This document shows positions 1-64,000 of a stretch of DNA of 64,000 nt, piece after piece. The notes under the pieces are model-generated. The model did not search any database. It saw only the letters and a program-made list of their open reading frames with translations, and was not told where the DNA came from. The position numbers were made by a program, and so were the translations under genes. Source of the DNA: Sphaerolaimus hirsutus (Eukaryota; Nematoda; Chromadorea; Monhysterida; Sphaerolaimidae). Numbering within the stretch: position 1 is the first letter of the stretch; every line of letters starts with the position of its first letter. The DNA is taken from contig OZ038460.1 in assembly GCA_964036195.1 (NCBI GenBank), positions 18,231,504 through 18,295,503 on the forward strand. The letters are read 5' to 3'.

Positions 1-3000
1 CTTTCATCGGGCCCGCAAATATATCTTTGCAATAAACTGCGCACTTGCACACTGTTCAATTTGTAACAAGTGGAACCTAAAACCGCCAAATCTCCAGTGG
101 ACGATTTTGGGGCCTCTAAAAGTTTTAGCGCCTGGGTAATCCTGTCCAAATGGCATTCTGCAGCAAGTTCTAAACCTTGGCGCTGTGCCCATGACTGAAA
201 ATTTTGTTGCGGATTTTGTATCAAAGTGTGTGGAAAAATGGAAGGTGAATGGTTAAAAAAACAAATTTACCTACAAGGAAAGTAATAAGTGACAAATATG
301 TAAAGTAAAGATGCTAAGTCAAGTAAACTTGAGTAGGACAAGTGTCGTCACCTTTGTCAAATTTGTCACTTACCAGTTTACTTCATATTTAACTTGACAC
401 TTGACAGTTACTAAAGTTTATTTGACATTTGACTGACAACTTGGTGCCACTCCCAGTAAAATCTCAAATGCCCTGTAAAATGTCAAGTATCATGAAAATT
501 GTCAAAAGTCATGTAAAATGCCATGTAAAAAGTCAAACGACAGGTAAAAAGAAAAAAAACTTGAAATTCTCCATGACATGCAAGACATTTGTCATTTTGC
601 AGGGTGCAGGACTGCTACCCGACCTATCACTTCCCATCACACGTTCACTTTCAAATTTGGACCCCCCCCCCCCAGAAAAAAACCCACCCCCACAAACCTG
701 AACTCTAGCCAATCTCTCCTGCAATCGTCTAGCCCATTTTCTGCTGCAATAAACAGTACCCTCCCTGCTAACAAGCCAATTAAACAGGTACATATTGACG
801 TAATGAAATAATTGACTGAATAATTGAATCGTGAAGGCGGCGTTCAAACGACACGATCTCAACATCGACATTGCTGAAGATAACATTCTCACGCAGCTGT
901 CTGAAATTGGGGGGGGGGATTAGGCGAGACGGAAGAAATTTTTGAAACGATTTTTGAATGGGGGGATAAGGGCGGCGATTTAGTAAATATATAGGCTTTT
1001 TCGAGGCATAGAAGCGAAAATAGGTAAAACTGCTAAAATATGTGAAAAGTAGGTATTAGCACTTATTTATATAGCAAAAAAGTAGCTGAAAACAAGTAAT
1101 GAAGGGTATAAAGGCAGGATAATTAGCGATTTTGAGCAAAAAATAGGGTAAAATTTCCCAAAAAAGCTCCAGATTTAGCTGGCCGTTTTCGGATAGGTGG
1201 GGGTTCAGGGGATAGTAGCCAAAAAAAATTGCCTCCATGATAGGGCTCCGCACCTGTACGCACAAACGCCCGGCGCGCACAAACGCCTGGCACGCACAAA
1301 ATGAAAGTCCGGTACGCACAAACGCCCGGTATGCACAAAACTGTAGCTGTGTGCGTGCCGCACAATGTGCGTGCCAGTCGTTTGTGCACGCCGGTCATAT
1401 GTGCGGGCGTGGCCAGGCTCTCCGTTGATGAAACGCGCTAAGAGTGAAACGCGTAACCGCGCTCTTACGCGTTTCACATAACGCGTATTTACATAATTTT
1501 ACATGACTTCTGACAATTTGCATGACATTTTACAAAGCATTTTACCAGCCTTTTGACACTTTGCATGACATGACACTTTGATAAATGAACACTTTTATCA
1601 AACAGGGAGACAGCGTGGCAATTCTATGACGTTAACGGGCGACGGTGGCAGTAATGTGCAGCACGGTTTGCATAACTTGAACAGCGCTGGAGTTATGCCC
1701 AGCGCGGTTCACATAACTTGAACTGCGCTGCGCATGCATCAGCGCGGTTGACAATCGGGCGTGAAACGTGCCAGCGCTCGCTTGGAGTGAAATGTATTTA
1801 CAGTTGTCACATGACTTTTCACTTTACTTAAAAACGTGCCAAATATTTTTTTTGGAAGCATCCAGGTGCTCATGTATGGGGGGCAAACACAAAGTGGGGG
1901 GGGGCATGTGAAAATCCCCTGCCCGCAAGGGCGTACGCAGGGGGGGGGGCGGGGGGGGCGGCCGCCCCCCCCCCCCCCGTTCGCCGGGCCAGACATAAAA
2001 TGTACCCGGAAATGGCAGTTTTGTAAGGCGATTTTGGCGCCACATTGAAAAAAATTTGCGCGCAAGCGCGCAATTCCCCATTTCCTTGTTTATATCTGTT
2101 TCACGATTAAATTTTTACCCAATAGGTGTGCCTAGTACCACATTTTTGTGTAGTAATAGGTACGTGTAGAGTATACGTTGGCGCCAGCGCCAACGCCAAT
2201 ACTTCTTGGCGCTGGTGCCTGTAAATGGCGCCAGCGCCATGACCCCATTGCGTACCACAGGGCCAAATTTTAGGGGGGGGGGGGCGCCGCCCCCCCCGTT
2301 CGCCGGGCTCCGTATACAATCCGCCCCCCCCGCTCAAAAATCCTGCGTACGTCCCTGCCTGCCCGGTACGCACAAATGACTGGCACGCACAAATGACCGG
2401 TACGCACAAATGCCCGGTACGCACAGAGCATCAGATTTGTGCGTACCAGGCATTTGTGCGTGGCGGGCTCAATTTTGTGCGTGCCGGGCGTTTGTGCGCG
2501 CCAGGCGTTTGTGCGTAGGAGGCCTGGCCCCATGATAGATAGCTCAGCGACCTCGGGGATAGATAGATAGTTGGTGCGTATGGGGATCACCCCCGCTCAA
2601 CCATATCTACATCTAAATGCACAAAAATCGGATTATCAACGCACATAACAAAAAAGCACCCCTAACTCACCAGCCGCCTGCTCATCATCATTATCATCCA
2701 CCAGCATATCAGGCATCAACTCTCTCAGTTGATGTCTAAAGCACGCGGTCAGATGTCCAAAGGCTCTCTCGACAGCCTCGGCTAGTTGCTCCTGGGGGCA
2801 CTCACAGACCCTGTAAAATGCCCTGTCAAATGTAAAATGTCATGTAAAGTGTCTAAAGTCATGTCAAATGACCTGTAATATGGCAGACGTTCGTTCGCCT
2901 CGTTACAGGACATTTTACATGATTTTAGACACTTTGCATGACATTTGACATTTCACAGGGCATTTTACATGGTCTGGGAGTGGCACCTGGGGCTCTGGTT

Positions 3001-6000
3001 CAGTGGCCAGCTTCAAGTCCACGTCGGACTTGCACAGGTGCAACAGTTCGGACGCGTTGGACATCCACAGCACCAGGGGACTGGACGAGTGACAGTGGTC
3101 CTGGGGAGGGTTTTTGGGGGGTTTTGATGCGATGGGAATTTTGGGTGGATGTAGACATCATAATGATTGGTGGGCACTCTAAGTAAGGTGGCAAACCGGT
3201 GCAAATTTGAGGTAAATAGTAGAGTAAATATGGTATCAATATTTCAAAAATGTGTGCGCCAAGGCCATCTGTCTGGCCGCTAGTCAGCCACCCCTCCCCC
3301 CCCCCACAGTTAGGGGCATAGATGACTAGCGGGTAAAGATGATAAGTAGAGGGAAGAAAGACATGACTGGCAGGTCTACATGACTACAGACACAGCGTAA
3401 TCACAATTGATGACTATGCGAAAAAAAACCCGCACATGAACGCCTCACTCATGAAGTTCTCATTGTGCGGCCGACATCGTACAACACACTGAAACATCCC
3501 AAAAAATGTCACTAAAAACAGACACCCAATTCCCAACAACCCAATTCTCCCAACCAAAAAACACCCCCCCCCCCCAAAAAAAAACCACGCCCCCCAAACC
3601 TGCACAGTAACGAGCAACATCTCAGCCACCCCCATCAAGTACCCCCTCAATCGAGCCAATCTCTCACCCCCTCCCATGGCGGGGTGGTAGTGCGGGTTGA
3701 GTCGATACCTGGCGCTCATGTAAATGGCGTACACTGGCGCCAGTTTGAAGTCGCCCATGGCGTCGGGTTTGGCGTCGCGGATTAGGGCTGCTAGGAAGGC
3801 GTCCTCGGCTGGGGGGTTGATTGTGGGTGGGTTTGGATAGTTATGTAGTGGATAGTTATGTACTGGATACTTGTGTAGTGGATAGTTATGTACTGGATAC
3901 TTATGTTATAGATGGATACTCATGTATGTATACTTATGTACTGGATACTTATGTTATAGATGGATACTCATGTATGTATACTTATGTACTGCATGTATTA
4001 GATACATGGTTTTAGTATGCAGTCACATTTGCGCTTTTCAAGGATGTCTGACACTTTAACACATTTCACTTTTATTTACACAATTTCACAAGATATTTTA
4101 CAAAATTCATAAGGACAAAAATCAACTCAAAACATAAACGCACACTTTTCGATCAAATAGTCACCCCAACCCATTTAATACACCCACTGCCCCAGTACTT
4201 TGCAAACACTCCACACAAATCAATACGGTGTTTCAAAAGTAACGGGACACACCTGAATCAGCTAATTCTATGATGGCCGGAATTGAATCGCGGCCAACCG
4301 ATGGAGATCTTGAAAGTGAGCTGAAATGAATAATTTTGTATATTTTACAAATATTACGTACCGATCCCGGTTTCTGTCAAGTGGCAGGTTTCTGATCAAG
4401 TTTCAGATAAATGCCATGCAATTATTTTTTTACAGGAGATTGAAGAAATTGTGGTAGTCACTTGACAAGAATGTGGGATTCTTTTATATTAATTCTCTCG
4501 AACAGTTAAGTGTAGAAAATCGGGTTTAAAATCACACAACAAATTTTTTTGAAAATTCTGAACAGGGTTGGTTTTATAAAAATTCATTTTAGTAAAATTG
4601 TATAAAAATTGTATAAAAATTTTATTTTATTTTTATTTTATTCTTGTTTCATTGTATTTTATTTTATTTTATTCCCAAAAGTCATTAATAAAATAAAATG
4701 ACACATTTTACAAAAATTTTACAAAAATTGTACAAAAATTTTACAAAAAATCAGAATCATGCATGCAAGGCCAAAAAAATGTTATAATTAGACCTATACA
4801 TGAAAAACCTGTGACAAATTTTTCCCTTACTTTTCAAAAGTTGCATGCAGTATGTATTGTTAGCTAGCTGCAAGTGTAAAGTTACAATTATTGATAAGAA
4901 TGGTTTGCATTTTCAGTAGAAGGACTAGTGGAGTGTGCTGGGCACATTTGTAAAATGTAATGCAATTTGTCAATTGTCTTGACAAATATAAAGTTAAGTG
5001 TCAATTCTCATGCAAAATGTCAAGTGTCATGTCAAATTTCAAGCAAAGTGGCAATTGTCATGACAAATGTCATGCAAAGTGTAAATTGTGTATCCAAATC
5101 TTGTGTTTTTGTATCCATAGTATGTTTTGTATCCAAACCTTATGTTTTTGTATCCAAATGTTCACATAAGATTTGGATACAACAACAACATAATTTGGAT
5201 ACAAAACATAAGATTTAGATATAAAACATAAGATTTGGACACAATTTACTTGACAATTGATACTTTATTTTTTACATGTCATGACAATTTACACTTGACC
5301 TTACATTTGTCATGACAATTGACACTTTGCATGACATTTTACATGACATTGGACACTTTACACTTGGGACTGCTCCCAGGTCCATGAATAAACAGGTAGA
5401 AACTCAAGCAACGAGATAAAATTTTACAAAAAATATGAATTTTTATACAATTTTACAAAAATACGAATTTTTATACAATTTTACAAAAATTTTACAAAAA
5501 TTCGAATTTTTATACAATTTTTATTTTTATTCTTATATTTTCCATTTTATTTTATTTTATTTTATTCTTGAATATTCCATTTTATTTTTATTTTATTTTT
5601 ATTTTTTTCTGAGATTTTGCCAACCCTGATTCTGAATGAATAAATACGCATTCTCAAAATGTTGATTTCGGAAGTTGCCAAGTGACAAGAAAAATCGTGA
5701 GTAGTAAATCAAAGATAACTGTGGAGTAGACTTTCTACCTTATTGCTTTTCGATATCAACAATAAGTATCGCAAAAACAAATTTGAATAAGATTACCGTA
5801 TTTCCTCGAATTATCCCCCCGGGGGTTTATTTTTTCAGAGTGAAAATTTTGAGAGAAAAACGTGAAAAATGCAACAATAACCACCATTTATAAGTTTTTA
5901 CAACCTTATATAAGGATGTAGATGGTATAAACGATGTTCTAACGTAACACAGTAAGTGTTTTGAACGTCTGTTATGCATTTCCTGGACCACAAATTCATA

Positions 6001-9000
6001 GTACCCATTTTTGGGGGTATTTCGAGGGGGGATATTTCGAGGAAATACGGTAATCTAGGTAATATCATCTGAATTACGACCACTTTTCTCCCCACTCATA
6101 ACTTATCTTGTTAGGTACGTCACAACTAGTGTAAACAGCATAGGGGTAAGTAGGTAAATACATAAGCATTCATGTTTTATCAATCAAACTCAAGAGTTAA
6201 CCCACACAGAGAAGACACCAAAAAAATTAGAACACATGCAACAAAATCACATCAATTGATGTAAATACAAACAACACTGGCGGCAATTTCGCAAATGGAA
6301 AAGTGACAGTTAACGTAATAAGTGGTAAGTAAAGCCAATAAAGTGTCAAGTCAAGTGACAAGTAAACTTATAAACAATTGCCTCTTTTCTACTTGTCACT
6401 TGACAAAACACTTATGACCCCACTTACCACTTGTAGGGTGGCAAATGGTACAAATGGTACTACGGCTTTGCGGTACAAGGTGGTCAACATTTGATTTTGC
6501 TTTCAACGGTACGGTAAATTCTGCCACCCAACCACTTGTTTTGTCACTTGTCCACCCGAGGAAATAGCCGCTGGGTTTAGTTCACACGTGCACTAACGCG
6601 TAAGGGGCGCCAGCGGATGCAGATCGTTTTACTGCGGCCTCGATGCGTTTTGCGGTGGCACCTTAAATTTATTGTTGGCAAAATGCCATGAATATTTTGT
6701 GGTTTGGCTATGCGCCAGGGATTTTTCTTTTTTCGGTTGACGTTACACCATGACGACAAATCGAACAAAAATCGACAGATAAAGCCACGGCAGAAATAAT
6801 CTGGCACAATGCCAACACGTCAACAGAAATAATCTGGCGTGGTTAACCTGATGTAAATTTTTTTTATCGAACCCTGACATTAAAACTACGTCGAAAATAT
6901 AAACCGGCCTAATTCATGTGCAGTGATGTTATCGCAAAAAGGGGCCAATGCCGCAAGTAGAGAAGTAAGTGGCGGAAAGTGGTAAATTAAAGTGGCAAGT
7001 AAACTAAAAAGTCACAATTCGTTTCATAACGGAATTTGTCACTTACAAATCTACCGGTTACTTTACTCACTTATAATTTCACTTACCACTTTCTACGTCA
7101 CTCCCCACTTGCAGACTAGACCCCGGTAACACGAAAAATCACGCGACACAGACCTTTAGTCATCAGCAATCTGGCTGCCCGAAAAATCGGGCGTCGGGCA
7201 AAAAAATGCTGCGCACCCAAAACAACGTAGCCCACCAAATCCAGTTCCTAAAACCGCACCTTCAACGGACACTTTCACGGGGACAACCTTCACCCGGCCT
7301 GTAAAATCCTGGTCCCCCGTAAGCTCCGCCCCCTCCGTAGAAATGTTCCCGTCCAGTGCAAAAGTCGTTTCCAATGTCACTATTGATGGGGATCGGGAAA
7401 TTTGCCGCACTGGCGAACCAATCAGCGTTGAGCCCAGACCATCGGAAGAACTGTTTTTTTTGATGTTGTGATTTTGATGAATTTTCTTTTTTATGTTAGA
7501 TTTTTATGGCAGGCTTCGTGCAAATGAGTTTTAGGCGCGTCTAGATGGAGAGTTTTTGCCAAATATTCATCTAAGTGGTGTCAGAAACGTTTTAGCTACA
7601 GACTGGCAGGGAAATTTGCCTTAATCTATTTGAATATCAAACAAAAAAGTAAATATTGTTCGCCATAAAAAACTTATTGGATGGGATGATTCAGAACAAA
7701 AGTTATCACATAACTTAATTCATCAAATTACGGTAAATTATTATAGGATGCCTGTCCAATATAATTTGAAAAACACTAAAAATGATTCCCCAATTTACTA
7801 TGCACGTGAACTCCCCACACTTAGAAAAAGTCAAGTTTAAGTGAATCGCCATTAGGAAACTTCCAACGACGCGCTGAATAAATACTGCAAAGACATTTGG
7901 CAAAGCCCAAATTTTGGAGACCCCCATTTATTACTCTCAAAATGTTTCTCAAGGTCAGTTGGAACGAATGCCACATTCAGAATATAATGATCTTGAAAAT
8001 AATTACAATAATAAAATAAAAACAACGAAAAGCGCACGAGTGACTGATAGAAGCATAGGGATAGCTTAAAGTTGGAATGATATTACAAATATTTAAGTAT
8101 CGCATCGAATATCGACACAAAAACAGTGAAATACACTATTAAAAACCGGCTATCGATCAGTTTTTTTTCTAACCGATATCGAAAAACTTTCATATCGTTC
8201 CAACCCTAATCTAAATAGCATCGCAGGACAATGTAACATGACATTGAAAAAAAATTGGATGAAAAACGCATGCCTTAACGCAACGTAATTTCGAAAAATC
8301 GAACACATTTAAAAAACCGCCACTCACTTTTGAAAAGGGGCGGACGCGCTGCGCGGCAAACTGGACGATTTTGAAGGTGCCTAAAATCACACTGATAAAT
8401 TAGAGATCGCCGACGTTTAACCGTTTAAAAAAAATCAGCAAAACGTTTTCCGACCAAAAAACCCGCCCACCCAACCCACCACAACTCCACTAAAAGGTCT
8501 CCCATTTTTGCCATCCTCAAACCGAAACACGTGACTCCGCCCAATCCTAATCACCTGCCCATCGTGTAAAATCGTTGTTTCCGCGATGGGTTTCCCGTCA
8601 ACGTGTATTTCCGCCGTGGAAACGCAGGGGGTCAACGTGACCACGTTGTCCATATACGCCAGCACGCAGTGACGTGGATACACGTAGGGGCCGAACAGCT
8701 AAGAGGGGAGGGGCGTGTTTGAATCGTGTTTGGGGCAGGGGTATCTTGAATTTTGACCCTCCGAGTGGTTGGATAGATAACTGAGCGAGATAGCTGACCC
8801 CCCCCCAAACCCCTCCACTCGAGACCCCTGGTTTGGGGGAATTTTGGGGTGGGAGGTTGGGTCTGGGACCACAGCTTCACTGGGGGGTAGCTTTTTTCGG
8901 CGGGGGTGGCCACGAAGGATGCACGTTTAACTTGGGGACCACTTTGTCAACTGGTAACAATTTGTCAACTGGTAACAATTTGAGAATTTTTGCTTAGCAT

Positions 9001-12000
9001 ACCAATTTAACTAGGATCAGAATAGCAGGGGTCTCGAATGGGGGGGGGGGGGTTGGGGGGGGTTACCCCCCCCCAAACCGCCCAGCTATCTATCTATCCC
9101 GGAGGCCGCTCAGCTATCTATCTATCCCGGAGGCAAAATTTTGGGCTACTACCCCCTAAACCCCCCCCCCAAATCGCCCAGCTATCTACCTATCTGGAGC
9201 GATTTTTCAGAAACTATACCCAAATTTTCGCTCAAAATCGCTTTTTTTCATATATATAGATTTTCACCTCCAAAATCACTAGTTCATGCGTCTCACTGCC
9301 TATTTTCAGCTATTTTAAGTACTATATGCCCTTGTATACTCATTTTGAGCTATTTTACACATACTTTTAGCGATTTTTCTCCCTTTTCCTCCTTCTATGC
9401 CCCAAAAAGCCTATATATCGAACCACCACAACCCCCCCCCCCCCAAAAAAAAAAATTTTCAGCTATCTATCCCTCCGGAGGAGCGATTTGCTATCTATCC
9501 AACCACTCGGAGGGTCAAAATTCAAGATACCCCTGCAGAATAGCTAATCTTTGTAAATAACTTGCTGCCCATTTCCACCTTCAACACAGCCAAACCTCAG
9601 CTCATTTCCTATTTCCAACTACCCTCCCCCCCCCAAAAAAAAATAATCCAAACACACAGTGATACTCTGCGCCTGGACGAGCGCCCTGTCGCTGCCCACG
9701 TCGGTGACATTCGGCTGGATGTGGTGGACGCGCGCCTCCCCCAGCACCTCGGACGCGTCTGCGAGGCAACGCGTTTGCACGGAGAAGGGGGTGGATTTGG
9801 GGGGGGGGTGGGAAGATGATTGTGCGGAGGTTTTTTCTGAAAGTGATCAAAAAATTTTTTTTTGGAGGATAATAAATATTCAATTATGCATATTTAAACC
9901 AAAATCCCAGCGATTAGGTATGTTTCCCAGCGACTTCATTACCTATATTTTCTTTTTGAGAGATTCACTGACATAAATTCAATTATATTTTCTCAAAATC
10001 AACTAGGTATTTCCCCACACCACGTCAATCGCAAACAACAACAACAACCCCCCGTCAAAACAAAAACAACCCCCCTCACCAGGATTCAACTCGACCAACG
10101 AGGGCCCGCTGCCACCCCCTCCATACAACCCACTGTGACTGGTTTGTCTGCTGCGTTGGGGCAGGGGTTGCCGCATGTCAGCCGGCCGCCGCCGGCAATG
10201 CAACACAACGTTGCCCTGGGGTGCTGAGGCTACCACCTGCGAAGGGGGGGGGGTTGATTGAGGGAAAGGTGTGGTTTGGTGGGTTATTGATTGAGTTTGG
10301 GGTGGCAAACGGTACGAGTTTAGGTAAACGGTAGATTTTATATTTTCTGGGTATTTTCATTTTCGGGCGAGGGAAAATCGCGCATTTCGGCGCCGCACAG
10401 TATATTTTGCTCATACCTATGAATTAGGACCGAAAAAGCCTCAAAATGTGTCCGTCGCTTTCGCTGTATATGAATGTAAAATACATACATGTATAGTCGG
10501 CAGACATGATATTACACAGGTTTGGTCCACTTATGTTTCGCTTGGCTGAGCGTCAATGAAATTCAACATCTTACTGAACAGCGAAGTGCGATACATCTTA
10601 AATACGGTAGAAAAACGGTGCACAGTGGGTCGTGAATATGTCAATATGTATAGTCGACAGACATATCATTCTACAAAATTGGAAAGTTATATTTTGTTCT
10701 TGTAGAGCGAACGAGAAAGGAATTTAGTAAAAAAGAAAATATAAAGATAGTAAGAAGGAAAATAAAAATGTGCTGTTCTTTACGCACTCGTTTACTCTAA
10801 TTTTTGTGCCGATAGGTGCTGCAAATTTTTGATTATACGTTTACCTACGTTTAATCTAATTCATATTTAGAAAAGTTACACGCTATCGATTCATTTTGAC
10901 AAAAACTTGTTACGTTCAAAATTTTGAATTCAGAAAACGTTCCCGCTTTGTATTTATTCAGATCCAGACGACGATTGGATGGCATCATGCCAAAAAACTC
11001 AACTACACTTTGACGGGGGTTTGAATTGTGCGGGCACAATTGAATAGTTTCATTCCGTTTATGCGTAAGCACGAGTCACCAAAACAGAGTTCTACGGGTT
11101 GGATACAGCGTGCATGATATGACATCATGCAACTCATTGTATAGTATCATGTCTGCCGAGTATACCGCACTATTTGGCGCCAATGCAACTCCAATGGCGC
11201 CATGGCGTCGCGCCTACGAATGGCGCTGGCGCCAAGGCGTCATTCCTTTACCACAGGGGTCACATTTTAGGGGGGGCGTTCGCCAAGCTCCGTATACAAT
11301 CCGCCACCCCCGCTGAAAAATCCTGGCTACGTCCCTGGTGAGCACCTGCTGGTCAACTAAGCTCTGCTTTTATAAAAACTGCACACATTTCCCAAGCACT
11401 ATAAATTTCCTCCAAAAAGCCCATTAAACAATATCACAAATCATTGACCCCCCTACCTTCAAGGGGAACTCGTCATCGTTGATTGGCCGCTCGTGTCCGT
11501 GGGCGGAGTTTGCGCGGGCGCACATTTCCGCTGACAGGTTCTCCGTGTTCTCGTCCAGACTCACCTAAGGTTGGGGGGGGGGGGGTTGCGATTGATATCT
11601 TGAGGGCAATTTGGAGGGAGGGTGTATTTACATTTTGAAATGTTTAAAAGAAACATGTTTTCTTTTTACCATTTATAGAAATCGTAGTTGGGAAAGTTAC
11701 ATTTCTGGTGCACTTAAAAAAATCGCTGATACCCATGCGCTGGGTTTTTTTTAAAAGAGGGCTTTTTATTTTTTTAAATCGGTTGAAAAACGCTGCCCAT
11801 TTTTACTTCAGTTTCCTGTTCAGTTTATACTTGCCATTTCAGTTACCACTTCTGAAATAGGTTTTTCACTTGCGGAAATAAGCCCAGGCCAAAAATCCAC
11901 CACTCACCTCAAACAGACAATATTCCCCAGATTCCTGTTTATCAAGGCCATATTTCTCCAAGGTATCCCTAACGATTTTGTCGGCTCTGTCAGCGGCGGA

Positions 12001-15000
12001 AACTAACAAAGTCACGTATAAACGGTGCGGCGACAATTCGGGACCGTAGATTTTGAGACTGCCCCCTGGTGGTTGGGGGGGGGTTGATTGAGGGGGAAGG
12101 TATGTTTTGGGTTGTGTGAGGTATTGTGCCTGCGCACACTACTTTTCACATGAATTTTCGAAAACTCATAAATCAGCTAAGAACGCATTTGAGTTTTCTA
12201 CAATGAGGTGGCCGTCAACTACAGTTGACAGATATTAAAAATAACTCATTGTGGAAAACTCAAACATGTTCAAAGTTTATTAATGAGTTTTCCAAAATTC
12301 GTGTGAAAACTAGTGTGCGCAGGGCCATTGGCGCTACGCGCATTGGGTGTCAACTGGTTTGCATGTCAATTCAGATTTTAGTTGACCGTCGTTGCAGGAC
12401 AGTTTTCAAGTGCGGCAATGTCGAAAGGAATCAATATCGTTGAAGTGCATTTGAACATCGACAAAAACGTGGCCGTCAACTGAAATCTGAATGGAAACCA
12501 GTCGGCTCAGTTGAAACTCGATGTCATTCTGAACTAGCGTGTATGTAAACTGGTGGCACATTTAAATGAGAAATCAGGTACCTCATTTTTCATAACAATC
12601 TCACAGGAAAACGTGCAGCCCAATATGGCTGCCATTTGTTATGGGGGTGCCCACAACATTTGCCTACATATATGCCAAGTGGCACCCCATGGCACCCCCC
12701 TGTTCTGCTGCTACAGATTGATGAAGATTTTTTGCCAATTTTTCCCCAGAAAATATAAATGAGAATTTTCAAAAAACCATACAAAATATAGTTGTGGTGA
12801 AGTGTGCAGCCATTTTTGGTGTGGTTACAACACAAGTGATGAATACACTTGTGTTGGTGCTTTTTCAAAAAATTAAAAGTCCTTGTGGCTTGCCAAAAGC
12901 CATCTTTTGACCCCCTGGTAATTAGGGGGTATTATTTGACCCCCTGCCCACTCCCCCACACAAAAATTACCCCAGATATACAGACCTGTGCCACGGAGCC
13001 ATGTCAACAATGATTTTAAACTTTGTGATTACCTAAATTGTGGTTGTGATTAAAAATCTGTGATTTTTCATTTTCTGGACATGACCTCTTTATTTGTCTG
13101 GCCCACTCACACTAGATACAGGGCACATTGCCCATTGGCCCCTACAGGTTTTTATCAGATAATTAGTGCCCACATTGAATGGGCACAAGTATTTTGTAAT
13201 TTGCATCACGACACTGCAGGTGCTGGACACGCTGTCACGCGAGTGCCCTCTTTACACAGGGCTGTTTTCATCATTTGCTATAAAAAATACATAAGTGCAA
13301 AAACGGGTCCCAGGAGCAGCCATATGTTGCCCCTGACACTGAGCAAGCCAATTCTGGCCCCCATGTGCTCCATGAATAGCTTGGGATAGTGGATTGTCCA
13401 CCTTTTCAAACCTATGTTTTTCTCAAAAATATTTTTTGGATTTGATCAACAACGCCATCATTGTGTGGGGCTTCTGGGGGTTCTGAGGGGGTAGAAAAGT
13501 TAAATATACTTACAATCTACCAATGTTAAAAAAACTTTTTGGTCTCAAATGTCCAGAAAAAAAGATATAAAAATATAAATTTCTTCAGGAACAAAAATTT
13601 GTATGAATTCTCATTTATATTTTCCAGAAAAAATGTGGAAAAAAAATTTTTTCTGCAGCAAGGGTGGCCTGAGGGGGGTGCCCCCTAGGGTATTTATAGT
13701 AAATACTTGGGGGCACCCTCACACAAGATGAGAGCCTAACAGGTTGCATGTGGGATTTGTAAAACACAATAAAGTGATTTTCTCATTTATATTTTCCACC
13801 AGTTTAGGATCATGGGGGAGTTTTAGGTGAGAATGGAACGTGGCTCTACGCAGTAGCCGACGGAAGAAATTTAGGAAACGGGTAAAAATATGTTTAAAAC
13901 ACATTTTAGTGTGCTAGACAAGGTCATTTTCATCTCCGTCAACTATAAATGTAGTTGACGGACTCTTGATTTTGGTTAACTCAAGATTCATCAGTTTTGG
14001 AAGTTTCCGCCGTCATTTAGTGCGTGTTGGGCCGATGTAGATAAGCATTTTGTGGACATTTTATCTGCAATTTGTAACTTTATACGATGCGACATCAGTC
14101 GCAGTTCCACAATTATACATATTTATATAAACATTCCCGTTCCTGTGAACCTTGATTAGTATTAAAATTGAACTTTGCAGCTGCACCATTAATCGCACCC
14201 ACACCATCCCCTTTAATCCCCGATTTTAATTACAATTTTCACATTCAATGCTATGTCGATGCCTGAACGCTATACAAAAAGAATTTCAACGTATTTCGTT
14301 GGGTAAAAACGCGGGGAAATTTGTACACCATTTTCATACATGTAATCAATGATAAGAAAACTATTTTTTATCTTTTTTTTCAGATGAAGTGTGGTGGATT
14401 TCACTGTTAAATGTGCCCTCAGAATACCAAAATTATGTGACAAATTATATCTCAAATTTTGCACAGGGCAAATATCATCAAACAAAATATAAATTGCTTA
14501 TGTCCAAACACAGAGATAATCCCTCAAAATCCACATGAAAACGTGTCAATATTTATTATCGTATTCATATTTACCCACGTTCATAAATATGTTATGTTAT
14601 GTTTCACACTGCATATAAATATGCAAAATCACATGCCAAAAACATTCACTTCATCTCATTCCCATGTGACAAAATTCCGGGCCCGAAAAATGCATTGTGA
14701 TTTTTGCGGTGACCGCAATTTCGGTAGATAAAAATTTCAGCATGGATAATAAATGCGTGAAATATAACTATCGAAAACATAGTTCTCACCGTATTTTACG
14801 TGATTCGAGTGAAAATAATTTGCGTAAATGGCACAGTAATTTCGGCCGATTTCTTTAGACAATTTGTGCGCTTACATGGCACTGTTTGAGGGAAATACCA
14901 CGTATGACAAATTGGCGGCTTGCCAAAAAAAAGCCTGCCAAAAATTATTTCGCAATCGCTATAAATAAAATAGCTAAAAATAGGTATTTAACCATGTATA

Positions 15001-18000
15001 TATACGAAAATAGGGATTATGAAGGTGGGAGTGGGCAATATGAGGCTAATTTTAGCGATTTTGAGCACTTTGAGCGCTTTCACTATCACACGTAACCGAT
15101 AACTTGGACGGGTGCCAATTTGTCATAAATAGCCCGATCCCTAGTTGAGGTCAAAAAACACAAGGTTTTAGGATTCGGGCTTTCGGTACCTGTAAATCCA
15201 AATTCAGCCCCGCCCCTACAAAAAAAATCCAGCTAAAGAAAAAAGGTTAAATTATTCAATGACGTATACCTTAGAAAATCGGCATTTGCTGAAAAATTAC
15301 CTACGCGAACACTCCCAACATTTGCTACGCCGGTAAATAGTGAAAATTTACCGTACCGGATTTGTAATGGATTTACATTTGTCGGTATGTGTCGAACCCC
15401 TCATAGGCACTACACACACTGTCTAGTTGACAATCGAAATTTCCAGGGGTCTGTTCCACAAATTGAGAAGTGAGAAGTAAAATGGAAAATGTGAAGTGAA
15501 ATGAGAAGTGAATTGAGAATGGAATTGCCAAAAACGAAGGGAAATTACTGTTTATTTTTATTTTATTTACTTCACTTTTGCCAATTTAGGTAAATACCTG
15601 ACATTTCACTTCGCTTTTGCCAATTTTCTTCTCAATTCACTTCTCACTTCACATTTCACTTCGCATTTGCCATTTTACTTCTCACTTCTCAGTTTGCTGA
15701 ACTGGCCCCCGAGCTGATAGATCTGTTTACCGGGATGAGGAGTTTGTCAACTACTCTGAACGGAGATGAAAACTGATCCATTCCGGTGAACTTAAATGTG
15801 TTCAAAGCGTAGTTATCAGTCGTGGAAGTTTCGGTTGCCAACTACTGTGCGTAGGCACATATTTAGACGCCACTGCGCTTGTGGTCGAGTGTATTTAGTA
15901 TGTAAAAAACACCATGGAGTTTTTCCGACCCACTTAAATACAACTACCGTATTTCCTCGAAATATCCCCCGGGGGGTGATTGTTTCATAGTGGTCCCGAG
16001 AGGGGGGGGGGTAAACGAGGGGGGGGTATTTCGAGGGGGGGGTTATTATTTCACAAGAGATTTTTTCAAATCCCAGTACGAAATTGTCGTCTGAAACGTA
16101 CGCAGACGTCGAAAAATACAACAAAAACCTCATTTATAAGGTTATGTACACTAATATTAGTACGTAGATGGTATAAACACTGTTCTAACGTGATTCCGAC
16201 ATTGTTTTAACGTGTGTGTTCTGCACTACGCAGAACACAAACTGCAGTATTTGTCATGTACGTTCTCTTGACACTCAATCTGGGGGGGGGGGTATTTCGA
16301 GGGGGGGTGATTGTTTCATAGTGGTCTCGAGAGGGGGGGGGGGGTCAAACGAGGGGGGGGGGTATTTCGAGGGGGAGGGGTATTTCGAGGAAATACGGTA
16401 AAACATTACTATTCACACTCTCATCTAGGGGTAGGAAAAGGGGGTAGAGGGAAAGGTTCAAACGGGATTGACTTTTCGGGATCGGGATTGGCTTTTGGAG
16501 TTTTCGGGATTGGGATAGAGGTCTCGGGATCGGGATCGGGATTCGTTTTTGACATTTCGGGATCGGGATCGGGGTTTCGGGATCGGGACCGGGATTGGCA
16601 TTTTTCGGGATCGGGATTGGCAGTTTAGAAAAGGTCTTAACAGTTAACATACGTGGTTTTTCGCTGATTTTCGCACAAAAATGGCCTAAAAACACGTCTG
16701 GATGTCAGAAACATGGCATTAAGTGGACATTGGATGTGTCCGTTCACATTTATTGGTGCAAAAATCGCACTAAAACACGTTTCCAATTTTTTCCGGGAAC
16801 GGGATTTTATAAAATTTTTCAGGATCGGGATTGGGTTTTGAAAACTTTCGGGATCGGGATTGGCTTTTTGGAATTTCGGGATCGGGATCGCTAAATCCCG
16901 AAATTTCTCGGGATTCGGGATCGGGATCGGGATCCCGTTTGAACCCTAGTAGAGGGGGTTCCCCCCAACCGCCCAGCTATCTACCTACAGCAGAGGCCGC
17001 TCAGCTATCTATCTATCCCGGATGCTTTTTTTGGGCTTGAGTCCTCAGAACCCCCCCCCCCCAATCGCCCAGCTATCATAACTATGTGGACCTATTTTCG
17101 AGAAATTTTACCCTATCATACCTTTTTTCAAGATTTTCACCTTCAGAATCACTAGTTCATTTGTAATTTTGCTTTTCAGCCTTTTTGTACTATACATGCG
17201 TATATTCCGGTTACTTTACACCCTGCACGCGTGGTTCCCGCTGGAAGTGTGCCAACGATGGTTAACGCGTCCGAGTTTCATAAAAAGATGACAAAATTGA
17301 TTGTTGTTATAATGTTATTCATAAACATATTCACATCGATGAATTTTTTCATATTTTTACGGAAATCGCATAATTTAATAATCATTGGCACGCTTCCAAC
17401 ACGAGACATAAATCAGTGCGAGGGCAGAGTATCACGTACGCCGAGTATATATACCCATTTTTAGCTATATTTCATATACTGTTAGCGATTTTTATCCCTT
17501 TTCTTCCTTCTCCACCCCGAAAAAGCCTATATATTGGACGCCCGCAACCCCCCCCCCATTTTTCAGCTTTATCTTTTCATTAATCACTTCTCTTGTCGCT
17601 TGTGGAATCGACGCCTGACCTTAACACAACAAAATAACAAAATGCCCCCCAAAACTGATACACAACTATTTTGATAAAATACACAACCCCCACAATTGCA
17701 GCTAAACTAAGCAAACAAGTCTAGCAAAAATAATTCAAGATGCACAATAAATACATAAGCGTGCCCCAGCCGTTCTTATATATAACAAAATGCACTAGCT
17801 AAAGTGCACTTTGTTGACATAAGTTTCGCGTATCGAAACTCCCACATTGAACCACCCTGTGCACACATAATGCATTTATGTGCGTGTCACACATTCAGGG
17901 ACGTATCCAGGATTTTTGAGCGTGGGGGGCTGCTTGTTTACGGAACCCGGCGAGGGGGGGGGGCTGAGCCCCCCCCCCCTAAAATTTTCCCTACACAGAC

Positions 18001-21000
18001 GCGGAATGGCGTTTTGGCGCCAGCGCCATACATAGGCGTCACGCCATGGCGTCATTGGCGTTGGCGCTGGCGCTTAGAACCGCTGTATATGTATGTAAAA
18101 ATACATACATATAGTGCAGCAGGCACAAAATTGAGTCCATTTCACATGGAGTTGGGACTAAAGCGACTGATTTACTGAAAATACCGCTTGTGTGGTGGAA
18201 TATGCGCGCTTGCGCGCAAAAATTTTTACAAACACCTCAAAAATTGATACCGAAAGTAGTATTTTCCTGCGTTTTTCATGTCTCACCCGGAAGGGGGGGG
18301 GGCTGCAGCCCCCCCCCCCGCCCCCCCCCTGGATACGGCCCTGCACACATTATTATTGTAGAGGTATTCAGGTGAATATTTGGGGGGTGGCCCACTGTTT
18401 TTTTCTTGTCGTTTTTTCATTGGCACTGCTCACATAAGTTTATTAACACTTACAAACTCAAAATTTAGTGCTTATAATCCAACTTTGAATGAATTTGATT
18501 TTAATTTTGAGTTAAGCTTGTAATCTACAGTTGACGGTGATTTCAAGGTCAACTCAAAACTCAAATAAGTTAAAACCTGATTTATGAGTACTTTTATTTT
18601 AGTTTACTGGTGTTAATAAAGTAGTGTGTGCAGCGACATGTCGGTGCAGAGACATGTTTGCGTTTATACTGTATATTTCGTTTACTTGGCAGAGTGCCAA
18701 GCGAGTGTAGGTTCAGACGATATTTTGATAGAAGATCAACTACGGACTACGGAGCACCATTTTATGGGGAAAATCGATACAGAAATTTTTAAACATGTAG
18801 CATATCGATATCTTTAATGCTATGTAAAATATTTAGTACCGAATATGGGACAGTTTTTCATTAGAATAGCGTTATCGAAAGTTTCGAAAAATCATCGAAT
18901 GGCAGTATTCTAAAGCCATATCGCCAACAGAAAAATGAAGCCTGTAGTAGCGACCCAAAATTTGAAAATTGCAAAAATTCAATAAAAATGCATTAAAAGT
19001 AAGGCATCCCCCTCATTTAACCTTTCCAAAACATAAATAACAATGAAATTCTTATCAAACTATACACATTTCACCACTTCACATTTCAAAATTGACCCAC
19101 CCGTGCAAAAAAATGCCAGAATCATATTAGTCAAGTGCCCCACTCATCTCTACCTTTCAGAAAATCCGCCGAGAAAATTAGTAATAATGGCAAATTCTTT
19201 GAGAATATACTTTTTAATTTTTTTTACACATTTGCAAAAAGACACTTTACACTTTAAACGGTCCCCGCGTTTTCAAAGTTCCAGACACCTTTAGGGAACG
19301 GGTTTTGTTCTCATTCACACGTCGATTTTTTTTGTTTTTAGAAAAAGTTATCGTTCTCGACCGCGTGTGTGCGACCAGATGCTAAATCTGGTCGAAATAA
19401 AGTGTATTTAAAAACGTAATTTATTGCCAGCGAGACTGTAAAATATGCACACTTTGCGGCTATACAAAGCGTAGATTTATACAGTATTTCCTCGAAATAC
19501 ACACAAGGGGTAGATTTTTTCGACAGCAAATTTTGAGGGTGTGTAATTTAAGGGGGCTTATCGAGGGGGTATTATTTAGCCAGCAATGTAATGAAATTCC
19601 AGTCATTATTGTTAACATGTGCTCGGCATTACACAGATCAAAAACTTGCAGTTTTAGTCATTTACATTCTCTTTACACTCAATTCGGGTGGGGGGGGGGG
19701 TATTTCAAGGGGGTGTCTATTATTTCCCCAGCTAGCTGAGACCTGGGGGTATTTTGATAGGGGTTACTTCAGGGGGGGTAACTCGGTATACAATACGGTA
19801 TTTTGAATATTACTGCGCCGCGGTATAATTCGACGGGAGGAAATGCAATAATGATCAGTGCTTCGAATGCATAAAATAAATAAATACAAATGTTCCCATA
19901 AACCCCAGATGTCCAACTAGTGAAGTCCACCGACAGAACCGGTTTGCAGTGAAATCTAAAAACTCCCATCTGAATTTTTTTAAACATGACACTTTTCCAC
20001 CACACCCCATTGCTTTCACTATGGGTAAATTTGATGCATAATTTCCCGCATGGTTTTATTCATCAAAATAAGGTAACATTCTCTGTAATCAATTCACTAT
20101 AATGCCCCCTAAATTGCAAATGTACTGACCCCAACCTAAATAAATGCAAATACCCACTTATAATCACAAATCAAAGATAAATCAAGGTGAGGTGGCAAGT
20201 TACAACCAGAAGGAATGCATGAATTATTCATGAATTCATGTGCGTTCACACATATTTACTCTCTGATACAGTCAGAGTGGGACGTGAATCATCCAGGGTG
20301 CAAATGCAATGTTTGTCAAGTGACAAGGAATGTGTCAAGTAAAGTTGACATTTGTCAAAATGTTACATTTGCACAAGAATTGATTTGGCACTTTTAATTA
20401 TTTGCGTGCGGGCTGTAGTAAGCCTAGAAAACATAAATTCAAAAGCCTACCATGTGAAAAATTCCAAAACAGTTTCGATTTGACAAAACTTTCAACTTCT
20501 TATCACACCTTTTTGACATAAAAGTTTTTGATCATCGAATCATAAATCTACATTTGAAGTTTCACATGCTATGTATTTACTCCACACGCACATAACGACA
20601 CTTGACACGCACTACAATAATAAGCAACAATTTAACCCTTGACACTTGACAAAACCAGAAATATTCCCCAGGTGTGTCTGACCCCCGCCCACTGATACAA
20701 AACAGCACACGAACCAGGTAAAATGAAACATGCAAAATGCACACACGCATAAGAAATGCATGTGAATCAGCCCGGATGCAGACACAATAGAGTAGGGCGC
20801 AAAAAATACTATGTAGTTATTACTGTTTTGGTACCAGGGCGCAGCTTTAGAATGAGACAAATAATTGCCAAAGTGCTAAAGTTCATAATTGTTTTATGAA
20901 ATGAATTTTTATTTCACAAAACAAAAATACATATCTTCAATTCGCTCGCTGGCAAAAAAATCAAAATATAACAAAACAATTTTTGTCAACATACATTTAT

Positions 21001-23854
21001 CGTTTGTGCAATACAAGCTAAATAAAACCAGGCCCTTGTCTACTATTACTGAACCTTAAACAAATAGGCGTTCCAAATGACAAAAACGTGTAAAGAAGAT
21101 TTCTTCGCAGGTTTGTCCCAAAATTATCGGGACAACCCCAAACGCGCGTGCAAAAAAAATTAGAACTGAGAAGTAAAAAAATGCTGAGACAATAATGGCA
21201 AGTAACAACAAATTTCTGACTTTTTTTCTAAATTTTCATTTGCGGCTTTGCCACCTCACTTCTCACTTACAACTTTACATATCTTTCAACTTTTTACGTC
21301 TCACTTCTTAATTGCTTAATTACATATCCATTCCCAGAATCGGCACCAGGAACCGAATTCAATTAAAACACATTTAAAATAGACGCACGACAACCCGCGC
21401 CTTAAATGCGCCCTACCTTCTAATTGGATCGGGGCCCAGGTAACAAAACGAAATTGATTGACCCGTGCCCACAAAAGGAAGCGCGGACAAATCCTTTCAT
21501 GAAAATTATGGGATTGGGCCCGCGCGCGCGCAGCAGTGAAAAATTGAAGTGCGCTGGCATTGTTATTATTAGAAATAATTGGAATGTGAGAAAAAACGAA
21601 TGGTGCTTCTATGACTCCCAGTTGACCGGAAGTCAACTGAGCTAGCGGTCAACTAAAAACACGAATTGCTTTAAACACGTTCCAGTTGGAATTGGATCAT
21701 TTTTGACATTACTAGTTCAATAAATGTCAATTTAAAAAATTAAAAATAAAATAAAAATTCCAACCTTCACTCATGACTCTCAATTTAGCCACTTGTCTTT
21801 CCCTGCGCTTTTTCATGACAATTTCCGGGTTTGAGATTGTTCTTGTAAATGTCGTCGGCGGCACTTCGTCGTAAATCGAGCTGCCGAATTTTTACACGCA
21901 GATAAATTTTTGTATTTCCGATGGAAATTTTCAAATATTATTTAAAAATAGTTTGTTCAACAAAATGTGACCGATTATCAAAAAAATGACTTTGCATTCA
22001 GTTTGTATACTCGGCGTACATGATACTCTGCACTCGCACTGATTTATGTCTCGTGTTGGAAGCGTGCCAATGATTATCAAATCATGCGATTTCCGTAAAA
22101 AGATGAAAAAAATTCATCGATGTGAATATATTAATGAATAACAGTATAACAACAATCATTTTTGTCATCTTTTTATGAAACTCGCACGCGTTAACCATCA
22201 TTGGTGCACTTCCAGCGGGAACCACGCGTGCAAGGTGTAAAGTAACCGGAGTATATTGTATTTTTTTGCTTAAGTTTGTTTAAGTTTACACATTTAGACA
22301 CGATTTTGACCCCATAATTGTGCTCCAAAAATTGTTCAACAAATATTTAAGTACTGTAATTTAAGTAATTGGAAACCAAATGCCAGACCATCATCTCGGC
22401 GAAGTCTCAATTTTTTCAAAAGTTTTTTACTTGAAAATTTTTGGTCAATTTTCTATTTCTCACTAACCGCACATCTTCCGCTTCCATTGTTCTGCGCGGC
22501 TGTAAATCGGCGCATTTTTTCATCTGCTCTTGGCGCTTTTCCAACTTTTTCTTGTCTCTCTTGGATAATTTTCGCTTCATACTTGTGCTGCCCATGTTCG
22601 TGTCTTGGATGGACTGCGTTTTTTAGGTTTGAAAGACAAATTATGTGCGTAACCCCGTCGACTAAGTGACAAATCGTCGACTAAGTGTCACGCCAAGTGT
22701 CAAAATCACAGTTGATAGTTTATAGGGTATCTGAAACTTTCTCTTCAATCCCTCACGCGGTAGCACAGAATTTCCCAAAATTAAAAAATTAAATTCTAAA
22801 ACAATGAACCAACCTGTAGCGGCAAATACTGCGGACCCCTTCTTTTGAGCACAAATCTACCCTCCCTGTTATCGTTATGCCATGTCAACTGAACCAAAAG
22901 CGGTTTTTCATCCATCTCTAATTGTCTTTCTTCCCCGCTCAAATGGACCTCATGTAAAGTGTACGTCGGGTCGGAAAGCATTCTCAAGTCTGAGGGAAAA
23001 TAAAGTGTCAATAGTCATATACAGAGGGAAAATAAAGTGTCAATAGTCATATACAATGACAATGGAAAATGCCCTGTGATATGTCATGCAAAGTACCAAA
23101 GCGAAACGTCATGAAAGTCAGGGTCATGTATGCGAAAAGTGAGGGAAAATGTCAGATGTCATACAAACTGCCAAAAATGTTAGCGTCAAAAGTCATATAA
23201 AAGTCCCTGTAAAATGGCAAACTAATTTGGCATTTCACATAACTTAAAACACTTTGCCTGACATACGCAAAATTCCCTGCAAAATTTCATAACTTTTGAC
23301 ACTTCGGATGACATTTTACATTTTACAGGGTCTGGAGGTGGCACCTGGATGGAACTTTTCTACTAGTGCATCTATAACTGCCTGAGTTGTGGCTGTACTT
23401 GAGACACGTAGACATTTTGTAGCCACTTTTTGACCGGGTTCTTGGAAGTAGAAACGCATTACGCCGTGGAATTCCATGTCCTGGGAAAAATAATTAAGTA
23501 TTTGTTAGGTAGAGTAGCATGTCCTAGCCAATTAGGCACTTTATCGAGTGACAGGAAAAGTGGCGAAAATTTTACGCGACACTAGTCAGGAGACAAGAGA
23601 CTTGTGACAACAAGTCTCTTGTCTCCTGACTAATGTGAATTCGTACGGACTAAGAAAACATGGTACATAAACTCAACGTTACTTTTTTGGACAGCTGCCA
23701 ACGACTATGGCAACAAACGAAAGAATCCAACACAAACTACAAAACTATAAAAACCCACCTCATTAGGCTCACTCAGAGCGAATAAATCGAGGCGATTTTC
23801 ATTCCAAGCATTAATCATTTTCCTCAATTTGTGCAAATCTTCACTGCCAGCCAT
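1..23854 (-). CDS. AFDN: Afadin (canoe), N-terminal ~800 residues, gene runs off left edge
   Basis: Afadin links Ras/Rap signalling and nectin/cadherin junctions to actin at the cell cortex. Sixteen exons fit by phase: 23854-23759, 23480-23345, 22989-22814, 22613-22468, 21880-21771, 12065-11908, 11564-11457, 10236-10080, 9758-9658, 8698-8476, 7409-7260, 3808-3600, 3100-2987, 2791-2671, 900-698, 194-1. The ATG at 23854 gives the family N-terminus (NRLDLFALSEPNE). Seen in order: first RA domain (~35-135, HEVHLSGEERQLEMDEKP), basic linker with FTRTISNPEIVMKKRR, second RA domain (~222-360, LKIYGPELSPHRLYV), FHA domain (~397-470, LFGPYVYPRHC, SHVFRFED), and DIL/cargo-binding domain (NAAFTIQLFSQLFHYVNMYL, then QGLELAAECHLDRI). 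PDZ and actin-binding parts lie outside the window. Intron 5 is 9.7 kb; introns 2 and 13 are introners. The exon 10 donor and exon 11 acceptor were chosen by phase and are the least certain. Family identity is very secure; exon edges are inferred. Confidence 0.93.
195..697 (-). repeat. Afadin last visible intron with two foldback copies
   Basis: Between exons 16 and 15. At 240-430 lies an inverted repeat rich in AAGTGACAAGT (family II). At 441-620 lies a copy of the introner family (GGTGCCACTCCCAGTAAAATC ... CAGGGTGCAGGACTGC) that is inside the intron but not flush with its splice sites. A poly-C run near 661 belongs to the donor-side intron sequence. Confidence 0.6.
901..2670. repeat. Afadin intron 14: composite of inverted arrays and G-tract elements
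   Basis: Contains a foldback array of a ~18-20 bp unit CGGTACGCACAAATGCC (1245-1400 direct; 2360-2520 direct then inverted). Other parts are an AACGCGTTTCAC/GCGCTG inverted block (1425-1760), a G/C-tract element near GTACGCAGG (about 1870-2060 and 2265-2365), a GGCGCCAGCGCC palindrome (2180-2245) and a partial introner-family arm (1500-1595). No coding signal was seen. Confidence 0.55.
2792..2986 (-). mobile_element. Introner: foldback element forming all of afadin intron 13 (195 bp, phase 0)
   Basis: The cleanest example. Exon 13 ends GAGCCCCAG and the intron starts GTGCCACTCCCAGACC. It ends GGTCTGTGAGTGCCCCCAG directly before exon 14 (GAGCAACTAGCC). The termini are inverted repeats of each other. 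The body is palindromic, with CTGTAAAATG/CATTTTACAG and TGTCATGCAAAGTGTC/GACACTTTACATGACA arms. CCCAG occurs at both ends, consistent with a short target duplication supplying the acceptor. Splicing joins two DIL-region exons in frame. Confidence 0.92.
3825..4012. repeat. Tandem repeat (GGATAGTTATGTACT / GGATACTTATGT units)
   Basis: About 190 bp of tandemly repeated GTACTGGATACTTATGT-like units in afadin intron 11, starting just upstream of exon 12. A longer block containing TTATAGATGGATACTCATG appears twice in direct order (about 3900-3955 and 3948-4000). No coding function is suggested. Confidence 0.75.
4555..5642. mobile_element. Foldback element with AGGGTTGG ends and a nested introner-family copy
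   Basis: Ends TTCTGAACAGGGTTGG (4555) and CCAACCCTGATTCTGAA (5620-5640) are inverted. Inside are A/T-rich arms (TTTTACAAAAATTTTA at 4680-4750 and 5420-5510; TTTTATTTTATTTT tracts). The centre (about 4945-5385) is an introner-family palindrome with a GTATCCAAA(T/C)CTTATG repeat at its middle. It looks like a nested insertion in afadin intron 11. Confidence 0.6.
5790..6055. mobile_element. Foldback of the CCGTATTTCCTCGAAATACCCC family
   Basis: Left end ACCGTATTTCCTCGAATTAT followed by CCCCCC. Right end GGGGGGATATTTCGAGGAAATACGGT. The core contains a sequence shared with the copies at 16130-16260, 24480-24600 and 48600-48720 (GATGGTATAAACxxTGTTCTAACG). Lies in afadin intron 11. Confidence 0.75.
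6275..7125. repeat. Two family-II foldbacks (AAGTGACAAGT arms)
   Basis: 6275-6545 and 6945-7125 are each inverted repeats built from AAGTGACAAGT/ACTTGTCACTT and AAGTGGTAAGT-like words, the same family that frames the VPS39 4.5-kb intron. Between them (6550-6940) I see no clear repeat or coding pattern. Confidence 0.6.
7166..7206 (-). other. GC-rich hairpin just inside afadin intron 11, shared with VPS39
   Basis: On the minus strand TTTTTTTGCCCGACGCCCGA is followed by TTTTTCGGGCAGCC, about 54 nt after the exon 11 donor. A near-identical block lies about 36 nt after a VPS39 donor (38609-38646). GCCCGA and TCGGGC can pair as a stem. Function unknown; it could be a short repeat remnant. Confidence 0.5.
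7410..8475. other. Afadin intron 10, no recognisable content
   Basis: A/T-rich unique-looking sequence. I found no supported exon, RNA gene or repeat family here, apart from short T and A runs. The region 7715-8040 has open frames, but they match nothing I recognise and lack supporting splice context. Confidence 0.4.
8745..9560. mobile_element. CTATCTATCTATCCCGG foldback in afadin intron 9
   Basis: Outer ends GACCCTCCGAGTGGTTGGAT (8754-8773) and ATCCAACCACTCGGAGGGTC (9497-9516) are exact inverted repeats. Inside are GCTATCTATCTATCCCGGAG repeats and long G and C runs. Related copies lie near 2530-2595, 16957-17570, 29868-29935 and 34190-34265. Confidence 0.7.
10491..11163. mobile_element. TIR element TATAGTCGGCAGACATGATA in afadin intron 7
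   Basis: Left end TATAGTCGGCAGACATGATA, right end TATCATGTCTGCCGAGTATA, an almost perfect inverted pair. An internal partial copy of the terminus occurs near 10650. The interior is A/T-rich with a 73-codon minus-strand open frame (10851-11072) that I do not recognise. The termini resemble those of the ~248-bp TATACTC elements. Confidence 0.65.
11170..11335. mobile_element. GGCGCCA / CTACGTCCCTGG element fragment
   Basis: A GGCGCCAATGCAACTCCAAT-like palindromic block is followed by CACATTTTAGGGGGGGCGTT, CCGTATACAATCCGCC and CTGGCTACGTCCCTGG. The same order of blocks occurs at 2175-2365 and 17895-18345, marking a repeat family with internal G or C tracts. Confidence 0.6.
12123..12335. mobile_element. 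Palindromic MITE, ends TTGTGCCTGCGCACACTAG / CTAGTGTGCGCAGGGCC
   Basis: Terminal arms ATTGTGCCTGCGCACACTA...TTTTCACATGAATTTTCG and the inverted arm ...CGTGTGAAAACTAGTGTGCG, with GTTGAC/GTCAAC in the middle. A close relative sits at 61556-61752, where the duplicated segment gives an empty-site comparison. A second GTCAACTGGTTTGCATGTCAA block abuts it at 12340-12545. Confidence 0.75.
12550..13905. repeat. Repeat-like block with three GAAAATATAAATGAGAA words
   Basis: GAAAATATAAATGAGAA near 12748 recurs inverted near 13612 and 13778. The interval includes GGGGGTGCC and CACCCCC tracts and GTGCATTTAAATGAGAA at the left edge. Probably a larger composite element in afadin intron 5; no coding similarity recognised. 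Confidence 0.4.
13906..15440. other. Part of afadin intron 5 without recognisable feature
   Basis: A/T-rich. A short GTCAAC...GTTGAC inverted pair (13937-13965) is the only structure I noticed. No supported exon or RNA gene. Confidence 0.35.
15448..15712. mobile_element. Family-II foldback with TTCCACAAATTGAGAAGTG arms
   Basis: Left GTTCCACAAATTGAGAAGTG and right CACTTCTCAGTTTGCTGAAC are inverted. Arms are made of GAAGTGAGAAGTGAA/TTCACTTCTCACTTC. A sister copy lies at 56893-57092 with GGAACTGGCCC ends. Confidence 0.7.
15945..16400. mobile_element. CCGTATTTCCTCGAAATA family, complex copy
   Basis: Left ACCGTATTTCCTCGAAATAT and right TATTTCGAGGAAATACGGTA. Several GGGGGGTATTTCGAGGGGGG units flank a core with TTCTAACGTG and a second core near 16200-16280. 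The copy appears to be internally duplicated. Confidence 0.75.
16452..16952. mobile_element. GGTTCAAACGGGAT element filled with GGGATC hexamers
   Basis: Ends GGTTCAAACGGGATTGAC and ATCCCGTTTGAACCCTAGT are inverted. Both arms are GGGATCGGGATTG hexamer runs; the middle (16620-16800) is unique. Relatives: 30152-30404 (GGGATC/GGGACC) and 35456-36272 (GGTCCC). Lies in afadin intron 5. Confidence 0.75.
16957..17570. mobile_element. CTATCTATCTATCCCGG element interrupted by a TATACTC element
   Basis: Left part (16957-17200) has GCTATCTATCTATCCCGG and a C run. The right part (17455-17570) resumes with TTAGCTATATTTCATATACT and a C run. The interval 17205-17452 is a nested copy of the ~248-bp element described separately. 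Confidence 0.6.
17205..17452 (+). mobile_element. ~248-bp TATA(C/T)TC(C/G)G element, copy 1
   Basis: Begins TATATTCCGGTTACTTTACA and ends CGTACGCCGAGTATA. It shares its full length with 22008-22255 (inverted), 25078-25327 and 54757-55006 (inverted). Conserved internal blocks include CACGCGTGGTTCCCGCTGG, AGTGTGCCAACGATGGTTAA and GACATAAATCAGTGCGAGG. No ORF; non-autonomous. Confidence 0.8.
17895..18345. mobile_element. GGACGTATCCAGGATTTTTGAGCG element with G/C tracts
   Basis: Left CAGGGACGTATCCAGGATTT and right CCTGGATACGGCCCTG are inverted ends. Inside are GGGGGGGGGGCTGAGCCCCC runs, a GGCGCCAGCGCCA block and a second G/C run at 18293-18325. Same family as 11170-11335 and 2175-2365. Confidence 0.7.
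18425..18640. mobile_element. Palindromic MITE remnant (GTTGACGGTGATTTC centre)
   Basis: Left CATTGGCACTGCTCACATAAG and right AGTAGTGTGTGCAGCG. The arms ATTTTGAGTTAAGCTTG and CTCAAATAAGTTAAAACC are only loosely inverted, so this is a degraded relative of the 12123-12335 family. Confidence 0.45.
19480..19800. mobile_element. CCGTATTTCCTCGAAATA family copy
   Basis: Left ACAGTATTTCCTCGAAATAC, right GGGGGGGTAACTCGGTATAC then CGGTATTTTG. Internal GGGGGGGGGGTATTTCAAGGG and an ATTACACAGATCAAAAACTTG core. More diverged than the copies at 15945 and 48495. Confidence 0.6.
19801..21159. other. Part of afadin intron 5, nothing recognised
   Basis: No exon, RNA gene or clear inverted repeat supported. 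A scatter of TTGTCAAGTGACAAGG-like words (20310-20400) hints at an old family-II copy. Confidence 0.3.
22008..22255 (-). mobile_element. ~248-bp TATACTC element, copy 2 (inverted)
   Basis: Begins TATACTCGGCGTACATGATA and ends AAAGTAACCGGAGTATA, the reverse complement of the copies at 17205 and 25078. In afadin intron 4. Confidence 0.8.
22990..23344 (-). mobile_element. Introner: foldback element forming all of afadin intron 2 (355 bp, phase 1)
   Basis: Exon 2 ends CATCCAG and the intron begins GTGCCACCTCCAGACCCTG, the terminal repeat of the window-wide foldback family. The intron ends CCCTCAG directly before exon 3 (ACTTGAGAATG). The body consists of family motifs in both orientations (TGTAAAATG, ACTTTGCATGACAT, CATTTTACAGGG). 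A 30-nt AAAATAAAGTGTC-type unit is repeated at the 3' end (about 22993-23050), where the right terminus has decayed. The joined frame gives KFHPDLRML, matching afadin across the junction. Confidence 0.85.
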
Positions 23855-24284
23855 TTTCGAAATAAATTTTTCGAAAATAAATTTTCAGGCGAATAAATGA
23901 TAAGTATAATAAGGCGAATAATATGATATGTATAGGTAATTCGAATGGAGTGAAAGTGTCGGAATTTCAGATCATCGTTGCGTCTTGGTCCTGAAACGAA
24001 AGAAAATCAGCGAAAAATGTTGGTAAAAAGCCAAACGCCACACCCAAGGACATAACCTGGGAATTTTCTTTTTGTGAAAAAAAACTACAGCCGTTCCTTC
24101 GGTCCGGAAAGTGTCCAATAAAATATCGGCGTTAAATCGTAGAAAAATACGCACAAACGAACACCAAAATGAGACAAAAACTCAGCAATCGGCGAGCCTA
24201 TAGAACGAAAAATGGAATAAAATATTTAGACCGTAACGAATAGCGTCTACACACAGTTACCGTGCTTTACGAACAGATGCCAGT

Positions 24285-24445
24285 CTCATACCCTGTAAAA
24301 TGTCACGCAGTGTCTAAAGCCATGGAAAATGCCCTGGAATATGTCAAATGTTATGCAAAGTGTCAAAAGTCATGTAAAATGGCTTGGAAAATGGTTTTAC
24401 ATGACGTTCGACACTTTGCATGTCATTTGACATTTTACGGGGCTT
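24285..24445. mobile_element. Introner-family foldback upstream of afadin
   Basis: CCCTGTAAAATGTCACGCAG ... GCAAAGTGTCAAAAGTCATG ... TTTTACATGACGTTCGACAC ... CATTTGACATTTTACGGGG. It lies upstream of the afadin start codon, outside the visible coding exons, so here it is a plain insertion. It is followed at 24470-24705 by a CCGTATTTCCTCGA-family copy. Confidence 0.7.
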
Positions 24446-24469
24446 TTTTACAAGGTATCGGAATGTATA

Positions 24470-24705
24470 CGACTCTATAGACTTATATATGTACGTAGAC
24501 GGTACAAACCCTGTTATAATATAACACAGACATTGTTTTTAACGTGTGTTGTACGTTTCCCGTATCACAAAGCATAGCTTTGTCATTTACGATCTGTATA
24601 CACTATATTGGGGGGGGGGGTATTTCGAGGGGGGTCTATAAACTCATAGTATACATTTTGAGGGGGGTATTTCGAGGGGGGTATATCGAGGAAATACGGT
24701 ATTTT
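24470..24705. mobile_element. CCGTATTTCCTCGA family copy
   Basis: Right end GGGGGGTATTTCGAGGGGGG then TATATCGAGGAAATACGGTA. Core ACGTAGACGGTACAAACCCT is the same as in the copies at 5790 and 16130. The left terminus is not clear. Confidence 0.65.
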
Positions 24706-25077
24706 GACACTTAACGGGACATGTGACAAAACTTGCATGAAATTCATTGCAAGTCATTTGACACTTTGGGTTGAACTGAGTTGTTTGCGGGTTTGCATGA
24801 TTGCATGGAAAGCATCGAATCGCAAACAGTAGTTTATCTTGATGAAATTTGGTTGGCTTGCCCGGGATTTTTGGAATTTGGGCTAACCCGATTTGTTAAA
24901 CATTGTACACTATTTATTAGACCCCATCGAGCTTGGAGTAGGGTTAATTATTGGTGCCAGCCAGGTGCCATAGATATTTTAGGAGTTAAATACCTAGGTA
25001 GGTATTTTTTCATAAAACTATTTAGTAAATTAATTGTATAGATCGGCTGTAAATTAATTGTATAAATCACAGGGAAC

Positions 25078-25327
25078 GTATACTCTGGTTACTTTACACC
25101 TTGCACGCATGGTTCCGGCTGGAAGTGTGCCAACGATCGTTAACGCATGCAAGTTTCATAAAAATATGACAAAGTTGATTGTTGTTAGAATGTCATTCAT
25201 AAACGTATTTACATCGATGACTTTTTCATCTTTTTACGGAAATCGCATGATTTAATGATCATTGGCACTCTTCCATCACAATATATAAATGAGTGCGAGG
25301 GCAGAGTATTATGTCCGCCGAGTATAC
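25078..25327 (+). mobile_element. ~248-bp TATACTC element, copy 3
   Basis: Begins TATACTCTGGTTACTTTACA and ends GTCCGCCGAGTATA. Absent from the corresponding place in duplication copy B, so it is a post-duplication insertion, or B lost it. Confidence 0.8.
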
Positions 25328-25634
25328 ATATTTTGATGTGCCCCGCATCGCATACACACCGCTAAGAAATTTCAGATATTTTAATATTTTATTGCATTTA
25401 AAAAAATCTAAATCTCCCGAGATTTTTGGAACGCTAACCAGACATTGAATTGAAACCATCCGATACCCAAAACAGCAATATTAAATTCTATTGTAAATCG
25501 CTGATTTGACAACTTGACTGTGTGTAATATTTGATTAATGTCATTTTTAGTTCGGGATTACAATTCATAAAATGAAATCGGCGGTGTAAAACGCAGCTAA
25601 CGGAAAGCCGAAAGCTAAATAACATATTGGCGGC

Positions 25635-26035
25635 CCACACACTAGTTGCCACGTGTCAACTCAAATTTCGGCTTCACGGCTTGCAGAGGGGTCTCCAAAT
25701 GTGCATACGGCAATGTTGAAAAATAAATAGGGGGACTTATTCGAGGGGGTTATTCAAGGGGGGACTTATTCGAGGGGATCATCAAGAGGGGGAATTAATC
25801 GCGTAAATGCGAATTTTTATGCAAATTGGGATTGGCATGGGATTTCGAAAACGGGATCGGAACTGCCGACTTTTGAAAATTCCGATTGTCCATGAAAGGG
25901 AATGCAATCAATTGGAACTTAATGTGCAATACTACGGCAGTGCATTGGAAGACCGTGTGCGACACTTGAAGTCGAGACCTGAGTTGACACAGACCAGTTG
26001 ACACGCTGTGTCAACTTGTGTGTGCAGCCATTATT
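25635..26035. mobile_element. MITE with GCCCACACACTAGTTGCCACGTG / GTGTGTGCAGCC ends, with nested insert
   Basis: Left GGCCCACACACTAGTTGCC and GTGTCAACTCAAATTTCGGC, right GTTGACACGCTGTGTCAACTTGTGTGTGCAGCC. Between them (about 25725-25880) sit GGGGGACTTATTCGAGGGGG tracts and a GGGATTGG stretch, probably nested insertions. Copy B equivalent: 58885-59140. Confidence 0.6.
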
Positions 26036-26176
26036 GAAAATGTCATTGTAAACTGAACCACCCGTATAAGCCGCATCTATATAAAGCACCACCGATTTCG
26101 CATTAAATAATAGTTTGTCGAATAGCTTAAAATTCCGAAAATTTCTCAAACCTAAAAACCACAGAAAAATTGAAAA

Positions 26177-28155
26177 ATGTTTCTGAAGTTTCTCTCGTGC
26201 TCACTGCTGCTGGCAAATGTGGCGTTTTCCATGGATGATGTCTCACAGTTGTCACTAGAATCTGTCACAGCTGTGAGTTTCGCGTGGAACCGTAGATACC
26301 GTATTTCTTCTAATAGAAAGCCGCCCTACTATTTTTTCGTCAACTTTTTTACCCGCCGTTCTTTTGGAGACCAGTCCTTCTATTGAGAGAAATACGGTAG
26401 TCTTTGCAAGGTTCTGTGTCAGTGCCTCTAAATTTTATTTTGAACATACACTGGTTAGAATTACACCCCCCCCCCCCCAAATACTCACGACGATATTATA
26501 TTGGGATAAAAATATAATGATCTGAAATGTACAATGCTTAAATACAAGCATAACACAGAATACACAAACTGCGCCTAGATGTGTGTCAGAAAACATGGCG
26601 CTGTGGCGCCATTCCAAAAATAGCGCCAACCCCCAATGGCCGGCGCCATTGGCGCCCCGGTGTCAGAGCCGTGGCACAATCCCATCACTAGCCCAGGGGG
26701 ATGTCCGAGACTCTTTAAAAAGCCCTGTAAAATATCAAATACCATGCAAAGTGTCTAAATAGCAAACGTTTGCATTTAACGCCATTTTAAACATAAAATT
26801 GTGCATTTTACAACAACGGGCATTTTAAATGTACATAAAAATAGATTATTGTCAACCACAGTTGATGGGGGGTCAAAGGTAAATAAAAGTTGCCGAATCT
26901 AAATCTCGTGTAATGCAGCTGGAAAACAAAGCAGTTCGCGAGTGCCTTACATGCATGATGCTCACAGCCGCCCACAGCGACCAGAAGTACACAAAGTCTA
27001 CACTGAGGCAGGCTCTTTTCGAGGCACACATGCAGTTGGTTTAACGGTTCCAATGCGTACTAGTTGACCGTCAACTCGAAAATGTTTGAAAGTTTGAGTT
27101 TTAATTGACGGATGCATCATGTTGGGCCTCCCTTCACTACAGTAATCCACGAAGACTAGAGATAAGTGTCTACAACAAGCAATCAAACAGATTTTCAGTT
27201 GACCGTTGGACTAGGGTGTCAACAAAATGTTTTTTTACGGAAAACGGAAACGGAAATTTTTGTTCCACTTGCCGGAAAACGGAAGCGGAAAAAATTTTGC
27301 CGGTGGAAAGCGGAAACGGAAATGGCAAAATTTGTGCCTGCGGAAAACGGAAAAGGAAAATTTTTGGCAGTTGCCGGAAAACGGAAACAGAAAATTTTTG
27401 CACTTACCGGAAAACGGAAAAAAAATTTGCCAGCGGAAAGCGGAAACGGAAAGTTGACACCCTACGTTGGACTACTGTCAATTAGTGCGTAGGCACAATA
27501 CCACAAGTTATCACGCCTTACCCGAATCACAACAAAACTGCCAAACGGTAAATCAAGTCACATGTAAAAATCATAAGTGACTAGTAAATTCGTAGGAGAT
27601 TTGCCTGTCACCGATAGGTTTACCGATGGGTTCACCCGCGTTTTTAGTGTCATTGTCAAGTATTACCTGTCAAATGTCAAGTTTCTAGTAACACGTAGAA
27701 TAGTCGGATCACTTGACAAATTGTCAGATGTCAACTCAACAAAACGCCCCCACAGATGCGAATTCAAAAGCAAAGGCGAAACTTGCCCAAACGACCCAGC
27801 AGTGTCCATGGCGATTTTCGGAGTGGGCAAGGAACTGGTATTCAAAATAGAAGCGTCAGGTGCCAACCCCAGACCCTGTAAAATGCCATGTAAAATGTGA
27901 AATGTCAGGCAAACTGTCAAAGTCATAAATATAAAATACCCTGCAAAACGGCAAGCGTACGTTTGCCATTTTCAGGACAATTTACATGACTTTGACACTT
28001 TACCTGTCATTTGACATTTTACAGGTCAATTTACAGGGTTTGGGACTGCCCCAGATCAAACATTTGACTCGACTCAAGCACTTGTCAATGTTGCCGCCGG
28101 TCCACTTTTTCCACACATCGAAGGACTCGATGTGGCTTTCGCGGAGGGAAAGTGA
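26177..28155 (+). CDS. Small predicted secreted protein, 138 aa, copy A
   Basis: Not recognised. Four exons fit by phase: 26177-26272, 26919-27034, 27756-27859, 28055-28155 (TGA). Residues 1-18 form a signal peptide (charged MFLK start, hydrophobic LLLANVAFS, then acidic DD). The mature part is ~120 aa with four cysteines (41, 44, 72, 81; CLTC and CEFKSKGETC) and a hydrophobic C-terminal half (ALVNVAAGPLFPHIEGL), so it is probably extracellular and disulfide-bonded. The start is the first ATG and gives the signal peptide. Intron 3 is an introner read on the plus strand; intron 1 holds a TTCTTCTAATAGAA palindrome (26290-26398). The gene lies between divergently oriented neighbours and has an intact duplicate at 59288. 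Open frames, matching phases in both copies and frame-preserving differences support it as real. Confidence 0.75.
26290..26398. mobile_element. Palindrome CCGTATTTCTTCTAATAGAA ... TTCTATTGAGAGAAATACGG
   Basis: Short foldback at the start of secreted-protein intron 1, about 17 nt after the donor. The same element is in copy B (59411-59509), and its arms also frame the nested block in the VPS39 intron (39903 and 44060-44115). Confidence 0.75.
26703..26835. mobile_element. Introner-family copy inside secreted-protein intron 1
   Basis: AAAAGCCCTGTAAAATATCAAA ... CATTTTAAATGT. Not flush with the splice sites. Preceded by a GGCGCCATTGGCGCC block (26595-26660). The copy B equivalent is about 59815-59945. 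Confidence 0.6.
27165..27560. mobile_element. GGAAACGGAAAC element nested in a palindrome, copy A only
   Basis: Ends CTAGGGTGTCAAC (27211-27223) and GTTGACACCCTA (27452-27463) enclose tandem GGAAAACGGAAACGGAAA. The outer interval is absent in copy B, which reads straight from GAAGACTAGAG to CACATGTAAAAATC, so it inserted after the duplication (or was lost from B). A partial relative lies at 57738-57782. Confidence 0.65.
27860..28054 (+). mobile_element. Introner: foldback forming all of secreted-protein intron 3 (195 bp, phase 1)
   Basis: Exon 3 ends GCGTCAG and the intron begins GTGCCAACCCCAGACCCTG. It ends GGTTTGGGACTGCCCCAG directly before exon 4 (ATCAAAC). The arms are palindromic (CCATGTAAAATG, CAGGCAAACTGTCAAAGTCA and the inverse). 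The joined frame runs to a stop 33 codons later. The gene is on the plus strand, opposite to the other introner-bearing genes. Confidence 0.88.
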
Positions 28156-28749
28156 TGTGATTTTTTTACATTGGAAAACTTGTTGGCGGTGATTTCAGAA
28201 TGATTGAAGGAGATTGTTAAAGTTTTTGTTTTTAAACTTTAACCGCAAAAGTAGAGTTTTAATACACAGTAAAATTCTCAAGTATCTTACCGACACTTTA
28301 CCAGGGTAGGAAATATCTCAGGTATCGAAATCGACCTTCGTTGAACTTTACTTGAAAGTTGCGAGCTAACAATGACAAGCGCATGCGACTAAAAATAGGT
28401 AGTTGCCTTTAAAAATTTCTGTTTTACGTCTACGTACAGTAACGTTCGTTTTCGTTACTGTACGACAGTGGCACGCGTTTTCCACGCTGGCAAACTTCCA
28501 ACGTGAGACATAAATCAGCGCGAGTGTAAACTGTGCGGTCCGCGACATAAACACATTTTCATGCTAGCCATCACCATCAAAACAAGGAAAACACAAACTG
28601 GAAGACAAAAAGAACCTCTGAACGAAATTACACGATTTTTGCATGCGGGAAAAAATCACATTCAACAGACTGAAGGCAAAAATAATGAGACCAGTAAATA
28701 TTTACGCAACTGAGCAAAGGGCTTCGTTTTCATCGATTATTTCCAGTTT

Positions 28750-31700
28750 TCAGCCATTTTTCGGCGGCAAAAACTCCAGCTCGTACGTCATTCCATCGCG
28801 CTGCGCAATTAAAACATTTAATATCAAAAAGTGACATTTTCAAACTATAAAATCGACCCAGCTCACATCGTGCGCGTGCACTTTTTGGCCGGGTTCCAAA
28901 TTTGAGAGGCACCAGTCAATCAGCGCCGTTTCAACTACCAAAGTTGGCCCTTGCTGCAGCGAGTCGCCTTCCTGTCAAATGAAACATGTCGTTCTTGTGC
29001 TACGCACACCGGGTGTCAACCAGTTTCTATGTCAACTCAGATTTTAGTTGACGGGATGGATGGACAATGTTCCAGTGCACATGCGGAAATGTCTAAAAGA
29101 ACTTAATTTTGATTTGTGCATTTGAACATCGTTCAGCAACCCACCATCTGCTGAAATCTAAATGGGAGCCAGTCGGTCCGGTCTTTGTCACTTTTTACCA
29201 GTCGTACCCAAAATAACCCCCCGGGGGCAAAAATATACGACTTAATGACAATTTACACGACTTTCGACACTTTGAATGACATTTTACACGGTCTGGGTAT
29301 GGTCCTGACGCAGGTAAATTTATGTGCGTACCTATGTGACAAACTTCTTGCGTACAAATAATTTTCAACATAAGTTACCCCTCACTCACTTGACTTTCTG
29401 TTCATTGACATTTCTTGTCACTTGTCACCAAGTGACGAGTACAATGGGCGATTCACATTTTACACTTTACTAATTTATGCGACGCATTCTACGTTTTACA
29501 GGGTTCGGGAGTGACCCTACGTAAACAAATGTCTCACAAACACACGAAAAACCACGCTCAATACAACCAACTACATAAAATCGGCTCAACTCCTCAGACG
29601 ACAGCGGTGCGGCGTGTCTCTTGGCGTACTCCGCGGGTCTCGGCCCCTCATAAAACCTGCAACCAATTCCACAAGTGAAAAGACTGGTTATAACTTATAA
29701 GTGACCATTTGTCAACTGACATGTGGCAAGTCAACTCATAATTGATAACTGGTTATTTTAGTCATTTTACAAGGAGCGGGCCCGGTAGGTTTAAGCGATT
29801 ATTTTCTGGATAAATACATGATATTCAAATGAAGCGTGTGCAAGAAATGGGCATCTTTCGATGGAGCTGCCCCCCCCCCCCCAGAAAAAAGACCCGCCCA
29901 GCTATCAATCTATCCTGGGGACAGATTTTCGGAACGCTACTTGTGACTTGTGACTTCACTTAGCGCTTGTCACTTGCACTTTCATAGTTCACTTGGACGC
30001 GTTGTTAAACTTGGCACCTGTTGTTGGCCGTGTCCGAGTCCAAGTTTGAGTCGTCGGACGAGTCGACCTGGCCCGACAGCAAGTGCGCCGACGACGGCAC
30101 TGAACAGCGTAGTGAACCTCCTGTGTGGTTTGGGTGGCGGGGGGTTACTAGGGTCAAACGGGATAGACTTTTCGGAATCGGGACCGGGATTGGTTTTTTG
30201 AGATTTCGGGATCGGGATAGGGGTTTAGGGACCGGGATCGGGATTGAGGTTTCGGGATCAAGATTTTCAAAATTTCGGGACCGGGTTTCTTTTTATTGAG
30301 ATTTCCTGATCGGGATAGGGATTGAGGTTTCGGGATCGGAATAGGAACTGCAAAATCCCGAGTTATTGCGGGATTCGGGATAGGGATCCCGTTTGGACCC
30401 TAGTGGGACATTACCTAGTGGACCCTAGTGGGTAGCTCTGGACCAGTTCTGAATATTTCATTCTTAGGTAAATAGGTAGCTTTTCTTGTTTAGAAGAGTT
30501 TAAACGTAACGCATAAAAGGTATAAAACTTTAAAATATAAATGTAAAATAAATAAAACGGAACAAACGGCTGTTTCTCGACTGGTAGGGCCGACGGAAAA
30601 AGCGGCGATAGCGATCCTGCAAAAAACACAGATGTTGCGCAACTTAACCCATCTCACTTACAATTATCACATGATTAAATTTAATGTTTACATCACTAAT
30701 TTACACATTTTAAAAAAGCAATAACTTTGGTACGCAAAAAGTAAACCAACGAAAAAATGCTGCCAATATTTGGGGTCATCGGGTGCCAAACCCTCGGGCT
30801 GGGTGACGAAATTGCGCACAAATTTGTCGTAGATTCTCACAGCTGCCAGGGCATCGTTGGCTGCATATTCCACCTGCGCGTCACAACAAAATGCCCTCAA
30901 TGTGTCAATATTTGATTATATAGATGGAACCCCATGCCGGGTTTTTGAAGCGCCCCACGAACTTTCATATCATTTAATTGGACCAATCGACCCTGTCGCT
31001 GTAGTCATGTAAACCCGCTCGTCATGTAGACCCACCAGTCATGTACTTTAGGGTGTATCAGCACGGCACAAGAGTCAGCCCCAAATCCACAAAAAACAAG
31101 ACTCCGCCCACAAATGACCTGCTCCATGCCCAACACGCGCACGGCCCAATCAGAGCAGCCCTTGGGGCGGTCGTGTTTGCGCGGCGCACAGCTGAACGCC
31201 TCCGCCCCCAGAGTGCTGCAGTTGAAAAACTCGTCCAAAGCTTTCAGACCCGTCGAGTTGCCTGCGTCGATAAGTCGATGGATTTAGTTGAATGTGCAAA
31301 ATTTTATTTGCAAAACCAGCGGTGTTTTCAACGCATGAAATTGTTTGTCAACGTGAAGCGTTATTGCAGAAAATGTGTTGCAGCGTACTTAATTGTGATG
31401 TCAATGCAAAAAGCCCTTCGGTATAATGGCCCTACACACGCTAGTTGACATCGACATCAAATGTCAACTGGTGCCGATCCCGATTCAAAGCTTGCTGACG
31501 AGCCGAGGAACGACGTGCAAACGCAAGCTTTGAATCGGGAACGGAACCAGTTGACATTTGGTGTCGATGTCAACTGGCGTGTGTGGGGCCAATGTGCAGT
31601 TAATCATTCCAGAGGTACAATTGGCATTGTCTCGCACTTCTGTGCTAAACAACATGGACACATTTCTTAACAGATTTAATATCTTAGAAATGTGTCATCT

Positions 31701-34700
31701 GTGTTACTTTGTAAATACATACATGACAATGTTTACGGAAACACAAAATCACATGCGAATAACATGCCATTTAATACGAGACGCCAAAGTTGCGTAAAAG
31801 CGCAATTATTTTACACTACGGCACCATTGCGTTGGCGTATGCATCAAAACAGCGTTTTCCACAAGCCATTCCCACCCAAAACTCGAAACCCACCACCATA
31901 AAGCTTATGGAAACTCTTCGATCCATCTAGGGCATGCCTCAAATCGAGCACGCATCTGGAGCACTCCCAGACCCTGTGAAATGCCCTGTAGAATGTAAAA
32001 CGTCATGCAAAGTGTCAAAAGTCATGTCAAATGTAGAATGCCATGAAAGGGTCTGAAGTAATGTAAAATGCTCTGCAAGATTGCGAACTTCATTTTACAT
32101 TTTACAGTGTAAAAAATATATCATGCAAAGTGTCACATTTTCCACCACCTTCGCCACTTCGCACGACATTCCCCACTTCCAGAGCACTTCCCAGGGTGCG
32201 AGACTGCCGCCTGCAGTTGATGCCCCAAGTAGCCCTGAGGCGTTTGCAATCGTCGGCGATGTTCACGCCCACGAGCAGAATGTCGGGCCGCAGCAGTAGG
32301 GCGAGCAGGGTCGCGGGGGGGTAGGGCATGAAGCACAGACGCAATAGCACTGCAGTGGTGCACGTGGATAGCTGGGGGGGGGGTGGGGGTTGGAAACATG
32401 TGCATGTATAATTGGACTAATGATGGCTCTAAAAACGAGTTTATGATAATTGAATTTATTCTTAGTGTAGTGATGAAAAAACACAATTGTAAGACCCCTA
32501 AACCTATTTGTATAAGCCAAACTTTATATTTATGTATTTACAACCACAGAGACATCTTTCTCAAAATTGCGGTTTGGGTTATTGAAATCCTTATCTTGAG
32601 AACATTGTCGAACCCCGTGAGATGCGGTGAATTAACAAAATTTAAGCAAAGTAAAGGAAATAAGTAAAGTAAGGCACAGGAAAATAACAATAAAATATAT
32701 AACGCATCGCCTATTTTCAATTTCGATTTTACAAACGATTTCGGAGATATCCTAATTCTGACACTTTTTCCAACCCCAATATCACTCGAACCAGCAGCTG
32801 TGGGAAATAACACCCCTGGGCAACTGATAAATATCAGAGTCGACCATTGTGTGCGGCTGTCCAGGGATGTTTGCTGCCCACCGCGCACACACAATTGTCC
32901 ACCGAGCGCGTTTCCCCTCGAGTTATCCGCCCATCCACCCCCGCACCTGCAACAGAGGTACCCTGTGCAGGCGCATGTTGTCTTGCCAGGGGGTACCCCC
33001 CAGGGGGTACTTATCCCCCTTGTCCTGGTCGTTGTACTCGATGTCCAACCCCAGCACTGGCACCTTGCCAAGCTCGGACACGAGGCGCTGCGAAGTGTTG
33101 GTTTAGTTTTGGGTGTTTTTTCGTGTGGGGGAGCAGAAATGTGGTTTAAAAATGATTTTTTTTCTACATACCTATTTAGGTAGGTATATATATATTCTAT
33201 ATTTATTAATTTATGATAAGAATAATATATAGAATGCGCGAATAAAGGGAATGCGGCATAGTTGTTAAAACGTATTTACTTTTACTCGATAAATACGTAT
33301 ACTCGAGTACAGAGTAAATACGTTTACGTTTCCTCCGAAAAAAGTTGTGGTACTCGCTTTTACGTATACTTTTTGAAAGTACTCGAGTACAGAAAACGTA
33401 TTTTAGATAGTCTTTTATATAGGTTTTTGAAGGCATGGCAAGGAAAAAATGGAGAAAATGAGCTAAAAATACAGGAAACTAGTCGAAAATAGGTATAGAA
33501 CCAAAAATATAGTCACAAATTGCGTAAAATAGGCAAAAAGTTATGAAAATGACTGATTTTGAGTGAGATTTCTCGAAAATTTTGGCGACATTTCTCAAAA
33601 GTACTCACATTTACGTTTTCTGCAGGGAAAAGTACGTTTACTCATAAGTAAAAAAAATTTACTTTATGTTTTCTGTACTCAAGGGGTGAGTAAAAAATAA
33701 ATACTTTACGTTTACGTATACTTTGAAAAACGTTCGGTACTTTTAACAACTCTGGAATGCGGTAGGGACATAACGGTATTTGGTACAAATGACAAAATTT
33801 ATATGGCTTTCAGAAAATAAACCAAAGCTTGCCACCGAATAAATAAGGTGTATAACATAGTTCGGCCAAATTTGCAGCGAGGGTGCTGTGTGCATAGCAC
33901 CTTGAAAATTGACATCAAATACTGCATTTTCAGTCTTTCAGTTCTCATCCGCGAAGAGGGGGGCTACAGCAACACCCCACCCCCATGGAACACAACCAGA
34001 CATCATCCCAAGGGCCTAGGCACCCCCAACCGACCATCCTCACACTTTCCCAGTGGCTTATGGTGTAGCACACGTAGACAGTGGCCGGGGGCTGCACGTT
34101 GAGCAGCTCAAAGCTCGCCGGTTCACAGTCGGTCGCAACCCCCAGCTGACGCACCCCACATGCGCGGTGCTGGGGGGGGGGGCGGGTAAATGCATTTGGT
34201 AGAGGGGTCTCCAATGGGGTTGGGGTTACCCCCTCCGCTGAGCTATCTACCTAATTAAAAGCTAATCAGGGCTACCCCTAGACCACGTAAATAGAAAATG
34301 TCACGTACTCTTTTTTTGAGAAAATTCAAAGTTAACAGGGTCTGTGAGTGCCCACGCAGGTGCGTAATGGCTGCAGGCGGCCGGTTGAAGTTAAAAGTGA
34401 CAGGTAAAAATGTTGACAAAGCAACAAACTTTATTAACGAGCATTAATCGAAATTTCAAGCGATCCCAGGACACACAAAACGAAAAGTAAAGCCTGACAG
34501 ACCACGAAAACATCAAACGCCAAAATGCCTCAACCACCCCCCCACAAACGTACTCACCATAGCACCAGAATAAACCTTCGGTTTAGCCCTAGCCCCCTTT
34601 AGGGCATCCTCCAAACACACAGCCGACATGGACGCTCGCAGGGAGCTCAAACTCTCAAAGGCGTTTTGGCCAGGTGCCAAATTTGAGTTGACCCCTTCAT

Positions 34701-34779
34701 TTTCATCACAATTGAGGGATTCTTGCGACTGGGCGGCGGAATGGAAGTTGCCATTTGAACAGACACTGCTGGAGGCCAT
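28750..34779 (-). CDS. 3'-5' exonuclease, DEDDy (EXD2-like), complete, ~447 aa
   Basis: DnaQ-fold exonuclease that removes nucleotides from DNA or RNA 3' ends using two metal ions. Twelve exons: 34779-34558, 34169-34044, 33087-32947, 32371-32211, 31955-31897, 31261-31119, 30873-30751, 30616-30568, 30099-30018, 29656-29575, 28971-28867, 28800-28750. Exo I is VLGLDIEY (D131, E133), Exo II VGVNIADDCKRL (D203/D204), followed by CVLDLRHAL, and Exo III YAANDA (Y287, D291). The order and spacing resemble EXD2/WRN-type nucleases. The N-terminal ~115 residues have no transmembrane segment. The C-terminal ~120 residues (basic DRYRRFFRRPY, acidic SSDDSNLDSD, end YELEFLPPKNG) lack the HNH part known from vertebrate EXD2, so orthology is uncertain. 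Intron 4 is a GC-AG introner. The exon 5 donor could be 3 nt downstream, at 31894. Confidence 0.88.
29230..29520. mobile_element. Introner-family copy in exonuclease intron 10 (not flush)
   Basis: TTACACGACTTTCGACACTT ... GGTCTGGGTATGGTCCTGACG and a second end CAGGGTTCGGGAGTGACCC. Inside intron 28972-29574 but tens of nucleotides from both splice sites. Copy B equivalent: about 62160-62455. Confidence 0.6.
29657..30017 (-). mobile_element. Exonuclease intron 9, largely a family-II foldback
   Basis: The intron starts GTGCCAAGTTTAACAACGCG, then CAAGTGAACTATG and GTGCAAGTGACAAGCG. It ends CTTTTCACTTGTGGAATTGGTTGCAG. CAAGTGA and TCACTTG arms are close to both splice sites. A CTATCAATCTATCCTGG fragment with a C run is nested at 29868-29935. 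Less convincing than the family-I introners because the outer 15-30 nt do not pair. Confidence 0.5.
30152..30404. mobile_element. GGTCAAACGGGAT element (GGGATC hexamers) in exonuclease intron 8
   Basis: Left AGGGTCAAACGGGATAGACT, right ATCCCGTTTGGACCCTAGT. Absent from duplication copy B, where 63120-63200 carries different sequence. Confidence 0.7.
31427..31597. mobile_element. Palindromic MITE, ends GGCCCTACACACGCTAGTTGAC
   Basis: Left ATGGCCCTACACACGCTAGT, right GCGTGTGTGGGGCCA. The interior GATCCCGATTCAAAGCTTGC is mirrored by AAGCTTTGAATCGGGAACGG. A near-identical copy is at 46264-46433. Lies in exonuclease intron 5. Confidence 0.8.
31956..32210 (-). mobile_element. Introner with GC donor: exonuclease intron 4 (255 bp, phase 2)
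   Basis: Exon 4 ends AACTGCAG and the intron begins GCGGCAGTCTCGCACCCTGG. It ends GGTCTGGGAGTGCTCCAG directly before exon 5. Splicing gives NCRCVLDLR, the conserved region after Exo II, and no GT at this place keeps the frame. The left terminus differs from family consensus by GT to GC. The body contains CATTTTACATTTTACAGTGT and GCAAAGTGTCAAAAGTCATG arms. Confidence 0.87.
33262..33760. mobile_element. Foldback with TTGTTAAAACGTATTTAC / TACTTTTAACAACTC ends
   Basis: Arms are composed of TACTCGAGTACAGAGTAAATACG, AAACGTAAACG and TTTTCTGTACTC words. Ends AGTTGTTAAAACGTATTTAC and TTCGGTACTTTTAACAACTC. Family members: 37795-38578, 43332-43592, 50680-51075. Lies in exonuclease intron 2. Confidence 0.7.
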
Positions 34780-34967
34780 TGGTGGAGGCTGTATTTAAAT
34801 ATGCCTATTTAAGCCCTGCGACAAGAGAGAACTGACACCAATGCTGACAATTATGTTTTAAACTGTGGTAAAATATTATTATTATTATTGATTGCTGTAA
34901 AACTCAAAAATTATTTATCAGTCACGAAAATTATGGGAGTCGCCTAGTGTGCGTGGGCGCAATATAC

Positions 34968-35140
34968 TACCGTATATACTCGAAATACCCCCCAAAATGA
35001 ATTGAATTGAAATGGACAATGAATTCATAAATACCCCTTCGAAATACCTCCCCCTCGTTTAACCCCCCCCCCCCCCGCTCAAAATTATCACTCTGAAAAA
35101 ATAAACCACTTGTGGGTATTTCGAAGAAATACGGTATTTT
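34968..35140. mobile_element. CCGTATATACTCGAAATACCCC family copy
   Basis: Left ACCGTATATACTCGAAATAC and right GGGTATTTCGAAGAAATACGGT are inverted; poly-C run at 35060-35075. Upstream of the exonuclease start codon. Confidence 0.7.
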
Positions 35141-35455
35141 GTTTTCGGTGTTTTACAGCGCTTTTATATGAAATGCACCTGCGTGCGAAGCATTAGTATT
35201 CGATTCCGTTAATAGACAGGTTATAGGGGGAAAATATGCATACGGTTGGCAGAAAATTGAAGATCGTATTGCATGGGTGAAAATTTCCTGCCAACCCACC
35301 ACCATCAAATAAGGAGGAAAATAAGGACCAAAACCCGGTGAGTATGTAAACACGGTGCACATGTAGACCCACTGATTGGGGGGCCATAGGGGCACCCCAA
35401 TCCAGGATTTTTGAACGGGACGCCCCCCCCCCTAAAATTTTATCCACGTGGTGAC

Positions 35456-36275
35456 TAGGGTTCAAACGGGACCGCGGTCCCGGTACATGGTTCGGCAAAA
35501 AGTCGGGACTGGGGCGGTCCCGGTCCCGACACCCCAGTCCCGGTCCCGACATTTAAAAAAGCCAGTCCCGGTCCCGGTCCCGGTCCGACCCCCAGTCCCG
35601 GTCCCGGTGCGACCCCCAGTCCCGGTCCCGGTCCCGGAATTTTATAGCGGTCCCGACAAGGCATGGAAAAAAACGTATTTTTCAATGACCTGGGTTTAAA
35701 GAATTGTTGTTTTTTAATAAAATGTTTTTTTCCAAAGGCTCCCAAATATACCTAGTTACAATGTGGCTAACATATCCACAGACGTCAGACGTAAATATTT
35801 CAGACAAATAGCAGTATTTTATGATGTCATATATTTATATAGCAATATAATGGCTGTGAAGCCATGTTGTAGTATTACAAGTGGTGATTTCTGCCACAAA
35901 AATCTGTTTAGGTGTTGTTACAAGTGTCTTGTCGAACTTGTTACATAAATACATTGCTTTTCATAAAATATTCACGACTTCAAGTGAAGATGTGAATGGA
36001 ATAATGCTTGAATAATGTTATAAGAAAAGGCTAATACATTGAGGGTGTTCTTTCACACAGTGGAGGTGTGTGGAACAACATTGGTTGGATATTACATAAC
36101 GATAGGATTAAGACGAGACCAGGTCCCGGTACATAGTTCGGCAAATCCCAGTCCCGGTCCGACCCCCCCGGTCCCGGTCCCGGTCCGACCCCCCCAGTCC
36201 CGGTCCCGGTCCCGACATTAGGAAATTTCTGGTCCCGGTCCCGGTCCGAAAAACTGGTCCCGTTTGAACCCTAGT
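35456..36275. mobile_element. GGTTCAAACGGGAC element with GGTCCC hexamer arms
   Basis: Left AGGGTTCAAACGGGACCGCG and right GGTCCCGTTTGAACCCTAGT. Both arms consist of CCCGGTCCCGGTCC and share GGTACATGGTTCGGCAAA / GGTACATAGTTCGGCAAA in the same orientation. Unique core 35660-36110. Confidence 0.72.
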
Positions 36276-36289
36276 GGTGACGGAGTGGC

Positions 36290-37280
36290 GTCATGGCGCT
36301 GTCGCAGTATGAAGAGTGAGGACCGATTCACTTATAAAATATCAGTCTTCCCGGCATTTTCCGGCATCAATGTGCCTACAACTGCACCGGGTTTACATGT
36401 GCACTGGTAATAGGATGCATCGAACCCTGGATGGGTCCATGCAATTGTAAAAAAAAAACTTATTCACTTGGCAAGGTGTGGAAACGGATCTAAATGTTAA
36501 ATCTAAAAATAAATCAATCAAAAATCGGCCATTGATATGCAAATACATTTTGAATTTGGTCAAGATCCTGCACAAAATAGGAGACGCAATACCGAGGCAA
36601 GAACAATCACATATTTTTACAAATTATCAACGGAACAAAGCAAGGGTAAGAAAGGCGTTCATCTGACGCCATAAAATTCGGTTTAACAACCACATGTTCA
36701 AATTTGCGAATGAAATAATTTGATGATTGCCTGTCAGAAAATACTTACATATTTTCCCTGGCGCGATGCGCTCGACCGATTAATTCTGAAAATTGTGATT
36801 TTTCATTTTTTTGAATTATTTTTTTGAGTTGTCGTATATTTTGTCGTAGTCGTTGGAAATAGGCTTCGCCGGCACGGCCGATTTGCACTGGCTAAGACAA
36901 ATCACGACAAATTTGAGAAAAAAAATTTGATTTGAATTTTGAAATTGATTTGTTATGCGCATGGCGCCAGGCACATGTAAATATGTTTTTTTTTGTCATA
37001 GGCAGCGATGATACACGTCAAATGTTCCATTTTCATCACATAAAAATCGTTCATAATAAGCTAAAATTTTGTTTGAATTCGGTTTAAAAAAACATATGAT
37101 TGACGGAATTACCCAACAATTTGTCAATTGACCACGGTTCAGAAGTCTATCGATTTAAGTTAAATTGTTATGGATTTAAGTTGTCGGATTACAGAGTTTT
37201 GTTTTTTGTATTACGATAAATTGCTGCATAAAGGAAACACCGAAGGAAAAGGATTGCCTGAGAAATTTGTCCATGTTCGA
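36290..37280. other. Intergenic stretch between exonuclease 5' end and VPS39 3' end
   Basis: No exon or repeat family recognised. The sequence is A/T-rich. No convincing AATAAA signal was found close to the VPS39 stop. Confidence 0.35.
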
Positions 37281-37285
37281 ATGAA

Positions 37286-37445
37286 CCTGGTGCCCTAGAC
37301 CCTGTAAAATGTAAAATCTCACGCAAAGATATTAAAGTGACGTAAAGTACCAATTTTACTTTTGTTTTTGTACTGGACGCTTGACACTTTTCTGTTGTGT
37401 TTTGCACGACATTTTACATTTCACAGAGTTTGGTATGGCCCCCTG
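37286..37445 (-). mobile_element. Introner-family copy just after the VPS39 stop, with CCAG on both sides
   Basis: On the minus strand GCGGCCAG is followed by GGGGCCATACCAAACTCTG. The other end is CAGGGTCTAGGGCACCAG and then GTTCATTCG. The CCAG flanks fit a short target duplication. The first bases are GG, not GT, so splicing as a 3'UTR intron would need a non-canonical donor. Confidence 0.6.
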
Positions 37446-37500
37446 GCCGCAATAAATGTCTAAAAATATTCTCTCAATAACACTGTATTTGCGCAAATCA

Positions 37501-40500
37501 TCACTGGTTGACAACTGCGGCGCCGGGGTTCAACTTGTAGCAGTAATAGTGCACCAGGGTGCCGTTGCAATGTCGCACGAAGGCACTGTGTGGAATTGAG
37601 ATTGAGCCCAGGTGCCAATCCCAGACATTGTAAAATGACCTGTAAAATGTAAAATGTCATGAAAACTGTCAAAAGTAATGTAAAAACTCGATTGCCATTT
37701 TGCAGAGCATTTTACATGACTTTTGACACTTTACTTTTGCAGGGCATTTTACAGTGTCTGGGATTGCCTCCTTGTTGCCCCCACAGGAAACGTATTTCAG
37801 ATAGGCTTTTATATTGTGTGTTTTTCCAGACATGAAGGAAAAAAAACGAAGAAAAAAGCAAAAAATTAGGCCGCGTTTGCACGGATTTTTTGTGACGACT
37901 CAACATCATTAAAAAGTTCATTAAGTTGAGTAAAAACGTGCCATATTCATGGGAAAAAATGATTAACTGTATATTCTACCTAGGTGAAAATGCATGTCAA
38001 ATTGCAGAATCGTGCCTGTAGCTTAGACCTATATGCGTTTGAAACAATTTTGCTGTTGTCGCTGGCTGTCGGGAGACTGTCCGACAAGGGCAAATTTTTT
38101 TCAAACGTCTTTAAGTTTGAGCTACAAACACGATTCTGCAATTTATCATGTATATTCGCCTAGGTTGAATGTACAATTTACCACTTTTTCTCATGAATTT
38201 GGAACTTTTTTACTCAATTTTTTTAACTTTTTAGTGATGTTGAGTCGTCACAAAAAATCCGTGTAAACGCGGCCTAAGGAAAAATTTCCAAAATAGTTTT
38301 TAAAAAGTGGCAAAAACACATTAACTACATAGTAAATTTGAGGGTGAAAACCTTGGGAAACGCATGGGAATTTGTGATTTCGAGCGAAAGTTGAGGCAAA
38401 GTTTATCAAAAATATCAACTTTTACGTTTTCCGGGAACAAAAGTAATTTACTCAAGTTTACTCATGAGTAAAAGTATAAAAAAATACTTTACGTTATCTG
38501 AACTCAGCACTGAGCAAAAAATAAATACTTAAAGTTTACTTTTACTTTCAAAAAGTTCAGTACTTTTAACAACTCCGGTTTCACGATACAAATTTTACAC
38601 AGAAAATTGGGCTGCCCGAAAAAATGTCGGGCATCGGGCAAAAAATCGACACCACATTCTATTCCGCACCGTCCTACAAACCTGTTTCCCAATTTTTTGT
38701 CGCACTGGGCGCACGTGGTGTTGGCGTCAACTACAAAAGATTGTTTTTGGACGAGCGACTTTTCCGCGCGTCGACGCATTTTTGCCGCCGCCGCCAGACT
38801 GCAACTCATTTGACTCGATCTGACAAATGGCAAATGACAAAAGTTATCGTTCGACAAAAAATCACCACAAAAAATAGTTGCCAACTGGGATTTTTTAACA
38901 CATGTGGTGTCAAATTGCCTTCAAACACTATAACATGTTATATTAGGTTGATTAGATTGTGTTATCATGACTTCTTTGAAATTCCCTAAATTAAATACAG
39001 TCTATTTAAGATACAAAGTAGATTTAGATGTGGGATGGGTTTAGATGTGGGATGAGCCTACGTCCTATAGACCCCCCATAAATGAAGCCAGTCTGTGCAA
39101 ACTCCGCCCACTCGCCTGGTAGTTTGAGCGGCGGCGGTGAGCAGGGGCTCGACGGCCAGCCAGCACGTGGCCAGGGGCGCGCACTCGGGCAGACACGAGA
39201 TCGCCGCTTCTGCGATTACAAATGCGCACTTACGTGTGGATGTTTTGTTATAAAATACCCGTGGACATCATTGCCCACTAGACATCTCTACCGCTGGAGA
39301 ATTCTTAATGCGCTAATGGAGAGAAACGTTGCATGGAATGTAATATGACCAGTTAGCTGTGATGTTCTTGAGTCTGATAATGGTTACATTCCATCCATAT
39401 ACATTTTTAAAACCAGATTTGCGGAAACTTACGTTTATCCAGAATACTCAGGTATTTTTTCCGTTAACGGATAATTACGTTAACATCTTCTCAAAAACAA
39501 CAACATGACGCTTGCCTACCCTTTCCTGATAAAAATACCTGGGTACTAAGAAAACGTAAAAATATTCTTTTTAACTCTCTTCCTTTCCTTTGAACTAAAA
39601 AACTTCCTTTCAACAACTTTAAAAAAATAAAAACTTGTCGAAATGAAATCGTTTCCCCATCACTGTAACTGAACACCGCAGAGCATGCCCACTAAAATCC
39701 ACCAACCCACCAGTATCCATCTTATCAGCAAAATTTGCCAGCACCCTTAAAGCCAGATGAACATTGGGCTGATTGGGCGGCTTTGGACACGCGTAAGCCC
39801 TCAAGAGATGTACAAAGACCATGCTTCCATCTGGGTCCACACCTGGCGCCGATTTCGCAAGTGGACAAGTGACAAGGGAAGTGGTAAGTGGTCAATGAAT
39901 TTGCAGTATTTCTTCTAATAGAATGGCATATTTCCGTCCCACAATAGAAGGGCACCGCAAATAGAACGACGAGTTTTGTTTTGTTTTTCCAATAGAATCG
40001 CAGGTAAAAAATATGTTGGAAGAAAGCCTAAACACAAAAAAATGCCTAAATGGATGGAGAGAATGTTCAGACCAAAACGATTATCTACAAGCTCTTTTCG
40101 CTCGCATGTTTTCTTTTGTTCATTTCATGCTCGGATATTAAAATGTTGTTCAAGTTTCATCAAAGATTCCAACTACTGTATTTACTCGAATAATTCCCCC
40201 CACTCGAATAATTCCCCCTCGAATAATTCCCCCCTGCTAGACGAGTGAGGAAAAAATAATTCCCCCACTTGAATAATCCCCCCACAATGAACGAGAATAA
40301 ATAATGCGCATTTTTTTAAAAGACAATCGATGAAATCAAACCAAGAAAAATAGCAGTGCCTCGTTTGATTCATCGAATACAAATGCAGCACATTCGGTTT
40401 GTAAGGATGCAAAGGAATGTGCACTACGAATGGAAATTGGACGTAAATGTGAGGCGTCTAATTCTAAAAGTCGACAAGTCCACAAAATGTGATTTCGAGT

Positions 40501-43500
40501 AAATCGCATTTTAAGTTTCCGATCCAATTCCAGGCCCGTGGTGCATGTCCAATTTGGCTCTCTCATGCTTTTCATAAAGTTCCATATGTTGACAATAAAG
40601 TGTCAAATTTTCAGCCCATAATCTGAACGTATATGTGAAAAATGGGGTGTCCATAAAATTCCATTCGGTCAGAGCAAAACTGTTTTTGGGAGGGAAATGG
40701 ACTTGTCGCCTTCATGCGCGCGAGAACAGTTTTGTTCCCGGGGAAGCCGAGGCTGCCTTATGGGAAAATTATGCACTTGTCGCCTTTTAGAAATCGGTTT
40801 CCATAGTGGACTTATCACATTTCTTGCGTTTTTTTCCCACAAAAAAGGAAGCGGAGGATGGACTTGTCGCCTTTTAGCCCAAAACTAAGTGGACTTGACG
40901 ACTTCTTGCCCATTTTTTTTGCATTTATCCCCAAAAATGTCAAATTTTGCACTATGCCATATGGGCATGTGAGGTCAAAAAATTTATGGAAAATGATGAA
41001 AAATGTGCAGAAGTAGCCCCAGATGACGTTTCCGGGCCTAACTCGAAATTTTCATATTTTGGACTTGTCGACTTTTAGAATTGGACGCCTCATGTGTATG
41101 TTGTGTGACGGAAACATACTTTAAAATTTTGAGGAAAAAAATAATTCCCCCCCCCCCACTTGAATAATTCCCCCTCAAAAATGTCTGACGAAAAAATAAT
41201 TCCCCGGAGGAATTATTCGAGTAAATACAATGTGTGAACATATGTGAACAAATTAGGTGAAAAATGGCTCCAATATATAATAAACCACGGCCAAAAAGTT
41301 CGTGCGCCAGAATTTATGGTTTTGCACGAATTTTTCCTTACTGGGAAAGACACGGTGGCTGCCATGGATATGGCGAAATAGCCAATATAAACACCTTCCC
41401 GGACAAGTTCACCACCCAATTTTTTATTTCACCTCAGATGTAATATCTCCGTCTATGCGGGTGTTATAAAGCCGAAACTTTGAATATATAAAGTTGTAAC
41501 ACCCTCCTACTCTGCTTCAATGGGGGGAGGTGGGGCAACTCACTGCAAGGTGGGTTGCCCTATACCCAACAAATTTTTTTGGCTTTTTTGGTGTCCCAAA
41601 CAAGTTCACCACCCACTTGATTAGCTACACTTCGAGGGTCGTATCTCCAGCTGTGAGGCTGGTAAATAGCTGAAATTTGGGGATGTTTTGACAACAACCC
41701 CCTTACAATAAATACACCAGTGGGGTTGCCTGCCAGTGACCCACTACAGTATGCGTTGCTGCGTTTACAGTTGTTCATTTTTTTTAACAACCCAAGTGTC
41801 CCAAACAATTTTGCCACTCTACTGCATTATTAAAAATGTTGTGAGACCATACCTGATATAAAATTGAGTCAGATTTGAACCCTAGTTCTGCTCATTCAAA
41901 AATTTTCAGTGGGCACCCACCCCGTCCCATAAACAGAAGACAGAAAATTTCACTTTAAACCAATTTTTTGTTTCACACTTAAAAAGTTGGTTTACAAAGT
42001 TCACTAGGGAATGGTCCAAGGTTCAAAGTTACGTAAACAACATGACCTCTAAAATGCCTCCATAAGGAAAATTTTTTGGGGTGAATATTATGATGTCAAA
42101 ATAACATCATCACAGGAATCAAATTTGACAAAATTTTCACTTTTTCATTCACCCCAAATAAATTTCCTTATGCAGGCATTTTAGAGGATATGTTGTTTAC
42201 ATAACTTTGAACCATAGACCGTCCTCTGCCAACCTTTGTAAACCAACTTTTTAAGTGTGAAACAAAAAATTGGTTTAAAGTGAAATTTTCAGTCTGCTGT
42301 TTATGGGACAGGGTGGGTGCCCTATTGAAAAAATTTTAATGGGCAGAACTAGGGTTCAAATCTTATTCAATTTTATATCAGGTATGTTCTCGCAACATTT
42401 TTTTATAATGCAGTTGGTTAACGAACTTATTTGGGAGACTTGGGTTGTTTTAAAAAATGAACAACTTTATATGTGGCAACCCATGCTGTAGTGGGTCGTT
42501 GGCGGCCACCCACTGATGGATTGTGAGAGGGGGTTGTTTGCAAGACATCCCCCAAATTTCAGCTTTCTACCGCCCCCACAGCTGGAGATATGGCCCTCGT
42601 AGTGTAGCCAATCAAGTGGGTGGTGAACTTGTTTGGGACACCGAAAAAGCCACAAAAAATGTTTGTATATAGGGCGACCCACCCTGTAGTGAGTCGACGC
42701 ACCTTCCCCCATTGATACGGAGTAGCGGGGTGTTAGGACTATGTACCCACCAAATATTAGCTTTATACCACTTCCATAGCCAGAGATATTGCATCTGGAG
42801 TGAAATAAAAAAATGGGTGGTGAACTTGTCCGGGAAGGTGTTTAGTTTTGCACACGCGTGCCAAATCTCAGCTCCCCTCCCACATGTAACCTGTGAACTC
42901 CGCTGAAAAAAAATCGGCGCGATAAAAAGTTCATGCGCTGGGAACAAAATCAAGAAAATTTAAGTTCCTGTTAGAAGCTGTTGGTGATAATAGCAATTGA
43001 TCCATACATGCCACCTTCTATGGGAAGCAGTGTTTGAAGGATAAGGACAGATAAAAAACTTTTTTATGTAGGGATTGAGATCTGTCCCCCTTCATGTGGC
43101 ACCATAGGTGTGAATTTACAAAATGATCAAAATGAAAAAATCATACTTTTTCATCGCTGTAAAAATCGACAAAATTGCTTGCGAGCCAGTCTGCAGCACT
43201 CTCTTGAGCTTTACCACTTCAGAGAGCACGTGGCATTCACTAGGGACTGGCATGAAAATGGGGATGGTCCGGCCGTAAAGTAAACCCGGCCGTAAAGTAG
43301 AGGGTGCTACTTAAGGCCGGGCATCATTACGGCAGAGTTGTTTAAAGTACTGAACTTTTTTCAAAGTAAACGTAAACGTAAAGTATTTTATTTTTAGTCA
43401 CACCTGAATACAGAAAACGTAAAGTAAAAATTTACTACTTTTACGCTGTGTAAAAAGTGAGTAAACGTAAATATATGTAAATACTCGTTTTCTGTACTCG

Positions 43501-46500
43501 CGTACTTTCAAAAAGTACGCGAGTAACTGAGTACCGGTATTTTTTTCGGGAGGAAACGTAAACGTATTTACGCACGAGTATACGTATTAATCGATTGAAA
43601 ATGACCGGAAGAGATACTTTTTCATCGCCGTAAACTCACGAATTTTTTCGTTTTGGTCATTTCGTAAATTCACACCTACAGCGCCACATGAAAGCGACAG
43701 ATTTCAGTCGGATTATCTTTCAAACACTGCTTCCCCTGCTTCATCGACAACTTCTAACGGGAACTAAATTTTTTTTCATTTTGTTCCCGACGCATGAATT
43801 TTTTTATTTCGCGAGCTATCGACGGGGGTATGAAAGAGCTTAAGGGCTGAAATTTTACACGTTGGTAGAGAAAGGTATGGGCTATTTTTGATACCCATGT
43901 CAGCCCCTAGCGAGTCATTATCATGAATAGCGATTGAAATAACGGACTAAAATCGTCGCGCACGAAGATTTTTATCGGGGTTTAGTTGAGTGAACTTACC
44001 AACTACAAGTTTAAACTTGTAGTAAGTTCACTCAACTACTACAAATAGAACGGCACCTCCAATAGAACGGCAAGTGAAAAATTGTATGGAAAAAAACGGC
44101 GCTCTCCAATTAGAAGAAAAAAATGCGGTAAAATCGGTGAGTAAAGTGACAAGTAAATTCATTATTAAAAAACCGTTCACTTTCAATTTAAAACAACAAG
44201 TAAAGTTTCAAGAAGTAACATCACTTTCAACTCAACTTGTCACTTCACACACAACTATCCCTTTACACACCACTGACCACATCGCTCACTACCTGCCCAC
44301 TAGCGAAACAGACACCTGGCGCAGCGTTACTAGCAGGCGACTGGCTGTCGGCTTCGGCCCGGCCATCTACGCTATTATAACGGCGGTAGTGTCTGAGTGC
44401 GTAGCGTACTGCAGAGTCGTAGTCTTTGAGCGTGTGCGCGTATAGGCTGATCGCACGTTCGTGCTCGCGGAGCCTGGGAAGGGGTATTTAGTTTTGATTG
44501 TGAATTACTTTGGTTGAGGAATGTTGTGGTTGGGTGTAATTGAAATTGTTGATACGGATGATAATGAATTTTGTAAAACAAGTATTGTATTACATTCTTA
44601 GGATTATTATCCTATTAACCAAGTAATTATATGGTTATGATATTAAAATAAAGATATTTAAAAAATACTTCATTTTATACCCCAATTTCAAACTTTTCAG
44701 GGCAAAAATGCAAAATGCAAAATGCAAAAATCACAGCAAAAAGTTGTCACTCAAACACATGGCAACAGAAAATCTTCACAAACACACCTGCCCAAAGTGG
44801 CTGCTCTCTCCTCAAACAGATAATTGTTGGGCAGTCGCACGAGCAAAAGCTCGGCACTAAGCGAAATACTGTTTTCAATCAGTTGTAAAAGACGCAATCG
44901 CGCGGCACCCAGGCCGTCTGGCTCAGAGCCAAATGGTGCAGCCGTGTGACCTGAAATAAATATCAAAAATATTATTTTCGATATTTGAGTTGACTTGAAA
45001 CATTCAATCACTGAGATAACAGATAAATTCGTACAGGGGTCACCCCATAGATCGAAGTCCAATAGTGATTGGTCGGAATCATAATAGAACACCGTTTATT
45101 ACGCTTCTACTTACAAGTCGATAAATCCATAAAGTTCCCGAGAAAATAGTAAGAAATACATGGACTTCTGAGTTGACGCCTCAATTGACACAGCGCGAAC
45201 TCACCTTGCGGCAGCGACTGCACATAGCGGGCATAGTTCTGTTTGATTTCAGCCAGGAGACACTCTGCCAGCGTGTCGTGCAAACGCCGAGTCGCGTCGC
45301 CCCACACTCCGATTACGTGCTCCTGAGTTGACAAATTGAGTTGACAAAAGGTTGAAATTGCAATGGAAACTGATTTTTGGTTGGACTTTGGGACTGGTAT
45401 TCAATTCGCGTTGGTAAGGATGACAGGGACTCATAACCATATTGGCCCTACACACACTAGTTTTCACCGTGACCGATGGGAAAACTGAAATGGCGACATG
45501 GCAACATCCAACTTACCCTTTTTGTATGCTATATTTATGTGTTGTTGTTTTCAAATTTTTAAATTTCAACTTTCATTAATTTAAAAATAAAATCATTCAC
45601 CCATGTTCATTAATTTGCATTTGAAAAAATTTCAGTTTTCACACGAAGTCACGGTGAAAACTAGTGTGTGTAGGCACAATATGTTGACTTGATACAACCA
45701 TATTTGAGACCATTGGAAAAAACCATATTAGAGACCATGGGAAAAGTTTAATTTTAATAAAAAAATTTTACTCAACGTTTTAAAAAGCGGCGTCGTTGAA
45801 GGGCACTGTAAACAGCCACGGTATTTCGCAAACCACCATTTGCAAACACGGTAAATATTTCGACGGAAAATTGTCGCGTAAAAAAAATTTCAATCAGCAA
45901 ATTTTTCAATCGGCAAATTTCCAGCAATCAAAAAATCGAACCAACCAAATAAGGTAGCACAGCGTGGGGCGAGGTTCGCTGCAGGAACTCCAGCACGGCT
46001 TGCCTGTCAAGTTCGCGGCACTCGGCCGTGTCCTCTGTGAAAATCTGCGTGTGCAAATTTGTAAGAGTGCAAAAGCGGCTATGCAGAATTGGAACACTAA
46101 TAGCGAAAATGGATACATAAATGTGTAAAGTTGCATACCCGCACGCCGGCTTGCGGATCGTGTTTGAGCACCCAGGCTGCATGCGTGAAAATAAGCGTCA
46201 AATGTTCCTTGCCTGTGTAGAAAAATATTTTTTTGGTTTGAACGATTGGCGACGATTTGTCATAATGGGCCCCACACGCTAGTTGACATCGACACCAAAT
46301 GTCAATTGGTGCCCATCCCGATTCAAAGCTTGCTGACGAGCCGACGATCTGACGTTCAAACGCATGCTTCGAATTGGGAACGGAACCAGTTGACATTTGG
46401 TTTCGATGTCAACTAGCGTATGTGGGGCCATTTATGTAGTGGCTGATCGATATTTATGAGGCCTCTACTTCTAAAAGTCGATAACTCCAAAATTTGTTGT

Positions 46501-49500
46501 CGAGAATAGGGATCGAAAAAAATTTTTATGTGAAATTGTGCTCTTGTACGCAAAAGAATGAAAAAATACCTAGTGCATAAGTACTCAACGGTTTTGATGC
46601 CCGTGTTTTTAACAATCATTTTTTAAATAATACTGTTAAAAACATCGGCCACGCCTAGTCGAGAAGAGTGCATTTTATTTTTGTTCATGTTCGTAGGATT
46701 CGTACGAATTCGATAACCCAATTCGTGATGCACTCAGGTTCCCAATCCAAAACCACATCATTTCGATAAATGTGCCATTTGGAAAATTAACATTTGCCAG
46801 AAAACACAATTTACAAAAAATCTCACCCAATTTCTGCAAATAGTTGACAACTCTATCCAATCCACCCAAAGCTCCATTACCATCATTTTTCTCAAAATTA
46901 TTCTTCAACAAATTCAACGCCTGGCTGTGTAAATTCCTCCTTTCATACAGCAGAAATAATTCGTAAAATCTATTCGATCTGGATAATAATTTTTCCGCCA
47001 GTGCCAAATCGCAAGAATTGTCTCGAAGGCGAACCAATGAAGCGACTAGCATTATGTTGGTCTGAAACGAGAAAAAATAGAGAAAGTTTTTGTACTTTTT
47101 GGAGGATGCAAAGAGTTTTCGGGACTGGGATTTATTTTTATTATCTGGCAGTGGCACTGTGACGTAAATATATTTTAGACCGGGACTGCGGCTCAATTTG
47201 TAGGGGTAAAAATTGAACTGCGGTTAAGCAGGTGTAGGGATGGATAAATGTTTTTGAACACCCCCCCCCAAAAAAAAAACACTAAAAACTGAGGCCATCA
47301 CCAGGATTTTGTGAAAAATTAAAGAAAAACTACAAATACTAAACAGGAGGTTACAAAACTATATAAATTGAAAAACGTTTTATTATTGTTGTTTATATGC
47401 CGAGAAGGAATATTTCTTATGTGTCTTATACACAAATATCCAAGTTTACATAAATAAAATCGCTAAGTTTGTTTTAATAGTGATCAATTTTGTCCATACT
47501 CAAATCCAAAATTTCCTATGATAAAGTGTATACCCAACGCACCTCCAAATAGCACTGGAGCAAGGTTGTATCGATTATCATCAACATAGTTCTGTTTTCA
47601 CTGAGCTCTGACTCCGCCCACAACTTTTCCGATTTGGAACCCTTCGAGCGTAATTTTTCCTGTTCTTGTAGATTTGCCGCAATGCGCGTTCGCATGTCGC
47701 TCAAATACTGCGTGCATTTTGGGGGACAAATTTCATGATTTATTGGATTTTTTAAGATGCATATAAATGGGTACAAGAGAGAAATATTTAATTAAAATAC
47801 GTTCAAACATTAAAATGTGTAAAAACATATCAATGAGTGAAACTCGTGGGAAAACTCCCATAATTTGCTCCATATTTTTAGATTACCGGACAATTTACGT
47901 TGATGGCATACTAAACATAATCACTGAAAAAACGGCGCCTGGTACGAAATAACGCCAGAAAAAAATGGCACCAGCGCCAAATCGCTCACAACAGTAAACG
48001 CCAAACCCCCACTCCAAACCTGCGCCAGTGCCCTCAATCCATCCCTGTACTCGTTGGCGTCCAGCGGGCGCACGTTCGCCATCGGCTGGGGGTATTTCAT
48101 CGTGGCCCGAACTTCGTCGCGCACGTCCGCTGATAACAGCTCGGGCAGCAAGCCGATCGCGTACAGGATTTCTGAGGGGGGGGGGGATTTTTTCTTTTAG
48201 TTTTTTTTTGGGGGGGGGGGTAAATTGAGTTGAGATTAAAAAATGCCCCGCAAGCTGTCAAATGGCAGACAGTGTTGAGGAGAGCCTGTGGGTTTATTTC
48301 TGTAATTTCTGATTATTTAATTTTTAGTGTCAAAAGTTCTGTAAAATTAAAATAAGACAAAGTTTGACATTTTACAGAGTCTGGGAGTGGCCGCAGGGGT
48401 TTGCCAGGCACCCTTTAAATTTCATGTCGGATAAAATTTGCCAAGCATTTTGTAAAACCTGATAGTATAATTTTGAGAATACGGTATAGCAATACCGTAT
48501 TTCCTCGAAATACCCCCCCCCTCGTTCTACCCCCCCCCCTCTCGGGACCACTATGAAACAATCACCCCCCCCCCTCGAAATACCCCCCCAAATTGAGTGT
48601 GAAGGGAACGTACATGACAATAACTGTAGTTTGTGTTCTGTGTACTGCAGAAAACAAGTTAAAACAATCTTGGTGTCACGTTAGAACAGTGTACATACCA
48701 CCTACATACTACTATTAGTCTACAGAACCTTATAAATGGCGGTTCTTGTTGCATTTTTCGACGTCTGCGTACGTTTCAGACGACAATTTCGTACTTGGTT
48801 TTCAAAAATTTTCTTGTGAAATAATAACCCCCCCCCCCCTCGTAATACCCCCCCCCCTCTCGGGACCACTATGAAACAATCACCCCCCCGGGGGGTATTT
48901 CGAGGAAATACGGTATATGCAAATGGGGACCTTCTTGCAAAAGGAATAAAAATGAAAAAAGCAGAAACCAACCACTATTCATCTCTTTGCAAAGATCAAA
49001 CGCGGCAGTAAATTTTCGAGCGTGAAACAACTCAAAAACGTACATCCTTTTGATGTCATTCAGCCGTTTCTGTGACTCGGCTGTTTTCTCAAAATTGTGC
49101 AGTTTTTCCTGTTGAGCGATCGGGAATTGATAAAAAAAAACAAAATTCAGATCAACGTAATAAAAATGGCATAATCGAACAATATTTCTGTAAATTTATC
49201 ATAAAAACGCACCGCCAATTTTACAGCCAAAGGGTACTCCTTATCGCGTAGCATCATCTGAACATTGTCACGAAGATTTGTGAAACCATTGAGACACCAA
49301 ATGTCATTTTGGGATGCCATGTAAATCCTAGATCTGAAAAAGTTTGATAAGTATGTTCGTAGAAGTTTGGAAATAGTTTGGTGAAAATACAAATACCGGT
49401 AGGTAAATTGGTATAAATAAAAAATACACCAAATTTCCAGGCACAAAACAAAATACGGTAGAATTTTTTTTCCACTTTTTCACACACTTTAAGCTGGGTA

Positions 49501-49924
49501 ATTTTTTAAAATTAGTTTTTCAATTAATTGACTTTAAAATTAGATTTCTTTTAAGATTTCACAAAAGTTAGGTCCGACAACAAACTGCTAAAGAACCAAT
49601 GGAAATACCCATTCTTATTTGAAATTGCATGCTCGCATTTTTCGTTTTTTAAAATCTTTTTACCTCGACTTTTTAAATCAGAATTTTTAAATAAAAATCA
49701 GTTTAAAAACCCAACAACTTGAAAACCCGACAAAAAAGCCAACCCAGCGGCACACTTCGCCAAGATCAATCTACCGGCACCCACAGTTTTACTAGCGCCC
49801 TCCAAGGGGCAAATCGTTTGCGCCGCAGCTGTATCTGCGCGCGGCTGCAGTTGGCACTGTGCCAAGTGACGGATTTCCAAAGTGTGTCCGGCAACACAGC
49901 CGAGGAGGTAGGGAAGGTCCACCA
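37501..49924 (-). CDS. VPS39: VPS39 (HOPS subunit), C-terminal ~680 residues, 15 exons
   Basis: HOPS subunit that binds Rab7 and tethers late endosomes/lysosomes before fusion. Exons: 49924-49756, 49333-49213, 49108-48973, 48171-48020, 47707-47543, 47061-46827, 46212-46139, 46044-45946, 45322-45205, 44950-44788, 44473-44316, 39842-39711, 39209-39116, 38819-38682, 37585-37501. All phases agree. Markers: YMASQNDIWCL, MYVFELFHARKFTAAFDLC, LMIIDTTLLQCYLE, FYELFLLYERRNLHSQALNL, FTHAAWVLKHDPQ, EHVIGVWGDATRRLHDTL, REHERAISLYAHTLKDY, and the C-terminal zinc-binding-like CAQCDKKLGNSAFVRHCNG plus HYYCYKLNP, ending in TGA. The region equivalent to human residues ~1-240 (the CNH beta-propeller) is not found upstream in the window, so this copy may be 5'-truncated. 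The 38820-39115 intron uses a GC donor. Identity very secure. Confidence 0.93.
37610..37770. mobile_element. Introner-family copy inside the last VPS39 intron
   Basis: CCCAGGTGCCAATCCCAGAC ... GTCTGGGATTGCCTCC. It ends about 25 nt before the acceptor of the final exon, so it is an insertion inside an existing intron (37586-38681). Confidence 0.7.
37795..38578. mobile_element. TTGTTAAAAGTAC foldback family with long inner arms
   Basis: Right end TTCAGTACTTTTAACAACTCC matches the family at 33262 and 43332. Nested inside is an independent inverted repeat (37869-37980 vs 38130-38275) with CCGCGTTTGCACGGATTTTTTG / CAAAAAATCCGTGTAAACGCGG ends. In VPS39 last intron. Confidence 0.65.
38609..38646 (-). 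other. GC-rich hairpin just inside VPS39 last intron, shared with afadin
   Basis: Minus strand TTTTTTGCCCGATGCCCGAC followed by ATTTTTTCGGGCAGCCC, about 36 nt past the donor at 38682. The partner is at 7166-7206. Function unknown. Confidence 0.5.
38820..39115 (-). other. GC-AG intron in VPS39 (296 bp)
   Basis: The exon ends ACTACCAG and the intron begins GCGAGTGGGC. It ends CATTTGTCAG. Only this junction keeps phase 2, and it gives a spacing to the CxxC motif equal to that of human VPS39. The downstream GTGGGC would give the wrong phase. Confidence 0.7.
40178..41230. mobile_element. GTATTTACTCGAATAATTCCCC foldback with GGACTTGTCGCCTTTTAG repeats
   Basis: Left ACTGTATTTACTCGAATAAT, right ATTATTCGAGTAAATACAAT. 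Inner arms GGCGTCTAATTCTAAAAGTC (40453) and GACTTTTAGAATTGGACGCC (41069) are inverted. The centre has three or four TGGACTTGTCGCCTTTTAG-like units. Nested in the VPS39 intron. Confidence 0.72.
41240..42990. mobile_element. Giant palindrome (~1.7 kb) in VPS39 intron
   Basis: Mirror pairs about a centre near 42110: TTTAAACCAATTTTTTGTTTC (41956) / GAAACAAAAAATTGGTTTAAA (42260); ATTTGAACCCTAGTTCTG (41874) / CAGAACTAGGGTTCAAAT (42344); CAAACAAGTTCACCACCCAC (41597) / GTGGGTGGTGAACTTGTTTG (42617); CACCTTCCCGGACAAGTTCACC (41392) / GGTGAACTTGTCCGGGAAGGTG (42820). No transposase-like frame; a long foldback transposon or hairpin-forming repeat. Confidence 0.85.
42940..43990. mobile_element. Second foldback with nested TTGTTTAAAGTACTG element
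   Basis: Arms pair across 43332-43592: GAAGCAGTGTTTGAAGGATA (43025) with CTTTCAAACACTGCTTCCCC (43718), and GGTGTGAATTTACAAAATGA with TCATTTCGTAAATTCACACC. The nested core is a copy of the GAGTTGTT(A)AAGTAC family. A CCGGCCGTAAAGTA pair occurs at 43270-43310. Confidence 0.65.
45443..45682. mobile_element. Palindromic MITE, GGCCCTACACACACTAGTTTTCACC ends
   Basis: Left TTGGCCCTACACACACTAGT, right ACTAGTGTGTGTAGGCACAA; arms GTTTTCACCGTGAC and GTCACGGTGAAAAC. In the VPS39 intron between 45946 and 45322. A half copy is at 50170-50330. Confidence 0.8.
46264..46433. mobile_element. Palindromic MITE, GGGCCCCACACGCTAGTTGAC ends
   Basis: Close relative of 31427-31597 (same ATCCCGATTCAAAGCTTGCT core). 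In the VPS39 intron between 46827 and 46212. Confidence 0.8.
48240..48915. mobile_element. Insertion cluster in VPS39 intron: introner-family copy plus CCGTATTTCCTCGAAATA element
   Basis: 48240-48400 ends CAGAGTCTGGGAGTGGCCGC (introner family). 48490-48915 is a full CCGTATTTCCTCGAAATACC ... TATTTCGAGGAAATACGGTA foldback with several CCCCCCCCC runs and GGACCACTATGAAACAATCA twice. Neither element reaches a splice site. Confidence 0.7.
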
Positions 49925-49964
49925 CTGCGGGGGGGAGGTGAGAGAGTTGTGGTGCCGCTGCTAG

Positions 49965-50335
49965 ACCTCGTAAAGTGTCAAATGTCATGCGAAGTGCCAA
50001 AACTCATGTAAGATGTCAAACGTACAAAATATAAAAATATGACATTTAACACATTTTACACTACTTTTGATACTTTGCATGACATGTACAGGGCCTGGAA
50101 GTTGTTCCGGAAGTTTGCTATCAATCTAAAAATATAGCAAATGCTATCAATCCAATAAATCCAAAAACATTGTGCCTACACACACTAGTTTTCACCGTGA
50201 CTTCGTGTGAAAACTGAAATTTTTCAAATGCAAATAAATGAACACGGTTGAATGATTTTATTTAATTTTAATTTTAATTAATGAAAGTTAAAATTTTAAA
50301 ATTTCAAAACTAAAACACATATAGCGTGCAAAAAG
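49965..50335. mobile_element. Introner-family copy and half MITE upstream of the first visible VPS39 exon
   Basis: 49965-50105: AGACCTCGTAAAGTGTCAAA ... GCATGACATGTACAGGGCCTGG. 50168-50335: GTGCCTACACACACTAGTTT followed by one arm only (CACCGTGACTTCGTGTGAAAAC). I could not find the preceding VPS39 exon here. Confidence 0.6.
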
Positions 50336-52335
50336 AGTAGCAAAAAGAGTAGCAAAAAGAGTAATTTACTTGGACAGACCTTTTTCATCGCTGAAATTGT
50401 AAATATCATTGAAAAATTATATCATTTCAATATTTACTTGGACAGACCTTTTTCATCCCTGAAATTGTAAATATCATTGAAAAATTATATCATTTCATAT
50501 AACATTTTATTCACTTTTCAATGTAATAAATATTTCAAATATATCATCATTATTAATATTTATATAGGGTATTGCTTTATTGAATTCATCGTTTGAAATG
50601 AAATACAGATTTTGGTATTATAGTAGCGGTGCGGTGCTTTAGTTATTTTAATATTATATTAGATTTCGGTATTTTAGTTTTAGTTTTAGTTACTTTTACA
50701 CTGCATAATAGGTGAGTAAAATAATATTTTTCCCAGATAAAACGTAAAATCAAGTATTTAATCCACGGAAAGCGTATTTATGTAGCATAGAAAACATAAA
50801 AATCGGTATTTTTTTCACACAGAAAACTTAAACGTGAGTATTTTTCTCACAAAAATAATGCAAAAATCAGTGTGTGTTTTTACAATTTTTACTCTGAAAT
50901 ACATCACAAATGTGTTTTTCTCTCCTGATAAGTATGCCCCAGAAAATGAAAACAGCGAGTAAATTTCCAGAGTTGTTAAAATACCTGTATTTTTGGAAAG
51001 TGTAAGTGTAAGCATAAATACACTTTTCAAATTTTGAGTATGGATACTGTAAGTGTAAGGTATTTTTAAAATACCTAAGAAAGTGTAAAAAAGTGGCGAA
51101 AACTGAAATTTCATTGCTGCTTTCACTAATCCCATCTATTTGTGTTACGCCCCCTTGGTTGTCGGTTGAGCTTGTATTTACGTATTTACCATTATTTACT
51201 TTCCATTTTCATTTCCCCCACCAGGTGCCACTCCCAGACGCTGTAACAAGCCCTGTAAAATGTCAAATGTCATTCATGCAAAGTGTCAAAAGTCCGCTGG
51301 GCTGGGGCCGGCCATTCCAAGCGCTAACGATGGCAAAAAAAATCAAAAGTTCGAAAATGTTTTTGAATTTTGCAAACAAAATTATGATGCTACATTTGCA
51401 CACAACGAAATTCAAGACGGAAAGAAATGGCAGTTTACTAAAATATTTATTTTTGATGTCTGTTTTTTTTGCACAAAAGCATTGAAAAACATATCATGAA
51501 ACATTACCAAGCTAAAGTAGTTTTCGCGCCGGCCTTTTTGTGTGTATTTTCTTTAAGTCGGGAAGAAACACCAATCCAACTAAAATAATTATATCTACTT
51601 TTTGTTCTGTTGTTTTTTGCACAAAAGCATTGAAAAACATGTTATTGAACATTTATGAGCAAAAGTAGACTTGGTGCCAACAGTTGTGTAAGTATCTTCC
51701 AAACAAATTTATTGTGCTACATTTTCACACAATGGCAAAATCATTGCAAAATACAGAAAAATGCTGGTGCCAAGGCTACTTTTGTTCAAAAATATTCAAT
51801 AAAATGTTTTACAATGCTTTTGTGCAAAAAAAATTACAATAAAAACAAATATATATATTCTAGATGGTTGCGGTTTCTTTCTGTCTTGAAGAAAATACTC
51901 ACAAACATGCTGATGCCATGTCTACTTCTGCTAGGAAATGTTCTACAACATGTTTTTCAATGCTTTTGTGCTAAAAACAGACATCAAAAATAAATATAAA
52001 TATTTTACTCAACTGCCATTTCTTTCCGTTTTGAAAAAAATACTCACAAACATGCTGGCGCCAAGTCTACTTTTGCTCGCAAATGTTCTACGACATGTTT
52101 TTCAATGCTTTTGTGCAAAAAACAGACATCAAAAATAAATATAAATTGTTTACTCAACTGCCGTTTCTTTCCATCTTAAAGAAAACTCAAAACACAGAAA
52201 GTGGTTTTTTAAAGAATTTAACAGTTCAACAACAACAAAAAGGTTTTTATACACTACATATGTATCTGCTATGTTAACATACGTTAACACTCTTTTGTAT
52301 TTTGTATTTTCATCAATCATTTTTTCATTTTCATC
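50336..52335. repeat. Repeat-rich block, no gene recognised
   Basis: 50360-50515: ~95-bp direct duplication (TTTACTTGGACAGACCTTTT twice). 50680-51075: GAGTTGTTAAAATAC family. 51222-51300: left half of an introner-family copy after CCACCAG. 51310-52200: direct ~145-bp units (starting near 51938 and 52083: ATGTTTTTCAATGCTTTTGTGC, ACAGACATCAAAAATAAATA) plus inverted partial units near 51455-51680. Confidence 0.55.
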
Positions 52336-53135
52336 AACCAGAGGGGGGACTTATTCAAAAGGGGGACTTACTTTTTCGCCAGTAAACGTAAATATTTATT
52401 CACTACTATGGTAATTGTTGTGTAGGGGGTTTGTTGATTTTTGTGGTGCTTTTTCCTGAATTTGAATTATAAGCGGGTTGGTAGTGACCAGTGATGGAAA
52501 AGCGCCATCGCGCTGACGCCAAAGTAAAAATCGAAATCAAAACGCAGGCAATAAATTGCAAATGAAAATACAGGGGCACTGTGAACGAAAATGCAGCGGA
52601 AACTGCATAGAACACGGGATCGAATCTCATTTGAATGATTTGACATTTGCCATTTGAGGGCGCCACAGGGCGCCCCGCCCCTGGCGCCTTGCGCCCACAT
52701 TCTGGATGGCGCCCTTGGCACTTGGCACCCTCTTTCCGTGGCGCCCTTAGCGTCTGACACCCTGCCCAAAATGGGCGCCAAATATAATCATAATACTCAC
52801 CTCGCCAACAGGGGGGGGGTGGTATTCGAGGGGGGTCTTATTCTAGGATTTGCGATATGTAAATGCGGTGGGCACTTTTCTATATGTATACAGCACAACG
52901 TATGTTTTTCTATAAGCAACTGATATATAAAATACTTTTCAAGGTCTCCTTATTCTAGGAGAAAAAAATCGTCTCCTTCCCGACTCTTTTTCACTTCTAT
53001 AGTCTCCACAACCATTTCGATTTTGTTGCAATTTTAAAAGGCACTACCCCCGCGTATCTTTAATATTCAATGGAACCACTTCTGTAAATACATAGCCCTG
53101 TATTCACTCTATAAATATGTCCAACGTTGAATTTT
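52336..53135. repeat. Fragments with GGGGGACTTATTC and GGGCGCCA motifs
   Basis: AGAGGGGGGACTTATTCAAA at 52341, GGGGGTCTTATTCTAGGA at 52831, and a GGCGCC-rich block (52650-52780: GGCGCCACAGGGCGCCCCGC). No exon supported. Confidence 0.4.
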
Positions 53136-53139
53136 ACAA

Positions 53140-54570
53140 TTTCTATTGGGACCTATCCATAACTCCCATTCGATTAGGAACAGATCCAAAACTCCAATTC
53201 GATTGGGAACAGATCCAAAACTCCAATTCGATTGGGAACCGGTCCAAAACTCCAATTCAATTGGGAACAGATCCAAAACTCCAATTCGATTGGGAACCGG
53301 TCCAAAACTCCAATTCGATTGGGAACAGATCCAAAACTCCAATTCGATTGGGAACCGGTCCAAAACTCCAATTCGATTGGGAACAGATCCATAATTCCAA
53401 TTCGATTGGGAACAGATCCATAGCTCCAATTCGATTGGGAACCGGTCCAAAACTCCAATTCGATTGGGAACAGATCCAAAACTCCAATTCGATTGGGAAC
53501 CGGTCCAAAACTCCAATTCGATTGGGAACAGATCCATAATTCCAATTCGCTTGGGAACAGATCCATAGCTCCAATTCGATTGGGAACCGGTCCAAAACTC
53601 CAATTCGATTGGGAACAGATCCAAAACTCCAATTCGATTGGGAACCGGTCCAAAACTCCAATTCAATTGGGAACAGATCCAAAACTCCAATTCGATTGGG
53701 AACCGGTCCAAAACTCCAATTCGATTGGGAACAGATCCAAAACTCCAATTCGATTGGGAACCGGTCCAAAACTCCAATTCGATTGGGAACAGATCCATAA
53801 TTCCAATTCGATTGGGAACAGATCCATAGCTCCAATTCGATTGGGAACCGGTCCAAAACTCCAATTCAATTGGGAACAGATCCAAAACTCCAATTCGATT
53901 GGGAACCGGTCCAAAACTCCAATTCGATTGGGAACAGATCCAAAACTCCAATTCGATTGGGAACCGGTCCAAAACTCCAATTCGATTGGGAACAGATCCA
54001 TAATTCCAATTCGCTTGGGAACAGATCCATAGCTCCAATTCAATTGGGAACAGATCCAAAACTCCAATTCGATTGGGAACCGGTCCAAAACTCCAATTCG
54101 ATTGGGAACCGGTCCAAAACTCCAATATGATTGGGAACAGATCCATAGCTCCAATTCGATTGGGAACAGATCCATAATTCCAATTCGATTGGGAACAGAT
54201 CCAAAACTCCAATTCGATTGGGAACAGATCCATAATTCCAATTCGATTGGGAACAGATCCATAGCTCCAATTCGATTGGGAACCGGTCCAAAACTCCAAT
54301 TTGATTGGGAACAGATCCATAATTCCAATTCGCTTGGGAACAGATCCATAGCTCCAATTCGATTGGGAACCGGTCCAAAACTCCAATTCGATTGGGAACC
54401 GGTCCAAAACTCCAATTCGATTGGGAACCGGTCGAAAACTCCAATTCGATTGGAAACCGGTCCATAAGTCCAATTCGATTGGGAACAGATCCATAAGTCC
54501 AATTCAATTGGGAACAGATCCAAAACTCCCATTCGATTGGGAACAGATCCATAACCTCCACTGTTCCACT
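53140..54570. repeat. 29-bp minisatellite, about 48 units
   Basis: The unit is CCAATTCGATTGGGAAC followed by AGATCCAAAACT, or by CGGTCC in place of AGATCC. Minor variants end ATAATT, ATAGCT or ATAAGT. AGATCC and CGGTCC types alternate in blocks, suggesting a higher-order pattern. Each unit holds CCAAT and its inverse ATTGG around TCG. As 29 is not a multiple of three and the unit has no stop in several frames, long spurious open frames appear on both strands. Confidence 0.95.
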
Positions 54571-54756
54571 TCCACTTCCATAATCAACAAAAAAATCAGC
54601 TTTGAACACATATTATGTTTCTAGTGTATTTATGAGTTTTTTGAAATTTTGGTTGAAAACTGGCGTGACTATGTTTGTCGCTTTCTGTCTGTTAAAATGT
54701 CATTTTCCATGCCACTTTAAATAGGTTTTCAATAAACATGTACTTAGTACTTAGTA

Positions 54757-55006
54757 TACTCGGCGTACGTGATACTCTGCCCTCGCACTGATTTATGTCT
54801 CATGTTGGAAGCGTGCCAATGATTATCAAATCATGCGATTTCCGTAAAAATATGGAAAAAAATCATCGATGTGAATGTGTTAATGGATAACATTATAACA
54901 ACAATCAATTTTGTCATCTTTTTATGAAACTCAGACGCGTTAACCATCGTTGGCACACTTCCAGTGGGAACCACGCGTGCAGGGTGTAAAGTAACCGGAG
55001 TATATA
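54757..55006 (-). mobile_element. ~248-bp TATACTC element, copy 4 (inverted)
   Basis: Begins TATACTCGGCGTACGTGATA, ends GTAAAGTAACCGGAGTATA; same orientation as 22008-22255. Confidence 0.8.
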
Positions 55007-55789
55007 TTAGGAAAACCTACCATAACCCATCTGAATAATGAGCCAAAACTTTTACATTTTTTCATCATAATATTTTGTTTTTACTATGAAATAATAAATT
55101 GCGAAATTTATCACAAAATTTTATTCATAAAATTATGTAAGAAAATGTAAGTAAAAGTCAGTATTTTTGATAAACTGTGCTGTAATTTTCACTTAAAATC
55201 ACAAATTTACATATTTTTTGCCCATTTTCACCTACAAATATTTCTATTTTCAGCTTTTTTAGTAATGTACAATCTCATCACAGTTGCTATAAATACTGAA
55301 CTTTTTCAAAAGTACCCACACTGGTGTATACTTTCATTCTATTTTACATTTGGCACTTTGCATGAAAATTGACAATTGACTTTGCAATGGACTTTACATT
55401 TGACACTTCGTTTACACTAAATGCTACTCAATAAGTGCTTTTAAAGGAAGTACATCATTTTTTCAATGCGCTAGCTACATTTCCACAAAATTGTGTTTTT
55501 ACTGTTTGATGTCAAATATCTCATTGACAGTATTATCGGTTTCTCAAGTTTTTATTTGATGTTGGCGCCATCAAGTGAAAAAACGTCAAGTGAAAGTGTC
55601 AAGTGAAAAAAACGGGAAAATGTTTGTAATGGGCATTTGTGTGTAATAGGCCTGCCCCGTTGGAAATCTGCCTGCTGGAATTTTAATTTTATTTGATATT
55701 TCAACGTGTTTGGACAACAATGACTAAGCATGTAGGTATTCAATAAGCTCTTATGTGAAGACTATTTACTGTGTGTAGGCACAATGTCA

Positions 55790-56088
55790 CAACTGCTACT
55801 TCAACTCTCTCTTCAAAAATATAACTTGCTGCAAAGTCTTATCACTCAAATTCAAACACCAATTTGTCCCAACTAAAGTCCGACTGAAAAGTTCGTCAGC
55901 ACTAGAAGCACTACAAGATATACAGAGCATATTCAAAGCAAAATGTCAGGCATTCGTTTCAGCCAACTTTCATCAAAATTTTATCGCATCATTTTTGCAT
56001 TATTTTTATAGTGTGATACATTTGCAACAAATACCACCAAATACCCACATACCAAAGTTCAAAAAATACTTACGCTGGCTTGATCATT
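55790..56088 (-). other. Weak candidate two-exon short ORF
   Basis: ACAATGATCAAGCCAGC followed by a perfect GTAAGT donor (~56073) could join, in phase, to a segment after TTTTCAG (~55890) that reads RTLVGTNWCLNLSDKTLQQV and stops soon after. It matches nothing I know and may be chance. It was considered as a possible 5' exon of VPS39 but shows no CNH-like pattern. Confidence 0.15.
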
Positions 56089-56892
56089 GTCTTTGTTACA
56101 TTTTTACTCTCTTTTTTACCCTATCAAAATGACTTGGAATAGCAGCCGGGTCCACGTCCCCCAAGTTGGACATTTTGCATTTTTCTCATGCAAAATGACA
56201 GAGTGCTGCTGTGTAGTGTTGGAAAAGGGCGCCACTCACGTACAATGTAAAATGTGTCAAAAGACATGTAAAATCCCAAACATCCAATTAATCATAATTT
56301 TTTTTGCATTTTACGTGGCATTTTACTTAACTTTTGACACTTCACATGACATTTTACAGTGCTCTGGAAAGTTCAATCCAGACAAATAAGTCATTTGAAG
56401 TCGCTGCAGCGATTGAAACAAATTTTTTACTGTTTTTCAAAGAAACTGGGTCCAAGTGTAGTTTTTCTTAGAATGTGCATCATTTATGAATGATTTCACT
56501 AGTATGCTACATTTGCAAAACACTTTTTTGAAGCTTATGGAAATAGTTATACTCAGCGGACATCACACTTAGTATGGAAACATACCATAACCCATCTGAA
56601 TAATGAACCAAAAATTGTACAGTTTTTATCATCAATATTTCGTTTTTACTGTGGCATAATTTATTACGAAATTGTATTCAGTATTAGGATTGTATTCAGT
56701 AAATTATGGTAAAATTCTGCACATGATTTGCTGTCCGCCGGGTATATTATTGTGTTCACAATAGATATATCAACATGTCCCCCAGAATTCCAGTTCATGG
56801 GATTATCATCAAATCACTTTTTCTCATATCTGTGAATTGAGTGCGTAAGTCCAGCGTACAAATTCGCGTAATTAAAGCGCGAGTTTTTACAG

Positions 56893-57092
56893 GATCAGGT
56901 GCCAGTTCCGCAAAATAAGAAGTGAGAAGTGAATTGGCAAAAGCGGAGTAAAAAATATATAAACCAAAAGTAATTCCCTTCGCTTTTGCCAATTTCCTTT
57001 TCAATTCACTTGCCATTTCACTTTGCCTTTGCGCTTTTACTTTGCCTTTGGCATTTCACTTCTCACGTCTCATTTAGCGGAACTGGCCCAGG
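56893..57092. mobile_element. Family-II foldback with GTGCCAGTTCCGC ends
   Basis: Left GTGCCAGTTCCGCAAAATAA and right TTTAGCGGAACTGGCCC; arms GAAGTGAGAAGTGAATTGGC and CTTTTGCCAATTTCC. Sister of 15448-15712. Confidence 0.75.
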
Positions 57093-57909
57093 GTGGGGTC
57101 TATTCCAGGGGTCAATTCCGCAAGTGTAGTTGCCAATCAACACTGGTGCCACTCACATACCATGTAAAATGTGTCAAAAGTCATGTAAAATCCATAAAAT
57201 CCAGTAAAACATAAAAGAAAATTTTGTATTTTACACGGCATTTTACTTGACTTTTGTTATCCATGCACAAAATACTTTCACTATAATTCCACTTTCACAA
57301 TACTTTCACTATAATAGTGATTCTTGACATTTTCCAAAATATGGGACATAAATGTGATGTTTTAAAACAAAGTTCAACATTTATGCATCATTTTTATGGT
57401 TCACTACATTTGCACATAATGGCTCTGTACACAAAAGTTTTCAACAGAAACGTTTAAAAACTAATACATATGCTTTGAGTGCATTTCAGTTTTGTAAAAT
57501 GAGTCACTTTTATTTTCAGTCAACTGTAGGTAACAGTCACCTCATTCTAGAAAACTTGAATGCATTCAAAGCTGATTTACAACGTTTTGAGAGTTTGGTT
57601 AAAAACTAGTGTGTGCATAAACAATAGTGATTCTTGACATTTTCCAAAATACGGGACATAAATGTGATGTTTTAAAACAAAGTTCAACATTTATGCATCA
57701 TTTTTATGGTTCACTACATTTGCACATAATGGCACATAATCCTGCGGAAAGGCGGAAACGGAAACGGAAATTTGACACCCTAGTGCAAGGTGCCATAGAT
57801 ATTTCAGGAGTTAAATACCTAGGTAGGTAGGTATTTTTTCATAAAACTATTTAGTAAATTAATTGTATAGATCGGCTGTAAATTAATTGTATAAATCACA
57901 GGGAACGTA

Positions 57910-58670
57910 CATGGTCCGGCTGAATAGTCCCCGGTCAGTGCTCGCCATTCGTGCTAGGGGTAAGCTACGGTCATAAAATTTTAACACGTTAGTATATCAG
58001 GTGTTTTGAGTTTTCACTCAAAATTTCACCCCTGTAGCTCCACCCACTGTGGAACTGTGGGGTTACAATTTCGGTCATTTTGTACTGATGTACAAATGGT
58101 GCTCTAGCTCAATGCTGCTTTAAGTTGTGATCATGAAACTTTGCCTAGTGTAAGCCACCAATGTTGGTAATGTGCTGATAATATTCAACACTTTTATCAA
58201 CATCACATCTATTAAGGTTAAATTAACATGCAGATCAGGGTGATGTGCAAGAAGCGTGGGAACTGTGATGGATGTTTTGAAATGTGCAGTAAGTGTGTGA
58301 TGCGTTTTAAAAATTTCCCTATGTTTCATTACTAATCTGTAGTGGACACATTACCTGTGTTCAACAGCAGTGTGCATGCAAAATGCATCCTGTATTAACC
58401 ACTTTTTGTGGTTAATGATGAATTCTGTAGTGAGAGTAGTGACAGTAATGACAATATTGACTGGGCTTATGATATCATAGCTAATGTTGGTTAGTGCTGG
58501 CACATTGCCAACACTGGTGGCTTACACTAGCCAAAGTTTCATGATCACAACTTAAAGCAGCATTGAGCCAGAGCACCATTTGTACATCAGTACAAAATGA
58601 CCGAAATTGTAACCCCCACAGTTCCGCAGTGGGTGGAGCTAGAGCGGTGAAATTTTTGAAATCTCCCTAA
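57910..58670. mobile_element. Foldback insertion with GTAGCTCCACCCACTGTGGAAC arms, copy B only
   Basis: Arms near 58035-58160 and 58495-58640: GTACTGATGTACAAATGGTG / CACCATTTGTACATCAGTAC, AAGTTGTGATCATGAAACTT / AAGTTTCATGATCACAACTT, TTACAATTTCGGTCATTTTG / CAAAATGACCGAAATTGTAA. Copy A has a different sequence at this place. Confidence 0.75.
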
Positions 58671-58884
58671 ATTTTTGGAACGCTAACCAGACATTGAATT
58701 GAAACCATCCGATACCCGAAACAGCAATGTTCAATTTTATTGTAAATCACTGATTTGACAACTTGACTGTGTGTAATATTTGATGAATGTCATTTTTAGT
58801 TCGGGATTACAATTGATAAAATGTAATCGGCGGTGTAAAACGCAGCTAACGGAAAGCCGCACCGATGCAATGTTGAATATTGGC

Positions 58885-59140
58885 GGCCCACACACTAGTT
58901 GCCACGTGTCAACTCAAATTTCGGCTTCACGGTTTGCAGAGGGGTCTCCAAATGTGCATACGGCAATGTTGAAAAATAAATAGGGGGACTTATTCGAGGG
59001 GGAGTTATTCGAGGGGGAATTATTCGAGGATATGCAATGCTACGGCAGTGCATTGGAAGACCGTGTGCGACACTTGAAGCCGAGACCTGAGTTGACACAG
59101 ACCAGTTGACACGCTGTGTCAACTTGTGTGTGCAGCCATT
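58885..59140. mobile_element. MITE GCCCACACACTAGTTGCC (copy B of 25635-26035)
   Basis: Same ends as copy A but a shorter interior: the GGGATTGG stretch is missing, and GGGGGACTTATTCGAGGGGG continues to GAATTATTCGAGG. Confidence 0.6.
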
Positions 59141-59287
59141 ATTGTAAATGTCATTGTAAACTGAACCACCCGTATAAGCTGCATCCATATAAAGCACCAC
59201 CGATTTCGCTTTGTATTATAAAAATCTGTCGAATAGCTAAAAATTCCGAAAATTTCTCAAACCTGAAAACCACAGAAAAATTGAAAA

Positions 59288-60877
59288 ATGTTTCTGAAGT
59301 TTCTCTCGTGCTCACTGCTGCTGGCAAATGTGGCGTTTTCCATGGATGATGTCTCACAGTTGTCACTAGAATCTGTCACAGCTGTGAGTTTCGCGTGGAA
59401 CCGTAGATACCGTATTTCTTCTAATAGAAAGCCGCCCTACTATTTTTTCGTCGACTTTTTTACCCGCCGTTCTTTTGGAGACCAGTCCTTCTATTGAGAG
59501 AAATACGGTAGTCTTTGCGAGGTTCTGTGCCAGTGCCTAGAAATTTTATTTTGAACATACCCTGGTTAGAATTACTCCCCCCCCAAATACTCACGACGAA
59601 ATTATATTGGGATATATAATGATCTGAAATGTACAATGCTTACAAGCATAACACAGAACACTCGAGTATAATAAGAAACTGCGCCTAGATGTGTGCCAGA
59701 AAATATGGCGCTTTGGCGCCATTCCAAAAATAGCGCCAACCCCCAATGGCCGGCGCCATTGGCGCCCCGGTGTCAGAGCCGTGGCACAATCCCATCACTA
59801 GCCCAGGGGGATGTCCTCTTTTAAACGCCCTGTAAAATATCAAATGCCATGCAAAGTGTCTAAATGGCAAACGTTTGCATTTTACGCCATTTTAAACATA
59901 AAATTGTGCATTTTACAACAACGGGCATTTTAAATGTACATAAAAAGAGGTGACTGTCAACCACAGTTGATGGGGATCAAAGGTAAATAAAAGTTGCCGA
60001 ATCTAAATCTCGTGTAAAATGCAGTTGGAAAACGAAGCAGTTCGCGAGTGCCTTACATGCATGATGCTCACAGCCGCCCGCGCCCACAGCGACGAGAAGT
60101 ACACAAAGTCTACACTGAGGCGGGCTCTTTTCGAGGCACACATGCAGTTGGTTTAACGGTTCCAATGCGTACTAGTTGACCGTCAACTGGTGGTCAACTC
60201 GAAAATGTTTGAAAGTTTGAGTTTAAATTGACGGATGCATCATGTTGGGCCTCCCTTCACTACACTAATCCACGAAGACTAGAGATTAAGGCACATGTAA
60301 AAATCATAAGTGACTAGTAAATTCGTCTGAGATTTGCCTGTCACCGATCGGTTCACCCGCGTTTTTAGTGTCATTGTCAAGTAATACCTGTCAAATGTCA
60401 AGTTTATAGTAACATGTAGAATACTCGGATCACTTGACAAATTGTCAAATGTCAACTCAACAAAATGCCCCCACAGATGCGAATTCAAAAGCAAAGGCGA
60501 AACTTGCCCAAACGACCCAGCAGTGTCCATGGCGATTTTCGGAGTGGGCAAGGAACTGGTATTCAAAATAGAAGCGTCAGGTGCCAACCCCAGACCCTGT
60601 AAAATGCCATGTAAAATGTGAAATGTCAGGCAAACTGTCAAAGTCATAAATATAAAGTACCCTGTAAAATGGCAAGCGTACGTTTGCCATTTTCAGGACA
60701 TTTTACATGACTTTGACACTTTACCTGTCATTTGACATTTTACAGGTCAATTTACAGGGTTTGGGACTGCCCCCAGATCAAACATTTGACTCGACTCGAG
60801 CACTTGTCAATGTTGCCGCCGGTCCACTTTTTCCACACATCGAAGGACTCGATGTGGCTTTCGCGGAGGGAAAGTGA
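59288..60877 (+). CDS. Small predicted secreted protein, 140 aa, copy B
   Basis: Exons 59288-59383, 60025-60146, 60477-60580, 60777-60877 (TGA), all in phase. Exon 1 has the same 32 codons as copy A by eye. Exon 2 has an in-frame 6-nt insertion (RA after TAA) and a few replacements (K to E, Q to E, Q to R). Exon 3 is the same, and exon 4 has one visible Q to R change. All four mature cysteines are kept. Differences are few, in frame and without stops, so both copies look functional. Intron 3 is again an introner. Function unknown. Confidence 0.75.
59411..59509. mobile_element. TTCTTCTAATAGAA palindrome, copy B
   Basis: Same as 26290-26398 except for a GTCAAC to GTCGAC change in the middle. 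Confidence 0.75.
60581..60776 (+). mobile_element. Introner: secreted-protein intron 3, copy B (196 bp)
   Basis: GCGTCAG|GTGCCAACCCCAGACC ... GGGTTTGGGACTGCCCCCAG|ATCAAAC. One nucleotide longer than copy A (extra C before CAG). It predates the segmental duplication. Confidence 0.88.
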
Positions 60878-61474
60878 TGTGATTTTTTTACATTGGAAAA
60901 CTTGTTGGCGGTGATTTCAGAATGATTGAAGGAGATTGTTAAAGTTTTTGTTTTTAAACTTTAACCGCAAAAGTAGAGTTTTAATACACAGTAATATTCT
61001 CAAGTATCTTACCGACACTTTACCAGGTAGGAAATATCTCAGGTATCGAAATCGACCTTCGTTGAACAGTACTTGAAAGTTGCGAGCTAACAATGACAAG
61101 CACATGCGATCAAAAATAGTTGCTTTTAAAAAGTTCTGTTTTACGTCTACGTACAGTAACGTTCGTTTTCGTTACTGTACGACAGTGGCACGCGTTTTCT
61201 ACGCTGGCAAACTTCCAACGTGAGACATAAATCAGCGCGCGTGTAAACTGTGCGGTCCGCGACATAAACACATTTTCATGCTAGCCATCACCATCAAAAC
61301 AAGGAAGACACAAACTGGAAGACAAAAAGAACCTCTGAACGAAATTCTACACGATTTTTGCATGCGGGGAAAAAATCACATTCAACAGACTGAAACAAGG
61401 CAAAAAAAAAATGAGACCAGTAAATATTTACGCAACTGAGAAAGGGCTTCGTTTTCATCGAGTATTTCCAGTTT

Positions 61475-63820
61475 TCAGCCATTTTTCGGCGGCAAAAACT
61501 CCAGCTCGTACGTCATTCCATCGCGCTGCGCAATTAAAAAATTAAACAAACAATGTCACATTGTGCCTGCGCACACTAGTTTTCACACGAAATTTCGAAA
61601 ACTCACAAATCAGCTTAGAACGCATTTGAGTTTTCTACAACTACAGCTGACGGAGATTAAAAATAACTCATTGTGGAAAACTCAAACACGTTCAAAGCTC
61701 ATTTATGAGTTTTCGAAATTTCGTGTGAAAACTAGTGTGCGCAGGGCCATTATCAAACTATAAAATCGACCCAGCTCACATCGTGCGCGTGCACTTTTTG
61801 GCAGGGTTCCAAATTTGAGAGGCACCAGTCAACCAGCGCCGTTTCAACCACCAAAGTTGGCCCTTGCTGCAGCGAGTCGCCTTCCTGTCAAATGAAACGT
61901 ATCGTTCTTGTGCTACGCACACCGGGTGTCAACTAGTTTCTATGTCAACTCTGTCTGTATGTTTAGTTGACGGGATGGATGGACAATGTTGCAGTGCACA
62001 TGCGGCAATGTCTAAAGGAACTTAATTTTGATTTGTGCATTTGGACACCGTTCAACGACCCATCTTCTAGTGAAATCTAAATGGAAGCCAGTCGGTCCGG
62101 TCTTTGTCACTTTTTACCAGTCGTACCCCGAATGACCCCCGGGGGCAAAAATATACGACTTAACGGCAATTTACACGACTTCTGACACTTTGAATGACAT
62201 TATACACCGTCTGGTTATGGTCCTGACGCAGGAAAAATTATGTGCGTACCTATGTGACAAACTTCTTGCGTACAAATAATTTTCCACATAAGTTACCCCT
62301 CACTCACTTGACTTTCTGTTCATTGACATTTCTTGTCACTTGACATTTTGCGGGGTGTTGTCACTTGTCACCAAGTGACAAGTATTTACAATGGGCGAAC
62401 TTCACATTTTACAAATTTGTGAGACGCATTCTACGTTTTACAGGGTTCGCGAGTGACACTAGCTAGGTTTTTAAACAATAACATACAAACTTACAAACAC
62501 ACGAAAAACAACCCTCAAACAACCAACTACATAAAATCGGCTCAACTCCTCAGGGGACAGCGGTGCGGCGTGTCTCTTGGCGTACTCCGCTGGTCGCGGC
62601 CCCTCATAAAACCTGCAACCAATTCCACAAGTGAAAAGACGGGTTATAACTTATAAGTGACCATTTGTCAACTGACATGTGGCAAGTCAACTCATAATTG
62701 ACAACTAGTTCTTTTAGTAAAGGAGGCGGGTGCGGTACGTTTAAGCGATTATTCTCTAGATACATGATATTCAAATGAAGCGTATGCAAAAATTTGGCAC
62801 ACCTTTACAGGGGTCTCCAGCGAGGGGGGGGGGTTAATCTAGTTAATTATCTCTGAAAAATCCTGGGAAAAATACAAATCTTATAATTTCTGATATTTTT
62901 TTAGCATATATCTAGCAGAGATTTTGAAACGCCACTGGTATGACTTATGTCATCCGAGTATAGCACTTGTCACTTGCACAGTTCACTTGTCCACGCGCTG
63001 TTAAACCTGTCACCTGTTGTTGGCGGTGTCCGAGTCCAAGTTTGAGTCGTCGGACGAGTCGCCCTGGCCCGACAGCAAGTGCGCGGGCGACGGCACTGAA
63101 CAGCGTAGAGAACCGCCTGTGTGCGTGGCAGGGGGGGGGGTGGCAACTCACACAGGCACACTAGTGTGAACTAGGGATTGCCAGAGTTTTTTGACAAGGG
63201 TTTTTTATAACAAGGATTTTCAAGTGTTTTTATTTAAAAAAACGCAAACATTGACACATCAGTACTCATGCCAAAACTTCTAGTACTCATGCACTAACTT
63301 ATGCATGACTTTCAAGTCAACGCGATTTACGTTTTTTATTTACACTGAATTTCCATTCTTAGGTAAATACGTCTATTACTTGTTTAGAAAAGTGACAAAA
63401 AGAAGGTATAAAAAGGTACAAATGTAAAAAAAGTATGGAAAGGAACAAACGGCTGTTTCTCGACTGGTAGGGCCGACGGAAAAAACGGCGATAGCGATCC
63501 TGCAGAAAACACAGAGCTCAACTTCACAGAACACAGAGACCCATCTCACTCATAATTATCAAATTATTATTATAACTTTATGATAGAAATAAATTTATTT
63601 ACACGTATAAATTACTATAATTCAATGATACGAATAAACATGGTAAATTACACATTTAAAAAAGCAATAACTTTGATACGCAAAAAAGTAAACCAACGAA
63701 ATAATGCTGTCAATATTTGGGGTCATCGGGTGCCAAACCCTCGGGCTGGGTGACGAAATTGCGCACAAATTTGTTGTATATTCTCACAGCTGCCAGGGCA
63801 TCGTTGGCTGCATACTCCAC
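61475..63820 (-). pseudogene. Exonuclease 3' exons, copy B, with premature stop
   Basis: Exons corresponding to 7-12 of the exonuclease: 63820-63698, 63499-63451, 63095-63014, 62612-62531, 61884-61780, 61525-61475. Lengths match copy A exactly, and frames and splice sites are kept. In the exon 7 copy the codon equal to W321 is TGA (plus strand 63712-63710) where copy A has TGG, so translation would end shortly after the Exo III motif (YAANDA kept). RIYDKF is RIYNKF, and EPGQK is EPCQK. Because the downstream exons are otherwise intact, the stop looks recent; a truncated nuclease, an allele or a sequencing error are alternatives. The 5' part lies beyond the right edge. Confidence 0.75.
61556..61752. 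mobile_element. MITE insertion in copy B exonuclease intron, empty site known
   Basis: Ends TTGTGCCTGCGCACACTAGT and ACTAGTGTGCGCAGGGCC; ~40-bp inverted arms (TTTTCACACGAAATTTCG). Copy A has the empty site GTGACATTTTCAAAC in its 66-bp intron (28801-28866). Copy B shows CATT on both sides of the element, consistent with a 3-4 bp target duplication. Confidence 0.85.
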
Positions 63821-64000
63821 CTGCGCGTCACAAAAAAACACTATCAATGGTTAAATAGTTGATTATATAGATGGAACCCCATGCCGGATTTTTGAAGCGC
63901 CCCACCATTTTTCAAAAGAATTTAATTGGACCAATCTAGCCTGTCACATCATGTAAACCCGCTCGTCATGTAGACCCACCAGTCATGTACTTTAGGGTAT

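Follow-up and report, generated by a model that had tools for sequence, protein, structure and literature searches.

Introners are recorded from 175 of 3,325 genomes, and the animals with introners are described as belonging to only two groups, copepods being named (Gozashti et al. 2022, PMC9860276). The tunicate Oikopleura dioica is counted among the first introner hosts (PMC10597677), and introner transposons with weak splice sites are mentioned in a discussion of tunicates (PMC13326754). The introners described by Gozashti et al. share several features with the family reported here, including sequence similarity that reaches both ends, target site duplications combined with terminal inverted repeats, a splice site recruited from the duplication, and an occurrence in aquatic lineages (PMC9860276). 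In contrast to those introners as described, the present family has a duplication that is a palindromic 3-bp CWG, so that insertions at CTG cannot supply an AG, and some CTG insertions lie in conserved exons.

The NuwaI group of PIF/Harbinger (PHIS) transposons is defined by a 5'-CWG-3' target duplication and was found in 16 animal genomes, one of them from a crustacean (Han et al. 2015, PMC4482050). The CWG duplication, short terminal inverted repeats and a GGG outer end at one terminus are common to NuwaI and the present family, and NuwaI is described from animals only (PMC4482050). In that description the NuwaI inverted repeat usually begins with GGG, whereas here one end reads GGGGCA and the other GTGCCA, and the present elements are short, noncoding and nearly palindromic.

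Two further systems are comparable. The introner elements of Amoebophrya have inverted repeats that fold into hairpins joining the exon ends, and short direct repeats at the boundaries (PMC7789003). As described, they form mainly noncanonical introns for which family-specific ends were not found; the present elements, in contrast, form one family with defined ends, with GT-AG (GC-AG in one case) boundaries at CAG sites. In SOS splicing, DNA transposons are excised from animal mRNAs (Zhao et al. 2026, as described in PMC13247085), with RTCB given as a host factor. The substrates of SOS splicing are likewise transposons with inverted ends, and a hairpin is predicted for the elements studied here.

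The window, a stretch of 64,000 nucleotides from the nematode Sphaerolaimus hirsutus (G000:C16:18231504-18295503), contains introns that probably derive from an introner family. This family would be a non-autonomous, near-palindromic DNA transposon that inserts at CWG with a 3-bp duplication, is spliced out, and is moved by a Harbinger-type transposase acting in trans; we assign this reading a probability of roughly 0.88. Direct observations are the structure of the repeats, the duplicated target, the precise match to coding exons and the empty site in a paralog. Three points are new: the splice sites can be accounted for by a CWG duplication, lipase genes occur both with and without the insert, and some conserved exons carry insertions at CTG, which are puzzling. 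The earlier note's introner interpretation is supported: introns in unrelated genes are filled from end to end by a single inverted-repeat family, 3-bp target duplications accompany it, and a lipase paralog lacks the insert.

Introns probably formed by the family in the window

The earlier note had proposed five introns that coincide end to end with family copies. Each was removed and the open frames were joined, with exon limits set by eye, and in all five cases the result is an uninterrupted protein (Table 1). Four of them run from GTGCC.. (GCGGC.. in one) to ..CAG as proposed, but the intron at 22990..23344 matches the family at its 5' end only; its 3' inverted end is lost, and it terminates in TTTATTTTCCCTCAG. 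Because two of the five lie in a segmental duplication, they represent one insertion, and four independent introns remain, three of which keep both inverted ends. These four occur in three unrelated kinds of gene, and afadin holds two of the introns. The afadin and EXD2-like genes lie on the minus strand and the secreted-protein gene on the plus strand, and the spliced frames bear out the occurrence of all three phases.

Table 1. Family copies, copies whose joined junction is spanned by a Pfam domain, and neighboring features. Slashes mark intron boundaries.
Feature	Window position or copy	Strand	Details
Introner, whole intron, afadin DIL region	2792..2986	-	195 bp, phase 0; CAG/GTGCC...GCCCC/CAG; hairpin z -15.9
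Introner-derived intron, afadin RA domain 1	22990..23344	-	355 bp, phase 1; hairpin z -1.7
Introner, whole intron, EXD2-like exonuclease	31956..32210	-	255 bp, phase 2, GC-AG
Introner, whole intron, secreted-protein gene copy 1	27860..28054	+	195 bp, phase 1
Same insertion, segmental-duplicate copy 2	60581..60776	+	196 bp, extra C before terminal CAG
Complete copy	37612..37770	+	CAG 5' flank; matching 3' copy absent
Diverged copy	37290..37442	+	flanked by CTG direct repeats, judged from the sequence; automatic pairing placed the 5' end 4 bases further out
Diverged copy	24277..24465	+	upstream of afadin start; CAG at 5' flank only
Partial copy	51225..51294	+	CAG beside GT end
Partial copy	57146..57240	+	CTG beside GT end; 3' limit approximate, by eye
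Copy with domain across junction	L013		Neur_chan_LBD 9.6e-19
Copy with domain across junction	L028		CHGN 3.4e-16
Copy with domain across junction	L034		PAN_1 7e-4, below Pfam cut-off
Copy with domain across junction	L059		Carn_acyltransf 2.9e-16
Copy with domain across junction	L061		Abhydro_lipase 1.3e-12
Copy with domain across junction	L062		Abhydro_lipase 2.4e-27
Copy with domain across junction	L065		Glyco_transf_11 1.7e-4, below cut-off, mostly downstream
Copy with domain across junction	L079		COMM 1.2e-4
Copy with domain across junction	L083		bestrophin 1.2e-22
Recurring block: secreted-protein gene and part of EXD2-like gene	25410-31054; 58659-63998, continuing downstream
Different near-palindromic stretch of ~190 bp	61556-61748 (approximate)		in duplicate copy 2, absent from copy 1; looks like a recent insertion
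VPS39-like gene	~38504-47223, perhaps to 52 kb	-	Pfam Vps39_1 2.6e-14 at 46675-47223; zf-Vps39_C weak at 38504-38920; further exons by eye
29-bp tandem unit, 49 copies	53141-54560		464-codon minus-strand open frame over most

The predicted spliced proteins match known domains at two of the window introns. The afadin RA product matches Pfam RA (5e-20) and aligns without gaps at the junction to afadin in PDB 6amb, and the EXD2-like product matches DNA_pol_A_exo1 (2.8e-8) and aligns, likewise without gaps at the junction, to EXD2 in PDB 6k17. Homology at the junction is also gapless in a lipase gene elsewhere in the genome (L062), with one gap immediately ahead of the last two residues on its upstream side. 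At 2792..2986 the exon is presumably the DIL region, to judge from vertebrate afadin; the spliced frame is open and continuous, Pfam DIL matches only downstream of the junction, and no PDB relative was found for the junction. The secreted protein has no Pfam family. Its gene occurs in three tandem copies, the third downstream of the window (L009, L010), and the segmental-duplication blocks within the window are 81-95% identical. All three tandem copies keep the intron, and no intron-free paralog was found.

The family end GTGCCACTCCCAGACC has 14 matches in the window at three mismatches or fewer (shuffled sequences: mean 0.19, maximum 2). A window scan for any 3-bp duplication flanked by inverted ends gave 53 matches, of which three were CWG, with no excess; its exact criteria miss diverged copies and indels in C runs.

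Target sites and putative splice sites across the genome

The exact 16-base end GTGCCACTCCCAGACC is found 1,733 times (868 + 865) in the 348.5-Mb assembly of 762 contigs, and the reversed motif is absent. The terminal pair of the family consists of GTGCCACTCCCAGACC at one end and GGGGCASTCCCAGACC at the other. Of 100 exact-end places listed, all on contig C1, 85 were fetched (up to 18.8 Mb); six of the other 15 belong to a single cluster near 16.5 Mb. Among the 84 distinct exact ends obtained, 71 have an inverted partner (five mismatches or fewer, within 700 bp), with a median element length of 188 bp and a CCCC terminus in 39 of the 71. Six copies (L041, L042, L086, L069, L070 and L085) share their 14-bp flanks with a copy that was retained, and dropping them left 65 complete, non-redundant copies. 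Identical 14-bp flanks at separate places of C1 define the groups L040/L041/L042/L086, L068/L069/L070 and L082/L085, which are duplicates that carried the insert along.

The ends of most copies are predicted to pair. Minimum-free-energy folds place at least eight pairs between the two ends in 64 of 66 copies, and ten sampled copies compared with shuffled sequences gave predicted hairpin z scores of -7.0 to -27.2. Four of the five window introns score -8.8 to -15.9, and the hairpin of the afadin RA copy is lost.

The trinucleotides on either side of the element are identical in 37 of the 65 copies, and all 37 are CAG or CTG. By class (5',3'), there are 25 CAG,CAG, 12 CTG,CTG and six CTG,CAG copies, with other combinations in 22. 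Because the matching flanks are direct repeats, they represent target duplications and are not part of the inverted ends; the family therefore combines a target site duplication with terminal inverted repeats. Where both flanks are CWG (44 copies), the favored bases are A at -5 (20 copies) and C at -4 (24 copies), followed by G, T and C at +1 to +3 (22, 21 and 22), a local insertion preference of about ACCWGGTC. We take this to resemble the zebrafish Harbinger target consensus; a text search of the literature for such a zebrafish consensus found nothing.

Copied spliced intron RNA might also spread one sequence family of introns to many genes, as proposed for fungal introner-like elements. Such reverse splicing is very hard to credit here: it does account for a shared family, but inverted ends and a 3-bp target duplication speak against it, as do the many copies for which no coding junction was found and the use of CTG besides CAG sites.

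Transposition into CWG would explain the splice sites directly. Where the target is CAG on the sense strand and the GT end of the element lies upstream, the first CAG and the GT of the element would form the donor CAG/GTGCC, and the second CAG copy would supply the acceptor AG. The spliceosome would then remove the element with one repeat and leave the mRNA unchanged; the exon would be restored because the element starts with GT and the second CAG provides the acceptor. Movement would depend on a NuwaI-like transposase of Harbinger type, supplied in trans. The usual donor consensus is GTRAGT, to which the donor GTGCCA is a poor match.

Duplicated genes bear on the position of the acceptor. The insert ends in CCCCAG and CCCCCAG in the secreted-gene copies and in GCTCCAG and GCCCCCAG in the EXD2 copies, in each case with a one-base length difference before the terminal CAG, yet the exons remain in frame, which favors the terminal CAG as acceptor. 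The second EXD2-like gene copy also keeps the GC donor and terminal CAG. Exact extended ends in the whole genome carry CAG 605 times and CTG 519 times at the 5' end, as against 1,277 and 884 times at the 3' end. The CAG excess is larger at the 3' end (p 0.004; the two patterns sample different subfamilies), as expected if AG on the acceptor side is kept by selection. Mixed flanks among the 71 copies are CTG,CAG in six and CAG,CTG in one, a difference that is not significant (sign test, p 0.125).

The CWG repeat points to transposition of the NuwaI/Harbinger kind. Elements of this kind depend for their movement on a DDE transposase and its Myb/SANT partner. The Harbinger-type transposase domain PF13359 has 163 matches in the genome, on many contigs, and more than 100 of these have nearly equal scores and spans, which suggests that the transposase family was recently active. 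No match could be tied to the family ends: by eye, all 15 PF13359 matches listed on C1 are more than 3 kb away from any of the exact ends listed. Many PF13359 matches contain an excess of about 190 nt, which was considered as a possible nested introner and set aside: one stretch that was read has short ordinary introns (by eye), and had no significant match to two window elements.

Insertions in coding exons

For each of the 65 copies, the flanks were joined so as to omit the element together with one repeat, and the best frame with 60 nt or more open on both sides was taken. This gave 39 forward ORFs and 40 on the reverse strand. Pfam domains were matched at E 0.01 by 11 of the 39 forward ORFs and by none of the 40 reverse ORFs (Fisher p 2e-4); the forward set also included one extra frame of L080, which had no match. 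Open-frame length separates the strands weakly, with a mean shorter side of 116 nt forward and 93 nt reverse for CAG..CAG copies, and 90 and 118 nt for CTG..CAG copies.

In nine of the 65 copies the Pfam domain extends across the joined junction (Table 1). A tenth comes from a second insertion (6045-6208) in the CHGN gene of L028, with CHGN at 5.9e-16 across the junction; it was found among 42 further element pairs from the fetched loci and the window, six of which were chosen by eye and searched against Pfam. A PI-PLC-Y match in L067 does not span the junction. The HalD match of L050, below the cut-off and also not spanning, was taken as spurious. By-eye names were given to L067 (PLC-like), L050 and L029 (GPCR-like) and L014 (SMYD-like), where Pfam found nothing or a match that does not span, and L067 had no PDB match. 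In L014, two family copies (minus-strand positions 4985 and 5337) lie on either side of the SMYD-like exon. As a rough extrapolation, nine of 84 exact ends on one contig, scaled to 1,733, would correspond to about 185 coding insertions genome-wide, which is a minimum to the extent that the count is confined to Pfam-recognizable exons and exact ends.

A seamless in-frame GT-AG solution, from the GT of the element to the terminal CAG, is found in eight of the 13 copies picked as coding by Pfam or by eye, and L061 is a ninth. The 5' flank in these nine is CAG, except for CTG in L028 and L062 and CCG in L029.

Four of the ten domain-spanning copies lack the terminal AG, namely the fucosyltransferase-like L065, L083 and the second CHGN copy (all CTG,CTG) and L013 (CTG,CCG), and the simple splice model therefore does not cover them. 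Perhaps these copies are broken or nonessential alleles, assembly errors or heterozygous insertions that are never excised. This account, possible although doubtful, fits the missing AG and the stop codons found in all three frames of 61 of 65 elements. It is opposed by the exons on both sides, which share one frame and are conserved: the bestrophin copy L083 aligns without gaps over 79 residues, and Pfam domains span the junctions of the nicotinic receptor (L013, 9.6e-19) and of the second CHGN copy (5.9e-16). Also, CTG,CTG copies are no rarer among coding insertions (2 of 12, compared with 3 of 25 CAG,CAG), although these numbers are small.

A somewhat unlikely alternative is that the CTG copies are spliced at an AG within the element (GGGAG/TGCCCC/CTG), which would add three codons, or at another cryptic in-frame pair. 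The internal AG is present in eight of 12 CTG..CTG copies, as well as in 21 of 25 CAG..CAG copies, and because it lies 9 nt upstream, the frame would be kept. Solutions of this type were listed for L013 and L050, and one is readable from the sequence of L083. GC-AG pairs are also available, which would swap three codons in L050 and L083 and six in the second CHGN copy. However, neither L065 nor the second CHGN copy has the internal AG. In L013, where the terminal flank is now CCG and the Trp split by the insert is kept, its use would destroy this Trp, which belongs to a KFGSW motif common to the closest PDB relative. The bestrophin alignment likewise leaves no space for added residues.

We also suggest, tentatively and as an unlikely reading, that the element is removed whatever the W of its target: CAG insertions by the spliceosome, and CTG insertions by spliceosome-independent, hairpin-directed excision (SOS splicing) or through a TG acceptor. 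SOS splicing is triggered by inverted repeats, and AKAP17A and CAAP1 are host factors. CAAP1 has one match in this genome (6.1e-6), which is partial, covering positions 2-37 of 63.

Empty sites and the probable gain of introns

The lipase gene L062 carries an insert of 323 bp and is one of three tandem lipase genes on C1, near 12.059, 12.066 and 12.071 Mb. A tandem neighbor (C1:12071087-12071296) matches it over 70 residues (210 nt) at 97% identity. In the DNA of this neighbor the element and a single copy of the repeat, and nothing else, are absent, and CGG stands at the site in place of the CTG and CAG of L062. Another lipase copy, on C14, has one open frame across the site (residues 14-70, 84%). 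The third tandem lipase, L061, has an element at the same codon as L062, although a stop occurs further upstream in this frame. The L061 element is 88.7% identical to that of L079, and the L062 element ranks only 62nd among its 70 matches. Given this dissimilarity, the two inserts most plausibly arose independently at one favored site, but replacement by gene conversion between elements may also have produced the difference.

The bestrophin site gives a similar picture. Nine of the 18 matches listed for L083 cross the site in an open frame without stops, for example C16:13303556-13303756 (residues 1-67), and one further match crosses it with stops. A search within the window, in which the 150-bp flanks of 21 listed copies were joined, gave no match across any junction.

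Gain of an intron would be the simpler reading of the lipase and bestrophin sites. Precise intron loss may have occurred instead, and the lipase paralog alone cannot separate the two. The earlier note had inferred that this genome is gaining introns through the family. That gain still continues is less firm than stated there: it may, to judge from dissimilar elements at one lipase site whose third paralog is empty.

Alternately, the elements might have entered older introns, with the match of the ends due to chance or to later shrinkage of the intron. Some copies do appear to be intronic, such as one near 49952 in an apparent intron of the VPS39-like gene (by eye), with the likely 3' splice site beyond the element, and the afadin RA intron has a single element end. 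Both ends nevertheless coincide exactly with introns in unrelated genes, the target repeat is divided between exon and acceptor, and the intron-free lipase paralog and the nine contiguous bestrophin matches among the 18 listed also oppose this origin. Overall it is highly improbable, and for the coding copies it is already contradicted.

The origin of new introns in animals is a long-standing question, and introners have been reported from few animal groups. If the introner reading is correct, the insertion chemistry itself explains the splice sites, because a transposon that starts with GT and targets CWG turns into an intron wherever its target is CAG. Intron gain would be directly testable, since one genome has tandem genes both with and without the insert, and CTG copies in conserved exons would offer a clean test of whether structure-directed excision allows introns to be born. 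Should such excision occur, new insertions into exons would be protected for as long as they lack a canonical AG, and this stage would form a bridge between a transposon and an ordinary intron. The end state would then be represented by the afadin RA copy, whose hairpin is gone and whose acceptor is pyrimidine-rich.
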